DNA of 53,417 nt. Origin: Lysobacteraceae bacterium NML07-0707. GTDB taxonomy: Bacteria > Pseudomonadota > Gammaproteobacteria > Xanthomonadales > Xanthomonadaceae. The notes under the pieces were generated by a model. The model did not search any database and had not been told where the DNA came from. It saw only the letters and a program-made list of their open reading frames with translations. A program made the translations under genes and the position numbers. This document shows positions 1 through 53,417 of the stretch, piece after piece (position 1 is the first letter of the stretch; each line of letters opens with the position of its first letter). The stretch lies in contig NWQT01000043.1 in NCBI GenBank assembly GCA_002798295.1, positions 1-53,417 on the forward strand, given 5' to 3'.

Positions 1-75
1 GGTTTCAAAGCCTGATTCTCCTGACATGTAGCTTTGCACTACACGCAGTTTGAAGGCCTCACTGTACTTCGCCAT
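1..75 (-). CDS. IS3-family transposase OrfA, N-terminal fragment
   Basis: The minus strand from 75 encodes an ATG-initiated frame of 25 residues that runs off the window edge, beginning MAKYSEAFKLRVVQ. This matches the start of IS3-family OrfA proteins of the IS150-like type, which open with a K-Y-S-x-x-F-K-L-x-V-V pattern leading into a helix-turn-helix that binds the IS ends. In such elements OrfA is fused to the catalytic OrfB by programmed frameshifting; that part is not visible. The family call rests on only 25 residues, so the subgroup is tentative. Confidence 0.65.
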   Translation of the reverse strand, partial: MAKYSEAFKLRVVQSYMSGESGFET

Positions 76-81
76 GAAAAA

Positions 82-119
82 CACCCCAAAGGTTGGATCG
101 GCGTCCAACTTTTGGGGTG
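82..119. repeat. Near-perfect inverted repeat inside the IS end
   Basis: CACCCCAAAGGTTGGA (82-97) and TCCAACTTTTGGGGTG (104-119) are inverted repeats with 15 of 16 positions matching around a six-base loop. The repeat overlaps the terminal repeat of the IS and sits just ahead of the OrfA start. A stem here could shield the transposase start from outside transcription, as described for other IS elements, or damp transcription running from the IS into the beta-lactamase gene. Either role is inference. Confidence 0.6.
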
Positions 120-163
120 CAGTTCATGTATCATGCGGGGCTTTTCATATGTTGGAGTGTCCT

Positions 164-1075
164 ATGCTTCGCAAAGCCATCTTGTTGCTGTTTGGATTGA
201 TGGTCGCAATGGCTGCCTGTAGCGCCAGACCATCTGCCTGGACGGATAGCGATGCCGAGCAACAATTGCTGGATTTGCAGCAAACAAGTGCTGGGCGCTT
301 GGGCGTATATGTGCTGGATAGCGAAACCGGGCGCCACTTGGCATTGCGCGCTGATGAGCGTTTTGGCATGAACTCCACTTTCAAACTGCTGCTGGCGGCA
401 GTGGTGTTGCGAGCAATGGGTGAGGGCGAGTTTGCTGCCGAGATGACATTGCCTTTCAGTGCTGATGACTTGGTGCCGCATGCGCCGGTGATACAGGCAC
501 GGCTTGATAACGGTATTCAAGCCATGCACATGATTGAGCTTGCCAAAGCTGCCCAACTTACCAGCGATAACACGGCAGCGAACTTGCTGATTCGACAATT
601 GGGCGGTCCTGAAGGCGTTACCGCGCGTTGGCGCGCGTTGGGTGATCAAGTGAGCCGACTTGATCGGTACGAAACTGAAATGAACTTCGTGCCTGCCGGT
701 GAGGTGCGTGATACCACCACACCACGCGCGATGGCTGAAACCGTGGCACGGCTGTTTGTCGGTGATGTTCTGGGCGATGGGGCGCGCGAAGACTTGAAGG
801 GCTGGATGCTTGCAACCGAAACCGGCTTGAAGCGCTTGCGTGCCGGCTTTCCACCGGGATGGCAGATAGGCGATAAAACCGGCTCGGGTTTTAGCGAAGG
901 CATGCCGAACAAAACCCATGATGTTGCGGTTATTTGGCGCGAAGGACGCAAGCCGGTGGTGATTGCCGCCTATTACGAGGCCGATGCCCATTACCCGCAG
1001 GGTGTGCGTGACGAAGATGAAGCGGTGTTGGCAGGTGTTGGACGAATCGTCCAACAGTGGTTGCAACAGCCTTGA
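164..1075 (+). CDS. Class A beta-lactamase, predicted lipoprotein
   Basis: A 303-residue serine beta-lactamase that would hydrolyse beta-lactam antibiotics in the periplasm. All class A elements are present in order: the nucleophile motif STFK (71-74), SDN (134-136), the omega-loop RYETEMN with the general-base Glu at about 170, and KTG (238-240). The N-terminus is hydrophobic and ends in VAMAAC, a plausible lipobox with Cys19, which suggests membrane anchoring instead of a free enzyme. I chose ATG 164 because GGAG lies six bases upstream; the frame stays open to 50, but those codons belong to the IS end. No Ser-to-inactive substitution or frameshift is seen, so it should be active. The spectrum cannot be told from sequence. 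It lies 37 bp from an IS end, a position where an IS can alter expression or carry a gene. A chromosomal species-specific enzyme is the main alternative to an acquired one. Confidence 0.93.
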   Translation: MLRKAILLLFGLMVAMAACSARPSAWTDSDAEQQLLDLQQTSAGRLGVYVLDSETGRHLALRADERFGMNSTFKLLLAAVVLRAMGEGEFAAEMTLPFSADDLVPHAPVIQARLDNGIQAMHMIELAKAAQLTSDNTAANLLIRQLGGPEGVTARWRALGDQVSRLDRYETEMNFVPAGEVRDTTTPRAMAETVARLFVGDVLGDGAREDLKGWMLATETGLKRLRAGFPPGWQIGDKTGSGFSEGMPNKTHDVAVIWREGRKPVVIAAYYEADAHYPQGVRDEDEAVLAGVGRIVQQWLQQP

Positions 1076-1131
1076 GGCTTGTCTGCTGCCATGAAAAAAT
1101 CGCCCTCTGATTATTTCGATGGATTCACTAT

Positions 1132-1671
1132 ATGAAGCGTTCGCGCACCATGGCTTTGGTTTTGATGGGCTCAAGCCCGTTGTGGTTGACTGCCTGCGGC
1201 AGCACCGAGCCAACGTTGGAAGAAGGCTTGTATACCTCGGTTGCCGAATGCGCGCAGCAAACCGGCGATCGCAATAGCTGCGAAAGCGCCTTTGCCGCAG
1301 CGGAAAAAGCCCATCAGGAGCAGGCTCCCCGCTATGCCAGTCGCAAGGATTGCGAGGCCGAGCACGGCGAAGGCCAGTGCGAAGAGGGCAGCCGCGAGCG
1401 CAGCTCCAGCTTCATGCCGATTTTGACCGGTTACATGATGGGTCGGATGATGAGTGGCAGCAATGTCACCGGCTTGCAGTCCAGCCCGGCGTTTCGCAAC
1501 AAGTACGGCGGCTGGGAGCGCCCGGCACAAGCCGGTGAGCGTGGCATGTATCGCGGCGGCGCGCCAGGGCGTACTGCTGCTACCCCGATTTATATGCAGC
1601 CCAACCAGAAGCCGACCATCAGCCGTGGCGGTTTTGGCGGGGATAGCGATCGCCGCAGCAGTGGTGGCTGA
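1132..1671 (+). CDS. ygiB: YgiB-like DUF1190 lipoprotein
   Basis: A 179-residue protein with a signal sequence ending in LTAC (Cys22), so a probable lipoprotein. The mature part has a Cys-rich segment (VAECAQQTGDRNSCESAF and KDCEAEHGEGQCEEG), a short Met/Gly segment, and a low-complexity C-terminal tail rich in Gly, Arg and Ser. This layout fits the DUF1190/YgiB family, whose molecular role is not established. Its stop overlaps the next start by one base (TGATG), and the next gene is the usual partner ygiC, which supports the call. The pair is probably co-transcribed and translationally coupled. Confidence 0.85.
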   Translation: MKRSRTMALVLMGSSPLWLTACGSTEPTLEEGLYTSVAECAQQTGDRNSCESAFAAAEKAHQEQAPRYASRKDCEAEHGEGQCEEGSRERSSSFMPILTGYMMGRMMSGSNVTGLQSSPAFRNKYGGWERPAQAGERGMYRGGAPGRTAATPIYMQPNQKPTISRGGFGGDSDRRSSGG

Positions 1672-2852
1672 TGCGCCGTATCGACCTTGAGCCGCGTGCG
1701 GACTGGAAGCAGAAGGCCGAAGCCGCAGGTTTCGATTTTCATACCATCGACGGTGCGCCGTACTGGGATGAAAGCCATTGCTATGCCTTCAGCCTTGAAC
1801 AAATAGAAAACGATATCGAAGCGCCCACCGAAGAATTGCACGATATGGTGCTGGACATGGTGGGCGATATCGTCAGCAACGAGCGCCTGTTGCGCCAGCT
1901 GGATATTCCGGAAGCCTACTGGAACTGGATACTAGAAAGCTGGCGCAATCAAGAGCCACATCTCTACGGACGGATGGATTTTGCTTATGACGGCAGCGGG
2001 CCTGCGAAGCTCCTAGAGCTGAACTACGACACGCCCACCTCGTTGTTCGAGGCGGCGTTTTTTCAGTGGCAATGGCTCGATGACATGCAGCAGCGCGGCA
2101 CCTTTCCGTTGATGGTCGACCAGTACAACTCGATTTACGAAAGCCTGGTGGAAGCCTTCAGCCTGATTGCCAAACGTCTGCAACGGCCACTGTACTTTGC
2201 AGCAGTGCGCTCAAGCAGCGAAGACCAAGGCACCATCGACTATCTGCGCGACTGCGCCGTGCAGGCCGGGATTGAATGCAGCCATTTGGCGATGGAAGAC
2301 ATCGGCATTACCGCCGATGGCCGCTATACCGATTTGGCCGACAACGCCATCGGCACACTGGCCAAGCTCTATCCGCTGGAAGACCTGATGCGCGAGCCGT
2401 TTGGTCAGTATCTGCCCAGCGCCGGAATGCAGCTACTGGAGCCGGCCTGGAAGGCGGTGCTGAGTAACAAAGGCATCCTGCCGCTGCTGTGGCAGCGGCA
2501 TGCCGGGCATCCCAATCTGCTGATGGCCGAGTTTGACGATGGCCGCCAGCCGCTTGCGCCGGGCTGGGTGCTGAAACCGCTGTACTCGCGCGAGGGCGCC
2601 AATATCCGCATCTGCCTGCCCGATGGGCGCGAAGAATCCGCCCCCGGCCCTTACATGGGCGCGTGCATTCGTCAGGCCTTCCACCCGCTGGCCGAATTCA
2701 AGGGCGAGCATGTGGTGCTGGGCAGCTGGGTGGTGGGCGACCGCCCCTGTGGCCTCGGGCTGCGCGCCGATGCCAGCCGCATCACCCGCGACAGCGCACG
2801 CTTCATCCCGCATGTGATTCTGGAAGAAACCGGCGGCGTGCTGGTGGCCTGA
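1671..2852 (+). CDS. ygiC: YgiC-like ATP-grasp ligase (glutathionylspermidine synthase-like)
   Basis: A 393-residue protein of the glutathionylspermidine-synthase ATP-grasp family; length and organisation match E. coli YgiC/YjfC. Visible family features include the KLLELNYDTPTSLFEAAF segment in the N-terminal third, the glycine-containing loop YSREGANI near residue 308, and the C-terminal motif FIPHVILEETGGVLVA. Family members have an ATP-dependent amide-ligase fold, but the natural substrate of YgiC is unknown and the amidase half of true glutathionylspermidine synthase is absent. ATG overlaps the ygiB stop by one base. The last 51 bp recur in degenerate form at 4825-4875. Confidence 0.88.
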   Translation: MRRIDLEPRADWKQKAEAAGFDFHTIDGAPYWDESHCYAFSLEQIENDIEAPTEELHDMVLDMVGDIVSNERLLRQLDIPEAYWNWILESWRNQEPHLYGRMDFAYDGSGPAKLLELNYDTPTSLFEAAFFQWQWLDDMQQRGTFPLMVDQYNSIYESLVEAFSLIAKRLQRPLYFAAVRSSSEDQGTIDYLRDCAVQAGIECSHLAMEDIGITADGRYTDLADNAIGTLAKLYPLEDLMREPFGQYLPSAGMQLLEPAWKAVLSNKGILPLLWQRHAGHPNLLMAEFDDGRQPLAPGWVLKPLYSREGANIRICLPDGREESAPGPYMGACIRQAFHPLAEFKGEHVVLGSWVVGDRPCGLGLRADASRITRDSARFIPHVILEETGGVLVA

Positions 2853-2899
2853 GCGCCTGAAAGGCGCTGGATAGCTTTGGGGCGCGGCAAGGCCGCGCC
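2853..2899. terminator. Two GC-rich stem-loops between convergent genes
   Basis: Immediately after the ygiC stop, GCGCCT-GAA-AGGCGC (2853-2867) can form a six-pair stem. GGCGCGGC-AAG-GCCGCGCC (2881-2899) can form an eight-pair stem. They sit between the convergent ygiC and lipoprotein genes, a natural place for termination. Neither has a following T-run on either strand, so a classical intrinsic terminator is not demonstrated. Confidence 0.4.
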
Positions 2900-2906
2900 A
2901 CCCAAT

Positions 2907-3497
2907 TCAGTCGCTACATTTGCCGATTGAAGTCAGCACTTCATTCCAAGCATTTTCTGCATTGAAGTCTTCAGCCAGCGCCTTGGAACTGCCATCGCCA
3001 GAGCGGAAGGCTTCCATACCGTGTTGCAGCATGTAAGTAGGCGGATAGTCAGGCGCGCCCAGCTGCCTGAGCGTGGCGCAGATGCGGCTGTGCTCGGTCG
3101 CATTTCCAAACTGGGCTTTTATCGCTTCGTGCATTTTCTTTCCTGTATCTTCCGGGAATCCGGAAAATGCCTGCATTTGCAGTACCGAGACCGCCTGATG
3201 CGCAGTCCGGTCAGTAACCCGCATCGTGTCAAAACCGCCATAGCTGCGCGCAAGGATGTACAAATCCGCAGCCTGGGCAAGCTTGTTTTCTTTCACGCAG
3301 GCAGCGATGGCCGGGAACAGGTCGGCCGGCGTGTATTGGTTTTTGGCTTCGGCAAGCGTGATACAACCAAGGGCATGTTTGGATTCAAGATTGCCCTGCG
3401 CCTCGAGGTGGGTGACCGGCGCTTGCACATCGCTGACATCACTGGCCTGGCTACAGGCGCACAGGCCAAGCGCGAGAATGACGGTGAAATAATGCAT
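2907..3497 (-). CDS. Conserved lipoprotein of unknown function
   Basis: A 196-residue protein with a short signal peptide ending in LGLCAC, a probable lipobox. I do not recognise an enzymatic domain. The middle reads as helical: a CITLAEAKNQYTPADLF segment, an A-A-D-L-Y-I-L-A run, then YGGFDTMRVTDRTAHQAV. Spaced cysteines (about 44, 67, 140 and 194) could form disulfides in the periplasm. Proteins with the pattern EAKxxYxPADL...YGxFDxxRVxD...TAHQA occur as hypothetical proteins in other gammaproteobacteria as far as I recall. It lies between the two copies of the ygiC 3' end, next to but divergent from the Fic gene. Confidence 0.7.
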   Translation of the reverse strand: MHYFTVILALGLCACSQASDVSDVQAPVTHLEAQGNLESKHALGCITLAEAKNQYTPADLFPAIAACVKENKLAQAADLYILARSYGGFDTMRVTDRTAHQAVSVLQMQAFSGFPEDTGKKMHEAIKAQFGNATEHSRICATLRQLGAPDYPPTYMLQHGMEAFRSGDGSSKALAEDFNAENAWNEVLTSIGKCSD

Positions 3498-3609
3498 GAG
3501 AACCTTCCATCAAAAGCGGGGGTTTGTTTTAACACAGCCGCCGAGCATCAGGATGCGAGCCGGGTGTTTACCTAGAAGGGACAGGCCGAGATATAGCCAT
3601 GAACCCGGC

Positions 3610-3663
3610 GTTTTCTATGCATATCCGCCATGACATGCATAGAAAACACCAAAATCTATACAT
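3610..3663. promoter_or_regulatory. Palindromic operator with a third half-site upstream of fic
   Basis: GTTTTCTATGCAT (3610-3622) and ATGCATAGAAAAC (3635-3647) form a perfect 13-bp inverted repeat around 12 bases. A third copy of the core, TCTATACAT, lies at 3655-3663. The cores begin at 3614, 3635 and 3655, so they are spaced 21 and 20 bp, about two helical turns each, placing all three on one DNA face. The array ends 34 bp before the fic start, where a repressor would act on the promoter or leader. The winged-helix end of the Fic protein itself is a candidate binder. Confidence 0.6.
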
Positions 3664-3697
3664 ATGATGGACGCTTAGTTAAAGGAAACATTTCTGA

Positions 3698-4786
3698 ATG
3701 AACCTGTCCACCCTGTCATCGCTGCAAACCCTTGACCTGGCCCGGTTCGATACCGCTGTCATCCTCAAGCAACTGGTTGCGGCTCATCGCGCGCTGGCCG
3801 AGTTCAAGGGCGTGGCAGCCTCCATGCCCAATCAAGGCATTCTTGTCAGCACCCTGGGCTTGCAGGAAGCCAAGGACAGCTCCGAAATTGAAAACATCGT
3901 CACGACCCACGACGAGCTGTTCCGCGAAGCGGTGCATGACATCACGGCCAGCCCCGCTGCCAAGGAAGTGGCACGCTACAGCCATGCCTTGCACACGGGC
4001 TTTGAGGTTGTGCGCAGCTCAGGTCTGCTGACCATCAACCACATCATCGAAGTTCAGGCAGTACTGGAGAAAAACCGCGCCGGTTTGCGCAAAGTGCCGG
4101 GCACCGTGCTCAAAAGCAGCGCAGGCCGCGTGGTCTATACCCCGCCCACGCCGGAGCAATTGCCATCACTGCTTGCCGATCTGGAGCGTTTCATCAACGA
4201 CGCTCAACATTTCAGTGCCGACCCGCTGGTGAAAATGGCTCTGATCCACCACCAGTTCGAGAGCATCCACCCCTTCTACGACGGCAATGGCCGCACTGGG
4301 CGCATCCTCAATGTGCTGTATCTGGTCAAGGAAGGGCTGCTGGATACGCCGGTGCTCTATCTCAGCCGGGCCATTGTGCGCAGCAAGGCCGACTACTACC
4401 GGCTGTTGCAAGACGTGCGCGAGCGCGACCAATGGGAGGGCTGGGTGCATTACATGCTGGGCGCCGTGGAACGCACCGCCACAGACGGCATTGCCACCAT
4501 CCAGGCCATCAAGGCGGCGCTGATGGACTATAAACACCGCATTCGCACGGGCTACAAGTTCTACAGCCAGGATCTCATCAACAACCTGTTTTCCCACCCC
4601 TACACCAAAATCGACATCTTGCAGCGCGATCTGGGCGTGACCCGCCTCACCGCCACCCGGTATCTGGATGCACTGGCTCAAGACGGCTTACTGCACAAAC
4701 AAAAGATCGGGCGCACTAACTACTACATCAACACGCCACTGGTGCGCATCCTGGCAGATGCACCATCGGCAACCAGCAAGGCCTGA
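3698..4786 (+). CDS. Fic-domain protein with inhibitory helix and winged-helix C-terminus
   Basis: A 362-residue Fic protein, probably an AMP-transferase acting on a protein hydroxyl group in the cytoplasm. The core motif HPFYDGNGRTGR starts at His191 and matches HxFx(D/E)GNGRxxR, so the catalytic residues are intact. An N-terminal segment SSEIEN (61-66) fits the inhibitory motif (S/T)xxxE(G/N) that blocks ATP gamma-phosphate binding in class II Fic proteins, so the enzyme should be self-inhibited. Residues about 300-355 look like a winged helix (KIDILQRDLGVTRLTATRYL), as in Fic proteins that also bind DNA. AAAGGAAA precedes the ATG by nine bases. The target is unknown. A role as toxin, regulator or defence gene is possible, but no separate antitoxin gene is adjacent. 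The operator upstream suggests tight control. Confidence 0.9.
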   Translation: MNLSTLSSLQTLDLARFDTAVILKQLVAAHRALAEFKGVAASMPNQGILVSTLGLQEAKDSSEIENIVTTHDELFREAVHDITASPAAKEVARYSHALHTGFEVVRSSGLLTINHIIEVQAVLEKNRAGLRKVPGTVLKSSAGRVVYTPPTPEQLPSLLADLERFINDAQHFSADPLVKMALIHHQFESIHPFYDGNGRTGRILNVLYLVKEGLLDTPVLYLSRAIVRSKADYYRLLQDVRERDQWEGWVHYMLGAVERTATDGIATIQAIKAALMDYKHRIRTGYKFYSQDLINNLFSHPYTKIDILQRDLGVTRLTATRYLDALAQDGLLHKQKIGRTNYYINTPLVRILADAPSATSKA

Positions 4787-4824
4787 TACCGATGCGCCTG
4801 AAAAAAGCGGCAACCCTAAAGCCA

Positions 4825-4875
4825 CTCATCCCGCATGTGATTTTGAAAGCAGGCAGCAACGTACTGGTGGCTTGA
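4825..4875 (+). pseudogene. Degenerate copy of the ygiC 3' end
   Basis: This stretch reads LIPHVILKAGSNVLVA followed by TGA. It aligns without gaps to the last 17 codons of ygiC (2802-2852), with about 40 of 51 bases identical by my count. No start or upstream body of a second ygiC is present. The two copies bracket the lipoprotein and Fic genes as direct repeats. Explanations are a decayed tandem ygiC, or a module inserted at the 3' end of ygiC with duplication of the end. Confidence 0.6.
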
Positions 4876-4938
4876 TGTTTTGCGTCACCGATGCTGCCTG
4901 ACGCGGATAGGTTCGGGTATGGTGACAGTTTCCATCCC

Positions 4939-5583
4939 ATGCTTGTCACCTGCGTCATGCCCGCTGCCGCCATCGCCATCCACCATGTTGATGATGCCTT
5001 GCTGGTGGTGGAAAAACCCGCCGGGCTTTTGAGTGTGCCAGGACGCCTGCCCGAGCATCAGGATTGCCTGATCAGCCGGGTGCAGCAGCAATACCCGGAT
5101 GCGCGCATCGTGCACCGGCTTGACCAGGTGACCAGTGGCCTGATGGTGCTGGCGCGCGGCAAGGCTGCGCATCGCGCGCTATCGATACAGTTTGAAAAAC
5201 GGCAGGTGGGCAAGCGTTATCAGGCGCTGGTGCAAGGCGTGGTTGAGACGGATGCAGGCGAGATTGACCTGCCGCTGATTTGCGACTGGCCCAACCGCCC
5301 CCGGCAGAAAGTGGACTTTGCGCAGGGCAAGCCCTCTCTCACCCGCTGGCGGGTATTGGCACGGGATGCGCAAAACCAGCAGACCCAGCTGGCGCTTGTG
5401 CCGGTGACCGGGCGCAGCCACCAGTTGCGCGTGCATTTGATGAGCATCGGCCATCCGATTGTCGGTGATGATTTTTATGGCGCAGCGCCTGCCGCGCGGG
5501 TATGCCTGCATGCGGTGGCGCTGTCGTTCCAGCACCCCGAGCGCGCAATGCCGATGCTGTTTGAATCGGCGGCACCGTTTTAG
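4939..5583 (+). CDS. rluA: RluA-type pseudouridine synthase
   Basis: A 214-residue RNA pseudouridine synthase. It carries the RluA-family catalytic motif [10 protein letters not shown], whose Asp is the nucleophile. Further segments match E. coli RluA closely: [32 protein letters not shown] and [13 protein letters not shown]. coli RluA modifies U746 of 23S rRNA and U32 of several tRNAs, and the same targets are likely here. No S4 domain is present, consistent with RluA and not RluC or RluD. The frame is open from 4891; ATG 4939 or 4957 would give a protein of the family's normal length, and no clear ribosome site decides between them. prpB starts 28 bp downstream. Confidence 0.88.
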
Positions 5584-5611
5584 AATGCGGGCTTTCAACG
5601 CAGGAGTTGCC

Positions 5612-6502
5612 ATGAGTTCAACACTTTCTGCGGGCGCACGTTTCCGCGCCGCGCTGGCTGCCGAATCGCCCTTGCAGGTGATTGGCGCCATCAATGCCAA
5701 CCACGCCCTGCTTGCCAAGCGTGCAGGCTACAAGGCGATTTATCTCTCCGGCGGCGGCGTGGCGGCAGGCTCGCTGGGCTTGCCGGATTTGGGTATCAAT
5801 ACCCTGGAAGACGTGCTGATTGATACCCGCCGCATCACCGATGTCTGCGACCTGCCGCTCATGGTGGACATCGATACCGGCTTTGGCGCCTCGGCCTTCA
5901 ATATCGAACGCACGGTGAAGTCCCTCATCAAGGCCGGCGCCGCTGCCTGCCATATCGAAGACCAGGTGGGCGCCAAGCGTTGCGGTCATCGCCCCGGCAA
6001 GGAAATCGTCACTACTGGCGAAATGGTCGATCGCGTCAAAGCCGCGGCCGATGCCAAAACCGATGCGGACTTCTTTTTGATCGCGCGCACCGATGCCATC
6101 GCCGTGGACGGCGTGGAGGCGGCCATCGAGCGCGCCATCGCCTGTGTGGAAGCGGGTGCGGACGGCATTTTTGCCGAGGCGGCTTACGACTTGCCGACCT
6201 ACAAGCGTTTCGTCGAGGCGGTGAAGGTGCCGGTGCTTGCCAATATCACCGAGTTCGGCAAGACCCCGCTGTTCACCCGTGACGAGCTGGCCTCGGTGGG
6301 CGTGGCCATCCAGTTGTTCCCGCTGTCGGCGTTTCGCGCCATGAACAAGGCCGCCGAGGCGGTGTATGAAGCAGTGCGCCGCGACGGCACGCAGGCGGCG
6401 GTCATCGACAGCATGCAAACCCGCGAAGAACTCTACGAGCGCATCGGCTATCACGCTTTCGAGCAAAAGCTCGATGCGTTGTTTACCAAATCCAAATCCT
6501 GA
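5612..6502 (+). CDS. prpB: 2-methylisocitrate lyase
   Basis: A 296-residue enzyme of the isocitrate-lyase/PEP-mutase superfamily that splits 2-methylisocitrate into pyruvate and succinate, the last step of the methylcitrate cycle for propionate. The signature KRCGHRPGK holds the catalytic cysteine. MVDIDTGFG supplies the metal-binding aspartates, and FAEAAYDL and NITEFGKTP are family segments. ATG 5612 is preceded by AGGAG at 5602-5606; the frame extends upstream into rluA, but that start would be unsuitable. It is followed at 14 bp by prpC, forming a prpBC unit. No prpR-type regulator lies within the window. Confidence 0.95.
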
Positions 6503-6516
6503 AGCGGAGCCTCAAG

Positions 6517-7689
6517 ATGAGCAAGAAAAAAACCACCCCCGAAGCTGCTGCCCCGGCAGCCCCCAAGGTCAAGAAGTCGGTTGCGCTCTCCGGCACCGCT
6601 GCGGGCAATACCGCACTGTGCACCGTCGGTCGCAGCGGCAATGACCTGCACTATCGCGGCTATGACATTCATGATCTGGCCACCAAGGCCACGTTTGAAG
6701 AAGTCGCGCATCTCTTGGTACACGGCAGCCTGCCCAGCGCCTCGCAGCTGGCTGCTTACAAAACCAAGCTCAAGCGCCTGCGTGGCCTGCCGGTCATCGT
6801 GCAGGAGGCGCTGGAGCTGATTCCCGCCAATGCCCATCCGATGGACGTGCTGCGCACCGGTTGCTCGGTGCTGGGCACGGTATTGCCTGAACGCGACGGC
6901 CACCCGGAAGCGGAAGCGCGCGATATCGCCGACCGGTTGATGGCGAGCTTTGGCTCGATGCTGCTGTACTGGTGGCATTTCACCCGCAATGGCCGCCGTA
7001 TCGAGGTGGAAACTGATGATGACTCCATCGCCGCGCATTTCCTGCATCTTTTGCACGGCGAGCCGCCCAGCGCACTGCATGCCGAGGCGCTGGACAAGTC
7101 GCTGATTCTCTACGCCGAGCACGAGTTCAATGCCAGCACCTTTACCGCGCGCGTCATCGCCGGTACCGGCTCGGATATGTATTCCTGTATCACCGGCGCC
7201 ATTGGTGCGCTGCGCGGCCCCAAACATGGCGGCGCCAACGAAGTCGCCATGGACATCATCGCCCGTTATGGCAGTGCGGACGAAGCCGAGGCCGATATCC
7301 GCGCGCGCATGGAGCGCAAGGAAATCATCATTGGCTTTGGGCACCCGGTGTACACCATCGGCGACCCGCGCAACCCTATCATCAAAAAGCTCAGCAAAAA
7401 ACTGTGCAAGGACGGCGGCAACACCTTGCTGTTTGATGTCTCCGAGCGCATCGAAACGCTGATGATGGACACCAAAAAGATGTTCCCGAACCTCGACTGG
7501 TACAGCGCATCGAGCTATCACATGATGGGCGTGCCCACGCCGATGTTCACCCCGCTATTCGTCATCGCCCGCACTTCGGGCTGGAGCGCGCATGTCATCG
7601 AACAGCGCCAGGACGGCAAAATCATCCGCCCCAGCGCCAACTACACCGGCCCCGAAGACCGCGCCTTCGTACCGCTGGCCAAGCGCTGA
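6517..7689 (+). CDS. prpC: 2-methylcitrate synthase
   Basis: A 390-residue citrate-synthase-family enzyme that condenses propionyl-CoA with oxaloacetate to 2-methylcitrate. Family segments seen are [10 protein letters not shown], the [10 protein letters not shown] block and [14 protein letters not shown] with an active-site His. The size fits the short PrpC type, not the roughly 430-residue GltA. The first 25 residues are a Lys/Ala/Pro-rich extension of low complexity. GGAG lies at 6506-6509 ahead of the ATG. A strong terminator follows, so acnD, the next enzyme of the pathway 7.2 kb away, must have its own promoter. Confidence 0.94.
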
Positions 7690-7721
7690 GGCGCGCAGCC
7701 GGGTACAAGGCGATGCAAGAC

Positions 7722-7752
7722 AACAGCCCGGCATGTCCGGGCTGTTTTTTTT
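7722..7752 (+). terminator. Intrinsic terminator after prpC
   Basis: AACAGCCCGG (7722-7731) pairs perfectly with CCGGGCTGTT (7737-7746) around CATGT, and the stem runs into an eight-base T tract ending at 7752. This is a textbook rho-independent terminator for prpBC. On the minus strand it lacks a T tail, so it should not stop transcription of the convergent jet operon equally well. Confidence 0.92.
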
Positions 7753-7851
7753 CACACGGTCAATGCAATTCGCTATCTTCGGCAAGCCAAAGGCATTTCC
7801 CAGATTTTTTCAATGGCCGCCAGCCGCGCTTGATGGGCGGCATGTTCTTCA

Positions 7852-9126
7852 TCACTCACCAACACCCGCGGGCGCGGGTCTTGTGACAACGCCGCTGTCA
7901 CCGCTTGCACCACGGGCTGCGTCGTGCCGCGCGCAGCCGGGCAGTTCGGCATCCAGATGTTCTTGTTCCAGTGTCAATGGCTGTTGGCGCAGTGCCTGGG
8001 CGATTTCCGGCCAGCCAGCGCGTTCTGCCCAGTAGCACATGGCCTTGAGGGTGTCCGGTGCGGCGCGGTGCGCGCTGCTGCCGATGGCGGTGGGCAGGCT
8101 GCCTGGCGACATGCGCCAGGGCAGCAGGCGGCGTCCGGCTTGTTGGGCGCTGTGCGCCAGTACGCTGGCGATATGAAAACCGCCGCGGTCAATATCGCCC
8201 CAGTGATAAATACGGGCATCGGCGGGCAGGCAGCGCAGAATGCCGTCATAGGCGCGCCTCCAGGCAGGGGAGGGCATGCCGCCGGTGTACAGCAGCAGCG
8301 TGTTGGCATCGTGCAGCCGTGCGGCTTCATGAAAACTGCTCAAGTTTTCGATGCTGAGCAGGCAGCGCGCCGGGGTTTGCAATGCATGCAGCGATTCTGG
8401 CGGCACGCCCAGCCACGGGCGCAGCAAGGGCAGCTCGCCATATTGCAGATGCAAGGTTGCCGTGCCTGCCAGCAGTAATGGCAGCGGTTCTTTGCGCAAC
8501 CCCAGCGCGGCCCAGACATGGGTTTTTTCCAGTGCGCCGTGGGCTTGCAATTGCCCGCTGCCGATCAGGTCCAGCCAAGGAGTCAGGGTTTCCAGATATT
8601 TGCTGTCGGCAAACAGGCGGACGCTTTCTGCGCGCAGGCTGCGCTCGCGCGTGGGGTCTTGCTGGCAGTGAGCCACCACGCGCGCGGCATCGGCGATTGC
8701 GCCAGCGGCTTGCGCTGTGTGGGTGCGCACCCGGCCGCCAGCCCGCCATGTGGCAAGTACGTCTTCGAGTACCGGAAAACGTTCGCGCCAAGGCGTCAGC
8801 AGCGCCTGGGCTTGCGCGATCTGTGCTTGCAGCGGCTGGAGGCCGACAAAGTCTGCCAGGGCATCCAGGTCGGCCACGGTGATGCGTTCAAGGTCTTGTC
8901 CATCGCCACGGTGGCGGGCGCGCTGCACGCAGATTGCGCCAGCGCGTTCGGCCAGGGTGATATGCGCATGGAAGGCTTCAAGTTCTGGCAGCGTGCGCAG
9001 TGTTTGGTATTCGGCGCCATCGCGCTTGCCGGTCATGACCAGCGAGGCGGGTTTGTCGCTCGCGCGCAGCCGTGCGGCTTCGGCGCGCTTGAACAAACGC
9101 CGCAGCACTTTCTGCGCGGCGCTCAT
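7852..9126 (-). CDS. jetD: Wadjet protein JetD (toprim nuclease subunit)
   Basis: A 424-residue protein of the DUF2220 type. The C-terminal half has a toprim-like domain with SIENLSSFHE (Glu260) and YHWGDIDRGGFHI (Asp311 and Asp313), the acidic set of TopoVI/Spo11-like nucleases. In Wadjet systems JetD is the nuclease recruited by the JetABC SMC motor to cut small circular DNA, so it limits plasmids. ATG overlaps the jetC stop (ATGA, 9123-9126), and it is the last gene of the four-gene operon. The final 30 residues, rich in Ala, Gly and Arg, look unconstrained. It ends 99 bp from the convergent prpC terminator. Confidence 0.88.
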   Translation of the reverse strand: MSAAQKVLRRLFKRAEAARLRASDKPASLVMTGKRDGAEYQTLRTLPELEAFHAHITLAERAGAICVQRARHRGDGQDLERITVADLDALADFVGLQPLQAQIAQAQALLTPWRERFPVLEDVLATWRAGGRVRTHTAQAAGAIADAARVVAHCQQDPTRERSLRAESVRLFADSKYLETLTPWLDLIGSGQLQAHGALEKTHVWAALGLRKEPLPLLLAGTATLHLQYGELPLLRPWLGVPPESLHALQTPARCLLSIENLSSFHEAARLHDANTLLLYTGGMPSPAWRRAYDGILRCLPADARIYHWGDIDRGGFHIASVLAHSAQQAGRRLLPWRMSPGSLPTAIGSSAHRAAPDTLKAMCYWAERAGWPEIAQALRQQPLTLEQEHLDAELPGCARHDAARGASGDSGVVTRPAPAGVGE

Positions 9127-12100
9127 GTGGCTGCCTGTTGTTGACGGATGCGCTCAAGCGCTTCGCTCAGCAAATGCGGGTGCAAATCGAACTGGTCCGA
9201 TAGCAGCAGCTCGCGGGCGGCGGGCTGTATTTCGATGCGCTCGGCCTGGAGCAAGTCGTCATCGCGGAATAGTTCGATATAGCTTTCCAGTACGCCCGAG
9301 AGCGTGCCCTGTGCGGTATCGGGGGCGGCCAGAACCAATTGCAGCCCGAGCGAGCGCAGGTAGTTGGTCGTGGCGCGTGCGTTTTGCGCGTCGATCTTGT
9401 CGCCAAATTCGTCCAGCAAAATCAGGCCAATGCCGCCGGGATTGGCTTCGCTCTTGCCATAGGCGGCGGCCAGTGCGGCGCCGGCGATGACGTACAGCGG
9501 GGCGCGATGCTCGCCGCCGGAGCCCGAGCGCATGCGTTCGCTCAGCGTGCCGATGACGCGATCATCCTGCTGGATGCGCACTTCAAAGCGGAAGAAACGG
9601 CGGTAATCATCCAGCGCCGAGGCGTGGCGGGCAGTGGCAACATCGTCTTCGACAAGCTCGCGGAAGGCGGCCGGGACTTCGCCGGCGCTGCCGAACAGAT
9701 TGTCTTCTTCGCCCACGTCGGCGGCGCGTTTGATGAAGCGCGCCAGTTCTTTGTATTCGGGCACGACTTCGTAATGGAACTGGTAGCGCTCGTTGTTGGA
9801 AAACGGCGGGCTGCTGCGCAGGATGCGGTTCAAGGTATTGATTTGCTCGCGCAGACGCCCGAAGTTGTCGTTGAGGGCAGCGGCGACATTGGCGCGGAAG
9901 GTTTCCACTGCCGTGTCATAAGCCTGGCGGGCTTCATCCTGATAACGCACCAGTTCGGTATCGCGCAACTGGGACAGTTCGCGTTGCAGCAAGGCTTGCG
10001 CCGGTCGCCAGTCGCTGCTGTCAAAATCCAGTACAAGGCCGTGGTCGCGGCTGTATTGCGCCAGTGTGCTCCAGGCTTCGGGCAGCAGCTTGTCACGCTG
10101 CCGGTCGCTGTCTTCGGCGCGCCGTTCGCAACTGTTGCGGCGCTCTTGCAGTGATTGCACGCGCGTATCCAGCTCCTGGCGGTAGCGCTCGACCAGATTG
10201 GGATCGACATCGGCCGCGCCGAAGGCTTGCACGGCGTGGCGGATGATGTGTTCTTCCTGTTGCCGCAGCCCTTCAAGCAGGCGTTGATATTCCTGGTATT
10301 GGCGCTCGGCCACGGCCTGTTGGCCAATCAAGGTTTCCAGTTGTTTTTCGTGGGCATCGAGCCGCGTTTTCAACTGGCTGACCAGCTCGGACAGGCGCAG
10401 CAAATCCGGGTTCAGGCTGGCGGCGCGGCTTTCTTCGCCATGGCGATAGCGTTGCAGCGCCTGTTGATATTCATGGGCGCGCGCATGCAGCGCCTGTGCC
10501 ACGCCCTCGGCATCGGTCAGTCGCGCCAGCGCGCTGTGTTTGCTGCTGGCCAGGCTCAGTTTCGGGGCGAGTTCGCGCAGTTCGCTTTCGGCGGCCTGGA
10601 TGTCCGCTTGCAGCAGGCGCAGGCGGGCGCGGTTGTCATGGGCGCCGATTTTCAGCTCGCTTGCCGCAGGCAAACGCAGCCGTTCGATACTGCCGCCGCG
10701 CGCCAGAAGGCCGTCGCGGCTGAGCGCCTGAGGGCTGTTGACCAGTTCCGACTCGCTCTGCACGCAGCGCAGCTCGCCCAATTGGCGGCGCAAAAAAGCC
10801 AGGGCATCTTGATTAATGCCGGTCAGCAGGGCCGCCACGCTGCCAGCACGGGCAGGCTGCGCTCCGCGCGAGCGGCGCGCCTGACTTGCCAACGCCAGCT
10901 TCACGCCATAGACCGTGCGTGCGCCGGAGAGGCGGCGATACAGGGCGGTGGCGCGGGTTTCGTGTTCTTCGGGAATCAGCAGCGCTTCCACATTGCTGCG
11001 CAGATAGGCTTCGATGGCCGGTTGCCAGTGTTTGTCGCTGACTTCCACCAGGTCGCAGACCGGGCGGGCATCAATGCCTTCTTCGCGCAGATAGCTCATC
11101 AGGCGCGCGGTATCGGCGCTCAGCTCCGACTGCCCGGAAGCCAGGCGCTTTTTGTTTTGTTGTGCGCTGCCAAGGCGGTCGCTGGCTTTTTCTTGCGCCA
11201 GGCGCAGTTGGTGGACATGGATGCCGAGTTGTTCAATCAGCGGCGCTGCCGCAGCCAGTGCATCACGCGCTTGATCAAACAACTGCGGCAGGCTCCACGG
11301 TAGCGGTGCATGCTCCGGCAGCGCTTGCAGGGCTGCATGCCAGTTGTCCCAAAGCGAAGCGTGAGCCGCCGTAGCCTCTGCCGCCGGGGCAAGCGCGAAT
11401 GCTTGCAGGCTGCCGAGCTGGTCGCGGATAAAGGCGGTTTCGCGCAGCAGCTCGGCTCTGATGTGTTGCAGCCGTTCGCGGTCACGGGCGCTGATTTCAT
11501 CAAAATGCGCCTGTTCGCCGTAGCCTGTGCTGCCCTGCAATTGCGCCTGGGCGCGCTGCTGTTCTTCGCGGGTCAGGTCGCGCTGGCTGCGCTCTTGTTC
11601 CAGTTGCCGTTGCAGGCTGTCCAGTTCGATTTGCGCTTGCCGACATTGCGTTTGGGCAGCGTCGATTTGTTCGCTGTACAGGTCGCGTGCGTATTCGGCG
11701 GCCAGGGCGCGCGAAGATGCCGCGCGTACCGCCTGGGCGGCGATTTTGGCGTATTGCTGCTCTACGCCGCTGGCCGCGTCGATGCGTTGGCGAACTTGTT
11801 CAATGCGGTCGCGGATTTGCCGGAAGCTCTCCAGCAGGGCGCGGAACCGGGCGATGTCGGTGGGGCGATCTTCGGCCACCAGGGTGCGCACGAACAGGTC
11901 AACATCTTCAACCCGTTGCAGGTTCAAGGCATTGAGAAAAGCCTTGCGGTAGGCATTGACATCCGGGGTGGCGCTGCCGGAGCCGCGCAGCCGGAACAGC
12001 AAGTCCTTGACGAAACGTTCGGCGGCATTGTGCTGCTCGAACTTGCTGCCGGCTTGCTTGCAGCGGCGCGCAGCCATTTCCCGGAAGGTGCTCCAGGCCA

Positions 12101-12551
12101 GCGGCAGCTCTTTGCCTTTGATGCGCTCGATATGGTCATCCAGGCTCAGCGCCACGCCCGGCAGCAGGTACAAGCCGTGCAGGCGATGTTCGGCCTCGTC
12201 TGCCGAAGCGCCCAGCGCGATGCCGGCGGTCAGTGTTTGGTCGTTGTCGGTATCGCGGAACACCAGCGAGATGTAAGTGGTGGCAGTGCGTCGCTTGCGC
12301 CCCTCATCGCCACTGCGGAACACGCCCAGACAGTAATCGCGGATGCTGCGGGCGCGGTGGCTGCCGCCAGCCTGGGCATTGAAGCGGATGCGGCTGCGGT
12401 CGCCGCCCAGCAGCACGATTTGCAGCGCATCGAGCAGCGCGCTTTTGCCTGCGCCATTGGGGGCGATGATGGCGCTGGTGGCATCCAGTTCCAGGGTTTG
12501 CGCCTCGAACAGGAAAAACTGCACCAAATGGATACGTTCAAGCAGTTGCAT
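9123..12551 (-). CDS. jetC: Wadjet protein JetC (SMC/MukB-like ATPase)
   Basis: A protein of about 1142 residues with SMC architecture. Walker A is PNGAGKS at residues 31-37. Long helical coiled-coil arms occupy the middle, a hinge-like region lies near the centre, and the C-terminal head has the signature SGSGGEHRAP and Walker B LILLDEFGD. Known JetC/MksB proteins form a DNA-extruding motor with JetA and JetB that recognises small circular DNA. I chose ATG 12551 (frame open to 12644) because the family motif begins at once (LLERIHLVQFFLFEA) and GAGG lies six bases upstream. It overlaps jetB by 14 bases and jetD by four. MukB is excluded by the neighbours and the missing MukEF pair. Confidence 0.92.
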   Translation of the reverse strand: MQLLERIHLVQFFLFEAQTLELDATSAIIAPNGAGKSALLDALQIVLLGGDRSRIRFNAQAGGSHRARSIRDYCLGVFRSGDEGRKRRTATTYISLVFRDTDNDQTLTAGIALGASADEAEHRLHGLYLLPGVALSLDDHIERIKGKELPLAWSTFREMAARRCKQAGSKFEQHNAAERFVKDLLFRLRGSGSATPDVNAYRKAFLNALNLQRVEDVDLFVRTLVAEDRPTDIARFRALLESFRQIRDRIEQVRQRIDAASGVEQQYAKIAAQAVRAASSRALAAEYARDLYSEQIDAAQTQCRQAQIELDSLQRQLEQERSQRDLTREEQQRAQAQLQGSTGYGEQAHFDEISARDRERLQHIRAELLRETAFIRDQLGSLQAFALAPAAEATAAHASLWDNWHAALQALPEHAPLPWSLPQLFDQARDALAAAAPLIEQLGIHVHQLRLAQEKASDRLGSAQQNKKRLASGQSELSADTARLMSYLREEGIDARPVCDLVEVSDKHWQPAIEAYLRSNVEALLIPEEHETRATALYRRLSGARTVYGVKLALASQARRSRGAQPARAGSVAALLTGINQDALAFLRRQLGELRCVQSESELVNSPQALSRDGLLARGGSIERLRLPAASELKIGAHDNRARLRLLQADIQAAESELRELAPKLSLASSKHSALARLTDAEGVAQALHARAHEYQQALQRYRHGEESRAASLNPDLLRLSELVSQLKTRLDAHEKQLETLIGQQAVAERQYQEYQRLLEGLRQQEEHIIRHAVQAFGAADVDPNLVERYRQELDTRVQSLQERRNSCERRAEDSDRQRDKLLPEAWSTLAQYSRDHGLVLDFDSSDWRPAQALLQRELSQLRDTELVRYQDEARQAYDTAVETFRANVAAALNDNFGRLREQINTLNRILRSSPPFSNNERYQFHYEVVPEYKELARFIKRAADVGEEDNLFGSAGEVPAAFRELVEDDVATARHASALDDYRRFFRFEVRIQQDDRVIGTLSERMRSGSGGEHRAPLYVIAGAALAAAYGKSEANPGGIGLILLDEFGDKIDAQNARATTNYLRSLGLQLVLAAPDTAQGTLSGVLESYIELFRDDDLLQAERIEIQPAARELLLSDQFDLHPHLLSEALERIRQQQAAT

Positions 12552-13170
12552 CATCGGCCTCGTTGTCATCGGCGTTGTCGCCATCATCATCGCCGCTGTG
12601 TTGCGCCAGCCGTTGCAGCCATTGCTCGCCCAGCACTTCCACAATGGCCGGGCGGACTTGCAGGTGAAATGGCTGCGGGTCGTCCGGCTCGGATTCGGCC
12701 AGTCGGCATACCCCCCAGCGTTTGAGCGTGCGCGCCAGTTCCCGCAGTGCGCCGGTGTCGGGCATTTCGCGTCTGGTTAGCGCTTGATAGGCCTCTTGAA
12801 GCTCGGGCAGATCCACCGTCACCACGCCCTCGTCTTCCACCCGGCCTTGCCGCATCGCTTCGTCATAGCGTTGCCGCAGCACCAGCAACAGCAGCGTTTC
12901 GGCCAGGCTGACCGGCGCGCCTTCGCTGTGTGCGGGCAGGGCGATGAGATAGCGGTAATGCGCGTTGCGCTCCAGGCGGATGCCCAGCGGCGCCAGTGCG
13001 GCGACAAAATCATCGTAGTGATCTTCGACCAGATGATAGGCGTGGCGGCTGTGGCGGTCGCTGGCATACAGCGCCTGCTCGACTACCAGACGGTAGGCGG
13101 CGCGCTCGAAGTCCTGCACCGTGTACAGACCGTTGGATTGCTGGCTCAAGGTGTTCCAACTGCGTTTCAT
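12538..13170 (-). CDS. jetB: Wadjet protein JetB (MksE-like kleisin-associated subunit)
   Basis: A 210-residue protein fitting the DUF4194/JetB (MksE) family: two winged-helix-like halves, with SLAETLLLLVLRQRYDEAMR in the middle and a C-terminal RELARTLKRWGVCRL segment. It ends in a very acidic tail (about 188-210). In Wadjet, JetB is a KITE-type subunit that bridges the JetA kleisin and the JetC motor. ATG overlaps the jetA stop (ATGA at 13167-13170) and its 3' end overlaps jetC, implying coupled translation and balanced subunit supply. The identification leans on both sequence style and position. Confidence 0.85.
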   Translation of the reverse strand: MKRSWNTLSQQSNGLYTVQDFERAAYRLVVEQALYASDRHSRHAYHLVEDHYDDFVAALAPLGIRLERNAHYRYLIALPAHSEGAPVSLAETLLLLVLRQRYDEAMRQGRVEDEGVVTVDLPELQEAYQALTRREMPDTGALRELARTLKRWGVCRLAESEPDDPQPFHLQVRPAIVEVLGEQWLQRLAQHSGDDDGDNADDNEADDATA

Positions 13171-14624
13171 GGATGGGTTCCGGTTTTGGGGGCGGGCGCG
13201 GCGCTGCGGCGCACGATGCGAAAGCGCGGTGCGCGCAGGTAGCCGTTGTCTTCGCGTTCGCCATCAAGCAGTTCTACCCGGTAGCCGCGCAGCAGGCGGC
13301 TGATCGGGTCTTCGCGGCGCAGGCCGCCAATGCGCTGGCTGCGCAGCGCCAGGGTCAGCAGGGTCTGATAGGCGCGCAGGTCTTCGATGCTGGCAATGGA
13401 TAGCGCCGCCGAGTTCACTTCGGCATTGTCCGCCAGATGGCGGGCGACATAGCGCGCCATGTATTCAGCCGTGACCAGACGGGCGCGCTTGATGCGTCGC
13501 AGCAGCGCCAGCCGCGCCAATTGCTCGGGCGTGGGCGCGGCAGTGGCATTGGCGGTGCGCGGAATCGGTTGCGGCTTTTGCCGGGGAGCACGCAGGCGGG
13601 CTTCATCCATCAGCGCGCCCGGCGCTATCGGCAGCCGCAATTCATGTGCCGGGACATGCTGGACAGCGCGGCAGGCGTGCCGCAACAGGATGTCGAGCCG
13701 ATCCGGCGCGCGCAGGCGGTAATCAAGAAACGCCAGCGCCCGGCGATTGGCCTGGCGGATATCTTCATCCAGCCGCGAGAGATATTCGTCAATGCGCTCG
13801 AGCTCGTGCAAGCGGCGCAGGCTGCGCGCCAAACGTTGCCCGGCGCGTTCGCGGTCGCCTGCAAACAAGTGTTCGGCATACCAGGCCAGCAGCGCCTCGC
13901 GGCGCTCGCCGTACTCCAATTGCTGCACCATCGAGATGATGGCGCTGCGCCGCGCCAGCGGGTGATCGGCTTTGTGCAGCTCGGCATAGTCGCCGATGAA
14001 AAGCTTGCTGACATAGCGCTCGAACCATTGCCGGGCAAATTGTGCGGTCGATTTGGCGCGGCTTAATTCCGGCATCAAATCGCGCACTTGCAGGCTCATC
14101 GAAGACAGCGACACCAGCAGGCGGCGGGAGAGGTCGGCAGCCTCGTCCAGCGCATCGCCAGCGGCCTTGCCCTCCATGACATCGTTCAGTTGTGCCTGAA
14201 TCGAGCGCATCCGGGTGGAAACGAAGGTCGGGCCGTTTTCGGTGAACTCCAGCAGCAGCGCAAGCAGCTCCTGTACTACCCGCGGCATCTGCACCATTTC
14301 ACGCGCGCCGATGCGCTCCTGGCGCAACCAGCCGGCATGCCGGAAGCGCTCGTAGATAAGACCGGCGCGTACCGGCAGCGGCGTATCCAGAGTCTGGCCG
14401 TCCTCGTCCTCCCAGGGGTCGTCGGCCAACAGATAGCGCTCAATGGCTGCGGTAATTTCGCGCCGGGGCAGGCCGGTACTTGGCGGTAATGGTGCGTCCG
14501 GGCCAAAAAACTCATCGAACAAGCGGCATAACAACAGCCAGTAATGCGCCCGATTGGCAGAAGCCAGCGGCCCGAACAGGCCGCTGGGCAGCACGGAAAA
14601 AAGTGTCGGCGTGGTGGTGGCCAA
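13167..14624 (-). CDS. jetA: Wadjet protein JetA (MksF-like kleisin subunit)
   Basis: The first gene of the Wadjet operon, 485 residues from the start chosen here. It begins LFSVLPSGLFGPLASANRA, as JetA proteins of the PF18982 type do, and continues mostly helical, which fits the kleisin role of linking the JetC heads. It does not look like the DUF3375 JetA of type I systems; type II is my tentative subtype. I chose TTG 14624 because GGAG lies five bases upstream and the conserved start follows directly. An ATG at 14762 would add 46 Ala/Arg-rich residues with no ribosome site. It is divergent from acnD, so the promoters share 14625-14846. Confidence 0.82.
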   Translation of the reverse strand: MATTTPTLFSVLPSGLFGPLASANRAHYWLLLCRLFDEFFGPDAPLPPSTGLPRREITAAIERYLLADDPWEDEDGQTLDTPLPVRAGLIYERFRHAGWLRQERIGAREMVQMPRVVQELLALLLEFTENGPTFVSTRMRSIQAQLNDVMEGKAAGDALDEAADLSRRLLVSLSSMSLQVRDLMPELSRAKSTAQFARQWFERYVSKLFIGDYAELHKADHPLARRSAIISMVQQLEYGERREALLAWYAEHLFAGDRERAGQRLARSLRRLHELERIDEYLSRLDEDIRQANRRALAFLDYRLRAPDRLDILLRHACRAVQHVPAHELRLPIAPGALMDEARLRAPRQKPQPIPRTANATAAPTPEQLARLALLRRIKRARLVTAEYMARYVARHLADNAEVNSAALSIASIEDLRAYQTLLTLALRSQRIGGLRREDPISRLLRGYRVELLDGEREDNGYLRAPRFRIVRRSAAPAPKTGTHP

Positions 14625-14846
14625 GCCCGCTCCAAAGTTCGAGCCAATGCCCGTTTCGGTGGATATTTTCGCAGATAAGCGCGCTGCCCTCAGCAGGTTT
14701 TGTGGCGCGGCAGAGGGGCGCTCCAAAACCCGATCGCTGCGCCTTGGCAGCGGCAGCGCCATTGCTGGCTTGGCAGCTTATTGCAAAGCGCGGGCGGCAG
14801 GGCGCGCTAAAATCCGCGCTTCTCATCCCAGCCCGACGCCAGAGAC

Positions 14847-17459
14847 ATGAACACCGCTTTCCGCAAACCCCTGCCCGGCACTTTACTTGAATGGTTCGAC
14901 GCCCGTGAGGCAGTCGAGGCGATTGAGCCGGGTGCCTGGGTGCGTCTGCCCTATACCGCGCGCGTACATGCCGAGAATCTGGTGCGGCGCGCGGAGCCTG
15001 CGCGCTTGAATGATTACCTGGGGCAGTTGATCGAGCGCCGCCGTGACCTGGATTTCCCGTGGTTTCCGGTGCGGGTGGTCTGCCATGACATTCTCGGGCA
15101 GACGGCATTTGTGGACTTGGCCGGTTTGCGCGATGCCATTGCCGAGGCCGGTGGCGACCCGGCGCAAATCAATCCGGTGGTGCCCACGCAATTGATTGTG
15201 GATCACTCGCTGGCGGTGGAAGCGCCGGGCTATGACCCGGAGGCCTTTGCCAAGAATCGCGCGATTGAAGACCGCCGCAATGCCGACCGTTTCCATTTCA
15301 TCGACTGGTGCAAGCGCGCTTTCGGTAATGTCGAAGTGATTCCGCCCGGCAACGGCATCATGCACCAGATCAATCTGGAGAAGATGTCGCCGGTGGTGTA
15401 TGTGCAGGATGGCGTGGCCTTTCCCGATACCTGCGTCGGTACCGACAGCCACACCCCGCATGTCGATGCGCTGGGGGTGATCGCCATTGGCGTCGGCGGC
15501 CTTGAGGCCGAGAACGTGATGCTGGGGCGCGCCTCGTGGATGCGCCTGCCGGATATCGTCGGCGTGGAGTTGACCGGCAAGCCGGCAGCGGGCATCACCG
15601 CCACCGATATCGTGCTGGCGCTGACCGAGTTCCTGCGCGCCGAGCGCGTGGTCGGGGCGTATCTGGAATTCTTTGGCGAGGGCGCGGCGCATCTGACCAT
15701 TGGCGATCGCGCCACCATCGCCAATATGACGCCGGAATACGGCGCGACGGCGGCGCTGTTCTATATTGATGCGCAAACCCTGGACTATCTGCGCCTGACC
15801 GGGCGTGAAGAAAGCCAGGTCAAACTGGTGGAAACCTATGCCAAGTCCGCCGGACTATGGGCGGATGATTTGGCGACTGCCGAATACGAGCGCGTATTGC
15901 GCTTTGATCTGGGCAGCGTCACCCGCACGCTGGCCGGCCCCTCCAACCCGCATCGCCGCTTGCCGCTTGCCGCGCTGGCTGAGCGCGGCATTGCCGATAC
16001 TGAGAAGCTCGCCGCCGCGCGCGCCGAAGAAGCGGCCGGGCAATTGCCCGATGGCGCGGTCATCATCGCCGCCATTACCAGCTGCACCAATACCTCCAAC
16101 CCGCGCAACGTGATTGCCGCAGGGCTTTTGGCGCGCAATGCCGTCAACAAGGGACTCACGCGCAAACCCTGGGTGAAAACCTCGCTGGCGCCCGGCTCCA
16201 AGGCAGTCGAGCTGTACCTGCAAGAGGCCGGCCTGTTGCCGGCACTGGAGCAGCTCGGCTTTGGCGTTGTCGCCTTTGCCTGCACCACCTGCAACGGCAT
16301 GAGCGGCGCACTGGATCCGGCCATTCAAAACGAAATCATCGCGCGCGACCTGTACGCCACGGCAGTGCTCTCTGGCAACCGCAACTTTGATGGCCGCATC
16401 CACCCTTACGCCAAGCAGGCCTTCCTGGCCAGCCCGCCGCTGGTGATCGCCTATGCCATTGCCGGAACGATGCGTTTTGATATCGAAAAAGACGTGCTCG
16501 GCGTGGATGCTGAGGGCAATGAAGTGCGCCTGAAAGACATCTGGCCAAGCGATGCGGAAATCGACGCGGTGGTCAAGGCCAGTGTCAAGCCCGAGCAATT
16601 CCGTGCCGTGTACGAGCCGATGTTCAAACTGCATCTGGACAGCGGCGAGCAGGTCAGCCCGTTGTACGAGTGGCGACCGCAAAGCACCTATATCCGCCGC
16701 CCGCCGTATTGGGAAGGCGCATTGGCGGGTGAGCGCACGCTCAAGGGGATGCGCGCGCTGGCGGTGCTGGGCGATAACATCACCACCGACCATCTCTCGC
16801 CCAGCAACGCGATTTTGCCCAGCAGCGCCGCCGGTGAATACCTTGCCAAAATGGGCCTGCCGGAGGAGGACTTCAATTCTTATGCGACCCATCGCGGCGA
16901 CCATCTCACCGCGCAGCGCGCCACCTTCGCCAATCCCAAGCTCATCAACGAAATGGCCGTGGTCGATGGCGAAGTCAAACAAGGCTCGCTGACCCGGCTG
17001 GAGCCGGACGGCACCGTGATGCGCATGTGGGAGGCCATCGAAACCCATATGCAGCGCGGCCAGAACCTGATCATCATCGCCGGTGCCGACTACGGTCAGG
17101 GCAGCTCGCGCGACTGGGCGGCCAAGGGCGTGCGTCTGGCTGGCGTGGAAGCGATTGTGGCCGAAGGTTTCGAGCGCATCCACCGCACCAACCTGATCGG
17201 CATGGGGGTGTTGCCGCTGGAGTTTCTGCCCGGCGAAAGCCGCAAGACTTACGGTATCGACGGCAGCGAAACCTTCGATGTCACCGGCGAGCGCCAGCCC
17301 GGCGCGGAACTGACCCTCATCATCCACCGCCGCGACGGCACCAGCGTGCAGGTGCCGGTGAAGTGTCGCCTGGACTCGGACGAGGAAGTCTCGATCTACG
17401 AGGCCGGCGGCGTGCTGCAACGCTTTGCCCAGGATTTTCTATCCGCTGAGGCGGGCTGA
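14847..17459 (+). CDS. acnD: Fe/S-dependent 2-methylcitrate dehydratase AcnD
   Basis: An 870-residue aconitase-family enzyme. Iron-sulfur ligands sit in ITSCTNTSNPRN and FACTTCNGMSG, and the swivel domain has YGQGSSRDWAAKG. AcnD converts 2-methylcitrate to 2-methylaconitate, replacing PrpD, and needs PrpF to make an isomer that AcnB-type aconitase can use; prpF lies downstream at 19792, which supports AcnD over AcnA. The opening segment TLLEWFDAREAVEAIEPGAW also fits AcnD. It lies 7.2 kb from prpC, with the reversed jet operon between them, so it must be transcribed separately. A TAAAAT at 14808-14813 is a candidate -10. Confidence 0.94.
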   Translation: MNTAFRKPLPGTLLEWFDAREAVEAIEPGAWVRLPYTARVHAENLVRRAEPARLNDYLGQLIERRRDLDFPWFPVRVVCHDILGQTAFVDLAGLRDAIAEAGGDPAQINPVVPTQLIVDHSLAVEAPGYDPEAFAKNRAIEDRRNADRFHFIDWCKRAFGNVEVIPPGNGIMHQINLEKMSPVVYVQDGVAFPDTCVGTDSHTPHVDALGVIAIGVGGLEAENVMLGRASWMRLPDIVGVELTGKPAAGITATDIVLALTEFLRAERVVGAYLEFFGEGAAHLTIGDRATIANMTPEYGATAALFYIDAQTLDYLRLTGREESQVKLVETYAKSAGLWADDLATAEYERVLRFDLGSVTRTLAGPSNPHRRLPLAALAERGIADTEKLAAARAEEAAGQLPDGAVIIAAITSCTNTSNPRNVIAAGLLARNAVNKGLTRKPWVKTSLAPGSKAVELYLQEAGLLPALEQLGFGVVAFACTTCNGMSGALDPAIQNEIIARDLYATAVLSGNRNFDGRIHPYAKQAFLASPPLVIAYAIAGTMRFDIEKDVLGVDAEGNEVRLKDIWPSDAEIDAVVKASVKPEQFRAVYEPMFKLHLDSGEQVSPLYEWRPQSTYIRRPPYWEGALAGERTLKGMRALAVLGDNITTDHLSPSNAILPSSAAGEYLAKMGLPEEDFNSYATHRGDHLTAQRATFANPKLINEMAVVDGEVKQGSLTRLEPDGTVMRMWEAIETHMQRGQNLIIIAGADYGQGSSRDWAAKGVRLAGVEAIVAEGFERIHRTNLIGMGVLPLEFLPGESRKTYGIDGSETFDVTGERQPGAELTLIIHRRDGTSVQVPVKCRLDSDEEVSIYEAGGVLQRFAQDFLSAEAG

Positions 17460-17494
17460 CAGCTACATGCGAGACTTGCTCTCGATTTATGCCA

Positions 17495-17516
17495 AATTAT
17501 GATAAATTTCATAATT
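17495..17516. promoter_or_regulatory. AT-rich palindrome upstream of the ATPase gene
   Basis: AATTATGA (17495-17502) and TCATAATT (17509-17516) form a perfect eight-base inverted repeat with six bases between. It is embedded in an AT-rich patch between the GC-rich acnD end and the ATPase start 22 bp later. It may be an operator or promoter region; the binder is unknown. Confidence 0.45.
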
Positions 17517-17538
17517 ATGACTGATGGTGAGGCTCGTG

Positions 17539-18654
17539 ATGGGTAGTCAGGACAGTATCCGCTATTTCCCGAGGAAGGATTTGGTCGAGACGATTCATGG
17601 TCTGCTGACCTCGGGTCTTACCCATGCGCTGACAATGTTTGCAGGAAGGCGCATGGGGAAAACCCTCTTTGTTAAACAGGAACTGCTACCCGCAGCAGAA
17701 ACATGGCGCTGGCGTGCTTATTACATCGACTTATGGGTGCGGCGTGATAACCCTGAGCTTGGGTTGGTCGAAGAACTTGAGGGTTTTGTAGAACAGAAGC
17801 AAACACTGAAAAAGCCAGATAAGCTGCTGGCAAAAGCCGGTTATGGTAGTACCGGCATTCAAGCTGAATGGAGCGGTGCATCTAACCCTGAGATTGACCT
17901 CCAAGGTCGCTTGAAGCGAGCGATGCGAGCTCTGGTTGGACAGGGAAATGAATCAGTATTGTTGGTTGTGGATGAGTTTCAGACGTTGGCGGCAGGAAAA
18001 CACGAGGACTTTGTTTCCACTTTCCGCGCGACGATGCAGGAACTACAGCCGCAGCTAAAACTGTTTTTTACCGGCTCATCGCGCGATGCATTGAACAGTA
18101 TGTTCCGAAAACGCAAAGCACCTTTGTTTGAGTCAGCAATGCCGTTGCCGCTGCCGGAGCTTGGTGCCGATTTTGTCGAAGACCGTGCAGTGATATTTCA
18201 AGAAATCACAGGGAAGTCGATGGATGCCGCCGAGCTGGGCAAAGTTTTCAACAAAATTGCTCGCGTTCCGATGTATCTCAACCAGATTGTGCTGCATACC
18301 ATGGTGAGTCTAACCGCTGATCCGTGGGAAGGTTTTAGCCTCTGGCGAAAAGCACTGGGTGACCAAGGCGCACACGAACAATGGGTGAAACTCAAGCCAG
18401 TGGATAAGGTCATTGTGGGACACTTGGCCAGCAAGCAGCCAATAAGCCTTTTCAGTGCCGAGTTCAGCGCAAAGGTTACAAAGCTGCTCGGAGAGGAAAA
18501 GCCGTACAGCCCGCAGCGGATTCAAACAGCCGTCAATCGAATGGTGAAAAACATGGTGCTTGCTCCAAAAGGAGAGGCGGGCGAGTATGAAATTGAAGAC
18601 CGCGCCCTGGAAATTTATGTCGCTGCACGGATGCAAGGCTTTCTGATCAATTAG
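17539..18654 (+). CDS. AAA-type ATPase of unknown role
   Basis: A 371-residue P-loop ATPase. The Walker A-like loop AGRRMGKT (35-42) resembles the GPRRxGKT form of archaeal-type/ORC-like ATPases. Walker B is VLLVVDEFQTL near 155, followed by a sensor-like LFFTGSSRDALNSMF and a C-terminal winged-helix-like part (about 290-365). Such proteins occur as accessory, sometimes mobile or defence-related, genes, but no function can be assigned. ATG 17539 is chosen because GTGAGG sits six bases upstream; the frame is open to 17524. Base composition is clearly more AT-rich than in acnD and prpF, which suggests acquisition. No nuclease or other partner is fused or adjacent. Confidence 0.75.
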   Translation: MGSQDSIRYFPRKDLVETIHGLLTSGLTHALTMFAGRRMGKTLFVKQELLPAAETWRWRAYYIDLWVRRDNPELGLVEELEGFVEQKQTLKKPDKLLAKAGYGSTGIQAEWSGASNPEIDLQGRLKRAMRALVGQGNESVLLVVDEFQTLAAGKHEDFVSTFRATMQELQPQLKLFFTGSSRDALNSMFRKRKAPLFESAMPLPLPELGADFVEDRAVIFQEITGKSMDAAELGKVFNKIARVPMYLNQIVLHTMVSLTADPWEGFSLWRKALGDQGAHEQWVKLKPVDKVIVGHLASKQPISLFSAEFSAKVTKLLGEEKPYSPQRIQTAVNRMVKNMVLAPKGEAGEYEIEDRALEIYVAARMQGFLIN

Positions 18655-18695
18655 GAATTTTGACGGGGATTGCGCATGAAAGATACGGGGAAGCC

Positions 18696-19091
18696 ATGCG
18701 GCAGAGCGAGCTGAGCCCGGCAGATATTGCGCTGCTGATATCGCTGGAAGAGGCCATGTGGCGAGCGCAAACCCGGTTCGATCAGGCGTTCATGGAGCGG
18801 CACTTGGCTGCCGACTTCATCGAACTGGGGCGCTCCGGGCGTATCTATGACCGGGCGCAGTGTCTGGCCGCTGCGCCGCAGCCCATCAATTGCCGCTTGC
18901 CGTTGTCCAATCTGCGCGTACGTCTTGTGGCTGCCGATACCGTGCAGCTGCTGTACGACAGCTGCGTGACACAAGTCACGGGTGAGCTTGAGTACACGCA
19001 CCGCTCCTCGCTGTGGACGCGCACGGCGGATGGCTGGGTCATGCGCTTTCATCAGGGCACGCCGTTCGTGCCGGAGGTGCCTGACGCATGA
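18696..19091 (+). CDS. DUF4440/NTF2-like small protein
   Basis: A 131-residue protein that fits the NTF2-like (DUF4440) fold: an N-terminal helix around EEAMWRAQTRFD, a FMERHLAADFIELGRSGRIY turn, then strands ending TRTADGWVMRFHQGTPF. Members are cytoplasmic pocket proteins of mostly unknown ligand; no catalytic residues are obvious. ATG 18696 follows GGGGAAG at a good distance, and the frame upstream reaches a TTG at 18660 just after the ATPase stop. It lies 41 bp after the ATPase gene on the same strand and may share its transcript, but a functional link is not shown. Confidence 0.7.
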   Translation: MRQSELSPADIALLISLEEAMWRAQTRFDQAFMERHLAADFIELGRSGRIYDRAQCLAAAPQPINCRLPLSNLRVRLVAADTVQLLYDSCVTQVTGELEYTHRSSLWTRTADGWVMRFHQGTPFVPEVPDA

Positions 19092-19183
19092 GGCGGTGCT
19101 GCTTATAGCCCTCGCGCCCGGCTTGTAGCGCGGTAAGGCAGGGCGTAGCCTTGCCATGGCAATCTTTGGCATAGGTGTGCGAT

Positions 19184-19441
19184 ATGGCGACCATGAATAT
19201 TTCCCTGCCCGATGAACTCAAGGCATTTGTCGATGAGCGGGTGGCTGCGCAAGGTTATAGCTCCAGCAGCGAGTTTCTGCGCGAGTTGATTTGCCAAAGC
19301 CGACGGGAAAAGGCTGCTGCGTTTTTACACCAGCTGATTGCCGAGGGGATGGCTTCCGGGCCTGCCGAGCCGGTTACGGCAGAAACCTTTGCGCAGATGC
19401 GCAAAGAATTGCGCGAGCGGATGATGCGTGAAGCCGGTTGA
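19184..19441 (+). CDS. parD: ParD-like ribbon-helix-helix antitoxin
   Basis: An 85-residue protein opening ATMNISLPDELKAFVDERV, the strand and first helix of a ribbon-helix-helix DNA-binding domain, followed by YSSSSEFLRELI. The C-terminal half is charged (RREKAAAFLHQL and QMRKELRERM) and would wrap the toxin. This is the ParD/CopG antitoxin pattern; the complex normally represses its own promoter. The stop falls inside the start region of the ParE-like gene (14-base overlap), as usual for this family. A GTG nine bases upstream is an alternative start. Confidence 0.85.
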   Translation: MATMNISLPDELKAFVDERVAAQGYSSSSEFLRELICQSRREKAAAFLHQLIAEGMASGPAEPVTAETFAQMRKELRERMMREAG

Positions 19442-19754
19442 GTGGCGACTGCAGGCACGCTGCTATGCTGCGGAAATAGCGTATTGCTATGCGCCAGAAG
19501 CGGGCTTGGCGTTGGGCGAGGCGTTTTTGGCAGAGGTGGATGCCACGCTGGAGCGCATGGCAGCACATCCGGCCACCGGCGCTCATCGTCATGCCGGTTG
19601 CGCGCCTGATTTGCCCGCCGCACTGCGCTTTGTGCCGTTGAAGCGTTTTGAGCATCATCTTGTCTATTACATTGGGCTGCCCGATTGCGTCGAAATCATT
19701 CGCATCTGGCATAGCGCACGCGGGCTAGCGGCGTTGCTGGAAACGCCGAGATAA
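19428..19754 (+). CDS. parE: ParE-like toxin
   Basis: A 108-residue protein of the RelE/ParE superfamily: two N-terminal helices (WRLQARCYAAEIAYCYAPEA and EAFLAEVDATLERMAAHPATG) followed by strands FEHHLVYYI and VEIIRIWHSARG. The terminal H-S-A-R corresponds to the HxxRD-like end of ParE proteins. ParE toxins poison DNA gyrase; the RelE mRNA-cleavage alternative is less likely because RelE catalytic residues are not evident. The start is GTG 19428, overlapping the antitoxin. It may stabilise the accessory block between acnD and prpF. Confidence 0.83.
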   Translation: MKPVEWRLQARCYAAEIAYCYAPEAGLALGEAFLAEVDATLERMAAHPATGAHRHAGCAPDLPAALRFVPLKRFEHHLVYYIGLPDCVEIIRIWHSARGLAALLETPR

Positions 19755-19791
19755 AAGCCGCATATCTTTTGCAATTTCAGGAATCCTTACC

Positions 19792-20973
19792 ATGAGTCAG
19801 CATCAACAACGCCGCATTCCCGCCACCTATATGCGCGGCGGCACCAGCAAGGGGGTGTTCTTTCGCCTTGGCGATTTGCCGCCCGAGGCGCAGCAGCCGG
19901 GGCGCGCGCGCGATGCCTTGCTGATGCGGGTGATCGGCTCGCCCGACCCCTACGCCCAGCATATCGACGGCATGGGCGGGGCGACCTCCAGCACCAGCAA
20001 ATGCGTGATCATCTCGCCATCGACCCGTCCTGGCCATGATGTCGATTATCTCTACGGCCAGGTGGCGATTGGCGAGGCGTTTGTCGATTGGAGCGGCAAT
20101 TGCGGCAACCTCTCCAGCGCGGTCGGGCCGTTTGCGATTGCCCATGGCATGCTTCCGGCTGAGCGTCTCAAGGATGGCCAGGTGGAAGTGCGCATCTGGC
20201 AGGCCAATATCGGCAAGACCATCATTGCCCATGTGCCGGTGCAGGATGGGCAGGTGCTGGAACTGGGAGATTTCATGCTCGATGGCGTGGCCTTTCCGGC
20301 CGCGGAAATCGTGCTGGAGTTCATCGACCCTTCTGATGATGGCGAAGATGGCAGTGCAATGTTCCCGACCGGCAACGTCGTCGATACCCTGGAAGTGCCC
20401 GGTGTCGGCAGTCTGGAAGCGACGATGATTACGGCCGGTATCCCGACGGTGTTCATTGATGCGGCAGCGATTGGGCTCACTGGCAGTGAGCTGCAAAAGG
20501 ACATCAACGCCGATGCCGCGCGGCTTGCACAGTTCGAGGCGATTCGTGTGGCCGGGGCGCTGCGCATGGGGCTGATTGAAGATGCCAGCGAGGCTGCCAA
20601 GCGTCAGCACACCCCGAAAGTGGCCTTTGTGGCGCCGCCTGCCGATTACACCGCTTCCAGCGGCAAGACCATCCGCGCCGCCGACATCGACCTGCGGGTG
20701 CGGGCGCTGTCCATGGGCAAGCTGCATCACGCCATGATGGGCACGGCCTCGGTCGCCATCGCCACCGCTGCCGCCGTGCCGGGGACGCTGGTGAACCGTG
20801 CAGCAGGGGGCGGCAGGCGTGAAACCGTATGCTTTGGGCACCCCTCCGGCACCTTGCGCGTCGGTGCGGCAGTGGAAAATATCGGCGGGCAGTGGACAGT
20901 GAAAAAAGCGGTGATGAGCCGCAGCGCGCGCGTCCTGATGCGCGGTGAGGTGTTTGTGCCGTCTGCGGGTTGA
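19792..20973 (+). CDS. prpF: 2-methylaconitate cis-trans isomerase PrpF
   Basis: A 393-residue enzyme with the diaminopimelate-epimerase-like fold of PrpF. Recognisable segments are PATYMRGGTSKGVFF, GMGGATSSTSKC, NCGNLSSAVGPFAI and the C-terminal CFGHPSGTLRVGA. PrpF isomerises the 2-methylaconitate made by AcnD so that aconitase can hydrate it to 2-methylisocitrate, the PrpB substrate. AGGA precedes the ATG. In many genomes prpF directly follows acnD; here four accessory genes intervene, so its promoter is either its own or that of the toxin-antitoxin pair. Confidence 0.94.
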   Translation: MSQHQQRRIPATYMRGGTSKGVFFRLGDLPPEAQQPGRARDALLMRVIGSPDPYAQHIDGMGGATSSTSKCVIISPSTRPGHDVDYLYGQVAIGEAFVDWSGNCGNLSSAVGPFAIAHGMLPAERLKDGQVEVRIWQANIGKTIIAHVPVQDGQVLELGDFMLDGVAFPAAEIVLEFIDPSDDGEDGSAMFPTGNVVDTLEVPGVGSLEATMITAGIPTVFIDAAAIGLTGSELQKDINADAARLAQFEAIRVAGALRMGLIEDASEAAKRQHTPKVAFVAPPADYTASSGKTIRAADIDLRVRALSMGKLHHAMMGTASVAIATAAAVPGTLVNRAAGGGRRETVCFGHPSGTLRVGAAVENIGGQWTVKKAVMSRSARVLMRGEVFVPSAG

Positions 20974-21005
20974 CCTGTGCCCCCAGGCTTGCAGGGTTTG
21001 GCTTT

Positions 21006-22136
21006 TTACTGCATGAAATACAGCACGATGCCGATCACGATGAGCGCGGCCAGCGAGGCAAGGAAAATCTTGACCCAGCTATATGGCCGCTCGCCGGCAA
21101 TCTGGCCGGTATAGCCGTTGGCAACAATCTGGAAAGTCTTGCTGCCGTAGGTATAGCTGACCAGCCAGACCGGCGCCAGGATGTGCTTGAAGGTGCGTCC
21201 CTGGTAATCGGCGTTGATCTGGAGATCGCGGTAGGTGTCTCCCGGGATTTGGCGGATGCATATTTGCCTTAGCTTGCCCTGCATTTGCTGGTGGCTCTGT
21301 TTGGCCGCAGTAGGCAAATCTATTTGATAACGCTCTACGGTCCAGCCGCGCACATATTCGGGAGAGTAGGGCTTGAGGTCGGTTTTCGTGGGGAAAGGCT
21401 CCACTTCTCGCAGCAGCTCCTGATGCACGCCGCTACTGCCGGGCACCAGCTCATCATCAAAAAAATGCTGCACTCGCCCGGAAGCTGGTTCCCAGCGGGT
21501 ATGTTGTACCTGCCGGGTTTGCAGGTTGCCGCTATTGTCCCGATATTGCTCGGTTTCGTAGTAGTGGTAGCCGGCATCCGCTGTCCAGAAGGCATCGACA
21601 TGCGCATCGAATGTCCAATAGGGCAGATAGATGCCGTGCAGGGTGTCGGTCAGGGCTGCGCTCTTGAGGCGGTTGGGGGCAAACCAGCGGGTCCGATACC
21701 ATTTTTTGATGAGGTCGCGGATTTGTCCGTCACTGATTTTGAATGGCAGTATGCTCTGCGGGGTGATGGCATCGCCCTGATCCTCGTGGGCCACGATAGC
21801 GGGCGAGCCGCAAAAGTCGCAGCGCTGTGCCACCCGGCTATCCACAAACACCGAAACGGCATGGCAGCTTTGGCATTTCACTTCTTTAAGCTCAGCGCCC
21901 CAGTTTTTCCGGGTGATGGCGGGGTCGCGCAGCGCTTTTTCCAGATCAAGCTCGGCAATCCCGCTTCCAGGCTCGGCCTGGGCGTTCTGCCATTCGGACA
22001 CGGTGCCGCAATAAGGGCAGACCAGTGCCTGCTTGCGGGCATTCCATTCCAGATTGGCGCCGCATTCAGGACAGGGGTGCTTGCCAATGGCAGTGCTGTG
22101 TCGCCCGATGTCGGGCAGTGGCGGTGGGGTAGCCAT
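21006..22136 (-). CDS. Zinc-ribbon membrane protein paired with SPFH protein (YdjG-like)
   Basis: A 376-residue protein with two zinc ribbons, Cys22/25/40/43 (CPECG...CPYCG) and Cys88/91/106/109 (CQSCH...CDFCG). A beta-rich middle with WTFDAHVDAFW and tyrosine-rich stretches follows, and one C-terminal membrane helix ends at residue 375. Similar proteins are often mislabelled as helicase or PriA-like because of the ribbons; no helicase motif is present. It starts 15 bp after the SPFH gene, and zinc-ribbon plus SPFH pairs occur in Bacillus ydjFGHI-like membrane-stress loci. A structural role at the membrane is inferred. Confidence 0.72.
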   Translation of the reverse strand: MATPPPLPDIGRHSTAIGKHPCPECGANLEWNARKQALVCPYCGTVSEWQNAQAEPGSGIAELDLEKALRDPAITRKNWGAELKEVKCQSCHAVSVFVDSRVAQRCDFCGSPAIVAHEDQGDAITPQSILPFKISDGQIRDLIKKWYRTRWFAPNRLKSAALTDTLHGIYLPYWTFDAHVDAFWTADAGYHYYETEQYRDNSGNLQTRQVQHTRWEPASGRVQHFFDDELVPGSSGVHQELLREVEPFPTKTDLKPYSPEYVRGWTVERYQIDLPTAAKQSHQQMQGKLRQICIRQIPGDTYRDLQINADYQGRTFKHILAPVWLVSYTYGSKTFQIVANGYTGQIAGERPYSWVKIFLASLAALIVIGIVLYFMQ

Positions 22137-22151
22137 GCGTGCGCCTGAACA

Positions 22152-23240
22152 TCAGCCGTTCAAAAACGCTTCCAGTGCGCTGCGGGAAATGCGCCAGGCG
22201 CTGCCGAGTTTGCGTGCCTTGAGTTCGCCCGATTCGATGGCGGACATGACATCTTCGACCGCGACGCCCAGGGTTTGTGCAACTTGCTCCGGGGTCAGCA
22301 CATCAATGCCGGCGGCAGGCGCAGGAGTAACTGCCGGAGTTGTAGCGGTTGGCGGTAGCGGCGGCGGGACGGCTTGCGGGGTTTGTGGCTGCATGCCCTT
22401 CATCATTTCCTGGGCAAGGCCAAAGCCAACGGCCATTTGTGCAGGCACGGCAGCTGCGGCAGCGCCCTCGCCACCCTGGCCCATGGTGGCGCCCATCTGG
22501 TATTTGACGTATTCGTTGAGGTTGCCAATGGCGCTCATGCTGGAGCGGGCGTCGATGGCTTTTTCCACCTCTGGCGGCAGCGAGACGTTTTCCAGGATGA
22601 AGCTGGAAATTTCCAGGCCGTACTTTTCAATCATCGCCGGGTTGATGATTGGCAGCAGCGCTTCACCCAACTCGCTGTAGCGCTGGGCGATGTCCAGTGC
22701 CGGGACGTGGGCCTTGGCGAGTGCTTCGGAGAACACGCTGACAATGCGCGAGCGCATGGTGTCGGCAAACTCGTCCAGGCGGAAGTTCTGGTCGGTGCCG
22801 GCGACTTCCTTCAGGAACCTGGCCACATCCACCACGCGGAAGTCGTAAGTGCCAAAAGCGCGCAGGCGCACCACGCCAAAGTCGGCATCGCGCATCATCA
22901 CCGGGTTGGAGGTGCCCCAGCGATTGCCGGTAAACAGGCGGGTATTGACGTAATAGACATCGCATTTGAACGGCGATTGAAAGCCGTATTTCCAGCCATA
23001 GATGGTGGAAAGAACCGGGATGTTTTCCGTGGTCAGGGTGTGCTTGCCCGGGCCGAACAAATCGGCAAACTGCCCGGCCGCCACAAATTGCACCGCCTGT
23101 GATTCGCGCACAATCAGCTGCGCGCCATTTTTGATTTCCCTGTCATCATCCGGCCAGCGATAGGCCAGCGTATCGCGCGAGTCATCAGTCCATTCGATGA
23201 TCTCAATCAGCTGCTTGCGGACAAAATTCATGATGTTCAT
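22152..23240 (-). CDS. SPFH-domain protein with C-terminal excisionase-like HTH
   Basis: A 362-residue protein of the YdjI/virion-core-like SPFH family. Residues about 30-240 carry the SPFH part (LIVRESQAVQFVAAGQ, VVRLRAFGTYDFRV, ISSFILENVSLPPEVEKAID), followed by a Gly/Ala/Pro-rich linker (265-312). The last 50 residues, LTPEQVAQTLGVAVEDVMSA through RISRSALEAF, read as a MerR/excisionase-type helix-turn-helix (HTH_17). SPFH proteins form membrane-associated oligomers; the DNA-binding-like end is unusual. More often such proteins end in a GYF_2 or zinc-ribbon domain. It is co-directional with the zinc-ribbon gene. No pspA homologue is in the window. Confidence 0.8.
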   Translation of the reverse strand: MNIMNFVRKQLIEIIEWTDDSRDTLAYRWPDDDREIKNGAQLIVRESQAVQFVAAGQFADLFGPGKHTLTTENIPVLSTIYGWKYGFQSPFKCDVYYVNTRLFTGNRWGTSNPVMMRDADFGVVRLRAFGTYDFRVVDVARFLKEVAGTDQNFRLDEFADTMRSRIVSVFSEALAKAHVPALDIAQRYSELGEALLPIINPAMIEKYGLEISSFILENVSLPPEVEKAIDARSSMSAIGNLNEYVKYQMGATMGQGGEGAAAAAVPAQMAVGFGLAQEMMKGMQPQTPQAVPPPLPPTATTPAVTPAPAAGIDVLTPEQVAQTLGVAVEDVMSAIESGELKARKLGSAWRISRSALEAFLNG

Positions 23241-23306
23241 GGGCGCGTCTCCTGGAAGTGCGCAGCGATATTAGCAGCCGTTATCGCGCCTTGCTGGCTG
23301 GGGCGG

Positions 23307-24395
23307 TCAGGCAAGCCATGTGGCTGTCGCTTCGGTGGGATGGCGCAGCCCGCACAGCACCATGCTGTGCTCCAGCTCACGCAATAGAAGATGCAGCACA
23401 TGCGCCACGCCCGATGCGCCGCCCACGGCCAGGCCATGCAATATCGGCCGGCCAATCAGCGCCGCATCGGCGCCCAGTGCCAGCGCTTTGAGGATGTCGC
23501 TGCCGCGGCGGATGCCGCCGTCCATCAGTACCGGCATGCGCCCGGCGACTTCCTGCACAATGGCGGGCAATGCTTCGATACTGGCAGGGACGGCATCGAG
23601 CGCGCGGCCACCGTGGTTGGAAACGATGAGGCCTGCACTGCCCGCGGCAATTGCCGGAGCGACATCCAGCGGGTTCAGGATGCCTTTGACCCAAACCGGC
23701 AGTGGCGTTTGTGATACCAGCCAGGCGACATCTTCCCAGCCTGGCAGCTGCGCCATGCGGGCGCTTTTGAGGAGCGATTCCCCGGCGGCCAGGGTGATTT
23801 CCGGCGGCGCCGGATAGGTGGCGAGATTGACTGCCGCTGCATGCGCAACTGGCGCAAAGCCCTGGCGTGTGTCTTCGTTGCGCAACCCTTGCAGGGGCGC
23901 ATCCACGGTGATGACGATGGCGCAAAATCCGGTGTCTTCTGCGCGGCGCAACAAGTCCTGCAATGCCTTGCGCGGGTAATGCAGATACAACTGCAACCAG
24001 CGCTCGCCCTGCGGCACGCGCATGCGGATGTCTTCAATCAGGGTGCTGGCCTGGCAACTGACGATGTACGGCGTCTGCATGGCGGCAGCGGCCAGGGCAG
24101 TGGCGATTTCAGCCTGCGGGTGTGCCAGGGCGTGTTGCGCGGTGGGGGCAATCAACAGCGGATGCGGATAGCTGCGACCGAGCAGTTCGATGCGGGTATG
24201 GGCGCCCTGCATATCGCGCAGCATTCGCGGCATCAGGGTGAGCCTGTCGAGCGCCTCCCGGTTGCGCCGGGCGACAAGGCCGTCGGCGCTACCCGCGTTC
24301 AGATAGGCCCAGCGCTCGGGCGGCAGTAGCGCGGCCGCGGCTTGCTGGTAATCGGCAAGGCAGCCCAGGCGTGCGATGTCGATGCTTTCAGACAT
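23307..24395 (-). CDS. FMN-dependent alpha-hydroxy acid dehydrogenase/oxidase
   Basis: A 362-residue TIM-barrel flavoenzyme of the glycolate/lactate-oxidase family, which oxidises a 2-hydroxy acid to a 2-keto acid. The catalytic His and Arg lie in IVSNHGGRALD. FMN-phosphate-binding segments are LMDGGIRRGSD and ALGADAALIGRP, and the N-terminal YLNAGSADG replaces the usual YxxGAxDE. ATG 24395 overlaps the end of the upstream hydroxylase gene by eight bases; the frame is open further but only within that gene. It is coupled to a PiuC-type dioxygenase behind a siderophore receptor, so a role in iron-related or 2-oxo-acid metabolism is possible. The substrate cannot be told. Confidence 0.85.
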   Translation of the reverse strand: MSESIDIARLGCLADYQQAAAALLPPERWAYLNAGSADGLVARRNREALDRLTLMPRMLRDMQGAHTRIELLGRSYPHPLLIAPTAQHALAHPQAEIATALAAAAMQTPYIVSCQASTLIEDIRMRVPQGERWLQLYLHYPRKALQDLLRRAEDTGFCAIVITVDAPLQGLRNEDTRQGFAPVAHAAAVNLATYPAPPEITLAAGESLLKSARMAQLPGWEDVAWLVSQTPLPVWVKGILNPLDVAPAIAAGSAGLIVSNHGGRALDAVPASIEALPAIVQEVAGRMPVLMDGGIRRGSDILKALALGADAALIGRPILHGLAVGGASGVAHVLHLLLRELEHSMVLCGLRHPTEATATWLA

Positions 24396-25068
24396 CGCCA
24401 AAGCGCCGCAGCAGATTGTGATAGCTGCCACTTAGGCGGGTGACTTCGGCCAGATTCTCCTCGCGCAGCGCAAGTTGCTGGATGCTCTGGTCAAGCTCGA
24501 ACAAGATGCCGCGCAGGCTATCGTCCTGAATCATGCTCTGGCTCCAGAAGAACGAGGCCAGCCGCTCGCCGCGCGTCACCGGCGTGACCTTGTGCAGGCT
24601 GTTGCCGGGATAGACCACGGCATGACCTGCGGGCAGTTTCACCTGTTGCGTGCCATAGCTGTCCTGGATGATGAGCTCGCCGCCGTCGTAATCGTCCGGG
24701 TCGTTCAAGAACACCGTGGTGGAAATGTCGGCGCGGATACGTTGCCCGCTTACCGGGTCGATACGCAGCGCATTGTCGATATGAAAACCGTATTCGCCAC
24801 CGCCCATGTAGCGGTTGAACATCGGCGAGAGGGTTTTCAGGGGCAATGCAAAGGAGATGAACAGCGGGTGTTGGGCGAGTGCATCCAGTATTGGCTGTCC
24901 CAGGGTTTGTGCAAGCGCGCTGCCCGGCGCCAGTTGCTGATTGGTTTTTTGCCCGCGGGCAATGTAACCGGCAGTTGCGCGGCCATCCTGCCAGGCGGCA
25001 TCCGCCAGTGCTGTACGGATATGGGCAAGGCTTGCCGAATCAAGCAAATCGGGAATCACCAGCATCAT
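24388..25068 (-). CDS. piuC: PKHD-type Fe(II)/2-oxoglutarate dioxygenase (PiuC/YbiX)
   Basis: A 226-residue dioxygenase with the iron triad His96-x-Asp98 (GFHIDNALR) and His159 (NSLHKVTPV), and RGER (166-169) for 2-oxoglutarate. Length and sequence match YbiX/PiuC, found next to the TonB receptors Fiu/PiuA and regulated by iron. The exact substrate of this family is not settled. It follows the receptor gene on the same strand with a terminator-like stem between, which may lower its expression relative to the receptor. The downstream flavoenzyme overlaps it. Confidence 0.92.
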   Translation of the reverse strand: MMLVIPDLLDSASLAHIRTALADAAWQDGRATAGYIARGQKTNQQLAPGSALAQTLGQPILDALAQHPLFISFALPLKTLSPMFNRYMGGGEYGFHIDNALRIDPVSGQRIRADISTTVFLNDPDDYDGGELIIQDSYGTQQVKLPAGHAVVYPGNSLHKVTPVTRGERLASFFWSQSMIQDDSLRGILFELDQSIQQLALREENLAEVTRLSGSYHNLLRRFGDV

Positions 25069-25086
25069 GATGTTGCGCCCTCATCC

Positions 25087-25122
25087 AAAACAAAGCCGAC
25101 AGCCCGGTGCAGGGCTGCCGGC
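25087..25122 (-). terminator. Intrinsic terminator between the receptor and piuC
   Basis: On the minus strand GCCGGCAGCCC pairs with GGGCTGTCGGC (one G-T pair) around TGCACC, followed by TTTGTTTT. In plus coordinates the arms are 25112-25122 and 25095-25105, with the T-rich tail at 25087-25094. It would end or attenuate transcripts leaving the TonB-receptor gene before piuC. Confidence 0.8.
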
Positions 25123-25146
25123 AAGTGTAGCCAGTATCCGGCGCGG

Positions 25147-27348
25147 TCAGAACCGGTAGCTGGCGCTCAGCGTATACGCGCGTCCCGGCGCGATATTGGC
25201 AAACATGCCCACATGCGAGGCATCGTACAGCGGCTTGTTGCCAAGATTGTTGGCATTGAATTGCAGGGAGAAGTCCTTGTTGAACGCATAGCGTGCCATC
25301 GCGTCATAGCGCACATGGCTGGGCAACACATAGGTATTGGCATCGTTGGCAAAGCGGCTGCCCATATAGGTGACGCCGCCGCCCAGCGTCAGGCCGGGCA
25401 GCACTTCAAACGTCGTCCATACCGTGCCGCTTTGCTTGGCGATGAATTTCATCTGCTTGCCATCGAATACATTCTTGCCGCTGCGGTAGCGGATGACTTC
25501 CGGATCCATCCAGGTATAGCCAGCCCAGATATTCCAGCGCTCGGTAATCGCGCCGCTCGCCGACAATTCCACGCCGCGCACCCGGTTGTTGCCGCTGAGC
25601 GTGACTTCGCCAGTCAGCGGGTCAGTGGAGCGGGCATCGGTCTTTTTGGTTTCAAACACCGATGCAGCCAGCGAGAGCTTGCCGTCGTTGAAATCCCATT
25701 TGCTGCCCAGCTCCATGCTGCGGCTCTTTTCCGGGGCGATATCACGGATTTGTGCGGCGCCCGCCACGCCGTCGGCACCGCCGCCTTGCCCCAGGTTTTC
25801 ACCGGCGGGGTTGGAAGAGGTGGAGTAATTGGCGTAGAGGCTGGCGTTCGGCACTGGCTTGTAAACCAGGCCGGCCTGATAGTTCCAGAACGCATCCTTG
25901 CGGCCGGCATTGAAGTTGGTGACTTCAAAGCGGTCGCGGCGCGCGCCGAGATTGACAATGAACTGCTCGCCAATCTTCATGGTGTCGATGAGATAGAGCG
26001 CGCGGGTTTTGATTTCACCCGAAGCGCTGCGCTCGCCGTAGCTCAGCGTGTAGTTGTAGCTGTGGTAGGGGTTGGGGCTGTAGAGCGAATACAGATCGGT
26101 GCGCGGCGTGCCGGAAATCCTGCGGGTGAAGATTTGCTCGCGGCCAGCCTCAAAGCCCAGGCTGTAATCGTGCTGAATCGGGCCGGTGGCGAAATGACCC
26201 TGCAAATCGGTTTGGTGAATCACCGATTTGCTCTCGCGCCACCAAGCGCGCGATGCACGCTGGAACTGGACATTGGGCGACTCGTCCGAGCAAGGCACAC
26301 CTGAAGTCGCCGTGCAGTGGCTGAAGCTCGGCCGCGAAACCAGATAGTGATTGAGCGTGGTGCTGCCACGGCTGATATGGCGCAGCTGCAAGGCATCGTT
26401 GAACTCATGCTCAAACAGCAACGTGGTGGACTCGTTATTGTTTTCGCGGAAGTCGGTATGCGCGCGGCCGTAGAAGTTTTCACGGCGCACATCTGGCGGC
26501 GTTTGGCGTGCCGGGTTGGCCGCATTGCTGAACGGAATGCCCTGGTCGGGCATATCGTGGTTGCGCACCAGGGCATGTGAAAGCGTCAGTCGTGTGGGCA
26601 GACCAAGGCCGAAAGTTAGCGAGGGCGCAAACCCGAAGCGATCCACGGTCAGCACATCGCGCCCAGCCACACCGCCGCCCATGCGCATGGCATTGATGCG
26701 CAGCGCGATGGCATCGGCAACATGCAGATTGCTGTCCACAGTGGCGCGCCACTGGCCGGCAGTGCCATAGCTGCCGGTGACTTCGGTAAAGGTGCCCGCA
26801 CGCGGGCGCTTGCTCTGCATATGGATGCTGCCGCCGGTTCCGCCGCGGCCGGTAAAGGCCGAGCTTGCCCCCTTGATGACTTCCACCGCTTCGAGATTGA
26901 AGATTTCATGCGAGCTGCGGGCATAGTCACGCACGCCGTCCATGAAAATATCGGTACTGGCCTCATAGCCGCGCACGAACGGACGATCGCCATTGGGCGT
27001 ACCGCCCTCGCCGGCGCCCAGGGTGATGCCGGGCGTGGTGCGCAATACATCCTGCAACGAAGTCGCGCCACGCTCACGCATCAGTTCTTCGCTCATCAGC
27101 GTCATGGTGCGTGGGGTATCCACCGGCGGCGTGCTGATCTTGGGGTTGTCGCTGATGCGCGAGCCCAGCACTTCCACACGGTCGATATCGTCAGCTTTTT
27201 TCTTGTCAGCCGACTCGGCCAGCGCAGTGCCGGCAGCCAGCGTGGCTGCACCACCTAGGGCGATACCGGCCAGCACTTTCTTGTTGAAGCTGGCCTGGAA
27301 AAACTCAGGCGCAAGCAGCGGAAGAGGGGTTTTTTGATGTTTGGACAT
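25147..27348 (-). CDS. TonB-dependent catecholate siderophore receptor (Fiu/PiuA-like)
   Basis: A 733-residue outer-membrane receptor. A signal region (FNKKVLAGIALGGAATLAAG) precedes an N-terminal plug with ISTPPVDTPRTMTLMSEELM and FVRGYEASTDIFMDGVRDYA. A beta-barrel follows and ends LSASYRF with the expected C-terminal Phe. The family takes up ferric catecholates and their breakdown products by TonB energy; Fiu and PiuA also let in siderophore-like antibiotics. ATG 27348 is chosen because upstream codons lack a signal sequence. A Fur-like site lies 130 bp upstream, and the iron-linked dioxygenase follows, which supports iron uptake. Confidence 0.92.
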   Translation of the reverse strand: MSKHQKTPLPLLAPEFFQASFNKKVLAGIALGGAATLAAGTALAESADKKKADDIDRVEVLGSRISDNPKISTPPVDTPRTMTLMSEELMRERGATSLQDVLRTTPGITLGAGEGGTPNGDRPFVRGYEASTDIFMDGVRDYARSSHEIFNLEAVEVIKGASSAFTGRGGTGGSIHMQSKRPRAGTFTEVTGSYGTAGQWRATVDSNLHVADAIALRINAMRMGGGVAGRDVLTVDRFGFAPSLTFGLGLPTRLTLSHALVRNHDMPDQGIPFSNAANPARQTPPDVRRENFYGRAHTDFRENNNESTTLLFEHEFNDALQLRHISRGSTTLNHYLVSRPSFSHCTATSGVPCSDESPNVQFQRASRAWWRESKSVIHQTDLQGHFATGPIQHDYSLGFEAGREQIFTRRISGTPRTDLYSLYSPNPYHSYNYTLSYGERSASGEIKTRALYLIDTMKIGEQFIVNLGARRDRFEVTNFNAGRKDAFWNYQAGLVYKPVPNASLYANYSTSSNPAGENLGQGGGADGVAGAAQIRDIAPEKSRSMELGSKWDFNDGKLSLAASVFETKKTDARSTDPLTGEVTLSGNNRVRGVELSASGAITERWNIWAGYTWMDPEVIRYRSGKNVFDGKQMKFIAKQSGTVWTTFEVLPGLTLGGGVTYMGSRFANDANTYVLPSHVRYDAMARYAFNKDFSLQFNANNLGNKPLYDASHVGMFANIAPGRAYTLSASYRF

Positions 27349-27476
27349 GACAGTCTTTGGATGCAGTGGGGGAATCCGGGCAGGCATGCAGATACGCAGC
27401 CGATATGGCTGGATGGTGCGCGTAGAAGAGGCTTGGACGACCCGGGCGCGGCGAGCTTACAGGTGTTGATTGCTAA

Positions 27477-27491
27477 AGGCAATCATTCTCA
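27477..27491 (-). promoter_or_regulatory. Putative Fur box
   Basis: On the minus strand TGAGAATGATTGCCT resembles the 7-1-7 Fur consensus TGATAATnATTATCA; the left half matches in six of seven positions, the right half less well. It lies upstream of the siderophore-receptor gene, facing it, inside the AT-rich patch where the promoter should be. Iron repression of the receptor is therefore likely. Confidence 0.65.
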
Positions 27492-27996
27492 TTTTGTTTT
27501 TGTGGATCTGTACGAAAGTTGCCGTTGTCAGCAAAGACTAGCTGTAGTTTTTCAACACGTTGTACCCCGCAAAGCTCAGCTGGTTCACAGATGGAAATTG
27601 TCATGATGCATCCAAGGTGCCAGCTCATTGGCACGATGCGTTGAGCTGGGAATAACGATACTCATAAGCTCATTCGCGCAACGCCGTTCGGATAAATCGC
27701 CCGGCCTTGCGCTCGTAGAGACACAGAGCCACGGCGCGCTCGATCTTATCTGCATCACTGTGTCGAGGACTGTGCTGGGGCGTGATCCAACAGATCCGCC
27801 TGGCTTTCGGCCACAAAGTGGCGCTACCATTTGCGCGTAGTATGGCAACTGATAGCTGCTGCCTAGACTTCTGCTACCAAGCCCAATACGGCAATCTGAG
27901 AGCGCAGATAGGCTCACCCTTTGGGCATCAATGTGACATTCTTGTGGGGGTTCATCCCGGCTTGTGGGGGTTCATCCCGGGATTTCTGCAGCAGGT
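27492..27996. other. Gene-free interval
   Basis: About 500 bp with no convincing gene. The open frames here are 60-110 codons long, lack ribosome sites and show no family I recognise. The left edge is the receptor promoter region; the right edge carries the tandem repeat at 27941-27980. Stretches with coding-like texture interrupted by stops could be decayed gene remnants, but I cannot name a parent. Confidence 0.5.
27941..27980. repeat. Perfect 20-bp tandem repeat
   Basis: CTTGTGGGGGTTCATCCCGG occurs twice without a gap or mismatch (27941-27960 and 27961-27980), 17 bp beyond the ispA stop. Each unit holds a small GGG-TTCAT-CCC inverted repeat. Copy number two, with perfect identity, suggests a recent slippage event. 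The ends of the unit do not resemble a promoter. Confidence 0.85.
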
Positions 27997-28899
27997 TTAG
28001 CTTTCGCGTTCCACCACGTTGTGGGCGAGCAGCGCCAGTGTACGGGTGTCGGCGTTGTTGAGTGTGGCGAGGGTGTTGAGGGCGCTGTGCATGGTGGCGC
28101 TGAGCTCGGCCAGGCGCTGGCGTGAGGCCTGGATGCCGATCAGTGCCGGGAAGGTGGCCTTGTCCTGGGCGGCGTCTTTGCCGGCAGTTTTGCCGAGCGT
28201 GGCGCTGTCGCCCTCGATATCCAGAAGGTCATCCTTGATCTGGAAGGCAAGACCCAGTGCTTGGGCGTATTGGTCGAGCAGGCGCTGTTGTTCGGTGCTG
28301 GCGCCCGCGGCGATTGCGCCCATGTGCACCGAGGCGCGCAGCAGGGCGCCGGTTTTCATGGCGTGCAGGCGCTCAAGTTGGGCGAGGCTGATTTTTTCGC
28401 CAGTGGCTTGCATGTCCAGTGCCTGACCGCCGCACATGCCGGGCGCGCCAGCAGCCTGCGCCAGTTCGCGCAGCAGGTTGATACGGGTTTCGGCAGGCAA
28501 GGGGGCTTGGGCCAGACGCGCAAACGCCAGGCTTTGCAAGGCATCACCGGCGAGGATGGCATTGGCCTCGCCATAGGCGATATGCACGGTGGGCTGGCCG
28601 CGGCGTAGCGCGTCATCGTCCATGGCCGGCAGGTCGTCGTGTACCAGTGAATAGCAGTGGATGAATTCGACGGCCAGCGCTGCCTCATCAAGCATGGAGG
28701 CCTCTGCGCCAAGGGCGTGGCCGCTGGCATACACCAGCAGCGGACGGATGCGCTTGCCGCCATTCAATACTGCATGGCGCATGGCCTGATGCAGCGGCTG
28801 CGGGTCAGCGTCGGCGGCGGGCAGGCTGTGCGCCAGTGCGCTATCGATGCGCGCACGCCATTGCTCAAGCTGCGCCTTGGCTACGGCGGCGTCATTCAT
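27997..28899 (-). CDS. ispA: Farnesyl diphosphate synthase (polyprenyl synthetase)
   Basis: A 300-residue trans-prenyltransferase that makes farnesyl diphosphate from IPP, feeding undecaprenyl phosphate and quinone synthesis. The two Asp-rich motifs are present: [10 protein letters not shown] (first) and [10 protein letters not shown] (second). [12 protein letters not shown] is the diphosphate-binding region, and length and position fit IspA next to xseB, as in E. coli. ATG 28899 overlaps the xseB stop by eight bases (ATGAATGA). dxs, its common neighbour, is not in view. It appears to end the long phosphate transcript. Confidence 0.93.
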
Positions 28900-29152
28900 G
28901 GTCGAAATCGAAAGTTTCGCCGTTTTCCGGCTGCGCCGGGTCGGAGAGTTGGCGCACGCGCAGCTCGGCCTGTTGCAGGGCGCCCTGGCATTGCCGATAC
29001 AGGCCAACCCCGCGCTCGTAGGCGCTGAGCGAGTCTTCCAAGGTCATGTCGCCGCTTTCCATCCGGGCGACCAGCTGCTCCAGCTCTTGCAGCGCGTGTT
29101 CGAAGTCGGCCACCGGCGAGGGCGTGGGTTCGGGGGTGCTTTTGCGTGCCAT
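28892..29152 (-). CDS. xseB: Exodeoxyribonuclease VII small subunit
   Basis: An 86-residue subunit with the helical XseB core [20 protein letters not shown] followed by [19 protein letters not shown], which packs against XseA in exonuclease VII to degrade single-stranded DNA. Residues before the core are Pro/Thr-rich and vary in the family. ATG 29152 is preferred; a TTG at 29188 is possible but lies within the ppx end. xseA is not in the window. Confidence 0.93.
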
Positions 29153-29184
29153 GGGGGCAAGTGTGCGGGCTTGGATGAAAAGGG

Positions 29185-30723
29185 TCAATCTTCCTGGATA
29201 TGCAGCTCGATACCGAGTGCGCGCAGGTCGTGCGGCTGGCTCTCCAGATCGCTTTTGAGTAGCGGCTTGGCGGCCAGCCAGTCGCGGGGCAGGCTGAGCG
29301 TGAGCTGGCTGGCATTGGCCTGTAGCCTGGCGACCGATAGGTCGCGTGCCTTGTGCGAGCGATTGAGCACAACCGCCAGCCGCAGCAGAGCGGTGATGCG
29401 CCGGGTGGCCAGCAGCAGGCGTTCGGGGATGGCATTGAAGGCGTTTTTGGGAATGCTGCGGCGCTGGCAGCGCACCAGCACCGCCAATACCTGCTGCTGC
29501 TGGCGGCTGAAGCCGGAGATGTCGGAGTGCTCCAGCAAATAGGCGCCATGCACATGGTGCTGGCTATGCGCCACTGCCAGGCCGATTTCATGCAGCCAGG
29601 CGGCCCAGCCCAGTTTGGCGCGGTCTTCAGCCTGCAATTCCCAGCGTGCGGCGACCTGGTCAAACAGGTGCATGGCGGTGGCCTCCACACGCTCGGCCTG
29701 TGCCTCGTCCACCGCATAGCGTGCCATCATCAGGTCGATGGCGGCATCGCGCGGGTCATCGCCACTGCCGCGGCCAATCATGTCGTAGAGGATGCCTTCG
29801 CGCATCGCTGCGCGGCTGACGCTCATGCGTTCGATGCCCAGGGCATTGAACGCCGCCTCCAGAATCAGGATGCCACCGGCAATCACCGGCTGGCGTTCGG
29901 CGGACAGGCCGGGCAGGTCGATGGCGGCGAGGCTATCGGCCTGCAATAGCTGTTCGCGGATTTTCGGTAGCGCCTGGGCGGTAATCGCGCCCTTGGTGAG
30001 CTTCATCTCGGTGCAAATCTTGCCAATGGCCTTGATGGTGCCGGAGGAGCCAATCACATCATGCCAGCCAATATGGCGGTAGTGCTGGGCGAACTGCTGG
30101 AACTCGGCGGAGATTTCCGTCAGCGCCTGCTGCCACTTCTTGCGGCTCAATTTGCCGCTGGGGAAAAACCGGCGGGTGGTGGCGACGCAGCCCATTTGCA
30201 GGCTTTCGCGCTCGATGGCGTCAAGGCCGGTGCCGATGATGCACTCGGTAGAGCCGCCGCCGATATCCATCACCAAACGCCGCTGTCCAGGCTCGGTGGG
30301 CTGGGCGCTGGCCACCCCAAGGTAAACCAGACGCGCTTCTTCGCGCCCGGCGACCACTTCGATGGCATGGCCGAGCGCCGCCTCGGCAGGGGTCAGAAAG
30401 GCCTGCGCATCTTTGAGTTTGCGCACGGTATTGGTGGCGATGGCGCGCACCCGTTCGGCCGGAATATCGCGGATGCGCTCGCCAAAGCGTGAGAGGCATT
30501 GCAGGGCGCGCTCGCGCACCTCGGCGCTCAGCCCGCCCTGGGCATCCAGGCCATCGGCCATGCGCACCATTTCGCGGATACGGTCAACCACCCGGATCTG
30601 GCCCTGCACATAGCGCGCCACAATCATGTGGAAGCTGTTGGAGCCAAGGTCGATGGCGGCCATCAGGTCGCCATCTTCAAGCGGGAGCGGGGCACTGAGT
30701 GCGGTGCGGCGGGTGCTGTTCAT
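29185..30723 (-). CDS. ppx: Exopolyphosphatase (Ppx/GppA family)
   Basis: A 512-residue enzyme that removes phosphate from polyphosphate ends. The actin-like ATPase fold is evident from [18 protein letters not shown] and [15 protein letters not shown], and [12 protein letters not shown] lies mid-protein. The C-terminal third has an HD-like region ([20 protein letters not shown]). Size and neighbour ppk favour Ppx over GppA, although the two are hard to separate. ATG overlaps the ppk stop (ATGA), so the synthesis and breakdown enzymes are co-translated. Confidence 0.92.
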
Positions 30724-32795
30724 CCGCAGATTTTCTCAAGCAAAGCAGCTTGGGCGGAATAGGGCGCGACATTTTCCGGCACTTCTACGCGCCGATATTC
30801 GCCATTGGCCTGCAATTCCCAGGCGTTCTGGTTGTCCGCCAGATAGTTGTCCAGGGTTTCGGCCTTGACCCGCTGCGCCAGTGTTTCATCCAGGATGGGA
30901 AAGCAGGTTTCCACCCGGCGCAGCAGATTGCGCTCCAGCCAGTCGGCACTGGCGCAGAACAGTTCCGGCTGGCCGTCATTGGCAAACCAGTACACCCGGT
31001 GATGCTCCAGAAATTGGCCGACGATGGAGCGCACGCGGATGTTTTCGGAAATGCCGGGCACGCCCGGGCGCAGCGTACAGGCGCCACGCACAATCAGGTC
31101 AATCTGCACGCCCGCCTGTGATGCCTCATACAGCGCACGAATCACGCGCGGCTCGTTCAGGGCATTCATCTTGGCGATGATGCGCGCCGGTTTGCCGGCG
31201 CGGGCGTTTGCCGCCTCGCGCGCGATGCGCTCGAGCATGCCGGTATGCAGGGTGAAGGGCGATTGCAAAAGGCGCTGCAACTGCACCACCGGCGCAAGCC
31301 CGGAGAGCTGCTGGAAAATCTGGTGAACATCGGCGCCGATGCCGGGGTCGGCGGTGATAAGGCCGATGTCGGTATAGACCCGCGCCGTGCCGCTGTGGTA
31401 GTTGCCGGTGCCAAGATGCACATAGCGGCGCAGCCCTTCGGCCTCGCGGCGCACAATCAGCAGCATCTTGGCATGGGTCTTGTAGCCGACCACGCCGTAC
31501 ACCACCTGCACGCCGGCTTGTTGCAGGCGGTCGGCAAAGCCCAGATTGGCTTCCTCGTCAAAGCGCGCGCGCAGCTCCACCACCGCGGTGACATCCTTGC
31601 CGTTGCGGGCGGCCTGTATCAGGCTCTCGACAATCGGCGAGTCCTTGCCGGTGCGGTACAGGGTCTGCTTGATGGCCAGCACATTGGGGTCTTCGGCGGC
31701 CTCGCGAATCAGGTCTTTCACCGGATTGAACGAGTCAAACGGGTGGTGCAGCAAGATATCGCCACGGGCAATGCGGCTGAACAGCGTTTCGGAATCATCC
31801 AGCAGGCGTGGATGCACCGGCGGGAACTTCAAGTCCGGGCGGCGCACCGCGTCATACACCTGTACCACGCGATTGAGGTTGACCGGGCCGTTGATGCGGT
31901 ACACCGCATCGGCGCTCAGCTCGAAGTTTTCCAGCAGCATCTGCACGATGTCTTCGGGGCAGTTTTCGGCAATTTCCAGGCGCATCGCGCGCAGATAGCC
32001 GCGGCCAACCAGCTCATCGCGCAGCGCCAGCGCCAGATTGTCCACATCTTCCTCATCGACCATCAGCTCGGAATTGCGGGTGACACGGAACTGGTAGGCG
32101 CCCTTGACCTTGAGCCCGGGGAACAACTCGTCCATGAACGCCGACAGCAGCGAGGAGAGAAACACGAAATCGTGGTAACGGTCGCCATCACCGTCGCGGT
32201 CGGGCATGCGGATGATGCGCGGCAATGAGCGTGGTGCGCGGACGATGGCCAGATGCGCTTCGCGGCCGAAGGCATCGCGCCCTTCCAAGCGCACCACGAT
32301 ATTGAGCGATTTATTGAGAATCTGCGGGAAGGGATGCGCCGGGTCCAGCCCCAATGGCGAGAGCACCGGCATGATTTCCTTGCGGAAATAATCGCGCAGC
32401 CAGCGGGTTTGCTCGGCATTCCATTCGGTACGGTCAAGCAGGCGGATGCCTTCGGCCTCCAGCGCCGGGCGCAGCTCGTCGTAGAAGCAGCGGTATTGGG
32501 CGCTGACCAACTCGCTGGCACGCTCATGGATGCGTGCAAGGATATTGCGGTGCGCCAGGCCATCGGCGGCGCGGGCATAGCCCAGGTCGGCGGCATGGCG
32601 CACGGTGGCGGCGCGGATTTCAAAGAACTCATCCAGGTTGGTGCAGGAAATGCACAGATAGCGCAGTCGCTCCAGCAGCGGTATGTCCGCATTTTGTGCC
32701 TGCGCCAGGACGCGGAAGTTGAAGTCCAGTTGCGACAACTCGCGGTTGGCATACCACTGGGCGTCATTGAGATTGGTGGTGGGGGGGGTATCCAT
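30720..32795 (-). CDS. ppk1: Polyphosphate kinase 1
   Basis: A 691-residue membrane-associated enzyme that polymerises the gamma phosphate of ATP into polyphosphate. Family blocks in order: NRELSQLDFNFRVL near the N-terminus, KQTLYRTGKDSPIV, the autophosphorylated His region VVGYKTHAKMLLIVR, and LGTGNYHSGTARVYTDIG. ATG 32795 is chosen, 15 bp after phoR; the open frame to 32861 would run into phoR. Its place in the pst-pho cluster implies induction when phosphate is scarce. Confidence 0.95.
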   Translation of the reverse strand: MDTPPTTNLNDAQWYANRELSQLDFNFRVLAQAQNADIPLLERLRYLCISCTNLDEFFEIRAATVRHAADLGYARAADGLAHRNILARIHERASELVSAQYRCFYDELRPALEAEGIRLLDRTEWNAEQTRWLRDYFRKEIMPVLSPLGLDPAHPFPQILNKSLNIVVRLEGRDAFGREAHLAIVRAPRSLPRIIRMPDRDGDGDRYHDFVFLSSLLSAFMDELFPGLKVKGAYQFRVTRNSELMVDEEDVDNLALALRDELVGRGYLRAMRLEIAENCPEDIVQMLLENFELSADAVYRINGPVNLNRVVQVYDAVRRPDLKFPPVHPRLLDDSETLFSRIARGDILLHHPFDSFNPVKDLIREAAEDPNVLAIKQTLYRTGKDSPIVESLIQAARNGKDVTAVVELRARFDEEANLGFADRLQQAGVQVVYGVVGYKTHAKMLLIVRREAEGLRRYVHLGTGNYHSGTARVYTDIGLITADPGIGADVHQIFQQLSGLAPVVQLQRLLQSPFTLHTGMLERIAREAANARAGKPARIIAKMNALNEPRVIRALYEASQAGVQIDLIVRGACTLRPGVPGISENIRVRSIVGQFLEHHRVYWFANDGQPELFCASADWLERNLLRRVETCFPILDETLAQRVKAETLDNYLADNQNAWELQANGEYRRVEVPENVAPYSAQAALLEKICG

Positions 32796-32809
32796 CGGGG
32801 CAGTGCCAT

Positions 32810-33979
32810 TCAAGAGTGGGCGGGCGAGCGTAGCAGAGTGCGTGTGTTGGGAAATACACAACGGAAGATGCTGCCCTGGCCGAGCTGGCTTTCGATTTGC
32901 AGATGCGCATCGTGCAGGCTCAGCACATGCTTGCAGATGGCAAGGCCAAGGCCGGTGCCGCCGCTTTCGCGGCTGCGGCTTTGCGAGACGCGATAAAAGC
33001 GCTCGGTTAGCCGTGGCAGATGTTGCGGGGCGATGCCGTAGCCATTGTCCTTGACGCTGAACACCGCGCCGCCTTGCGGCAGGGCGTCAAAACGGATGTC
33101 GATTCGGCCGCCGTCAGGGGTGTAGCGCACGGCATTGCTGATGAGGTTGGAAAACGCGCTATGCAGTTCTTTTTCCATGCCCAGCAGGTCAAGTCCGGCA
33201 TCCTCGTGCAGCTGGATATGCTGCCGCCCCCTGGAAAGCCCTTCGGCCTCGCGCAGCAGGTTTTGCATGAGGGGCTGCATCGGCACTGGCTGTACGGCGA
33301 CCGGCGCGGCGGCATCCAGACGCGAAAGCGTCAGAAGGTCATCCACCAGTTGTTTCATGCGCTGCGATTGCTTGTGCATTTCCGGCACGATGCCCTGCCA
33401 CTCGGGGGGCGCCTCGTCCTGGAGTATGTCCAGATAGCCATGCAGTACGGTCAGCGGCGTGCGCAACTCATGCGATACGGTGGCGACAAAATCACGGCGC
33501 ATGTCCTCAAGGCGCAGCAGGCGGCTGACATCCTGCGCCATGAGCATCGGCTGGCCCTGGCTGGAGCGCACAAACTCCAGCTTCAGGCGCAGCGAGGCAT
33601 CTTGCGGGGCGGCCAGGTTCTGGCGCGCATCAGGCACAGGGCTTGCCAGCCAGTCGGCCAGTTGCAGCGATGGCAGGCGCGTGGCGATGGCACAGCCAAT
33701 ATCCCCGGGGTAGGCCAGCCCCAACAGGCGCTGCGCGGCCTGGTTGAACCACAGCGCATGTTCGCGGCGCTCGTCCAGCAGCACGATGGCCTCGGGCAGG
33801 GCATCGAGCGCATCGCGGGCATGGCGCAGCTGCCGCAGCAGCAGGCGGCTGCGCTGGCGGGCGTGGCGCGGCGAGGGGAGAGGCGCAGGCTTGGCTTGTC
33901 CGCGCCAATACAGCCATGCGCACAGCACGGCAAGGATGAGGCAGAGCAGCGACAAGGCAGCGGTGGGCGTAAGACTCAT
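32810..33979 (-). CDS. phoR: Phosphate-regulon sensor histidine kinase PhoR
   Basis: A 389-residue kinase. There is an N-terminal membrane segment (about 8-26), a PAS-like region with LDALPEAIVLLDERREHALW, then the H-box ATVSHELRTPLTVLHGYLD. The ATP-binding domain follows with NLISNAVRYTPDGG, DNGYGIAPQHL and GTGLGLAICKH. I see one clear hydrophobic helix where E. coli PhoR has two, so the N-terminus is short. It phosphorylates PhoB at low phosphate and is held off by PstSCAB-PhoU. Start and phoB stop overlap (ATGA). Confidence 0.95.
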   Translation of the reverse strand: MSLTPTAALSLLCLILAVLCAWLYWRGQAKPAPLPSPRHARQRSRLLLRQLRHARDALDALPEAIVLLDERREHALWFNQAAQRLLGLAYPGDIGCAIATRLPSLQLADWLASPVPDARQNLAAPQDASLRLKLEFVRSSQGQPMLMAQDVSRLLRLEDMRRDFVATVSHELRTPLTVLHGYLDILQDEAPPEWQGIVPEMHKQSQRMKQLVDDLLTLSRLDAAAPVAVQPVPMQPLMQNLLREAEGLSRGRQHIQLHEDAGLDLLGMEKELHSAFSNLISNAVRYTPDGGRIDIRFDALPQGGAVFSVKDNGYGIAPQHLPRLTERFYRVSQSRSRESGGTGLGLAICKHVLSLHDAHLQIESQLGQGSIFRCVFPNTRTLLRSPAHS

Positions 33980-34680
33980 GCCGTGGTGGTGGAAAAGCGG
34001 TAGCCGGTACCGCGCACAGTTTGCACCATCTCTTGCAGCTGATACGGCTCCAGGGCGCGGCGCAGGCGGCGGATATGCACATCCACGGTGCGCTCCTCGA
34101 CATAGCTCTCGCCGCCCCAGACATGGTCGAGCAATTGCGCGCGGGTATAGACCCGCTCCGGGTGCGACATGAAAAAGTGCAGCAGCCGATATTCGCTGGG
34201 CCCCAGTTGCAGGCTGACTTCCGCCTCGTCCTGCATGGCAAATACGCGGTGGGCGATGGTGTCGATGCGCAGCGCGCCCTGCTTGAGCTGTCCGGCCTCG
34301 TCCTCGGCCTGGCTGCGGCGCAGCACCGCACGGATGCGCGCCAGCAGCTCGCGGGTGGAAAACGGTTTGATGACGTAATCATCCACCCCCGATTCCAGGC
34401 CAATCACGCGGTCATCCTCTTCGCCGCGCGCAGTCAGCATGATGATGGGAATCTCGCGCGCCAGCGCATCGCGCCGCCAGCGCCGGGCCAGCTCCAGACC
34501 GCTGCCGCCGGGCAGCATCCAGTCCAGCAAAATCAAATCCGGTGCGCTGCGGTTGATGGCTTCCAGCGCTTCGGCGGCATCACCGGCCTGCTGCACCCGA
34601 TAGTTTTCGTGGCGCAGGGCAAAGGCCACCATTTCGCGGATGGCCGGCTCGTCATCGACAATCAGGATGGTCTTGGACAT
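33976..34680 (-). CDS. phoB: Phosphate response regulator PhoB
   Basis: A 234-residue OmpR/PhoB-family regulator. The receiver domain carries the acidic pair DDEPAIREM, the phosphoacceptor Asp in LILLDWMLPGG, and the conserved Lys in VIKPFSTREL. The winged-helix C-terminus (about 135-230) includes YTRAQLLDHVWGGESYVEER and VDVHIRRLRRAL. PhoB-P should bind the Pho boxes at 39326-39343 and 40809-40827 and so control its own operon. It starts three bases after phoU ends. Confidence 0.96.
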   Translation of the reverse strand: MSKTILIVDDEPAIREMVAFALRHENYRVQQAGDAAEALEAINRSAPDLILLDWMLPGGSGLELARRWRRDALAREIPIIMLTARGEEDDRVIGLESGVDDYVIKPFSTRELLARIRAVLRRSQAEDEAGQLKQGALRIDTIAHRVFAMQDEAEVSLQLGPSEYRLLHFFMSHPERVYTRAQLLDHVWGGESYVEERTVDVHIRRLRRALEPYQLQEMVQTVRGTGYRFSTTTA

Positions 34681-34683
34681 GGC

Positions 34684-35391
34684 TCAGGCGGGCGCGAGGT
34701 CGCTGCTGTGGTCGCGTTTTTCGCGCGGCGGCAGCGGCAGGGTGGGGTGGACGCGATACCAGACGTTTTCGGCGATGTTGGTGGCATGGTCGCCGATGCG
34801 TTCGAGATTCTTGGCCATGAACAACAGATGGGTGCAGGCTTGGACATTGCGCGCATCCTGCATCATGTAGGCAGACAGCTCGCGGAACAGCTCGGTATGC
34901 AGCATGTCCACTTCCGCATCGCGCTCGCGCACCTGCTGAGCGGCTTCGGCATCAAGCTCGGCATAGGCGCGCAGCACATCGCGCATCTGGGCAATCACGC
35001 GCATGCCCAGCTCGCGCAGCGCCGGGATTTGCGGCATCGGCAGGCTGGCGTTCAGGACGATGGCGCGCTTGGCGAGGTTGGCGGCATAGTCGCCCGAGCG
35101 CTCGATATCCGAGGCAATCCGCAAGGCTGCCAGAATCACCCGCAGGTCGCTGGCCAGCGGCCCGCGCAGGGCGAGCTTCATCACCCCCTGGCTGATGTCT
35201 TCTTCCAGCTGGTCGATGGCGGCATCGTTGCTGATGATATGCCGGGCGAGCTGGTCGTCGCGGCGCGCCAGCGCGTCCAGCGCCGCTTCCAGCTGGGCAA
35301 TCGCCATCGCCCCCATGCGCTGGATTTCCGCGCTCAAATGCTGCTGCTCTTCGTCGTAAGAGCGGACGATATGGTCGTGTTCCTGGTTCAT
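34684..35391 (-). CDS. phoU: Phosphate-signalling protein PhoU
   Basis: A 235-residue all-helical protein with two PhoU repeats: LEAALDALARRDDQLARHI and DEAEEDISQG-like segments in the first, RNVQACTHLLFMAKNLERIGDHATNIAE in the second (residues about 186-213, split motif). The E/D-x-x-x-D metal sites fit the family. PhoU links the PstSCAB transporter to PhoR and curbs the kinase when phosphate is plentiful. It lies 17 bp after pstB. Confidence 0.95.
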   Translation of the reverse strand: MNQEHDHIVRSYDEEQQHLSAEIQRMGAMAIAQLEAALDALARRDDQLARHIISNDAAIDQLEEDISQGVMKLALRGPLASDLRVILAALRIASDIERSGDYAANLAKRAIVLNASLPMPQIPALRELGMRVIAQMRDVLRAYAELDAEAAQQVRERDAEVDMLHTELFRELSAYMMQDARNVQACTHLLFMAKNLERIGDHATNIAENVWYRVHPTLPLPPREKRDHSSDLAPA

Positions 35392-35408
35392 GTCGGTTTC
35401 CTTGCGGC

Positions 35409-36218
35409 TCAGCCAAAGCGGCCAGTGATGTAGTCCTCGGTCTGCTGCTTGGCAGGCGCGGAAAACAGTTGCGTGGTGGCGGCGTGCTCGATGAGATTGC
35501 CCAGATACATGAAGGCGGTGTAGTCCGATACGCGTGCGGCCTGCTGCATATTGTGGGTGACGATGAGGATGGTGTAGCGGCCTTTGAGTTCTTCAATCAG
35601 CTGCTCGATGCGGCTGGTGGAAATCGGGTCCAGCGCCGAGGTCGGCTCGTCCAGCAACAACACTTCCGGGCGCAGCGCCACCGCGCGGGCGATGCACAGG
35701 CGCTGCTGCTGGCCGCCGGAAAGCCCAAGCGCGCTCTGCCCCAGCTTGTCCTTGACTTCATCCCAGAGTGCGCCCTGACGCAGCGCTTCTTCCACCCGGT
35801 CATTCATTTCGCTCTTGCCGAGCTTTTCATGATGGCGGATGCCGTAGGCGATGTTTTCGTAAATGGTCATCGGAAACGGCACCGGCTTCTGGAACACCAT
35901 GCCGATTTTGCTGCGCAGGCGGTTCATCGAATAGCGCGCATCAAGGATGTTCTCGCCATCGAGCAGGATTTCGCCCGAGGCCACCAGCCCCGGATACAGC
36001 GAATAAATGCGGTTATAGGTGCGCAACAGGGTGGACTTGCCGCAGCCGGAAGGGCCAATCAGCGCGGTGACCTGGTGCTCGGGGATGTCGAGGTGAATAT
36101 CCTTGAGCACATGGGCATTGCCATAGTGGAAATTCAGCCCGCGGGTGGCGATTTTCACCGGGTGCGGGATGCCGTCGGGACGGTGTTGGACTTCGGTAAT
36201 GAGATGGGGAGCAGTCAT
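35409..36218 (-). CDS. pstB: Phosphate ABC transporter ATP-binding protein
   Basis: A 269-residue ATPase with Walker [13 protein letters not shown], signature [14 protein letters not shown] and Walker [13 protein letters not shown]; the segment [18 protein letters not shown] is typical of PstB. It powers uptake through PstC and PstA at the inner membrane. It sits 15 bp after pstA. Confidence 0.96.
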
Positions 36219-36233
36219 GGATGGACTCCAGAA

Positions 36234-37097
36234 TCAATCATGCGCCACGCGTTTGCGCAGCAGCAGGGTGCGCGCCAGAAGGCTCACGCACAGCACGAAC
36301 AGGGTGATGAACAGTGCCCCGGCCCAGGCCAGGTTTTCCCAGTTTTCGAAACCTGAACCGGCAAATTTGTACATCACCAGCGGAATGGCCGACATCGGGC
36401 CGCTCGGGTCGAGGCTGAAGAACTCGTTGCCAAAGGCGGTGAACAGCAGCGGCGCGGTTTCGCCGCTGATGCGGGCGAGCGCCAGCAGCACGCCGGTGAC
36501 GATGCCGGGCAAGGCCGAGCGGTACAGCACTTGCAGGGTGACCTTCCATTGCGGGATGCCCAGCGAAAGCGCCGCCTCACGCATCTGCACCGGCACCAGG
36601 CTCAGCATTTCGTCGGTGGTGCGCACCACCACCGGCAAGACGATGAAGGCCAGCGCAATCGCCCCGGCAATGGCCGAGAAATTGCCGCCGGTCTGCACCA
36701 CGAACAAGGCATAGACAAACAGGCCGAGCACGATGGAGGGGGCAGAGAGCAGCAGGTCGTTGACAAAGCGCACCACCGCGGCCAGACGGCTGCCCTTGCC
36801 GTATTCGGCCAGCCAAGTGCCGGCGGCGATGCCCAGCGGCGTGCCGATGCCCACGCCCATGGCGCACATCATCAGGCTGCCGATGATGGCATTGCGCAGC
36901 CCGCCCTCGGCCATCGGCGGTGGCTGATCCTGGGTCAGCAGCGACAGCTGCAAATGGCCAAGCCCCTTGCTGATGAGTGTCCACAAAATCCAGCCCAGGA
37001 AAAACAGGCCGATGCCTGCGGCCAGGCAGGAGAGCGTCACCGCGATGATGTTGGTGAAATGGCGGCGGCGGTAAATCGAAAGGCTTTGGGTATGCAT
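36234..37097 (-). CDS. pstA: Phosphate ABC transporter permease PstA
   Basis: A 287-residue inner-membrane permease with about six membrane helices. The cytoplasmic coupling loop is EAALSLGIPQWKVTLQVLY, the EAA motif. It forms the channel with PstC. Its ATG overlaps the pstC stop by one base (TGATG). Confidence 0.96.
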   Translation of the reverse strand: MHTQSLSIYRRRHFTNIIAVTLSCLAAGIGLFFLGWILWTLISKGLGHLQLSLLTQDQPPPMAEGGLRNAIIGSLMMCAMGVGIGTPLGIAAGTWLAEYGKGSRLAAVVRFVNDLLLSAPSIVLGLFVYALFVVQTGGNFSAIAGAIALAFIVLPVVVRTTDEMLSLVPVQMREAALSLGIPQWKVTLQVLYRSALPGIVTGVLLALARISGETAPLLFTAFGNEFFSLDPSGPMSAIPLVMYKFAGSGFENWENLAWAGALFITLFVLCVSLLARTLLLRKRVAHD

Positions 37098-38068
37098 CAG
37101 TTGCCCTCCTTGCGAGCCAGATGGCGCAGCATCAGCCGCGCCAGGGTCAGCACGATCAGGGTCACCACAAACAACATGAAGCCCAGCAGCAACAGCGCCG
37201 AGCGGTAGGTTTCGGTGGCTTCGCCAAAGTCGTTGGCAATCAGCGCGGCGATGGTGGTGGACGGCTCAAGCAGCGAAGTGGTGAACTGGGTGCTGTTGCC
37301 GATGACAAAGGCCACCGCCATGGTTTCGCCCAGCGCCCGTCCCAGTCCCAGAAAAATCCCGCCCAGCACGGCGGTGCGGGTATAGGGCAGCACGATGTCC
37401 CAGCTCACTTCCCAGCGCGTGGCGCCGAGTGCATAGGCCGACTCTTTAAGCCGGGTGGGTACGGTCAGGAACACTTCGCGCATCACCGAGCTGATGAACG
37501 GAATCACCATGATGGCGAGCACGATGCCGGAGGTGAGCATGCCAGCGGCAATCGGCGGGCCCTGGAACAGCGAGCCGATCAGGGGCAGCGGCGCCAGATA
37601 TTTATCCAGCAGCGGCAGCAGGTATTCGCGCATCACCGGCATCAGCACGAAAAAACCCCACATGCCATAGATGATGGAGGGGATGCCGGCCAGCAGTTCG
37701 ATGGCCGAGCCGAGGATGCCGCGCAGCTTGCGCGGCGCGACTTCGGTCAGGAAAAAGGCGATGCCAAAACTCAGCGGCACGGCGAGCAGCATGGCGATGG
37801 CGGCCGTCACCAGGGTGCCGTAAATCGGCACCAGCGCGCCGTAGCGGTTTTCCACCGGATTCCATTCGCTGCTGGTGAAGAACGCCAGCCCCTGGCTTTG
37901 CAGTGCCTCACGCCCCTGCCACAGCATGGAGATGGCCGCAGCGGCCAGAATCATCAAAACCAGCACCGCGGCGCTGGTCAACATCAAGCGAAATAATCGG
38001 TCATGGCGCGCATCACGCTGCGCTGGGGCGGCGGATGCGGCAAGGTTTTGCATGGAGGTCGCATTCAT
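37097..38068 (-). CDS. pstC: Phosphate ABC transporter permease PstC
   Basis: A 323-residue permease with six predicted membrane helices after a short cytoplasmic head. The EAA-like loop is KESAYALGATRWEVSWDIVL, and LGRALGETMAVAFVIGN is a hallmark of PstC. It pairs with PstA and receives phosphate from PstS. About 110 bp separate it from pstS, with a small stem-loop in the gap. Confidence 0.96.
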   Translation of the reverse strand: MNATSMQNLAASAAPAQRDARHDRLFRLMLTSAAVLVLMILAAAAISMLWQGREALQSQGLAFFTSSEWNPVENRYGALVPIYGTLVTAAIAMLLAVPLSFGIAFFLTEVAPRKLRGILGSAIELLAGIPSIIYGMWGFFVLMPVMREYLLPLLDKYLAPLPLIGSLFQGPPIAAGMLTSGIVLAIMVIPFISSVMREVFLTVPTRLKESAYALGATRWEVSWDIVLPYTRTAVLGGIFLGLGRALGETMAVAFVIGNSTQFTTSLLEPSTTIAALIANDFGEATETYRSALLLLGFMLFVVTLIVLTLARLMLRHLARKEGN

Positions 38069-38098
38069 TGCAAACAGTCATGGACATATAAGAAAAGG

Positions 38099-38112
38099 GG
38101 GCATCCTTGCCC
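38099..38112 (-). terminator. Small stem-loop between pstS and pstC
   Basis: On the minus strand GGGCA-AGGA-TGCCC is followed by CCTTTTCTTATAT. The stem has only five pairs, but the T-rich tail suits partial termination, which would give more pstS than pstC mRNA. This is a possible attenuator, not a proven one. Confidence 0.4.
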
Positions 38113-38178
38113 GACAAGCCCTGCCAATCCTTGCAGGGGGCCTCATGAGCCGCTGGAGTTGCCATTTCAGGCTTTGGC

Positions 38179-39264
38179 CTAGAGCGCACGCCAGTAGTTT
38201 TCGATTTGCGTCACCAGCTCTGGCGGCAGCGGCACATAGTCCAGCGACCTGGCTTGCTCCTGCCCCTCGCTCAATGCCCATTTGAAGAAGGCCAGCGTGG
38301 CGGCCTGTTTTTCGGCATTCTTGGGCTGCTTGTAAACCAGCATGAAATTGGTCGCGGTGATTGGCCAGGCATCGGCGCCGGGGGCATTGGTGATCACCAG
38401 GTTGAAGTCCGAAGCGCTGGCCCAATCGGCGCTGGCCGCAGCGGCGGAGAAGCTCTCGGCATTGGGTTCGACCCAATTGCCTGCGGCGTTTTGCATGGCC
38501 GCATAAGGCATCTGGTTTTGCAGTGCGTAGGAAAGCTCGACATAGCCAATCGAGCCTTTGATTTGCTTGACGTAGGCAGCCACGCCCTCATTGCCCTTGC
38601 CGCCCATGCCCACCGGGAAGTTCACCGTCGTGCCTTCGCCGATTTTCTCCTTCCAGCTACTGCTCACCTTGGAGAGGTAATTGGTGAAGTTGAAGGTGGT
38701 GCCCGAGCCATCCGAACGACGCACCACATTGATTTTTTCGGCTGGCAGGTCAAGGCCGGGGTTTTCGGCAGAGAGCTTGGCATCATTCCAGTGGGTGATG
38801 CTGCCCAGATAGATTTCAGCCAGCGTCGTGCCGGAGATGCGCAGCTGCCCCGGCGCAATGCCCTGCAGATTGAATACTGGCACCACGCCACCGATGGCCG
38901 AGGGGAACTGCGCCAGCCCGGCTTCGGCCAGCTCCTCCGAGGACAGCGGACGGTCGGTGGAGCCAAAATCCACCGTGCCGGCCTTGACCTGGGCGATGCC
39001 GCCGCCCGAGCCGATCGACTGGTAATTGACCTTGCCGCCGGTGGCCTGGTTGTAATCGGCCGACCAGCGCGACATCAGCGGGTAGATGAAGCTCGCGCCG
39101 GCGCCGGTGATATCGGCGGCAATCGGGGCGCCCGCCTGGGCTGCATTGTCGGCGCCCGTTCCGGGTGCAGTGCTGGAGGTGGCGTTGCTGCCGCCTCCAC
39201 AGGCAGCCAGGGCAGTGGCAGAGAGGGCGGCAACAACGGCAAGACGCAAAGAAACGGTTTTCAT
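38179..39264 (-). CDS. pstS: Periplasmic phosphate-binding lipoprotein PstS
   Basis: A 361-residue binding protein. The signal peptide ends in ATALAAC (lipobox), so it is probably membrane-tethered. The phosphate-binding segments are GAGASFIYPLMSRW, GSTDRPLS and VVRRSDGSGTTFNFTNYL. ATG 39264 is chosen because AAGGAA precedes it; codons back to 39348 lack a signal sequence. It is the first gene of the Pho operon and has a very good Pho box 62 bp upstream. Confidence 0.96.
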   Translation of the reverse strand: MKTVSLRLAVVAALSATALAACGGGSNATSSTAPGTGADNAAQAGAPIAADITGAGASFIYPLMSRWSADYNQATGGKVNYQSIGSGGGIAQVKAGTVDFGSTDRPLSSEELAEAGLAQFPSAIGGVVPVFNLQGIAPGQLRISGTTLAEIYLGSITHWNDAKLSAENPGLDLPAEKINVVRRSDGSGTTFNFTNYLSKVSSSWKEKIGEGTTVNFPVGMGGKGNEGVAAYVKQIKGSIGYVELSYALQNQMPYAAMQNAAGNWVEPNAESFSAAAASADWASASDFNLVITNAPGADAWPITATNFMLVYKQPKNAEKQAATLAFFKWALSEGQEQARSLDYVPLPPELVTQIENYWRAL

Positions 39265-39325
39265 CGGAAATTCCTTGGGACAAAAGTCACGCCCTGGGCG
39301 TGTTGGCATATCAAAGCGCAAAAAA

Positions 39326-39343
39326 ATGACAGCTTTGTGACAG
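39326..39343 (-). promoter_or_regulatory. Pho box upstream of pstS
   Basis: The minus strand reads CTGTCACAAAGCTGTCAT then a T run. Two CTGTCA direct repeats are spaced 11 bp, matching the PhoB-box consensus nearly base for base. It faces pstS and should be the main PhoB site of the pst-pho-ppk-ppx unit. Confidence 0.93.
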
Positions 39344-39366
39344 TGCAATTTCGGTGAGATGAAATG

Positions 39367-39397
39367 GACAAAGCCCTGAAATTTTCAGGGCTTTGTC
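39367..39397 (-). terminator. Perfect stem-loop after the porin gene
   Basis: GACAAAGCCCTGAA (39367-39380) and TTCAGGGCTTTGTC (39384-39397) form a perfect 14-pair stem with a three-base loop. It lies between the porin stop and the pstS Pho box. The minus-strand tail CATTTCATC is only partly T-rich, so termination is likely but not certain; it would insulate pstS from porin transcription. Confidence 0.6.
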
Positions 39398-39480
39398 TGG
39401 AGTAGGGTGGGCATGCTCGCCCACCGTGCGCGACTGTTGCCCTTGCCAGGCAACGGGTGCCAGAAGAGCCTTGAACAGGC

Positions 39481-40758
39481 TCAGAACACGAACTGGGTGC
39501 GCAATGCGTATTGTCCGGTGTTATCGCCGTTTAGCTGGTTATCGCCACGGGTGTAATTGAGCATGAAGCGCAGCGCCGGGTTTGCGTAATAGTTGACCCC
39601 GAACGTGGTGCTGCGCGCCCGGCGGTCCGCCAGATCGCGGTTGCGGATTTGATCGTGGCGGGCGACAAGCTCCCATTGTCCGCCGCCTTCCACCTTGGCG
39701 CTGGCAAACACGCCGGTGCCTGCCTTGTAAGGCTTGTGGCTGCCATTCAAAAGCCAGCTGCCCTGTACATACCAGGCATCGACGCGCTGGTCGCGCCCCA
39801 TGGGCTGACCGTAACGGGCCTGCATGTATTCGGTCTGTACAAAAGCAGGCCCCATGGCGGCGGCGGCCTCCAGCCCGACGACATTGACCGACTGGCTGCT
39901 GCCTTCGGGGGTGGTGGCGATAGTCAACGACGGGCCACGGCGGCCGGCATAGTGGGCGCGGGCACTGAGCCCCGGGGTTTTGTGGTTGCTGTTTTCATGG
40001 CTGAGCGACAAGCCAAGGTGCACCGTGGTGTCATCGCTGCGCAGTGGTGCCCAGGTGGCGCGTGCGGCCACGCCCAGACCTTCATTGCGGCTGCCGGCGG
40101 CATTGCGCAGATTGAATACCGATGCGCCCAGGGTGTAATCCCCGCCACCAATCAGATAGCCCACGCCCTGCTGGAACTGGCGACCACTGAACATGCCGGT
40201 GGCCGAGGCATAGGCGCGCTCGGTCACCAGGAGCTCATTGGAGCTGGTCAGCTCGTCCATCGAGCGATATGGCTTGAACTGGCCGATGGTGAGCTTGCCA
40301 GGCCCCACTTGGGTAGCGATATAGGCATCGCGCAGGCCATCGAGATTGCTGCCGCCAGCAAAATCCTGCTCCAGCTTGTACTCCCAGCCATAAGCCTTGC
40401 CCTGCAAAGTCAGGCGCGCGCGGCGCAGTTCGCTGGTGCCAGTGACCGGGGCGATATCGCGGTCAAAGGCATAGGCGTCCCAGTGCAGGCGTCCACCGAG
40501 CGAAAACTGGAAATCCTTCTCGTCCGTGCTGACCTTCACCCCGCCCTGGGTGCTGACTTGCGGGCGGTTGGCCGCTGCGACCGATGCTGCCGGCTTTGTA
40601 TCTGCTGCCTGCGCCTCCAGCGCCTGGATGCGTGCCTGCAAGGCCGCCAATTGCTGCTTCAGCTCGGCAAGCTCGGCCTCCGAGACCGACTGCGCCGCAA
40701 GCGGCTGGCTGATGCCCGCTGCCAGAATCAAGGACAACGACAAACAAGAAAAACGCAT
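39481..40758 (-). CDS. OprO/OprP-like phosphate-selective porin
   Basis: A 425-residue outer-membrane porin with a signal peptide (to about LAAQS), a short coiled coil (ELAELKQQLAALQARIQALE), and a beta-barrel ending RTQFVF. Segments FQFSLGGRLHWDAYAF, RRARLTLQGKAYGWEYKLEQ and GQFKPYRSMDELTSSNE match the porin O/P family, which passes phosphate or polyphosphate. ATG 40758 has GGAG upstream. The Pho box ahead of it supports PhoB control and a role in phosphate entry. Confidence 0.93.
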   Translation of the reverse strand: MRFSCLSLSLILAAGISQPLAAQSVSEAELAELKQQLAALQARIQALEAQAADTKPAASVAAANRPQVSTQGGVKVSTDEKDFQFSLGGRLHWDAYAFDRDIAPVTGTSELRRARLTLQGKAYGWEYKLEQDFAGGSNLDGLRDAYIATQVGPGKLTIGQFKPYRSMDELTSSNELLVTERAYASATGMFSGRQFQQGVGYLIGGGDYTLGASVFNLRNAAGSRNEGLGVAARATWAPLRSDDTTVHLGLSLSHENSNHKTPGLSARAHYAGRRGPSLTIATTPEGSSQSVNVVGLEAAAAMGPAFVQTEYMQARYGQPMGRDQRVDAWYVQGSWLLNGSHKPYKAGTGVFASAKVEGGGQWELVARHDQIRNRDLADRRARSTTFGVNYYANPALRFMLNYTRGDNQLNGDNTGQYALRTQFVF

Positions 40759-40808
40759 GGAAGCTCCATCAGGCAAACAAATCAGGTGCCAATAGCCTGC
40801 ATGATTTG

Positions 40809-40827
40809 CGTGACAAATTCATGACAT
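40809..40827 (-). promoter_or_regulatory. Pho box upstream of the porin gene
   Basis: The minus strand reads ATGTCATGAATTTGTCACG, with TGTCA half-sites 11 bp apart as in the PhoB consensus and most spacer bases AT. It lies 51 bp before the porin start, between bepA and the porin. It is weaker than the pstS box. Confidence 0.8.
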
Positions 40828-40841
40828 TCTGCGGCGCAGGC

Positions 40842-42434
40842 TCAATGTCCCAGCGTTTTGTCAGTCATGCCAAGGCGGCGCAATTCTTCCACCACCGGGG
40901 TGATGGCGATGATGCGGGCATCAATGCGGGCACGGGCGTAGTAGTCCAGATCCGGGCGGCGCAGCAGGGTATTGAGTTGCAGCAGGGCGCGTTCGGGGTT
41001 GCCGCCCAGATATTCGGCTTCGGCATAGGCTTCGCCTGCCCGCACCCAGTCGCCGGCCATTTCATTGGCGCGGGCAAAAATGCGCTGAAACGCCGGGGTG
41101 TGGGCGCTGCTGCCCAGCAGTGGACGCAAAATGGCGAGCGCGCGTCGCGCTGCTTCGTCATTGCCGCGTTCAAGCAGTACCGTTGCTGCGCTGATGGCCA
41201 CCGCCGGGTCATTGGGATAGCGCAGGCGTAGCTGCTCAAAACGCTGGTCGCTGGCCATGGTTTGGCCGCTATGCGCTTCGGCCTCGGCCAGTGCCAGCTG
41301 TATCCAGCGGTTGTCCGGCTGGGTCAGTGCCAGTTTTGCCAAATCCTCGCGCGCGCTGGTGGCCTGGTTGGCGCGGATTTTGGCCAGTGCCAGCCCGTAG
41401 CGCGCGGCTTCATCCAGCGGTTTGGCGCGCGCCATGCGCTGGTATTCGCCGATGGCCTCGCGTGCGCTGGCCGCACTCAATACCCGCAGCCGCTCGCGTG
41501 CCCAGGCAAAATCGCCGCTGGCGCCGGTGGATTGCGCGATATCCAGCTTGATGCTGCCGGGCAGCAGCGGGTTTGCGCTTTGAGCGTGGGGCAGATGCAG
41601 ATGCGGGGAGGCAGGTAGCCGTTCGGCGCGTGTCTTGGCCTCGGCGATGCGGGTGGTGGTCACCGGGTGGGTGCGCAGATAGTCGGGCAGGCGGCTTTCC
41701 TCGCTGCCCTGATTGGCACGGCTGCTGGCCTGCATGCGCTCAAAGAATGCGGCCATGGCCTCCGGGTCATAACCGCTGCGCGCCAGGGTGCGAATGCCGA
41801 GCCGGTCGGCTTCGGACTCATTGCTGCGGGTGTAGTCAATCTGGCGTTGAATCATCAAGCCCTGTGCGCCCATGACCGCGGCCATGGTGGCATCGCCGCT
41901 GGAAGCGCTATTGGACTGCTGCACCACCATGATGGCGGCCAACATCCCCAGCAGGATCGGGATTTGGTCGCGCTGGGCGCGCTCTACCGCGCGCAATACA
42001 TGGGTTTGGGTGACGTGGGCGATTTCGTGGCTGAGGACCGCAGCCATCTCGTCTTCGCGCTCGGCGGCCAGAATCAGCCCGGCATTGGTGCCGATATAGC
42101 CGCCCAGGGTGGCGAAGGCATTGATTTGCCGTTCCTTGAGCAAAAAGAAGGTAAACGATTGCTCCGGACGGTCACTGGCGGCGGCCAGCCGTTGCCCTAC
42201 ACCCTGCAACCACTGGTTGAGCAAGGGGTCATCCAGCGTATAACCGTAGTGGCGCAGTTGCGCCAGCATCATCGCGCCGTACTCGTTTTGTTTGGCGGGG
42301 GAGAGGATGCGTGCGGCAGAGGAGCCCATATCCGGCAGGCGCGACTCCTGCGCAGGCAGCGTCAGGGCAGAAAGCGCCAGCACACAGGCGGCAGAGCGCA
42401 GGGCAGGGCGGAGAAAACGGCGGCTTGAAGTCAT
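40842..42434 (-). CDS. bepA: BepA-type periplasmic metalloprotease/chaperone with TPRs
   Basis: A 530-residue M48 peptidase. The signal peptide reaches about LPAQE, the zinc motif HEIAH is at 136-140, and the third ligand Glu is in NESEAD (about 206). The C-terminal half carries TPR-like repeats (about 310-490). E. coli BepA helps assemble or degrade LptD and other barrel proteins in the periplasm, and the same is likely here. The protein ends 15 bp before the porin Pho box, so it probably does not share that promoter. Confidence 0.9.
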   Translation of the reverse strand: MTSSRRFLRPALRSAACVLALSALTLPAQESRLPDMGSSAARILSPAKQNEYGAMMLAQLRHYGYTLDDPLLNQWLQGVGQRLAAASDRPEQSFTFFLLKERQINAFATLGGYIGTNAGLILAAEREDEMAAVLSHEIAHVTQTHVLRAVERAQRDQIPILLGMLAAIMVVQQSNSASSGDATMAAVMGAQGLMIQRQIDYTRSNESEADRLGIRTLARSGYDPEAMAAFFERMQASSRANQGSEESRLPDYLRTHPVTTTRIAEAKTRAERLPASPHLHLPHAQSANPLLPGSIKLDIAQSTGASGDFAWARERLRVLSAASAREAIGEYQRMARAKPLDEAARYGLALAKIRANQATSAREDLAKLALTQPDNRWIQLALAEAEAHSGQTMASDQRFEQLRLRYPNDPAVAISAATVLLERGNDEAARRALAILRPLLGSSAHTPAFQRIFARANEMAGDWVRAGEAYAEAEYLGGNPERALLQLNTLLRRPDLDYYARARIDARIIAITPVVEELRRLGMTDKTLGH

Positions 42435-42528
42435 GCGGCAAGGATGCCTGTTGCCGCGCGTGCAGGCGTGAATTGCAGGTTAATTGCAGGCTCCGTAATC
42501 TGTGCGCACCCATTACCCGGAGTGGCCC

Positions 42529-42798
42529 ATGTCCCAGCCTGAAATCACCATTTACAGCACCCTGGTTTGCCCGTATTGCGTGGCTGCCAAGAATTTTTTG
42601 AAAAGCAAGAACCTTGAGTGGAAGGAAATCCGCATTGACCTTGACCCGGCCGAGCGTGAAAAAATGATGGCGCGCGCCAAACGCACCAGTGTGCCGCAGA
42701 TTTTTGTCGGCGATGTGCATGTGGGCGGCTATGACGACATGATGGCCTTGCATCGCGAAGGCAAGTTCGAGCCGCTGCTGGCAGGCAGCAAAGAGTGA
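42529..42798 (+). CDS. grxC: Glutaredoxin 3
   Basis: An 89-residue glutaredoxin with the CPYC active site (STLVCPYCVAAKNFL), TSVPQIFVGDVHVGGYDD for glutathione binding, and a normal length. It reduces disulfides in the cytoplasm using glutathione. ATG 42529 has GGAG at 42519-42522; the nine extra upstream codons are not conserved in style. It is divergent from bepA. Confidence 0.96.
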   Translation: MSQPEITIYSTLVCPYCVAAKNFLKSKNLEWKEIRIDLDPAEREKMMARAKRTSVPQIFVGDVHVGGYDDMMALHREGKFEPLLAGSKE

Positions 42799-42895
42799 AC
42801 CTGCAAGCGTCGGTCTCTGCGGCTCTGGCATAATGGCCGGCTGAACAATCACCGCCGGGCAGCGGTATCGCCCGGCTCCAACTGCAGGAACTGAC

Positions 42896-43903
42896 ATGAC
42901 TCAAACCATTACCGTGATCCGTGGCGATGGCATCGGCCCGGAAATCATGGATGCGACTTTGCGCGTCCTTGACAAGATGAATCTTGGCCTGAAGTACGAA
43001 GAGGCCGATGCCGGTCTCATGGCACTGGAAAAGCACGGCGAGCTGCTGCCGCAGGCCACGCTCGATTCCATCGCCAAAAACGGTGTAGCGCTGAAGTCGC
43101 CGCTGACCACCCCGGTCGGCGAGGGTTTTACCTCCATCAACGTCACCCTGCGCAAGAAGTTTGACCTGTACGCCAATGTGCGCCCGGCCAAGAGCTTCCC
43201 CAATACCAAATCGCGCTTTGCCAGCGGCGTGGATCTCATCACCATCCGCGAAAACACCGAAGGCCTGTATATCGGTGAAGGCCAGAGTGTTTCCGAAGAT
43301 GGTCAGAGCGCCATCAGCGTCTCCAAGGTGACCCGCAAGGGCGCCGAGCGCATCGTGCGCTATGCCTTTGAACTGGCCAAAAAGACCGGCCGCAAGAAAG
43401 TCACCCTGGTGCACAAGGCCAATATCCTCAAATCCACCAGCGGCCTGTTCCTGAAAACCGGGCGTGAAGTTGCCCAGGAATATCCCGGCATCGAATGCAA
43501 TGAAATGATCGTGGACAACACCTGCATGCAGCTGGTGATGCGTCCCGAGCAGTTCGACGTGATTGTCACCACCAATCTGTTCGGTGACATCCTCTCCGAT
43601 CTGTGTGCTGGCCTGGTGGGTGGCCTGGGGCTGGCTCCGGGCGCCAATATCGGTGAGAAAGCCGCGATTTTCGAGGCCGTGCACGGCTCTGCGCCCGACA
43701 TCGCGGGCAAAGGCATCGCCAACCCCTGCGCCCTGCTGCTGGGCGCCGCGCAGATGCTCGATCACCTGGCCATGCCTGAGCAGGCCGAGCGCCTGCGCCG
43801 CGCCATCGTGGCGACGCTTGAAGCCCGCGACAACCTGACCCCGGATCTGGGCGGCGAAGGCACCACCAGCAGCTTTGCCGAGGCGATTGCTTCAAGGCTG
43901 TAA
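42896..43903 (+). CDS. icd: NAD-dependent isocitrate dehydrogenase
   Basis: A 335-residue enzyme of the isocitrate/isopropylmalate dehydrogenase family. Substrate-site motif segments are INVTLRKKFDLYANVRPAKS and ITIRENTEGLYIGE; metal ligands lie in TTNLFGDILSDLCAG, and HGSAPDIAGKGIANP binds the cofactor. Its short length and homology point to the NAD-using type seen in Xanthomonas and eukaryotic mitochondria, not E. coli Icd. 3-isopropylmalate dehydrogenase is the alternative, but leu genes are absent. A bidirectional terminator follows. Confidence 0.92.
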   Translation: MTQTITVIRGDGIGPEIMDATLRVLDKMNLGLKYEEADAGLMALEKHGELLPQATLDSIAKNGVALKSPLTTPVGEGFTSINVTLRKKFDLYANVRPAKSFPNTKSRFASGVDLITIRENTEGLYIGEGQSVSEDGQSAISVSKVTRKGAERIVRYAFELAKKTGRKKVTLVHKANILKSTSGLFLKTGREVAQEYPGIECNEMIVDNTCMQLVMRPEQFDVIVTTNLFGDILSDLCAGLVGGLGLAPGANIGEKAAIFEAVHGSAPDIAGKGIANPCALLLGAAQMLDHLAMPEQAERLRRAIVATLEARDNLTPDLGGEGTTSSFAEAIASRL

Positions 43904-43931
43904 CTTTTGGCAAAGCCAAAATCTGCAATGG

Positions 43932-43959
43932 AAAACGGGGTGCTTCGGCGCCCCGTTTT
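43932..43959. terminator. Bidirectional intrinsic terminator
   Basis: AAAACGGGGTGC pairs with GCGCCCCGTTTT (one G-T) around a UUCG tetraloop. T-rich bases flank both sides, so it can end the icd transcript on the plus strand and that of the histidine kinase on the minus strand. Confidence 0.9.
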
Positions 43960-43974
43960 GTTGTTAAGTAATAT

Positions 43975-45015
43975 CTACTCAGGGTAGTGTGCTCGATGTG
44001 GCAGCACAATTTCAGAAACGTACTGGCCATTTTCTATAAAGGTCAGCAACCCCCCCTCGCCGCCGGTAATCGCCTCAACTCGTGCCTTGGTTGCTGCAAT
44101 CCCGACCTGATGTCCGGTAGGCGATGGTTTTGCTGGGCGCAACGGGATGGCATTGCTAACCCTCAATCGTAGGGCGCGACCATCTTGGCTGACCTGTACC
44201 TTGATCGTGCCCCCGCCTGGCATTTTTTCAATGCCGTGTCGCACAGCATTTTCTACTAGAGTCTGCAATGTCAGTGCCGGGATTTGCCTGTGTGGCAGAG
44301 TTTCAGGCTGGTTCCAATCCACCCGTAAGCGCTCACCAAGGCGCAAGTTTTCAATTTTAAGATAACTCCGGGTTAGCTCGATTTCGCGCTTCAAGAGGTG
44401 TAAGTCATTGCCGGAGAGCGCTGCCCGGAACAGGTCGGATAAATCAAGTAGGACTTGTTCAGCCTCGTCGGGCTGGGTGTGTACCAGAGCCACCGCGGTA
44501 TTCAGGCTGTTAAACAAAAAATGTGGATCTACCCGTGCGCGCAGGGCATCCAGTTCAGCTTGCTTGGTGCGTAGACTAAGCTGTTGCAGGCGCCAATGAT
44601 TGTACAATGTGACTAGCCCAAGGCAACCAGTGGTCAGAGCAATTAGTAGCGCCTGCAATGTGGCAGTACTGTGTCCGCCTTGGCTTGTAGCAAGTGCTGG
44701 AAAGAAGTGCCAAACAATCTGGCTAGATAACAGTGTGGAAAGCAGCAGCAACGATACTGAAAGGTGAGCTACATGGACTGTGGCAAGCTGCTTCAACCAG
44801 TGGCGCAGCAAATACAGTGTAGCCAGTGTGGTTAGCAGGATCCATTGGATGATAATTGAAAAGAAAAACATCGACAGCCATTTGCTTTCTGCTACTGAGG
44901 CCGGAGAAAGTGCTAGCAGCAATGCCAAGGCTTCGCCATAAATTAGAATCCACAAAATAGTTTTGGCGTGCCAAAGCATGTGGACTGGAGTTTCAGGGGC
45001 GGTAGTGAATGACAT
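43975..45015 (-). CDS. LytS/AlgZ(FimS)-type sensor histidine kinase
   Basis: A 346-residue kinase of the His_kinase (LytS/YehU) family. It has about four membrane helices (16-36, 48-70, 84-104 and 120-138) and then the phospho-His box ARVDPHFLFNSLN with His165. The ATPase part has LVENAVRHGIEKMPGGGTI and VGIAATKARVE. In Pseudomonas the homologous AlgZ/FimS with AlgR controls the minor-pilin operon fimU-pilVWXY1Y2E. Here the gene is divergent from just that operon, so a direct link is likely. No algR-like regulator gene is present in the window. It ends 16 bp from the icd terminator. Confidence 0.9.
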   Translation of the reverse strand: MSFTTAPETPVHMLWHAKTILWILIYGEALALLLALSPASVAESKWLSMFFFSIIIQWILLTTLATLYLLRHWLKQLATVHVAHLSVSLLLLSTLLSSQIVWHFFPALATSQGGHSTATLQALLIALTTGCLGLVTLYNHWRLQQLSLRTKQAELDALRARVDPHFLFNSLNTAVALVHTQPDEAEQVLLDLSDLFRAALSGNDLHLLKREIELTRSYLKIENLRLGERLRVDWNQPETLPHRQIPALTLQTLVENAVRHGIEKMPGGGTIKVQVSQDGRALRLRVSNAIPLRPAKPSPTGHQVGIAATKARVEAITGGEGGLLTFIENGQYVSEIVLPHRAHYPE

Positions 45016-45142
45016 GGACAGTAGAAGTGAGATGGAATTCAGAGAAGCCGCTCATCGCCAATTTTGCCCGGTTGCCTCGTTACTGCTTGAGTTACGCATG
45101 CGGGCGTAGCATGCTGTTACAAGGGAGAATAGAGGTTCTGGC

Positions 45143-45664
45143 ATGAAAGACAAAGGCTTTACACTGGTCGAGCTGATGGTCACACTGGCGGTGCTGGGTG
45201 TCTTGGTGAGTGTAGGCTATCCCAGTTTTCAAGGGGTGATCCGCTCCAATCGTGTGGCGACGACCACTAATGAGTTGGTGGCTTCGGTGGCCTTGGCAAG
45301 GAGTACGGCCATTCGTACCTCATTGGGAGCTGGCATTTGCAAAAGCAATGATCAGAATTCCTGTGGTGGAGATGGCGTTTCCTGGAATGATGGCTGGCTG
45401 GTTTGGGAAGACAGTAACCTCAATGGTAAGAAAGACAGTGGCGAAACTATCCTGAGTTATACACAAGGACGCTCTAATTTACAGGTGGATGGTCCTGCCA
45501 GTGAGGGCATCACTTTTGACGGGCGCGGTCGCAGGCGTAATGCGGCAGATCAGCAACTCAGCATCCAGCCGGAAGATTGCCAGGCAACAGAGCAGTTGCG
45601 CCAGGTTCTGACAGTTAATTATTCCGGGCAGGTGCGCTCCAAAAAGAGCGCATGTGTCCCCTGA
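45143..45664 (+). CDS. fimT: Minor type IV pilin FimT/FimU
   Basis: A 173-residue prepilin with a four-residue leader and the cleavage site KG^FTLVELMVTLAVLGVLVS, so the hydrophobic helix and Glu5 are present. The GspH/FimT-type globular part includes TTNELVASVALARSTAIRT and a Cys pair. It is the first gene of the operon and initiates assembly with PilV, PilW and PilX. FimT and FimU cannot be told apart by eye. Confidence 0.93.
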   Translation: MKDKGFTLVELMVTLAVLGVLVSVGYPSFQGVIRSNRVATTTNELVASVALARSTAIRTSLGAGICKSNDQNSCGGDGVSWNDGWLVWEDSNLNGKKDSGETILSYTQGRSNLQVDGPASEGITFDGRGRRRNAADQQLSIQPEDCQATEQLRQVLTVNYSGQVRSKKSACVP

Positions 45665-45679
45665 TAATCGAGAGCAGCC

Positions 45680-46165
45680 ATGAAAAAACAATGCGCTAGT
45701 AGGCTACCCCTGCAATCAGGTTTCACTTTAATCGAAGTTCTGATCGCCATTCTTGTGTTAGCTTTCGGTTTGCTGGGCTATGCTTTTTTGCAAACCATGA
45801 CCTTGCGTTTTGCACAAAGCGCCAATCAACGCACCCAGGCTACCAATCTGGCCAATGCCATGTTTGACCAGATGCGCGCTAACCGTAACGGTAATGTCTA
45901 CAAGCATTATCTTAATGGTGGTAGTGACTACAATGGCGCGGTTTCTGCAAATGACTGCCAGCCTACTCTGGGTGGCAATATCACTGAACAATTCAAGAAC
46001 AACTGGCGTTGCCGCCTGGGAAAGGCGATGGGCGATGATGCCAAAGCCAAGGTGAGTGAGCCAGAATATGGCGTGATAAATATTCAAATCACCTGGGGCG
46101 ATGAGCGCTGGAATAGCGATGCCAATGCGCAGAACCTGACTTTTAAATTCGAGACTAGGCTATGA
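45680..46165 (+). CDS. pilV: Minor type IV pilin PilV
   Basis: A 161-residue prepilin with leader MKKQCASRLPLQSG and then FTLIEVLIAILVLAFGLLG (Glu5 present). The rest fits PilV, including NQRTQATNLANAMFDQMRAN. It lies 15 bp after fimT, and its stop overlaps the pilW start (ATGA). Confidence 0.93.
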   Translation: MKKQCASRLPLQSGFTLIEVLIAILVLAFGLLGYAFLQTMTLRFAQSANQRTQATNLANAMFDQMRANRNGNVYKHYLNGGSDYNGAVSANDCQPTLGGNITEQFKNNWRCRLGKAMGDDAKAKVSEPEYGVINIQITWGDERWNSDANAQNLTFKFETRL

Positions 46166-47385
46166 ATATCAACAGGCGCTACGTAGATATTAGGTGGAGC
46201 TTGCAGCAAGGCTTGTCATTGATTGAATTGATGATTGCGATGCTGATCGGCTTGCTGTTGATTCTTGGAATTATGCAAGTATTTTCTGCTTCGCGTGTTA
46301 GCTATCAATTGTCCGAGGGAATGTCACGCACCCAGGAAAACTCTCGTTTTGCCATTGATATGCTGCAGCGCGATATTCGCATGGCTGGGCATTTTGGCTG
46401 CATCAGTGACCAGGCACTTAACCCATGGGATAGGGCCAGCACTTTCGCCTCGTCTTTTGAGACTAATGCGGGTGTATTACCGACAGAATCCGCACTGCGT
46501 TTTGATCTTTCGATCCAGGGATTTGATGCGCAGGGGAGCGCCCCTGGAGACAGTTTGACCTTGTTAGCCACACCGGCTGCAGGTGGCGGAATCTATACCC
46601 CAGCTTTGCCAGCGGATGTGCAAACTGCTATTGGTGCTCGCTTGATTCCTGGTAGTGATGTGCTAGCTTTACGTTATCTCCTGCCTGAGGGGGTGCCGGT
46701 GACCGGTATGTCGGGCTCTACAAATCAGCCAGGCTTGCAATTTGATTCTGCCAAATGGGAAATCTTGCGAAATGGTATGAGCAACCCCGGTTTGTTTGGG
46801 GTTAGTGATTGTCGGCATGCACAGGTATTTCAGGCTAGCGCAGCAAGCGCTGGTGCCGTGAATATGGGGGCGGCTACAAATAATCGGATGGCGACCTTCA
46901 AAACTGCCCTTTCGACTGATCAGCTGATGCTGTATCGGGCTGAGTCGGTCGTATATTTCATCGGTCGTAACGATGCCGGTCGGCCGTCGCTGTATCGCGC
47001 CCGTTTTAATGCGCCGCCAGGTGGCGCACTGACCCATGAGTTGATGGAAGTTGTCGAAGGCATTGAAAACATGCAGCTGCTGTATGGGGTGGATCGCCGG
47101 GGTTTGGCCAGTGGCCGTTATAGCGGCGTGATTGACCATCAGTCCACTGCCCAGCAAGTTGCAGCCGGAGGTGCCAATGGCAACCCGGCCGGCTGGCGTA
47201 ATGTCGGGCTGGTGCAGGTTGGCTTGTTGGCTTCTAGTCCGGATCGCTCAGCCAGCATGCGGCCAGATAATAACATTTCCATGCTGGGTGTGAGTTATAC
47301 CCTGCCTGCAGATGCTCGCTACCGCGCAGTTTATGAAACCACGATTGCTCTGCGCAACAGGCTGTTCGGAGAAACCGAGCGATGA
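46162..47385 (+). CDS. pilW: Minor type IV pilin PilW
   Basis: A 407-residue prepilin. The leader ends QQG^LSLIELMIAMLIGLLL, Glu5 is present, and the large soluble domain begins EGMSRTQENSRFAIDMLQRD, a PilW signature. It bridges the minor pilins to PilY1. The ends overlap pilV and pilX by four bases each. Confidence 0.94.
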   Translation: MNINRRYVDIRWSLQQGLSLIELMIAMLIGLLLILGIMQVFSASRVSYQLSEGMSRTQENSRFAIDMLQRDIRMAGHFGCISDQALNPWDRASTFASSFETNAGVLPTESALRFDLSIQGFDAQGSAPGDSLTLLATPAAGGGIYTPALPADVQTAIGARLIPGSDVLALRYLLPEGVPVTGMSGSTNQPGLQFDSAKWEILRNGMSNPGLFGVSDCRHAQVFQASAASAGAVNMGAATNNRMATFKTALSTDQLMLYRAESVVYFIGRNDAGRPSLYRARFNAPPGGALTHELMEVVEGIENMQLLYGVDRRGLASGRYSGVIDHQSTAQQVAAGGANGNPAGWRNVGLVQVGLLASSPDRSASMRPDNNISMLGVSYTLPADARYRAVYETTIALRNRLFGETER

Positions 47386-47903
47386 ACAATAAATATCATC
47401 TTTCACTATTGATTATACACAGTAGAGCACGACAGCAGCACGGTGCAGCGCTTTATATGGCCATGATTATGCTCATTATCATGGCGCTGTTGGGCTTGAT
47501 TGGTATGCGTGTGATCGGTCTGCAAGAGCGTATGGCGGCAGACTATATGCGCAGTGCTAGAGCCTTTCAGGGCGCAGAAGCGGATCTGCGTAAAGTCGAG
47601 CTGGATATCCAGGCCAAGCTCAGGGCGGGGGATAGCTACGATGCAGATTTTTCTCCGCGCGGGGAAGATTGTAAGAAGGCTTTCGATGGTTTGGCCTGGG
47701 CCAATACCCAGCTTACTGCCACCACCCCGAAAGATAGCCATACCACCCGTATTGATTATTGCATCCAGGGCGCAGCTAGCGTGAAGGTGGGTGGACGCAC
47801 TAGCGAGGGCACTAATAACGTGTACCAAATCACGGTTATTTCCAATGACGACGATACCGACCCGTACGCACAGGCCGTACTGGATGTGGTGTATATCCCT
47901 TGA
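47382..47903 (+). CDS. pilX: Minor type IV pilin PilX
   Basis: A 173-residue protein with leader up to RQQHG and then AALYMAMIMLIIMALLGLIG, followed by QERMAADYMRSARAFQGAEA, the PilX_N pattern. The usual Glu5 is missing (A-A-L-Y-M follows the Gly), as can be the case for this subunit. It is coupled to pilW and lies nine bp before pilY1. Confidence 0.9.
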   Translation: MNNKYHLSLLIIHSRARQQHGAALYMAMIMLIIMALLGLIGMRVIGLQERMAADYMRSARAFQGAEADLRKVELDIQAKLRAGDSYDADFSPRGEDCKKAFDGLAWANTQLTATTPKDSHTTRIDYCIQGAASVKVGGRTSEGTNNVYQITVISNDDDTDPYAQAVLDVVYIP

Positions 47904-47912
47904 GGTTAAGCC

Positions 47913-50900
47913 ATGAACATGAATAGGGCTATTTCCAAACTTCGCTATCCCTTATTGGCTGTTGGTGTTGGCAGTGTGCTTTCCGGTGCCAGTGTGCTGA
48001 GCCTGCCTACCAACGAATATAGTCTGGTACAACAGCCGCTTGAGTCAGGGCGCACCGAAGCGCCATTGATGATGATGGTGATGTCGCGTGACCACAGCCT
48101 ATTTGCCAAGGCCTATAGCGATTATTCCGACCTGAACGCCGATGGCCGGATTGATACCAGTTATGACGATACTTTCTCTTACTCCGGCTATTTTGATTCT
48201 GGACTGTGCTATGCCTATGCCAGTAGCCGTTTCTCTGCCGCTGCCAAGGCAGGCGGAACCAATGGGCATGACTGTTCGGGTCAGTGGAGTGGCAACTTCC
48301 TGAACTGGCTGTCCATGAGCCGTATGGATGTCCTGCGCTATGTGCTTTATGGGGGTAAGCGCGTAGTGGACTCGGCCACTCAAACCGTGCTACAGCGCGC
48401 CTATGTGCCCAGCGACCTGCATGCCTGGGTCAAGCACTACCGGGGGAGTGATATCAGTCGTTTTACGCCACTTACCGGCGCGCACAGTTTTTGTAATGTT
48501 ACGCGTGTAAACCAGAGCGCGCCGCTGATTCGTGTGGCTTCCGGTATTTATCCGGAATGGGCTTCCGGCGCTACCACTCAATGCATCCTAGAGAATGAGT
48601 TCCGACAGAACCATACCTCCAATGTGGGGCGACCGAGCAGCTCAAACGATCTGGTGGTGGAGGTCGAGGTCTGCCGTCCTGGGGTCAGCAGTGATCTGCG
48701 CGAATCCTATTGCAAGACGTATACCAGTCCCGGGGGCGCGGTCAGCTACAAGCCCACTGGCCTGATCCAGGAATATGGTGAATCTTCACGGCTGCGTTTT
48801 GGCCTGATCAGTGGCAGTCATGGCGCGCCGCGCAGTGGCGGCGTGCTGCGCCGTAATATCGGCAAGGTGGCCGGCAATGGCGCTATTGGCAGCTGTGCCG
48901 CTGGCGATGAAATCAATCTGCATACCGGGCAGTTTTGTAACCAGACCGCAGGTACAGAAGGCATTATCAATACTATTGAGCGGTTCACCCTCACCGGCTG
49001 GCATTATCCGGCCAATAGTAATGAAGCCCTATGGAGTGACTGCAATATTTGGGGGATTCGCGCCCGGCGTGGCGGCGCCAATCAGCAGCTCAGCAATCCT
49101 GGCACGGGCAGCCAAAAATGCAGTGGCTGGGGCAACCCGATGTCGGAAATGTATGCCGAGGCGCTGCGCTATATCGCCGGTGAAACCACCGCCACGAGCG
49201 CCTTTACCGGTGGTACGGGTTTGCCTGGCATGCCAACCGGGCTTAATTGGCTGGATCCCTATCGGGCCAAAGGCTCGGGGGGCAATGATTATTGCGCCAA
49301 CTGCAGCATCCTGATGCTTTCCTCCAGCGAGCCGCAGTATGACAGCGATGAAATCCCCAGTGTGCCGCGGGGGGTCGGTGATGGTGTTGGTGCAACTAAT
49401 GCGGTTGGCAATCACGAAGGTATTAATGGTGCCTATCTGGTTGGCCGTGTGGGCGCCTTGGGTATTGATGCTGACGAGGACATCTGCTCGGCCAAGAATG
49501 TCAGTGCGCTAGGACAGGTTCATGGGGTCTGTCCGGATGTGCCTTCGCTGGAAGGTAGCTACATCATGGCCGGCATGGCGCATAAGGCCAAAACTACCGA
49601 TATGCGTCCGGGCTTGCAGGGCAAGCCGGCTGGCCACAAGAACACCGTGACCACCTATGCCGTGGCCATGGCGGACAGCCTGCCCAAGTTCGATCTGCCG
49701 CTGCCTGGGGGCGACCAGATCCGCCTGACGCCAATCTGCCAGTCCAATTCCAGCGGTGGCGCAGCGATCAGCAGTGCAGGCTGGAGTACCTGTTCACTGG
49801 GCTCGGTGGATGTGGGACAGGTGGTTTCCAACCGCCCCGGCAATGCCATCTATGGACGCGACCTGAAATATGTCGGCGGTCAGGCGGTGGCCGGAAGCTA
49901 CAAGATTGTCTGGGAAGACTCCACCTTTGGCAGTGATAACGATAACGATGCCATCAATATGATCACCTACTGCGTGGGCGCAAGCTGCAGTGACAAGGTG
50001 AATCCGCGCAATACCACTACGCGTTACGATATCTGTTATGAATCGAACTCCCCGGTTTGCGCGGGTAATGGTCAGCCGGTGGTGGCTGCCAATGAAGTGT
50101 TGGTGCGTATCGAAACCCTGTCGGCTTTTGCCGGCTATGCGATGATGACCGGCCTGGTGGTCTCCGGCTCCAATGATGATGGCGTCAAGAAGATGCTGCT
50201 GCGTCCGGGTGGACAGAATGGTTCGTACTTGAGTCCGGGTGGCCTCAGTACGGGGGGGTGGACTGGCCCGACGGTTATCCGCCTGCGCAAGGGCAATGCT
50301 TTGGCCGGCCAGCTGCGTAGCCCACTGTGGTACGCCGCCAAATATGGTGGTTTCAAGGATAATAACGGTAATGACCTGCCGGACGCAGGGGAGTGGGATA
50401 GCAAGACCAGTGGCGAACCGGACAATTACTTCTTTGCCCGTGACCCCAGCAAACTCAAAGATGCCCTGCGTGAGATCTTTGAGCGTGCTGCTGCCGTCAG
50501 TGGTCCTTCGGGTTTTGGTGGCTCGGGGGTGCGTATCAATAGTGACTCTTTCACTATCAGCTCGGCCTATCATGTGCCGGATGAATCCAACGACTGGACG
50601 GGCACCCTGACCGCCCATGAAGTGAATCTGGATGGCTCTGCTGGTAATGTACTTTGGGAGGCAGGCAGCCAGATTCCAGCTCCTGCTAACCGCAAGCTGT
50701 TTGTCACCACGCGCCATACCACGCATGCGGTCGATGGTACGGTTGCCAGTGCTGTGGTGGCACAGCCTTTTAACGCCGCTAACTTGGGCGCGAACGATGC
50801 AGCGCGCTGGTCTGCTTTGGGGGTGCCCGCAAGCGCTCCTAGCTGGCTGCCTGCTAATGTTAATGATCTGGTCAATTATCTGCGCGGCCAGGAGCAGGCT

Positions 50901-52571
50901 AATCTGCGTGTGCGCAGCAGTCGCTTGGGCTCGATTGTGAACTCCACGCCTGAAGTGGTTTCCCCTAAGGATGATTTTGGCTATGGCGACTGGTATGGGA
51001 CGGGCTGGCGTGCCACTTTGAGCAATAGTTATCGTACCTATCGCAATGACAAGGCCAGCCGTATGCCGATGGTATATGTGGGTGCCAATGCAGGCATCTT
51101 GCATGGCTTCAATGCCAGCCGTCATGGTGGCGATGAAATATTTGGCTTTATCCCGGCCGGTGCCCGCAGTCATATATATGAGCTGGCTGACCCTGATTAT
51201 GAACATCGCTATTTTGTCGATGGCAAGCTGACTTCGGCTGACGTGTATGCCGCCAAGCCAGGTCAGGCTGCTCAGTGGCGTACCGTGCTGGTAGGCAGCA
51301 CCGGGGCGGGTGGTGCGCGCTCCAATGGACTGGGTGGCTCGGTATTCGCACTGGATGTATCAAACCCGGGCAGCTTCAGTGGTAGTGATGTGCTCTGGGA
51401 GCTGACCGGTGAAACCGATAATGATTTAGGCTTTGTGATGGGCAAGCCCTCCATCGTGCCGGTCAAGTCGCCTACTGGTGAACCAATGTGGGTTGCGTTG
51501 TTTGGCAATGGCCCCAATTCGGTGAATAGCGAGCCGGTACTATATGTAGTGGATATCGGCAGTGGCCGTATCTTGCGCAAACTCAGCCCCGGCAATGGCT
51601 ATGGCGGTCGCAATGGCCTGATGACTGTGGCACCAGTGGCGGTAGGCAATAAGGATGGTCTGGTCGATACCGTCTATGCTGGGGATATGCGCGGTAATCT
51701 ATGGCGCTTTGATCTTTCCAATACCAACCCGGCGACATGGGGGGTTGCTTTTGGTGGTCGGCCGTTATTCAGTGCTCAAGCCAACTTTACTTATAATGGA
51801 AGTGCTGGAATATATGCACAGCCCATTACTGGTGAAATCGAGGTTGCTCGTGGTCCCGGCGAAGGGTTTATGGTGTATTTCGGTTCTGGCTCATATTTTA
51901 TCGAAGGGGACAACCAGACCACGGATGCACGCTACCCGCAAAGCTTTTACGCAATTTGGGACAATATGGGCTCTACACCGGTTTCTTCAAGAAGCAATCT
52001 GGTGGCGCAGAGTGTCATGCAAGGTGCTACGGCTAGCGGTTATAACACCCGTACCATAAGTTATACGCCGGTTAACTATCCGCCAGCGCGTGGTTGGTAT
52101 GTTGACTTGGCGATTTCGGCGGGTATCAATACCCACTGGCGTGGTGAGCGGGTGATTGGTACGCCGCGAATCCAGAATGGCATGGTGATGTTCAGTACTT
52201 ATGAGCCGGCGGGCTCAGTTTGTTCCGGCAAGGGCATAAACCAGTTGTATGCCATGGATGCATTGACCGGTGCTGGCTCGATGAATGGGGTTTCACTTAC
52301 TTGGGGTGGTGATCCATTGTGTATCAACAATTGTGGATCAATCGCATTGGATAAAGATGGTGCAACTAGCAGCCCGGTGCGCGATATCGCAATTTTTCTG
52401 CCGCCGTCTCAACGTACTGCCGACTTTATCCCGCCGTTGGCAGCAGGAGGTCTGGGTGATGATGATTACAACCCCGCCGAGGACTGCGTACTGGCGGCAC
52501 GCACTCAAGGTGCGGATACCCTTTACATGCCGCGTCAATGCGGTCGTCAATCTTGGAGACAGTTGCGATGA
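47913..52571 (+). CDS. pilY1: Type IV pilus tip adhesin/assembly protein PilY1
   Basis: A 1552-residue exported protein. After an N-terminal signal, MSRDHSLFAKAYSDYSDLN continues into a Ca-binding-like DLNADGRIDTSYDD. The C-terminal third is a beta-propeller with GNKDGLVDTVYAGDMRGNLW (about 1243-1262), the PilY1 calcium site that controls retraction. The central region is low in recognisable motifs but rich in Cys pairs. PilY1 sits at the pilus tip and promotes extension and adhesion. The length is larger than in P. aeruginosa (about 1160), within the range seen in other groups. Its stop overlaps the pilE start. Confidence 0.94.
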   Translation: MNMNRAISKLRYPLLAVGVGSVLSGASVLSLPTNEYSLVQQPLESGRTEAPLMMMVMSRDHSLFAKAYSDYSDLNADGRIDTSYDDTFSYSGYFDSGLCYAYASSRFSAAAKAGGTNGHDCSGQWSGNFLNWLSMSRMDVLRYVLYGGKRVVDSATQTVLQRAYVPSDLHAWVKHYRGSDISRFTPLTGAHSFCNVTRVNQSAPLIRVASGIYPEWASGATTQCILENEFRQNHTSNVGRPSSSNDLVVEVEVCRPGVSSDLRESYCKTYTSPGGAVSYKPTGLIQEYGESSRLRFGLISGSHGAPRSGGVLRRNIGKVAGNGAIGSCAAGDEINLHTGQFCNQTAGTEGIINTIERFTLTGWHYPANSNEALWSDCNIWGIRARRGGANQQLSNPGTGSQKCSGWGNPMSEMYAEALRYIAGETTATSAFTGGTGLPGMPTGLNWLDPYRAKGSGGNDYCANCSILMLSSSEPQYDSDEIPSVPRGVGDGVGATNAVGNHEGINGAYLVGRVGALGIDADEDICSAKNVSALGQVHGVCPDVPSLEGSYIMAGMAHKAKTTDMRPGLQGKPAGHKNTVTTYAVAMADSLPKFDLPLPGGDQIRLTPICQSNSSGGAAISSAGWSTCSLGSVDVGQVVSNRPGNAIYGRDLKYVGGQAVAGSYKIVWEDSTFGSDNDNDAINMITYCVGASCSDKVNPRNTTTRYDICYESNSPVCAGNGQPVVAANEVLVRIETLSAFAGYAMMTGLVVSGSNDDGVKKMLLRPGGQNGSYLSPGGLSTGGWTGPTVIRLRKGNALAGQLRSPLWYAAKYGGFKDNNGNDLPDAGEWDSKTSGEPDNYFFARDPSKLKDALREIFERAAAVSGPSGFGGSGVRINSDSFTISSAYHVPDESNDWTGTLTAHEVNLDGSAGNVLWEAGSQIPAPANRKLFVTTRHTTHAVDGTVASAVVAQPFNAANLGANDAARWSALGVPASAPSWLPANVNDLVNYLRGQEQANLRVRSSRLGSIVNSTPEVVSPKDDFGYGDWYGTGWRATLSNSYRTYRNDKASRMPMVYVGANAGILHGFNASRHGGDEIFGFIPAGARSHIYELADPDYEHRYFVDGKLTSADVYAAKPGQAAQWRTVLVGSTGAGGARSNGLGGSVFALDVSNPGSFSGSDVLWELTGETDNDLGFVMGKPSIVPVKSPTGEPMWVALFGNGPNSVNSEPVLYVVDIGSGRILRKLSPGNGYGGRNGLMTVAPVAVGNKDGLVDTVYAGDMRGNLWRFDLSNTNPATWGVAFGGRPLFSAQANFTYNGSAGIYAQPITGEIEVARGPGEGFMVYFGSGSYFIEGDNQTTDARYPQSFYAIWDNMGSTPVSSRSNLVAQSVMQGATASGYNTRTISYTPVNYPPARGWYVDLAISAGINTHWRGERVIGTPRIQNGMVMFSTYEPAGSVCSGKGINQLYAMDALTGAGSMNGVSLTWGGDPLCINNCGSIALDKDGATSSPVRDIAIFLPPSQRTADFIPPLAAGGLGDDDYNPAEDCVLAARTQGADTLYMPRQCGRQSWRQLR

Positions 52572-53014
52572 AAACTGAGTTTCCTCATTACCCGTCCATG
52601 TTGGATCAAAGCCGGGCTCAGGGATTTACCTTGATCGAGTTGCTGATTGTGGTAGCAGTTGTATCCATTCTGGCTGTGATTGCCTATCCCAGTTACACTG
52701 AACACATACGTAAAAGCCGCCGTGCTCAAGCCAAGGCCGATCTTGTCGAATACATGCAAATGGCAGAGCGTTTTCATACTGTCAACAATACCTATGTCGG
52801 GTTTGCCTTGCCATATACGCTCTCGCCACGTGAGGCAACAGCAGCCAATGCTAAGTACGACATGAGTATTGAAGGCGCAGCCACCAGAACCATCAAAATC
52901 GTTGCTACCCCCCGTGCTGGCAGCGGTCAGACTGCGGATAAATGCGGTACGCTTTCGGTGAATCAGGCATCGATCAAAACTAATAGTCAAGGGACGTTGG
53001 ATCAGTGTTGGTAA
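52568..53014 (+). CDS. pilE: Minor type IV pilin PilE
   Basis: A 148-residue prepilin with an unusually long leader of about 18 residues ending SRAQG^FTLIELLIVVAVVS. The rest has the pilin helix, NNTYVGFALP and a C-terminal Cys loop (KCGTL...DQCW). ATG 52568 overlaps the pilY1 stop (ATGA). In P. aeruginosa PilE closes this operon, after pilY2, which is absent here. An IS3-family element begins about 37 bp downstream. Confidence 0.92.
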   Translation: MKTEFPHYPSMLDQSRAQGFTLIELLIVVAVVSILAVIAYPSYTEHIRKSRRAQAKADLVEYMQMAERFHTVNNTYVGFALPYTLSPREATAANAKYDMSIEGAATRTIKIVATPRAGSGQTADKCGTLSVNQASIKTNSQGTLDQCW

Positions 53015-53050
53015 GCACCTGTGAGCTTGAGCGAAAAACAAGGCGGCTTT

Positions 53051-53417
53051 TGGGACACTTTTGTTTTTGTTCGCGTTCTTTTAACAGTAGAAGCAGATCG
53101 TAGCCTTCCCCGTCAAGCAGACAGTTGTAAAGGAGAATTTGCCCGTTCGCATTGTTGGCGAAAGACGCTCGGTGGCAGGTTGCCGAGCGACTCATGCGGG
53201 CGTTCTTCGTTGTAGCTTTGCAGCCAAAGGTCGGTGATGTCGCGCACCTGCTCAAGATCCTCGAACAGGTGCGCGTCCAGCACTTCGGTGCGATAGGTTT
53301 TGTTGAATCGTTCAATGTAAGCGTTTTGGTTCGGCTTGCCTGGCTGGATGTAGCGCAGTTCGACGTGATGCTTGCGACACCAGTCGACCAGGCTTTGTGC
53401 GGTGTATTCAGGGCCGT
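53051..53417 (-). mobile_element. Right-edge fragment of an IS3-family insertion sequence
   Basis: The end of an IS3-type element runs off the window. Its likely terminal repeat begins at 53051 with TGGGACACTTTTG (TG-ended) and leads to the OrfB stop at 53113. The repeat differs from that at the left edge of the window, so this is a different element. The 53051 boundary is inferred; the true end could be a few bases away. Confidence 0.6.
53113..53415 (-). CDS. IS3-family transposase OrfB, C-terminal fragment
   Basis: One hundred residues plus stop of an OrfB transposase, cut by the window edge. It holds the end of the rve/DDE catalytic core: PGKPNQNAYIERFN, whose Glu is the last residue of the DDE triad, then YNEERPHESLGNLPPS. 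The form fits IS3-family elements of the IS407/IS2-like kind. The first two catalytic Asp residues lie outside the window. Confidence 0.9.
   Translation of the reverse strand, partial: GPEYTAQSLVDWCRKHHVELRYIQPGKPNQNAYIERFNKTYRTEVLDAHLFEDLEQVRDITDLWLQSYNEERPHESLGNLPPSVFRQQCERANSPLQLSA

Follow-up and report, generated by a model that had tools for sequence, protein, structure and literature searches.

An established type I Wadjet system between prpC and acnD in a rearranged methylcitrate locus of a Lysobacteraceae bacterium

The 53,417-nucleotide stretch of DNA from Lysobacteraceae bacterium NML07-0707 analyzed here (the window) carries an intact-looking, ordinary Wadjet type I system, which is an established tenant of an often-rearranged stretch of chromosome and did not newly enter an unbroken operon. 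Wadjet type I, consisting of JetABCD (alias MksBEFG), is a bacterial anti-plasmid system. We consider it quite probable that the system is complete and selectively maintained in this small-genome Lysobacteraceae species, that it has been at this site since the ancestor shared with strain NML08-0793, and that the interval holding it has been rearranged. By analogy with other Wadjet systems, JetABC would load on DNA, extrude loops and sense small circles, which JetD would then cut, restricting incoming plasmids; the window system is presumed to have the same anti-plasmid activity. The locus adds one well-preserved Wadjet I system with a worked history of its site, and it cautions that a defence operon within a metabolic locus need not mean recent insertion.

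Table 1. Features of the locus in window coordinates. Names follow the best profile match; lower-ranking rows were set aside as weaker matches within one fold.
Feature	Position	Strand	Evidence or remark
SoFic gene, upstream of prpB	3698..4786		below NCBIfam cut-off
prpB, methylisocitrate lyase	5612..6502	+	NCBIfam PRK11320/TIGR02317 above cut-off; ATG at 5612
prpC, 2-methylcitrate synthase	6517..7689	+	NCBIfam PRK12351 above cut-off
terminator-like hairpin 3' of prpC	7722..7746	+	10 pairs, 7 G-C, then T run
decayed dnaQ 3' end (Pol III epsilon)	7784..7888	-	85% DNA identity
jetD, Toprim nuclease	7852..9126	-	PADLOC PDLC00529; PF09983
jetC, SMC-like ATPase	9123..12551	-	PADLOC PDLC00513, 1536 bits; SbcC_Walker_B and AAA_29
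jetB, KITE subunit	12538..13170	-	PDLC00498; DUF4194 PF13835
jetA, kleisin subunit	13167..14627	-	PDLC00456; PF18982 JetA
divergent jetA/acnD gap	14628..14846	.	final ~60 bp common to jet-less relatives
acnD, Fe/S-dependent 2-methylisocitrate dehydratase	14847..17459	+	TIGR02333 above cut-off
AAA-type ATPase gene, low GC	17524..18654	+	weak PADLOC PDC-S27 match, 5e-7
prpF, 2-methylaconitate isomerase	19792..20973	+	TIGR02334 above cut-off

An earlier note on this DNA had described prpBC, a terminator, jetDCBA on the opposite strand and then acnD; reading frames and family models bear this order out, and the ATPase gene and prpF follow. The methylcitrate set of the AcnD/PrpF type is complete (all four genes above the cut-offs of NCBIfam equivalog models) and is interrupted twice, by jet between prpC and acnD and by the ATPase gene ahead of prpF. 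A hairpin comparable to that downstream of prpC is present in the relatives G063 and G072; terminator-like sites in this region of the window are no commoner than in shuffled sequences. A full-text literature search found no paper combining Wadjet with the methylcitrate genes, and the arrangement can be explained without any functional tie of Wadjet to propionate catabolism. The ATPase gene, the SoFic gene and the decayed dnaQ end on the tail of jetD had been overlooked in the first reading.

The four jet genes are adjacent and co-directional, as type I requires, and overlap one another at their ends. PADLOC type I models matched nearly over their full length (E-values: JetB, 1.7e-97; JetD, 9.8e-142; JetA, 1.5e-224; JetC, 0), the best being JetA1, B1, C1 and D1, with JetC2 models much weaker. 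JetC covered profile positions 1-1138 of 1140 from residue 32 of its long open reading frame (the frame extends to 12644, searches took the start at 12578, and the family match begins at 12551) and carries the Walker motif families above cut-off. JetB covered profile positions 1-208 of 211, and residues 1-396 of JetD matched positions 2-393 of 394, PF09983 also scoring above cut-off. The JetA match begins at residue 48 of the long frame, which reaches 14762, with a TTG at 14627 as the likely start. PF18982 in JetA and PF13835 in JetB both exceeded their cut-offs, identifying the kleisin and KITE subunits. All frames are open and free of frameshifts, and all four genes look intact, as the earlier note had read them. 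All four are under purifying selection, jetD included (dN/dS against NML08-0793: jetA, 0.11; jetB, 0.11; jetC, 0.16; jetD, 0.23).

JetD residues E260, D311 and D313, presumably metal-binding acids, are invariant among 28 aligned sequences. A fold search with JetD returned 8b7f, 7til and 1d3y (E 3.7e-8 to 1.7e-7), the closest being C. glutamicum MksG (8b7f) and P. aeruginosa JetD (7til), with Topo VI A (1d3y) also matched; TM scores across the entire query were just 0.26-0.33. With phmmer, neither JetC nor JetD matched any solved PDB chain at E 0.001, both sequences being too distant. The Wadjet I systems of C. glutamicum, P. aeruginosa PA14 and E. coli GF4-3 share with the window the jetABCD order, the four subunits, the gene overlaps, and the Toprim fold and acidic residues of JetD. 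The window differs from them in a foreign 28-residue JetD tail and in its propionate gene neighbours. Several observations count against an established, active system: JetD has His at position 318, where 31/31 other aligned JetDs have Arg; it is without its native C-terminal end; it is the least conserved subunit; and close jet genes are few in the genus. Indeed, JetC was found in only 4 of the 17 genomes of this Lysobacteraceae genus, the window itself included, and two of these are 35-37% identical.

The JetD tail records a rearrangement. Residues ~397-424 are non-native, and another frame there reads into the decayed dnaQ 3' end, which corresponds to DnaQ residues 189-228 at 68% identity; an intact dnaQ lies elsewhere in the same genome (G000:C51:29006-29719). 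In G063 and G072, close relatives that lack jet and in which prpC and acnD are separated, the prpC|acnD and PP2C|dnaQ neighbours are exchanged (the G063 dnaQ scores above the NCBIfam cut-off). A rearrangement involving dnaQ probably fused the dnaQ fragment onto the end of jetD and, in G063 and G072, parted prpC from acnD. Segment distances conflict over which relative is sister to which, so the order of rearrangements at the prpC/acnD interval can be proposed only provisionally.

NML08-0793 (locus L041) has jet at the identical position, between prpC and acnD, with identities to the window of 91% (JetA), 88% (JetB), 86% (JetC) and about 70-71% (JetD, dS 0.84). It differs in having a VapB and PIN-domain gene pair between jetD and prpC, in lacking an ATPase gene in the acnD-prpF interval, and in yielding no second dnaQ match in its genome at E 1e-8. 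Synonymous divergence between the two strains is 0.43-0.84 for the jet genes and 0.44-0.62 for prpB, prpC and acnD; jetA-C resemble these neighbours and jetD is higher. Together with a host-like GC3 of 0.70-0.76, the shared position at neighbour-like dS shows that jet is not a recent arrival. The block would already have been in place in the common ancestor of the two strains, and its place between prpBC and acnD probably reflects frequent rearrangement of the interval. A fadH-like gene occupies the same gap in three other members of the genus (G073, G061 and G060), and fadH is gone from it in the window genome. A plasmid source was considered and dropped: megablast found no near jet match among 72,556 plasmid records.

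How jet first reached the site allows two accounts, both compatible with an established Wadjet. The one that comes close to an even chance is a single gain at a defence-gene hot spot in the ancestor of a four-species clade, with the parallels in Pseudoxanthomonas and Arenimonas sharing that hot spot. The SoFic and PDC-S27-like ATPase genes in neighbouring gaps point this way, as do the VapB/PIN pair of NML08-0793 and the jet locus of Arenimonas caeni (L059), which has jetA 5.9 kb from prpF and falls outside the window's JetC clade. Against it, the site is marked neither by a tRNA (none in the window) nor by an edge repeat: a scan of 7600-15000 gave 33 direct-repeat families, and no family among the 20 largest pairs the edges of the block.

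Possible, though we would not lean towards it, is a deeper origin, in which the ancestor of the genus and Pseudoxanthomonas had jetDCBA-fadH-prpBC, most lineages lost or swapped jet, and the window lost fadH. Pseudoxanthomonas has prpB-prpC-...-(fadH)-jetDCBA in the order and orientation of the window, with JetC 69-74% identical; unlike the window it keeps fadH, and acnD does not adjoin jet in the stretches read. In the JetC tree all 10 prp-linked rows (two of them, L081 and L163, from the same genome) fall within one 17-row clade with support 99. That clade, however, also takes in seven loci without the link (from Stenotrophomonas and Luteimonas, among others), and a minimum of two changes in the linked label is required on the tree, 31 unlabelled rows not counted; the unlabelled A. 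caeni locus outside the clade also argues against this account, as do four members of the genus in which prpC is close to acnD and jet is absent from that site. Moreover, Pseudoxanthomonas PrpC is only 71-73% identical, which makes the prp locus itself a mosaic.

A different view concerns function. JetD is missing after JetC in 17/49 related loci, which suggests that JetABC may act beyond plasmid cutting. In one Pseudoxanthomonas gap, beside fadH, the occupant is jetABC(D) or, alternatively, a three-gene MksBEF-like SMC cassette; the SMC ATPase of this cassette is clear, and its 235- and 440-residue partners have no Pfam or NCBIfam family match, the former matching JetB3 alone and weakly (E 0.033). 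By its gene sizes the cassette is a candidate MksBEF condensin. In the six Pseudoxanthomonas genomes whose fadH-linked loci were read (two more are known from coordinates alone), jetD is lost or broken in three. It is conceivable, if unlikely, that JetABC of Lysobacteraceae works as a chromosomal SMC complex open to exchange, swapping with an MksBEF-like one at a single orthologous site, that JetD is gained and lost independently, and that the window holds a nuclease-bearing condensin locus and no mobile defence island. If so, the swap site, taken with the recurrent lack of JetD, would turn the relation between plasmid-cutting SMC systems and housekeeping condensins into a directly testable question in Pseudoxanthomonas and Stenotrophomonas. 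That JetABC in the window is chiefly a chromosomal condensin, with JetD an optional extra, is improbable. This reading draws on the same JetD losses and cassette swap, on a conserved jetD-less Wadjet I described for S. maltophilia (PMC11680222), and on the JetB N-terminal DFER stretch, kept in 15/16 jetD-less loci with JetB seen (L086 has DFEQ); purifying selection on the window jetD speaks against it. Decay of the JetB N terminus in jetD-less loci was thus not seen.

A recent split of an intact prpB-prpC-acnD-prpF cluster by an incoming 7-kb defence operon is very improbable, being largely refuted by the neighbour-like divergence of jet in NML08-0793, with the host-like GC3, the unpaired edges and the lack of a tRNA also against it. 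For it speak the single prpB, prpC, acnD, prpF operon described for Xanthomonas citri (PMC12153269), and prpC and acnD lying 0.04-0.5 kb apart without jet in G074 (0.5 kb, a single ion-channel ORF between) and in G047, G034 and G229, which belong to other genera. Across the 17 genus genomes, however, the two genes are within 8 kb in 6, apart in 9 and could not be placed in 2. Such jet-less proximity in relatives, anticipated in the earlier note, thus exists, but not in the nearest ones: direct adjacency was not seen in G063 and G072 and was dropped as the immediate pre-insertion state. Of the proposed insertion, the complete Wadjet within the prp locus stands; its recent entry into an intact cluster is weakly supported.

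The further suggestion that the jetA/acnD gap is a shared control point found no support. A simple sigma-70 scan detected no promoter-like site in the gap, and in the alignment jet-less relatives retain just ~60 bp upstream of acnD. The PrpR palindrome reported for X. citri (PMC12153269) does not occur near any prp gene with up to three mismatches; two chance-level matches, both distant from prp genes, were discarded.

The ATPase gene has no Pfam or NCBIfam match. Its GC is 51% and its GC3 0.54, compared with 0.70-0.78 around it; the acnD-prpF interval has no ATPase match in G064 and G072 and two frames in G063, and plasmid-borne relatives are less than 60% identical. It was probably inserted recently into the acnD-prpF interval. 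A scan of 14600-20000, the span holding this gene, gave no direct repeat of at least 20 nt, and no tandem repeats were found in 1-25000. Apart from a 112-nt rluA duplication flanking SoFic in G063, no sizeable repeat was found.

The four genes lodged in the methylcitrate (propionate breakdown) locus of the window form a complete Wadjet operon, as the earlier note had proposed, and the operon is of type I. PADLOC models JetA1, JetB1, JetC1 and JetD1 matched them nearly end-to-end, Pfam concurred, and all reading frames are open. The observation is sound and the system an ordinary one, in a genome of 2.39 Mb (54 contigs). Among named relatives, Lysobacteraceae bacterium NML08-0793 is the nearest as judged by JetC.

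Positions of features in the window and in two compared loci
DNA	Positions	Feature	Placement and remarks
Window	3698-4786	SoFic (Fic/DOC) gene	upstream of rluA-prpB
Window	5612-20973	prpB, prpC, terminator hairpin, jetD-jetC-jetB-jetA, acnD, unrelated ATPase gene, prpF	locus order; jet on minus strand
Window	7784-7888	decayed dnaQ 3' end	between prpC and jetD
Window	9126-7852	jetD	minus strand
Window	17524-18654	AAA-type ATPase gene	between acnD and prpF; 51% GC; weak likeness to PADLOC candidate PDC-S27
NML08-0793 (L041)	14695-15448	VapB-like antitoxin and PIN-domain genes	between jetD and prpC
Arenimonas caeni (L059)	1-9409	jet locus near prp genes	acnD end and prpF lie 5.9 kb before jetA

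What had been put forward as new, that Wadjet freshly divided a core catabolic locus and shares a jetA/acnD control point with it, was for the most part not upheld. Among 17 genomes of the genus (G-numbers; the window genome, G000, included), prpC and acnD lie less than 8 kb apart in six, and the gap holds jet in G000 and G064 (NML08-0793), a fadH-like gene in G073 and G061, an ion channel gene plus fadH in G060, and an ion channel gene alone in G074. In nine they are separated, either within one contig (86 kb in G063, 628 kb in G062, 633 kb in G065) or on different contigs (G046, G068, G069, G070, G071 and G072), with no prpC in the at least 4 kb read upstream of acnD in each of these six. 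The remaining two, drafts, fall outside both counts: in G066 acnD sits at a contig edge and a full prpC was not found, and in G067 prpC is truncated by a contig edge and the 9 kb upstream of acnD contain no prpC. The two genes adjoin in at least G047, G034 and G229, which belong to other genera. Close JetC was found in G000 and G064 only among the 17; G074 and G046 carry a distant JetC (35-37%) elsewhere in the genome. We therefore conclude that the prp locus was loose already before any question of jet. The prp operon itself is a mosaic: window PrpB shares 90% identity with its Pseudoxanthomonas counterpart versus 64-67% with several same-genus PrpBs (L042, L094, L095 and L106 compared), whereas PrpC shows the opposite, 71-73% versus 86-89%.

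Synonymous divergence between the window and NML08-0793 was, apart from a higher value for jetD, similar for jet (dS: jetA, 0.43; jetB, 0.58; jetC, 0.57; jetD, 0.84) and its flanks (acnD, 0.52; prpB, 0.62; prpC, 0.44), and dN/dS of the jet genes was 0.11, 0.11, 0.16 and 0.23 for jetA to jetD. GC3 of the jet genes (0.70-0.76) is near that of the surroundings (0.72-0.78), but that of the ATPase gene is 0.54; thus the ATPase gene, and not jet, is the likely recent arrival. It was not found between acnD and prpF in G064 and G072 and is broken into two frames in G063; it has relatives on 111 plasmid records, all below 60% identity. SoFic and the ATPase gene are common to G000 and G063 only. In G063 (locus L109) a 112-nt stretch from the start of rluA occurs as direct copies on both sides of SoFic, a gene that was not found at the matching place in G072 and NML08-0793.

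In G063 and G072, close relatives without jet, prpC is followed by dnaQ (name confirmed by family model), and a PP2C-like phosphatase gene (above the Pfam cut-off, slightly below that of the Stp1 model) lies upstream of acnD. Both the window genome and NML08-0793 have these two genes adjacent to each other at another site. The outermost bases of the dnaQ scar beside jetD are closer to the prpC-linked dnaQ of G063 and G072 than to the window genome's own dnaQ. A dnaQ piece may first have been copied beside jetD; in the lineage leading to G063 and G072, recombination between both copies would then have inverted the DNA lying between them, and jet would have been lost. By segment distances G063 is a mosaic, dnaQ-fabI being nearer G000 and prp, acnD and the PP2C gene nearer G072. 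Exchange between species had a part in this history.

In Pseudoxanthomonas, fadH (an OYE/FadH-type flavin oxidoreductase gene that passes a Pfam cut-off but that of no NCBIfam equivalog, named by eye) directly follows jetABC(D) on the same strand in loci L042, L043, L044, L081, L116 and L163-L166 (L042 = L164, L044 = L162 and L081 = L163 are duplicates from one genome each). prpC and prpB begin 2.4-2.6 kb beyond on the opposite strand, except in P. dokdonensis (L081), where they lie about 7 kb beyond and the locus stops within prpC. By coordinates, jet lies beside fadH in eight of 12 JetC-bearing genomes, six of them read in sequence; three additional genomes in the coordinate survey lay outside the JetC search. 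The gap between fadH and 'qor', which scores above the TIGR02817 cut-off for the zinc-binding alcohol dehydrogenase family, was also surveyed in 15 of 23 further Pseudoxanthomonas genomes without a JetC match at 1e-100. The gap that carries jetABC(D) in sister genomes holds a three-gene SMC cassette, oriented opposite to fadH, in 11 of the 15 (L147-L154, L156, L158 and L161) and lacks it in four (L155, L157, L159 and L160). The SMC gene is clear, and its two partners matched no Pfam or NCBIfam family; the cassette is provisionally called MksBEF-like, a label based on gene order and size. This apparent replacement of one SMC complex by another at a single site in a related genus deserves to be followed up.

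The position of jet beside prp may reflect either a single ancient inheritance or a hot spot common to these lineages. All 10 rows labelled as linked to prp fall within one 17-row JetC clade with the window, as inheritance would have it, but the clade also holds seven others and A. caeni L059 falls outside. Within each locus's available DNA, prpB, prpC, acnD or prpF was present in six of 49 JetC-related loci, L059 counted.

PMC10586767 and PMC10123090 present the view that JetABC, an SMC complex, extrudes DNA loops and recognises small DNA circles, which JetD cuts. The window has every part needed for this predicted activity. JetD residues E260, D311 and D313, putative metal ligands by the Toprim fold, are invariant in 28 of 28 aligned sequences. 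The JetD structure model (pLDDT 87.8; below 50 at residues 400-424) most resembles C. glutamicum MksG and P. aeruginosa JetD, followed by Topo VI A. Caution comes from a unique His318, five residues past the DxD motif, where the other 31 of 32 aligned JetDs have Arg.

With a profile built from 32 JetDs, no JetD was found after JetC in 17 of the 49 related loci, from several genera (L044, L048, L058, L060, L064, L066, L067, L069, L070, L072, L073, L075, L080, L081, L083, L086 and L089). JetD loss is partly known already: PMC11680222 describes a conserved jetD-less Wadjet I in S. maltophilia, and PMC9148166 all four jet genes in most Xylella fastidiosa. jetA and jetB accompany jetC in all 17 loci except the short contig L060, and L044 retains a jetD remnant.
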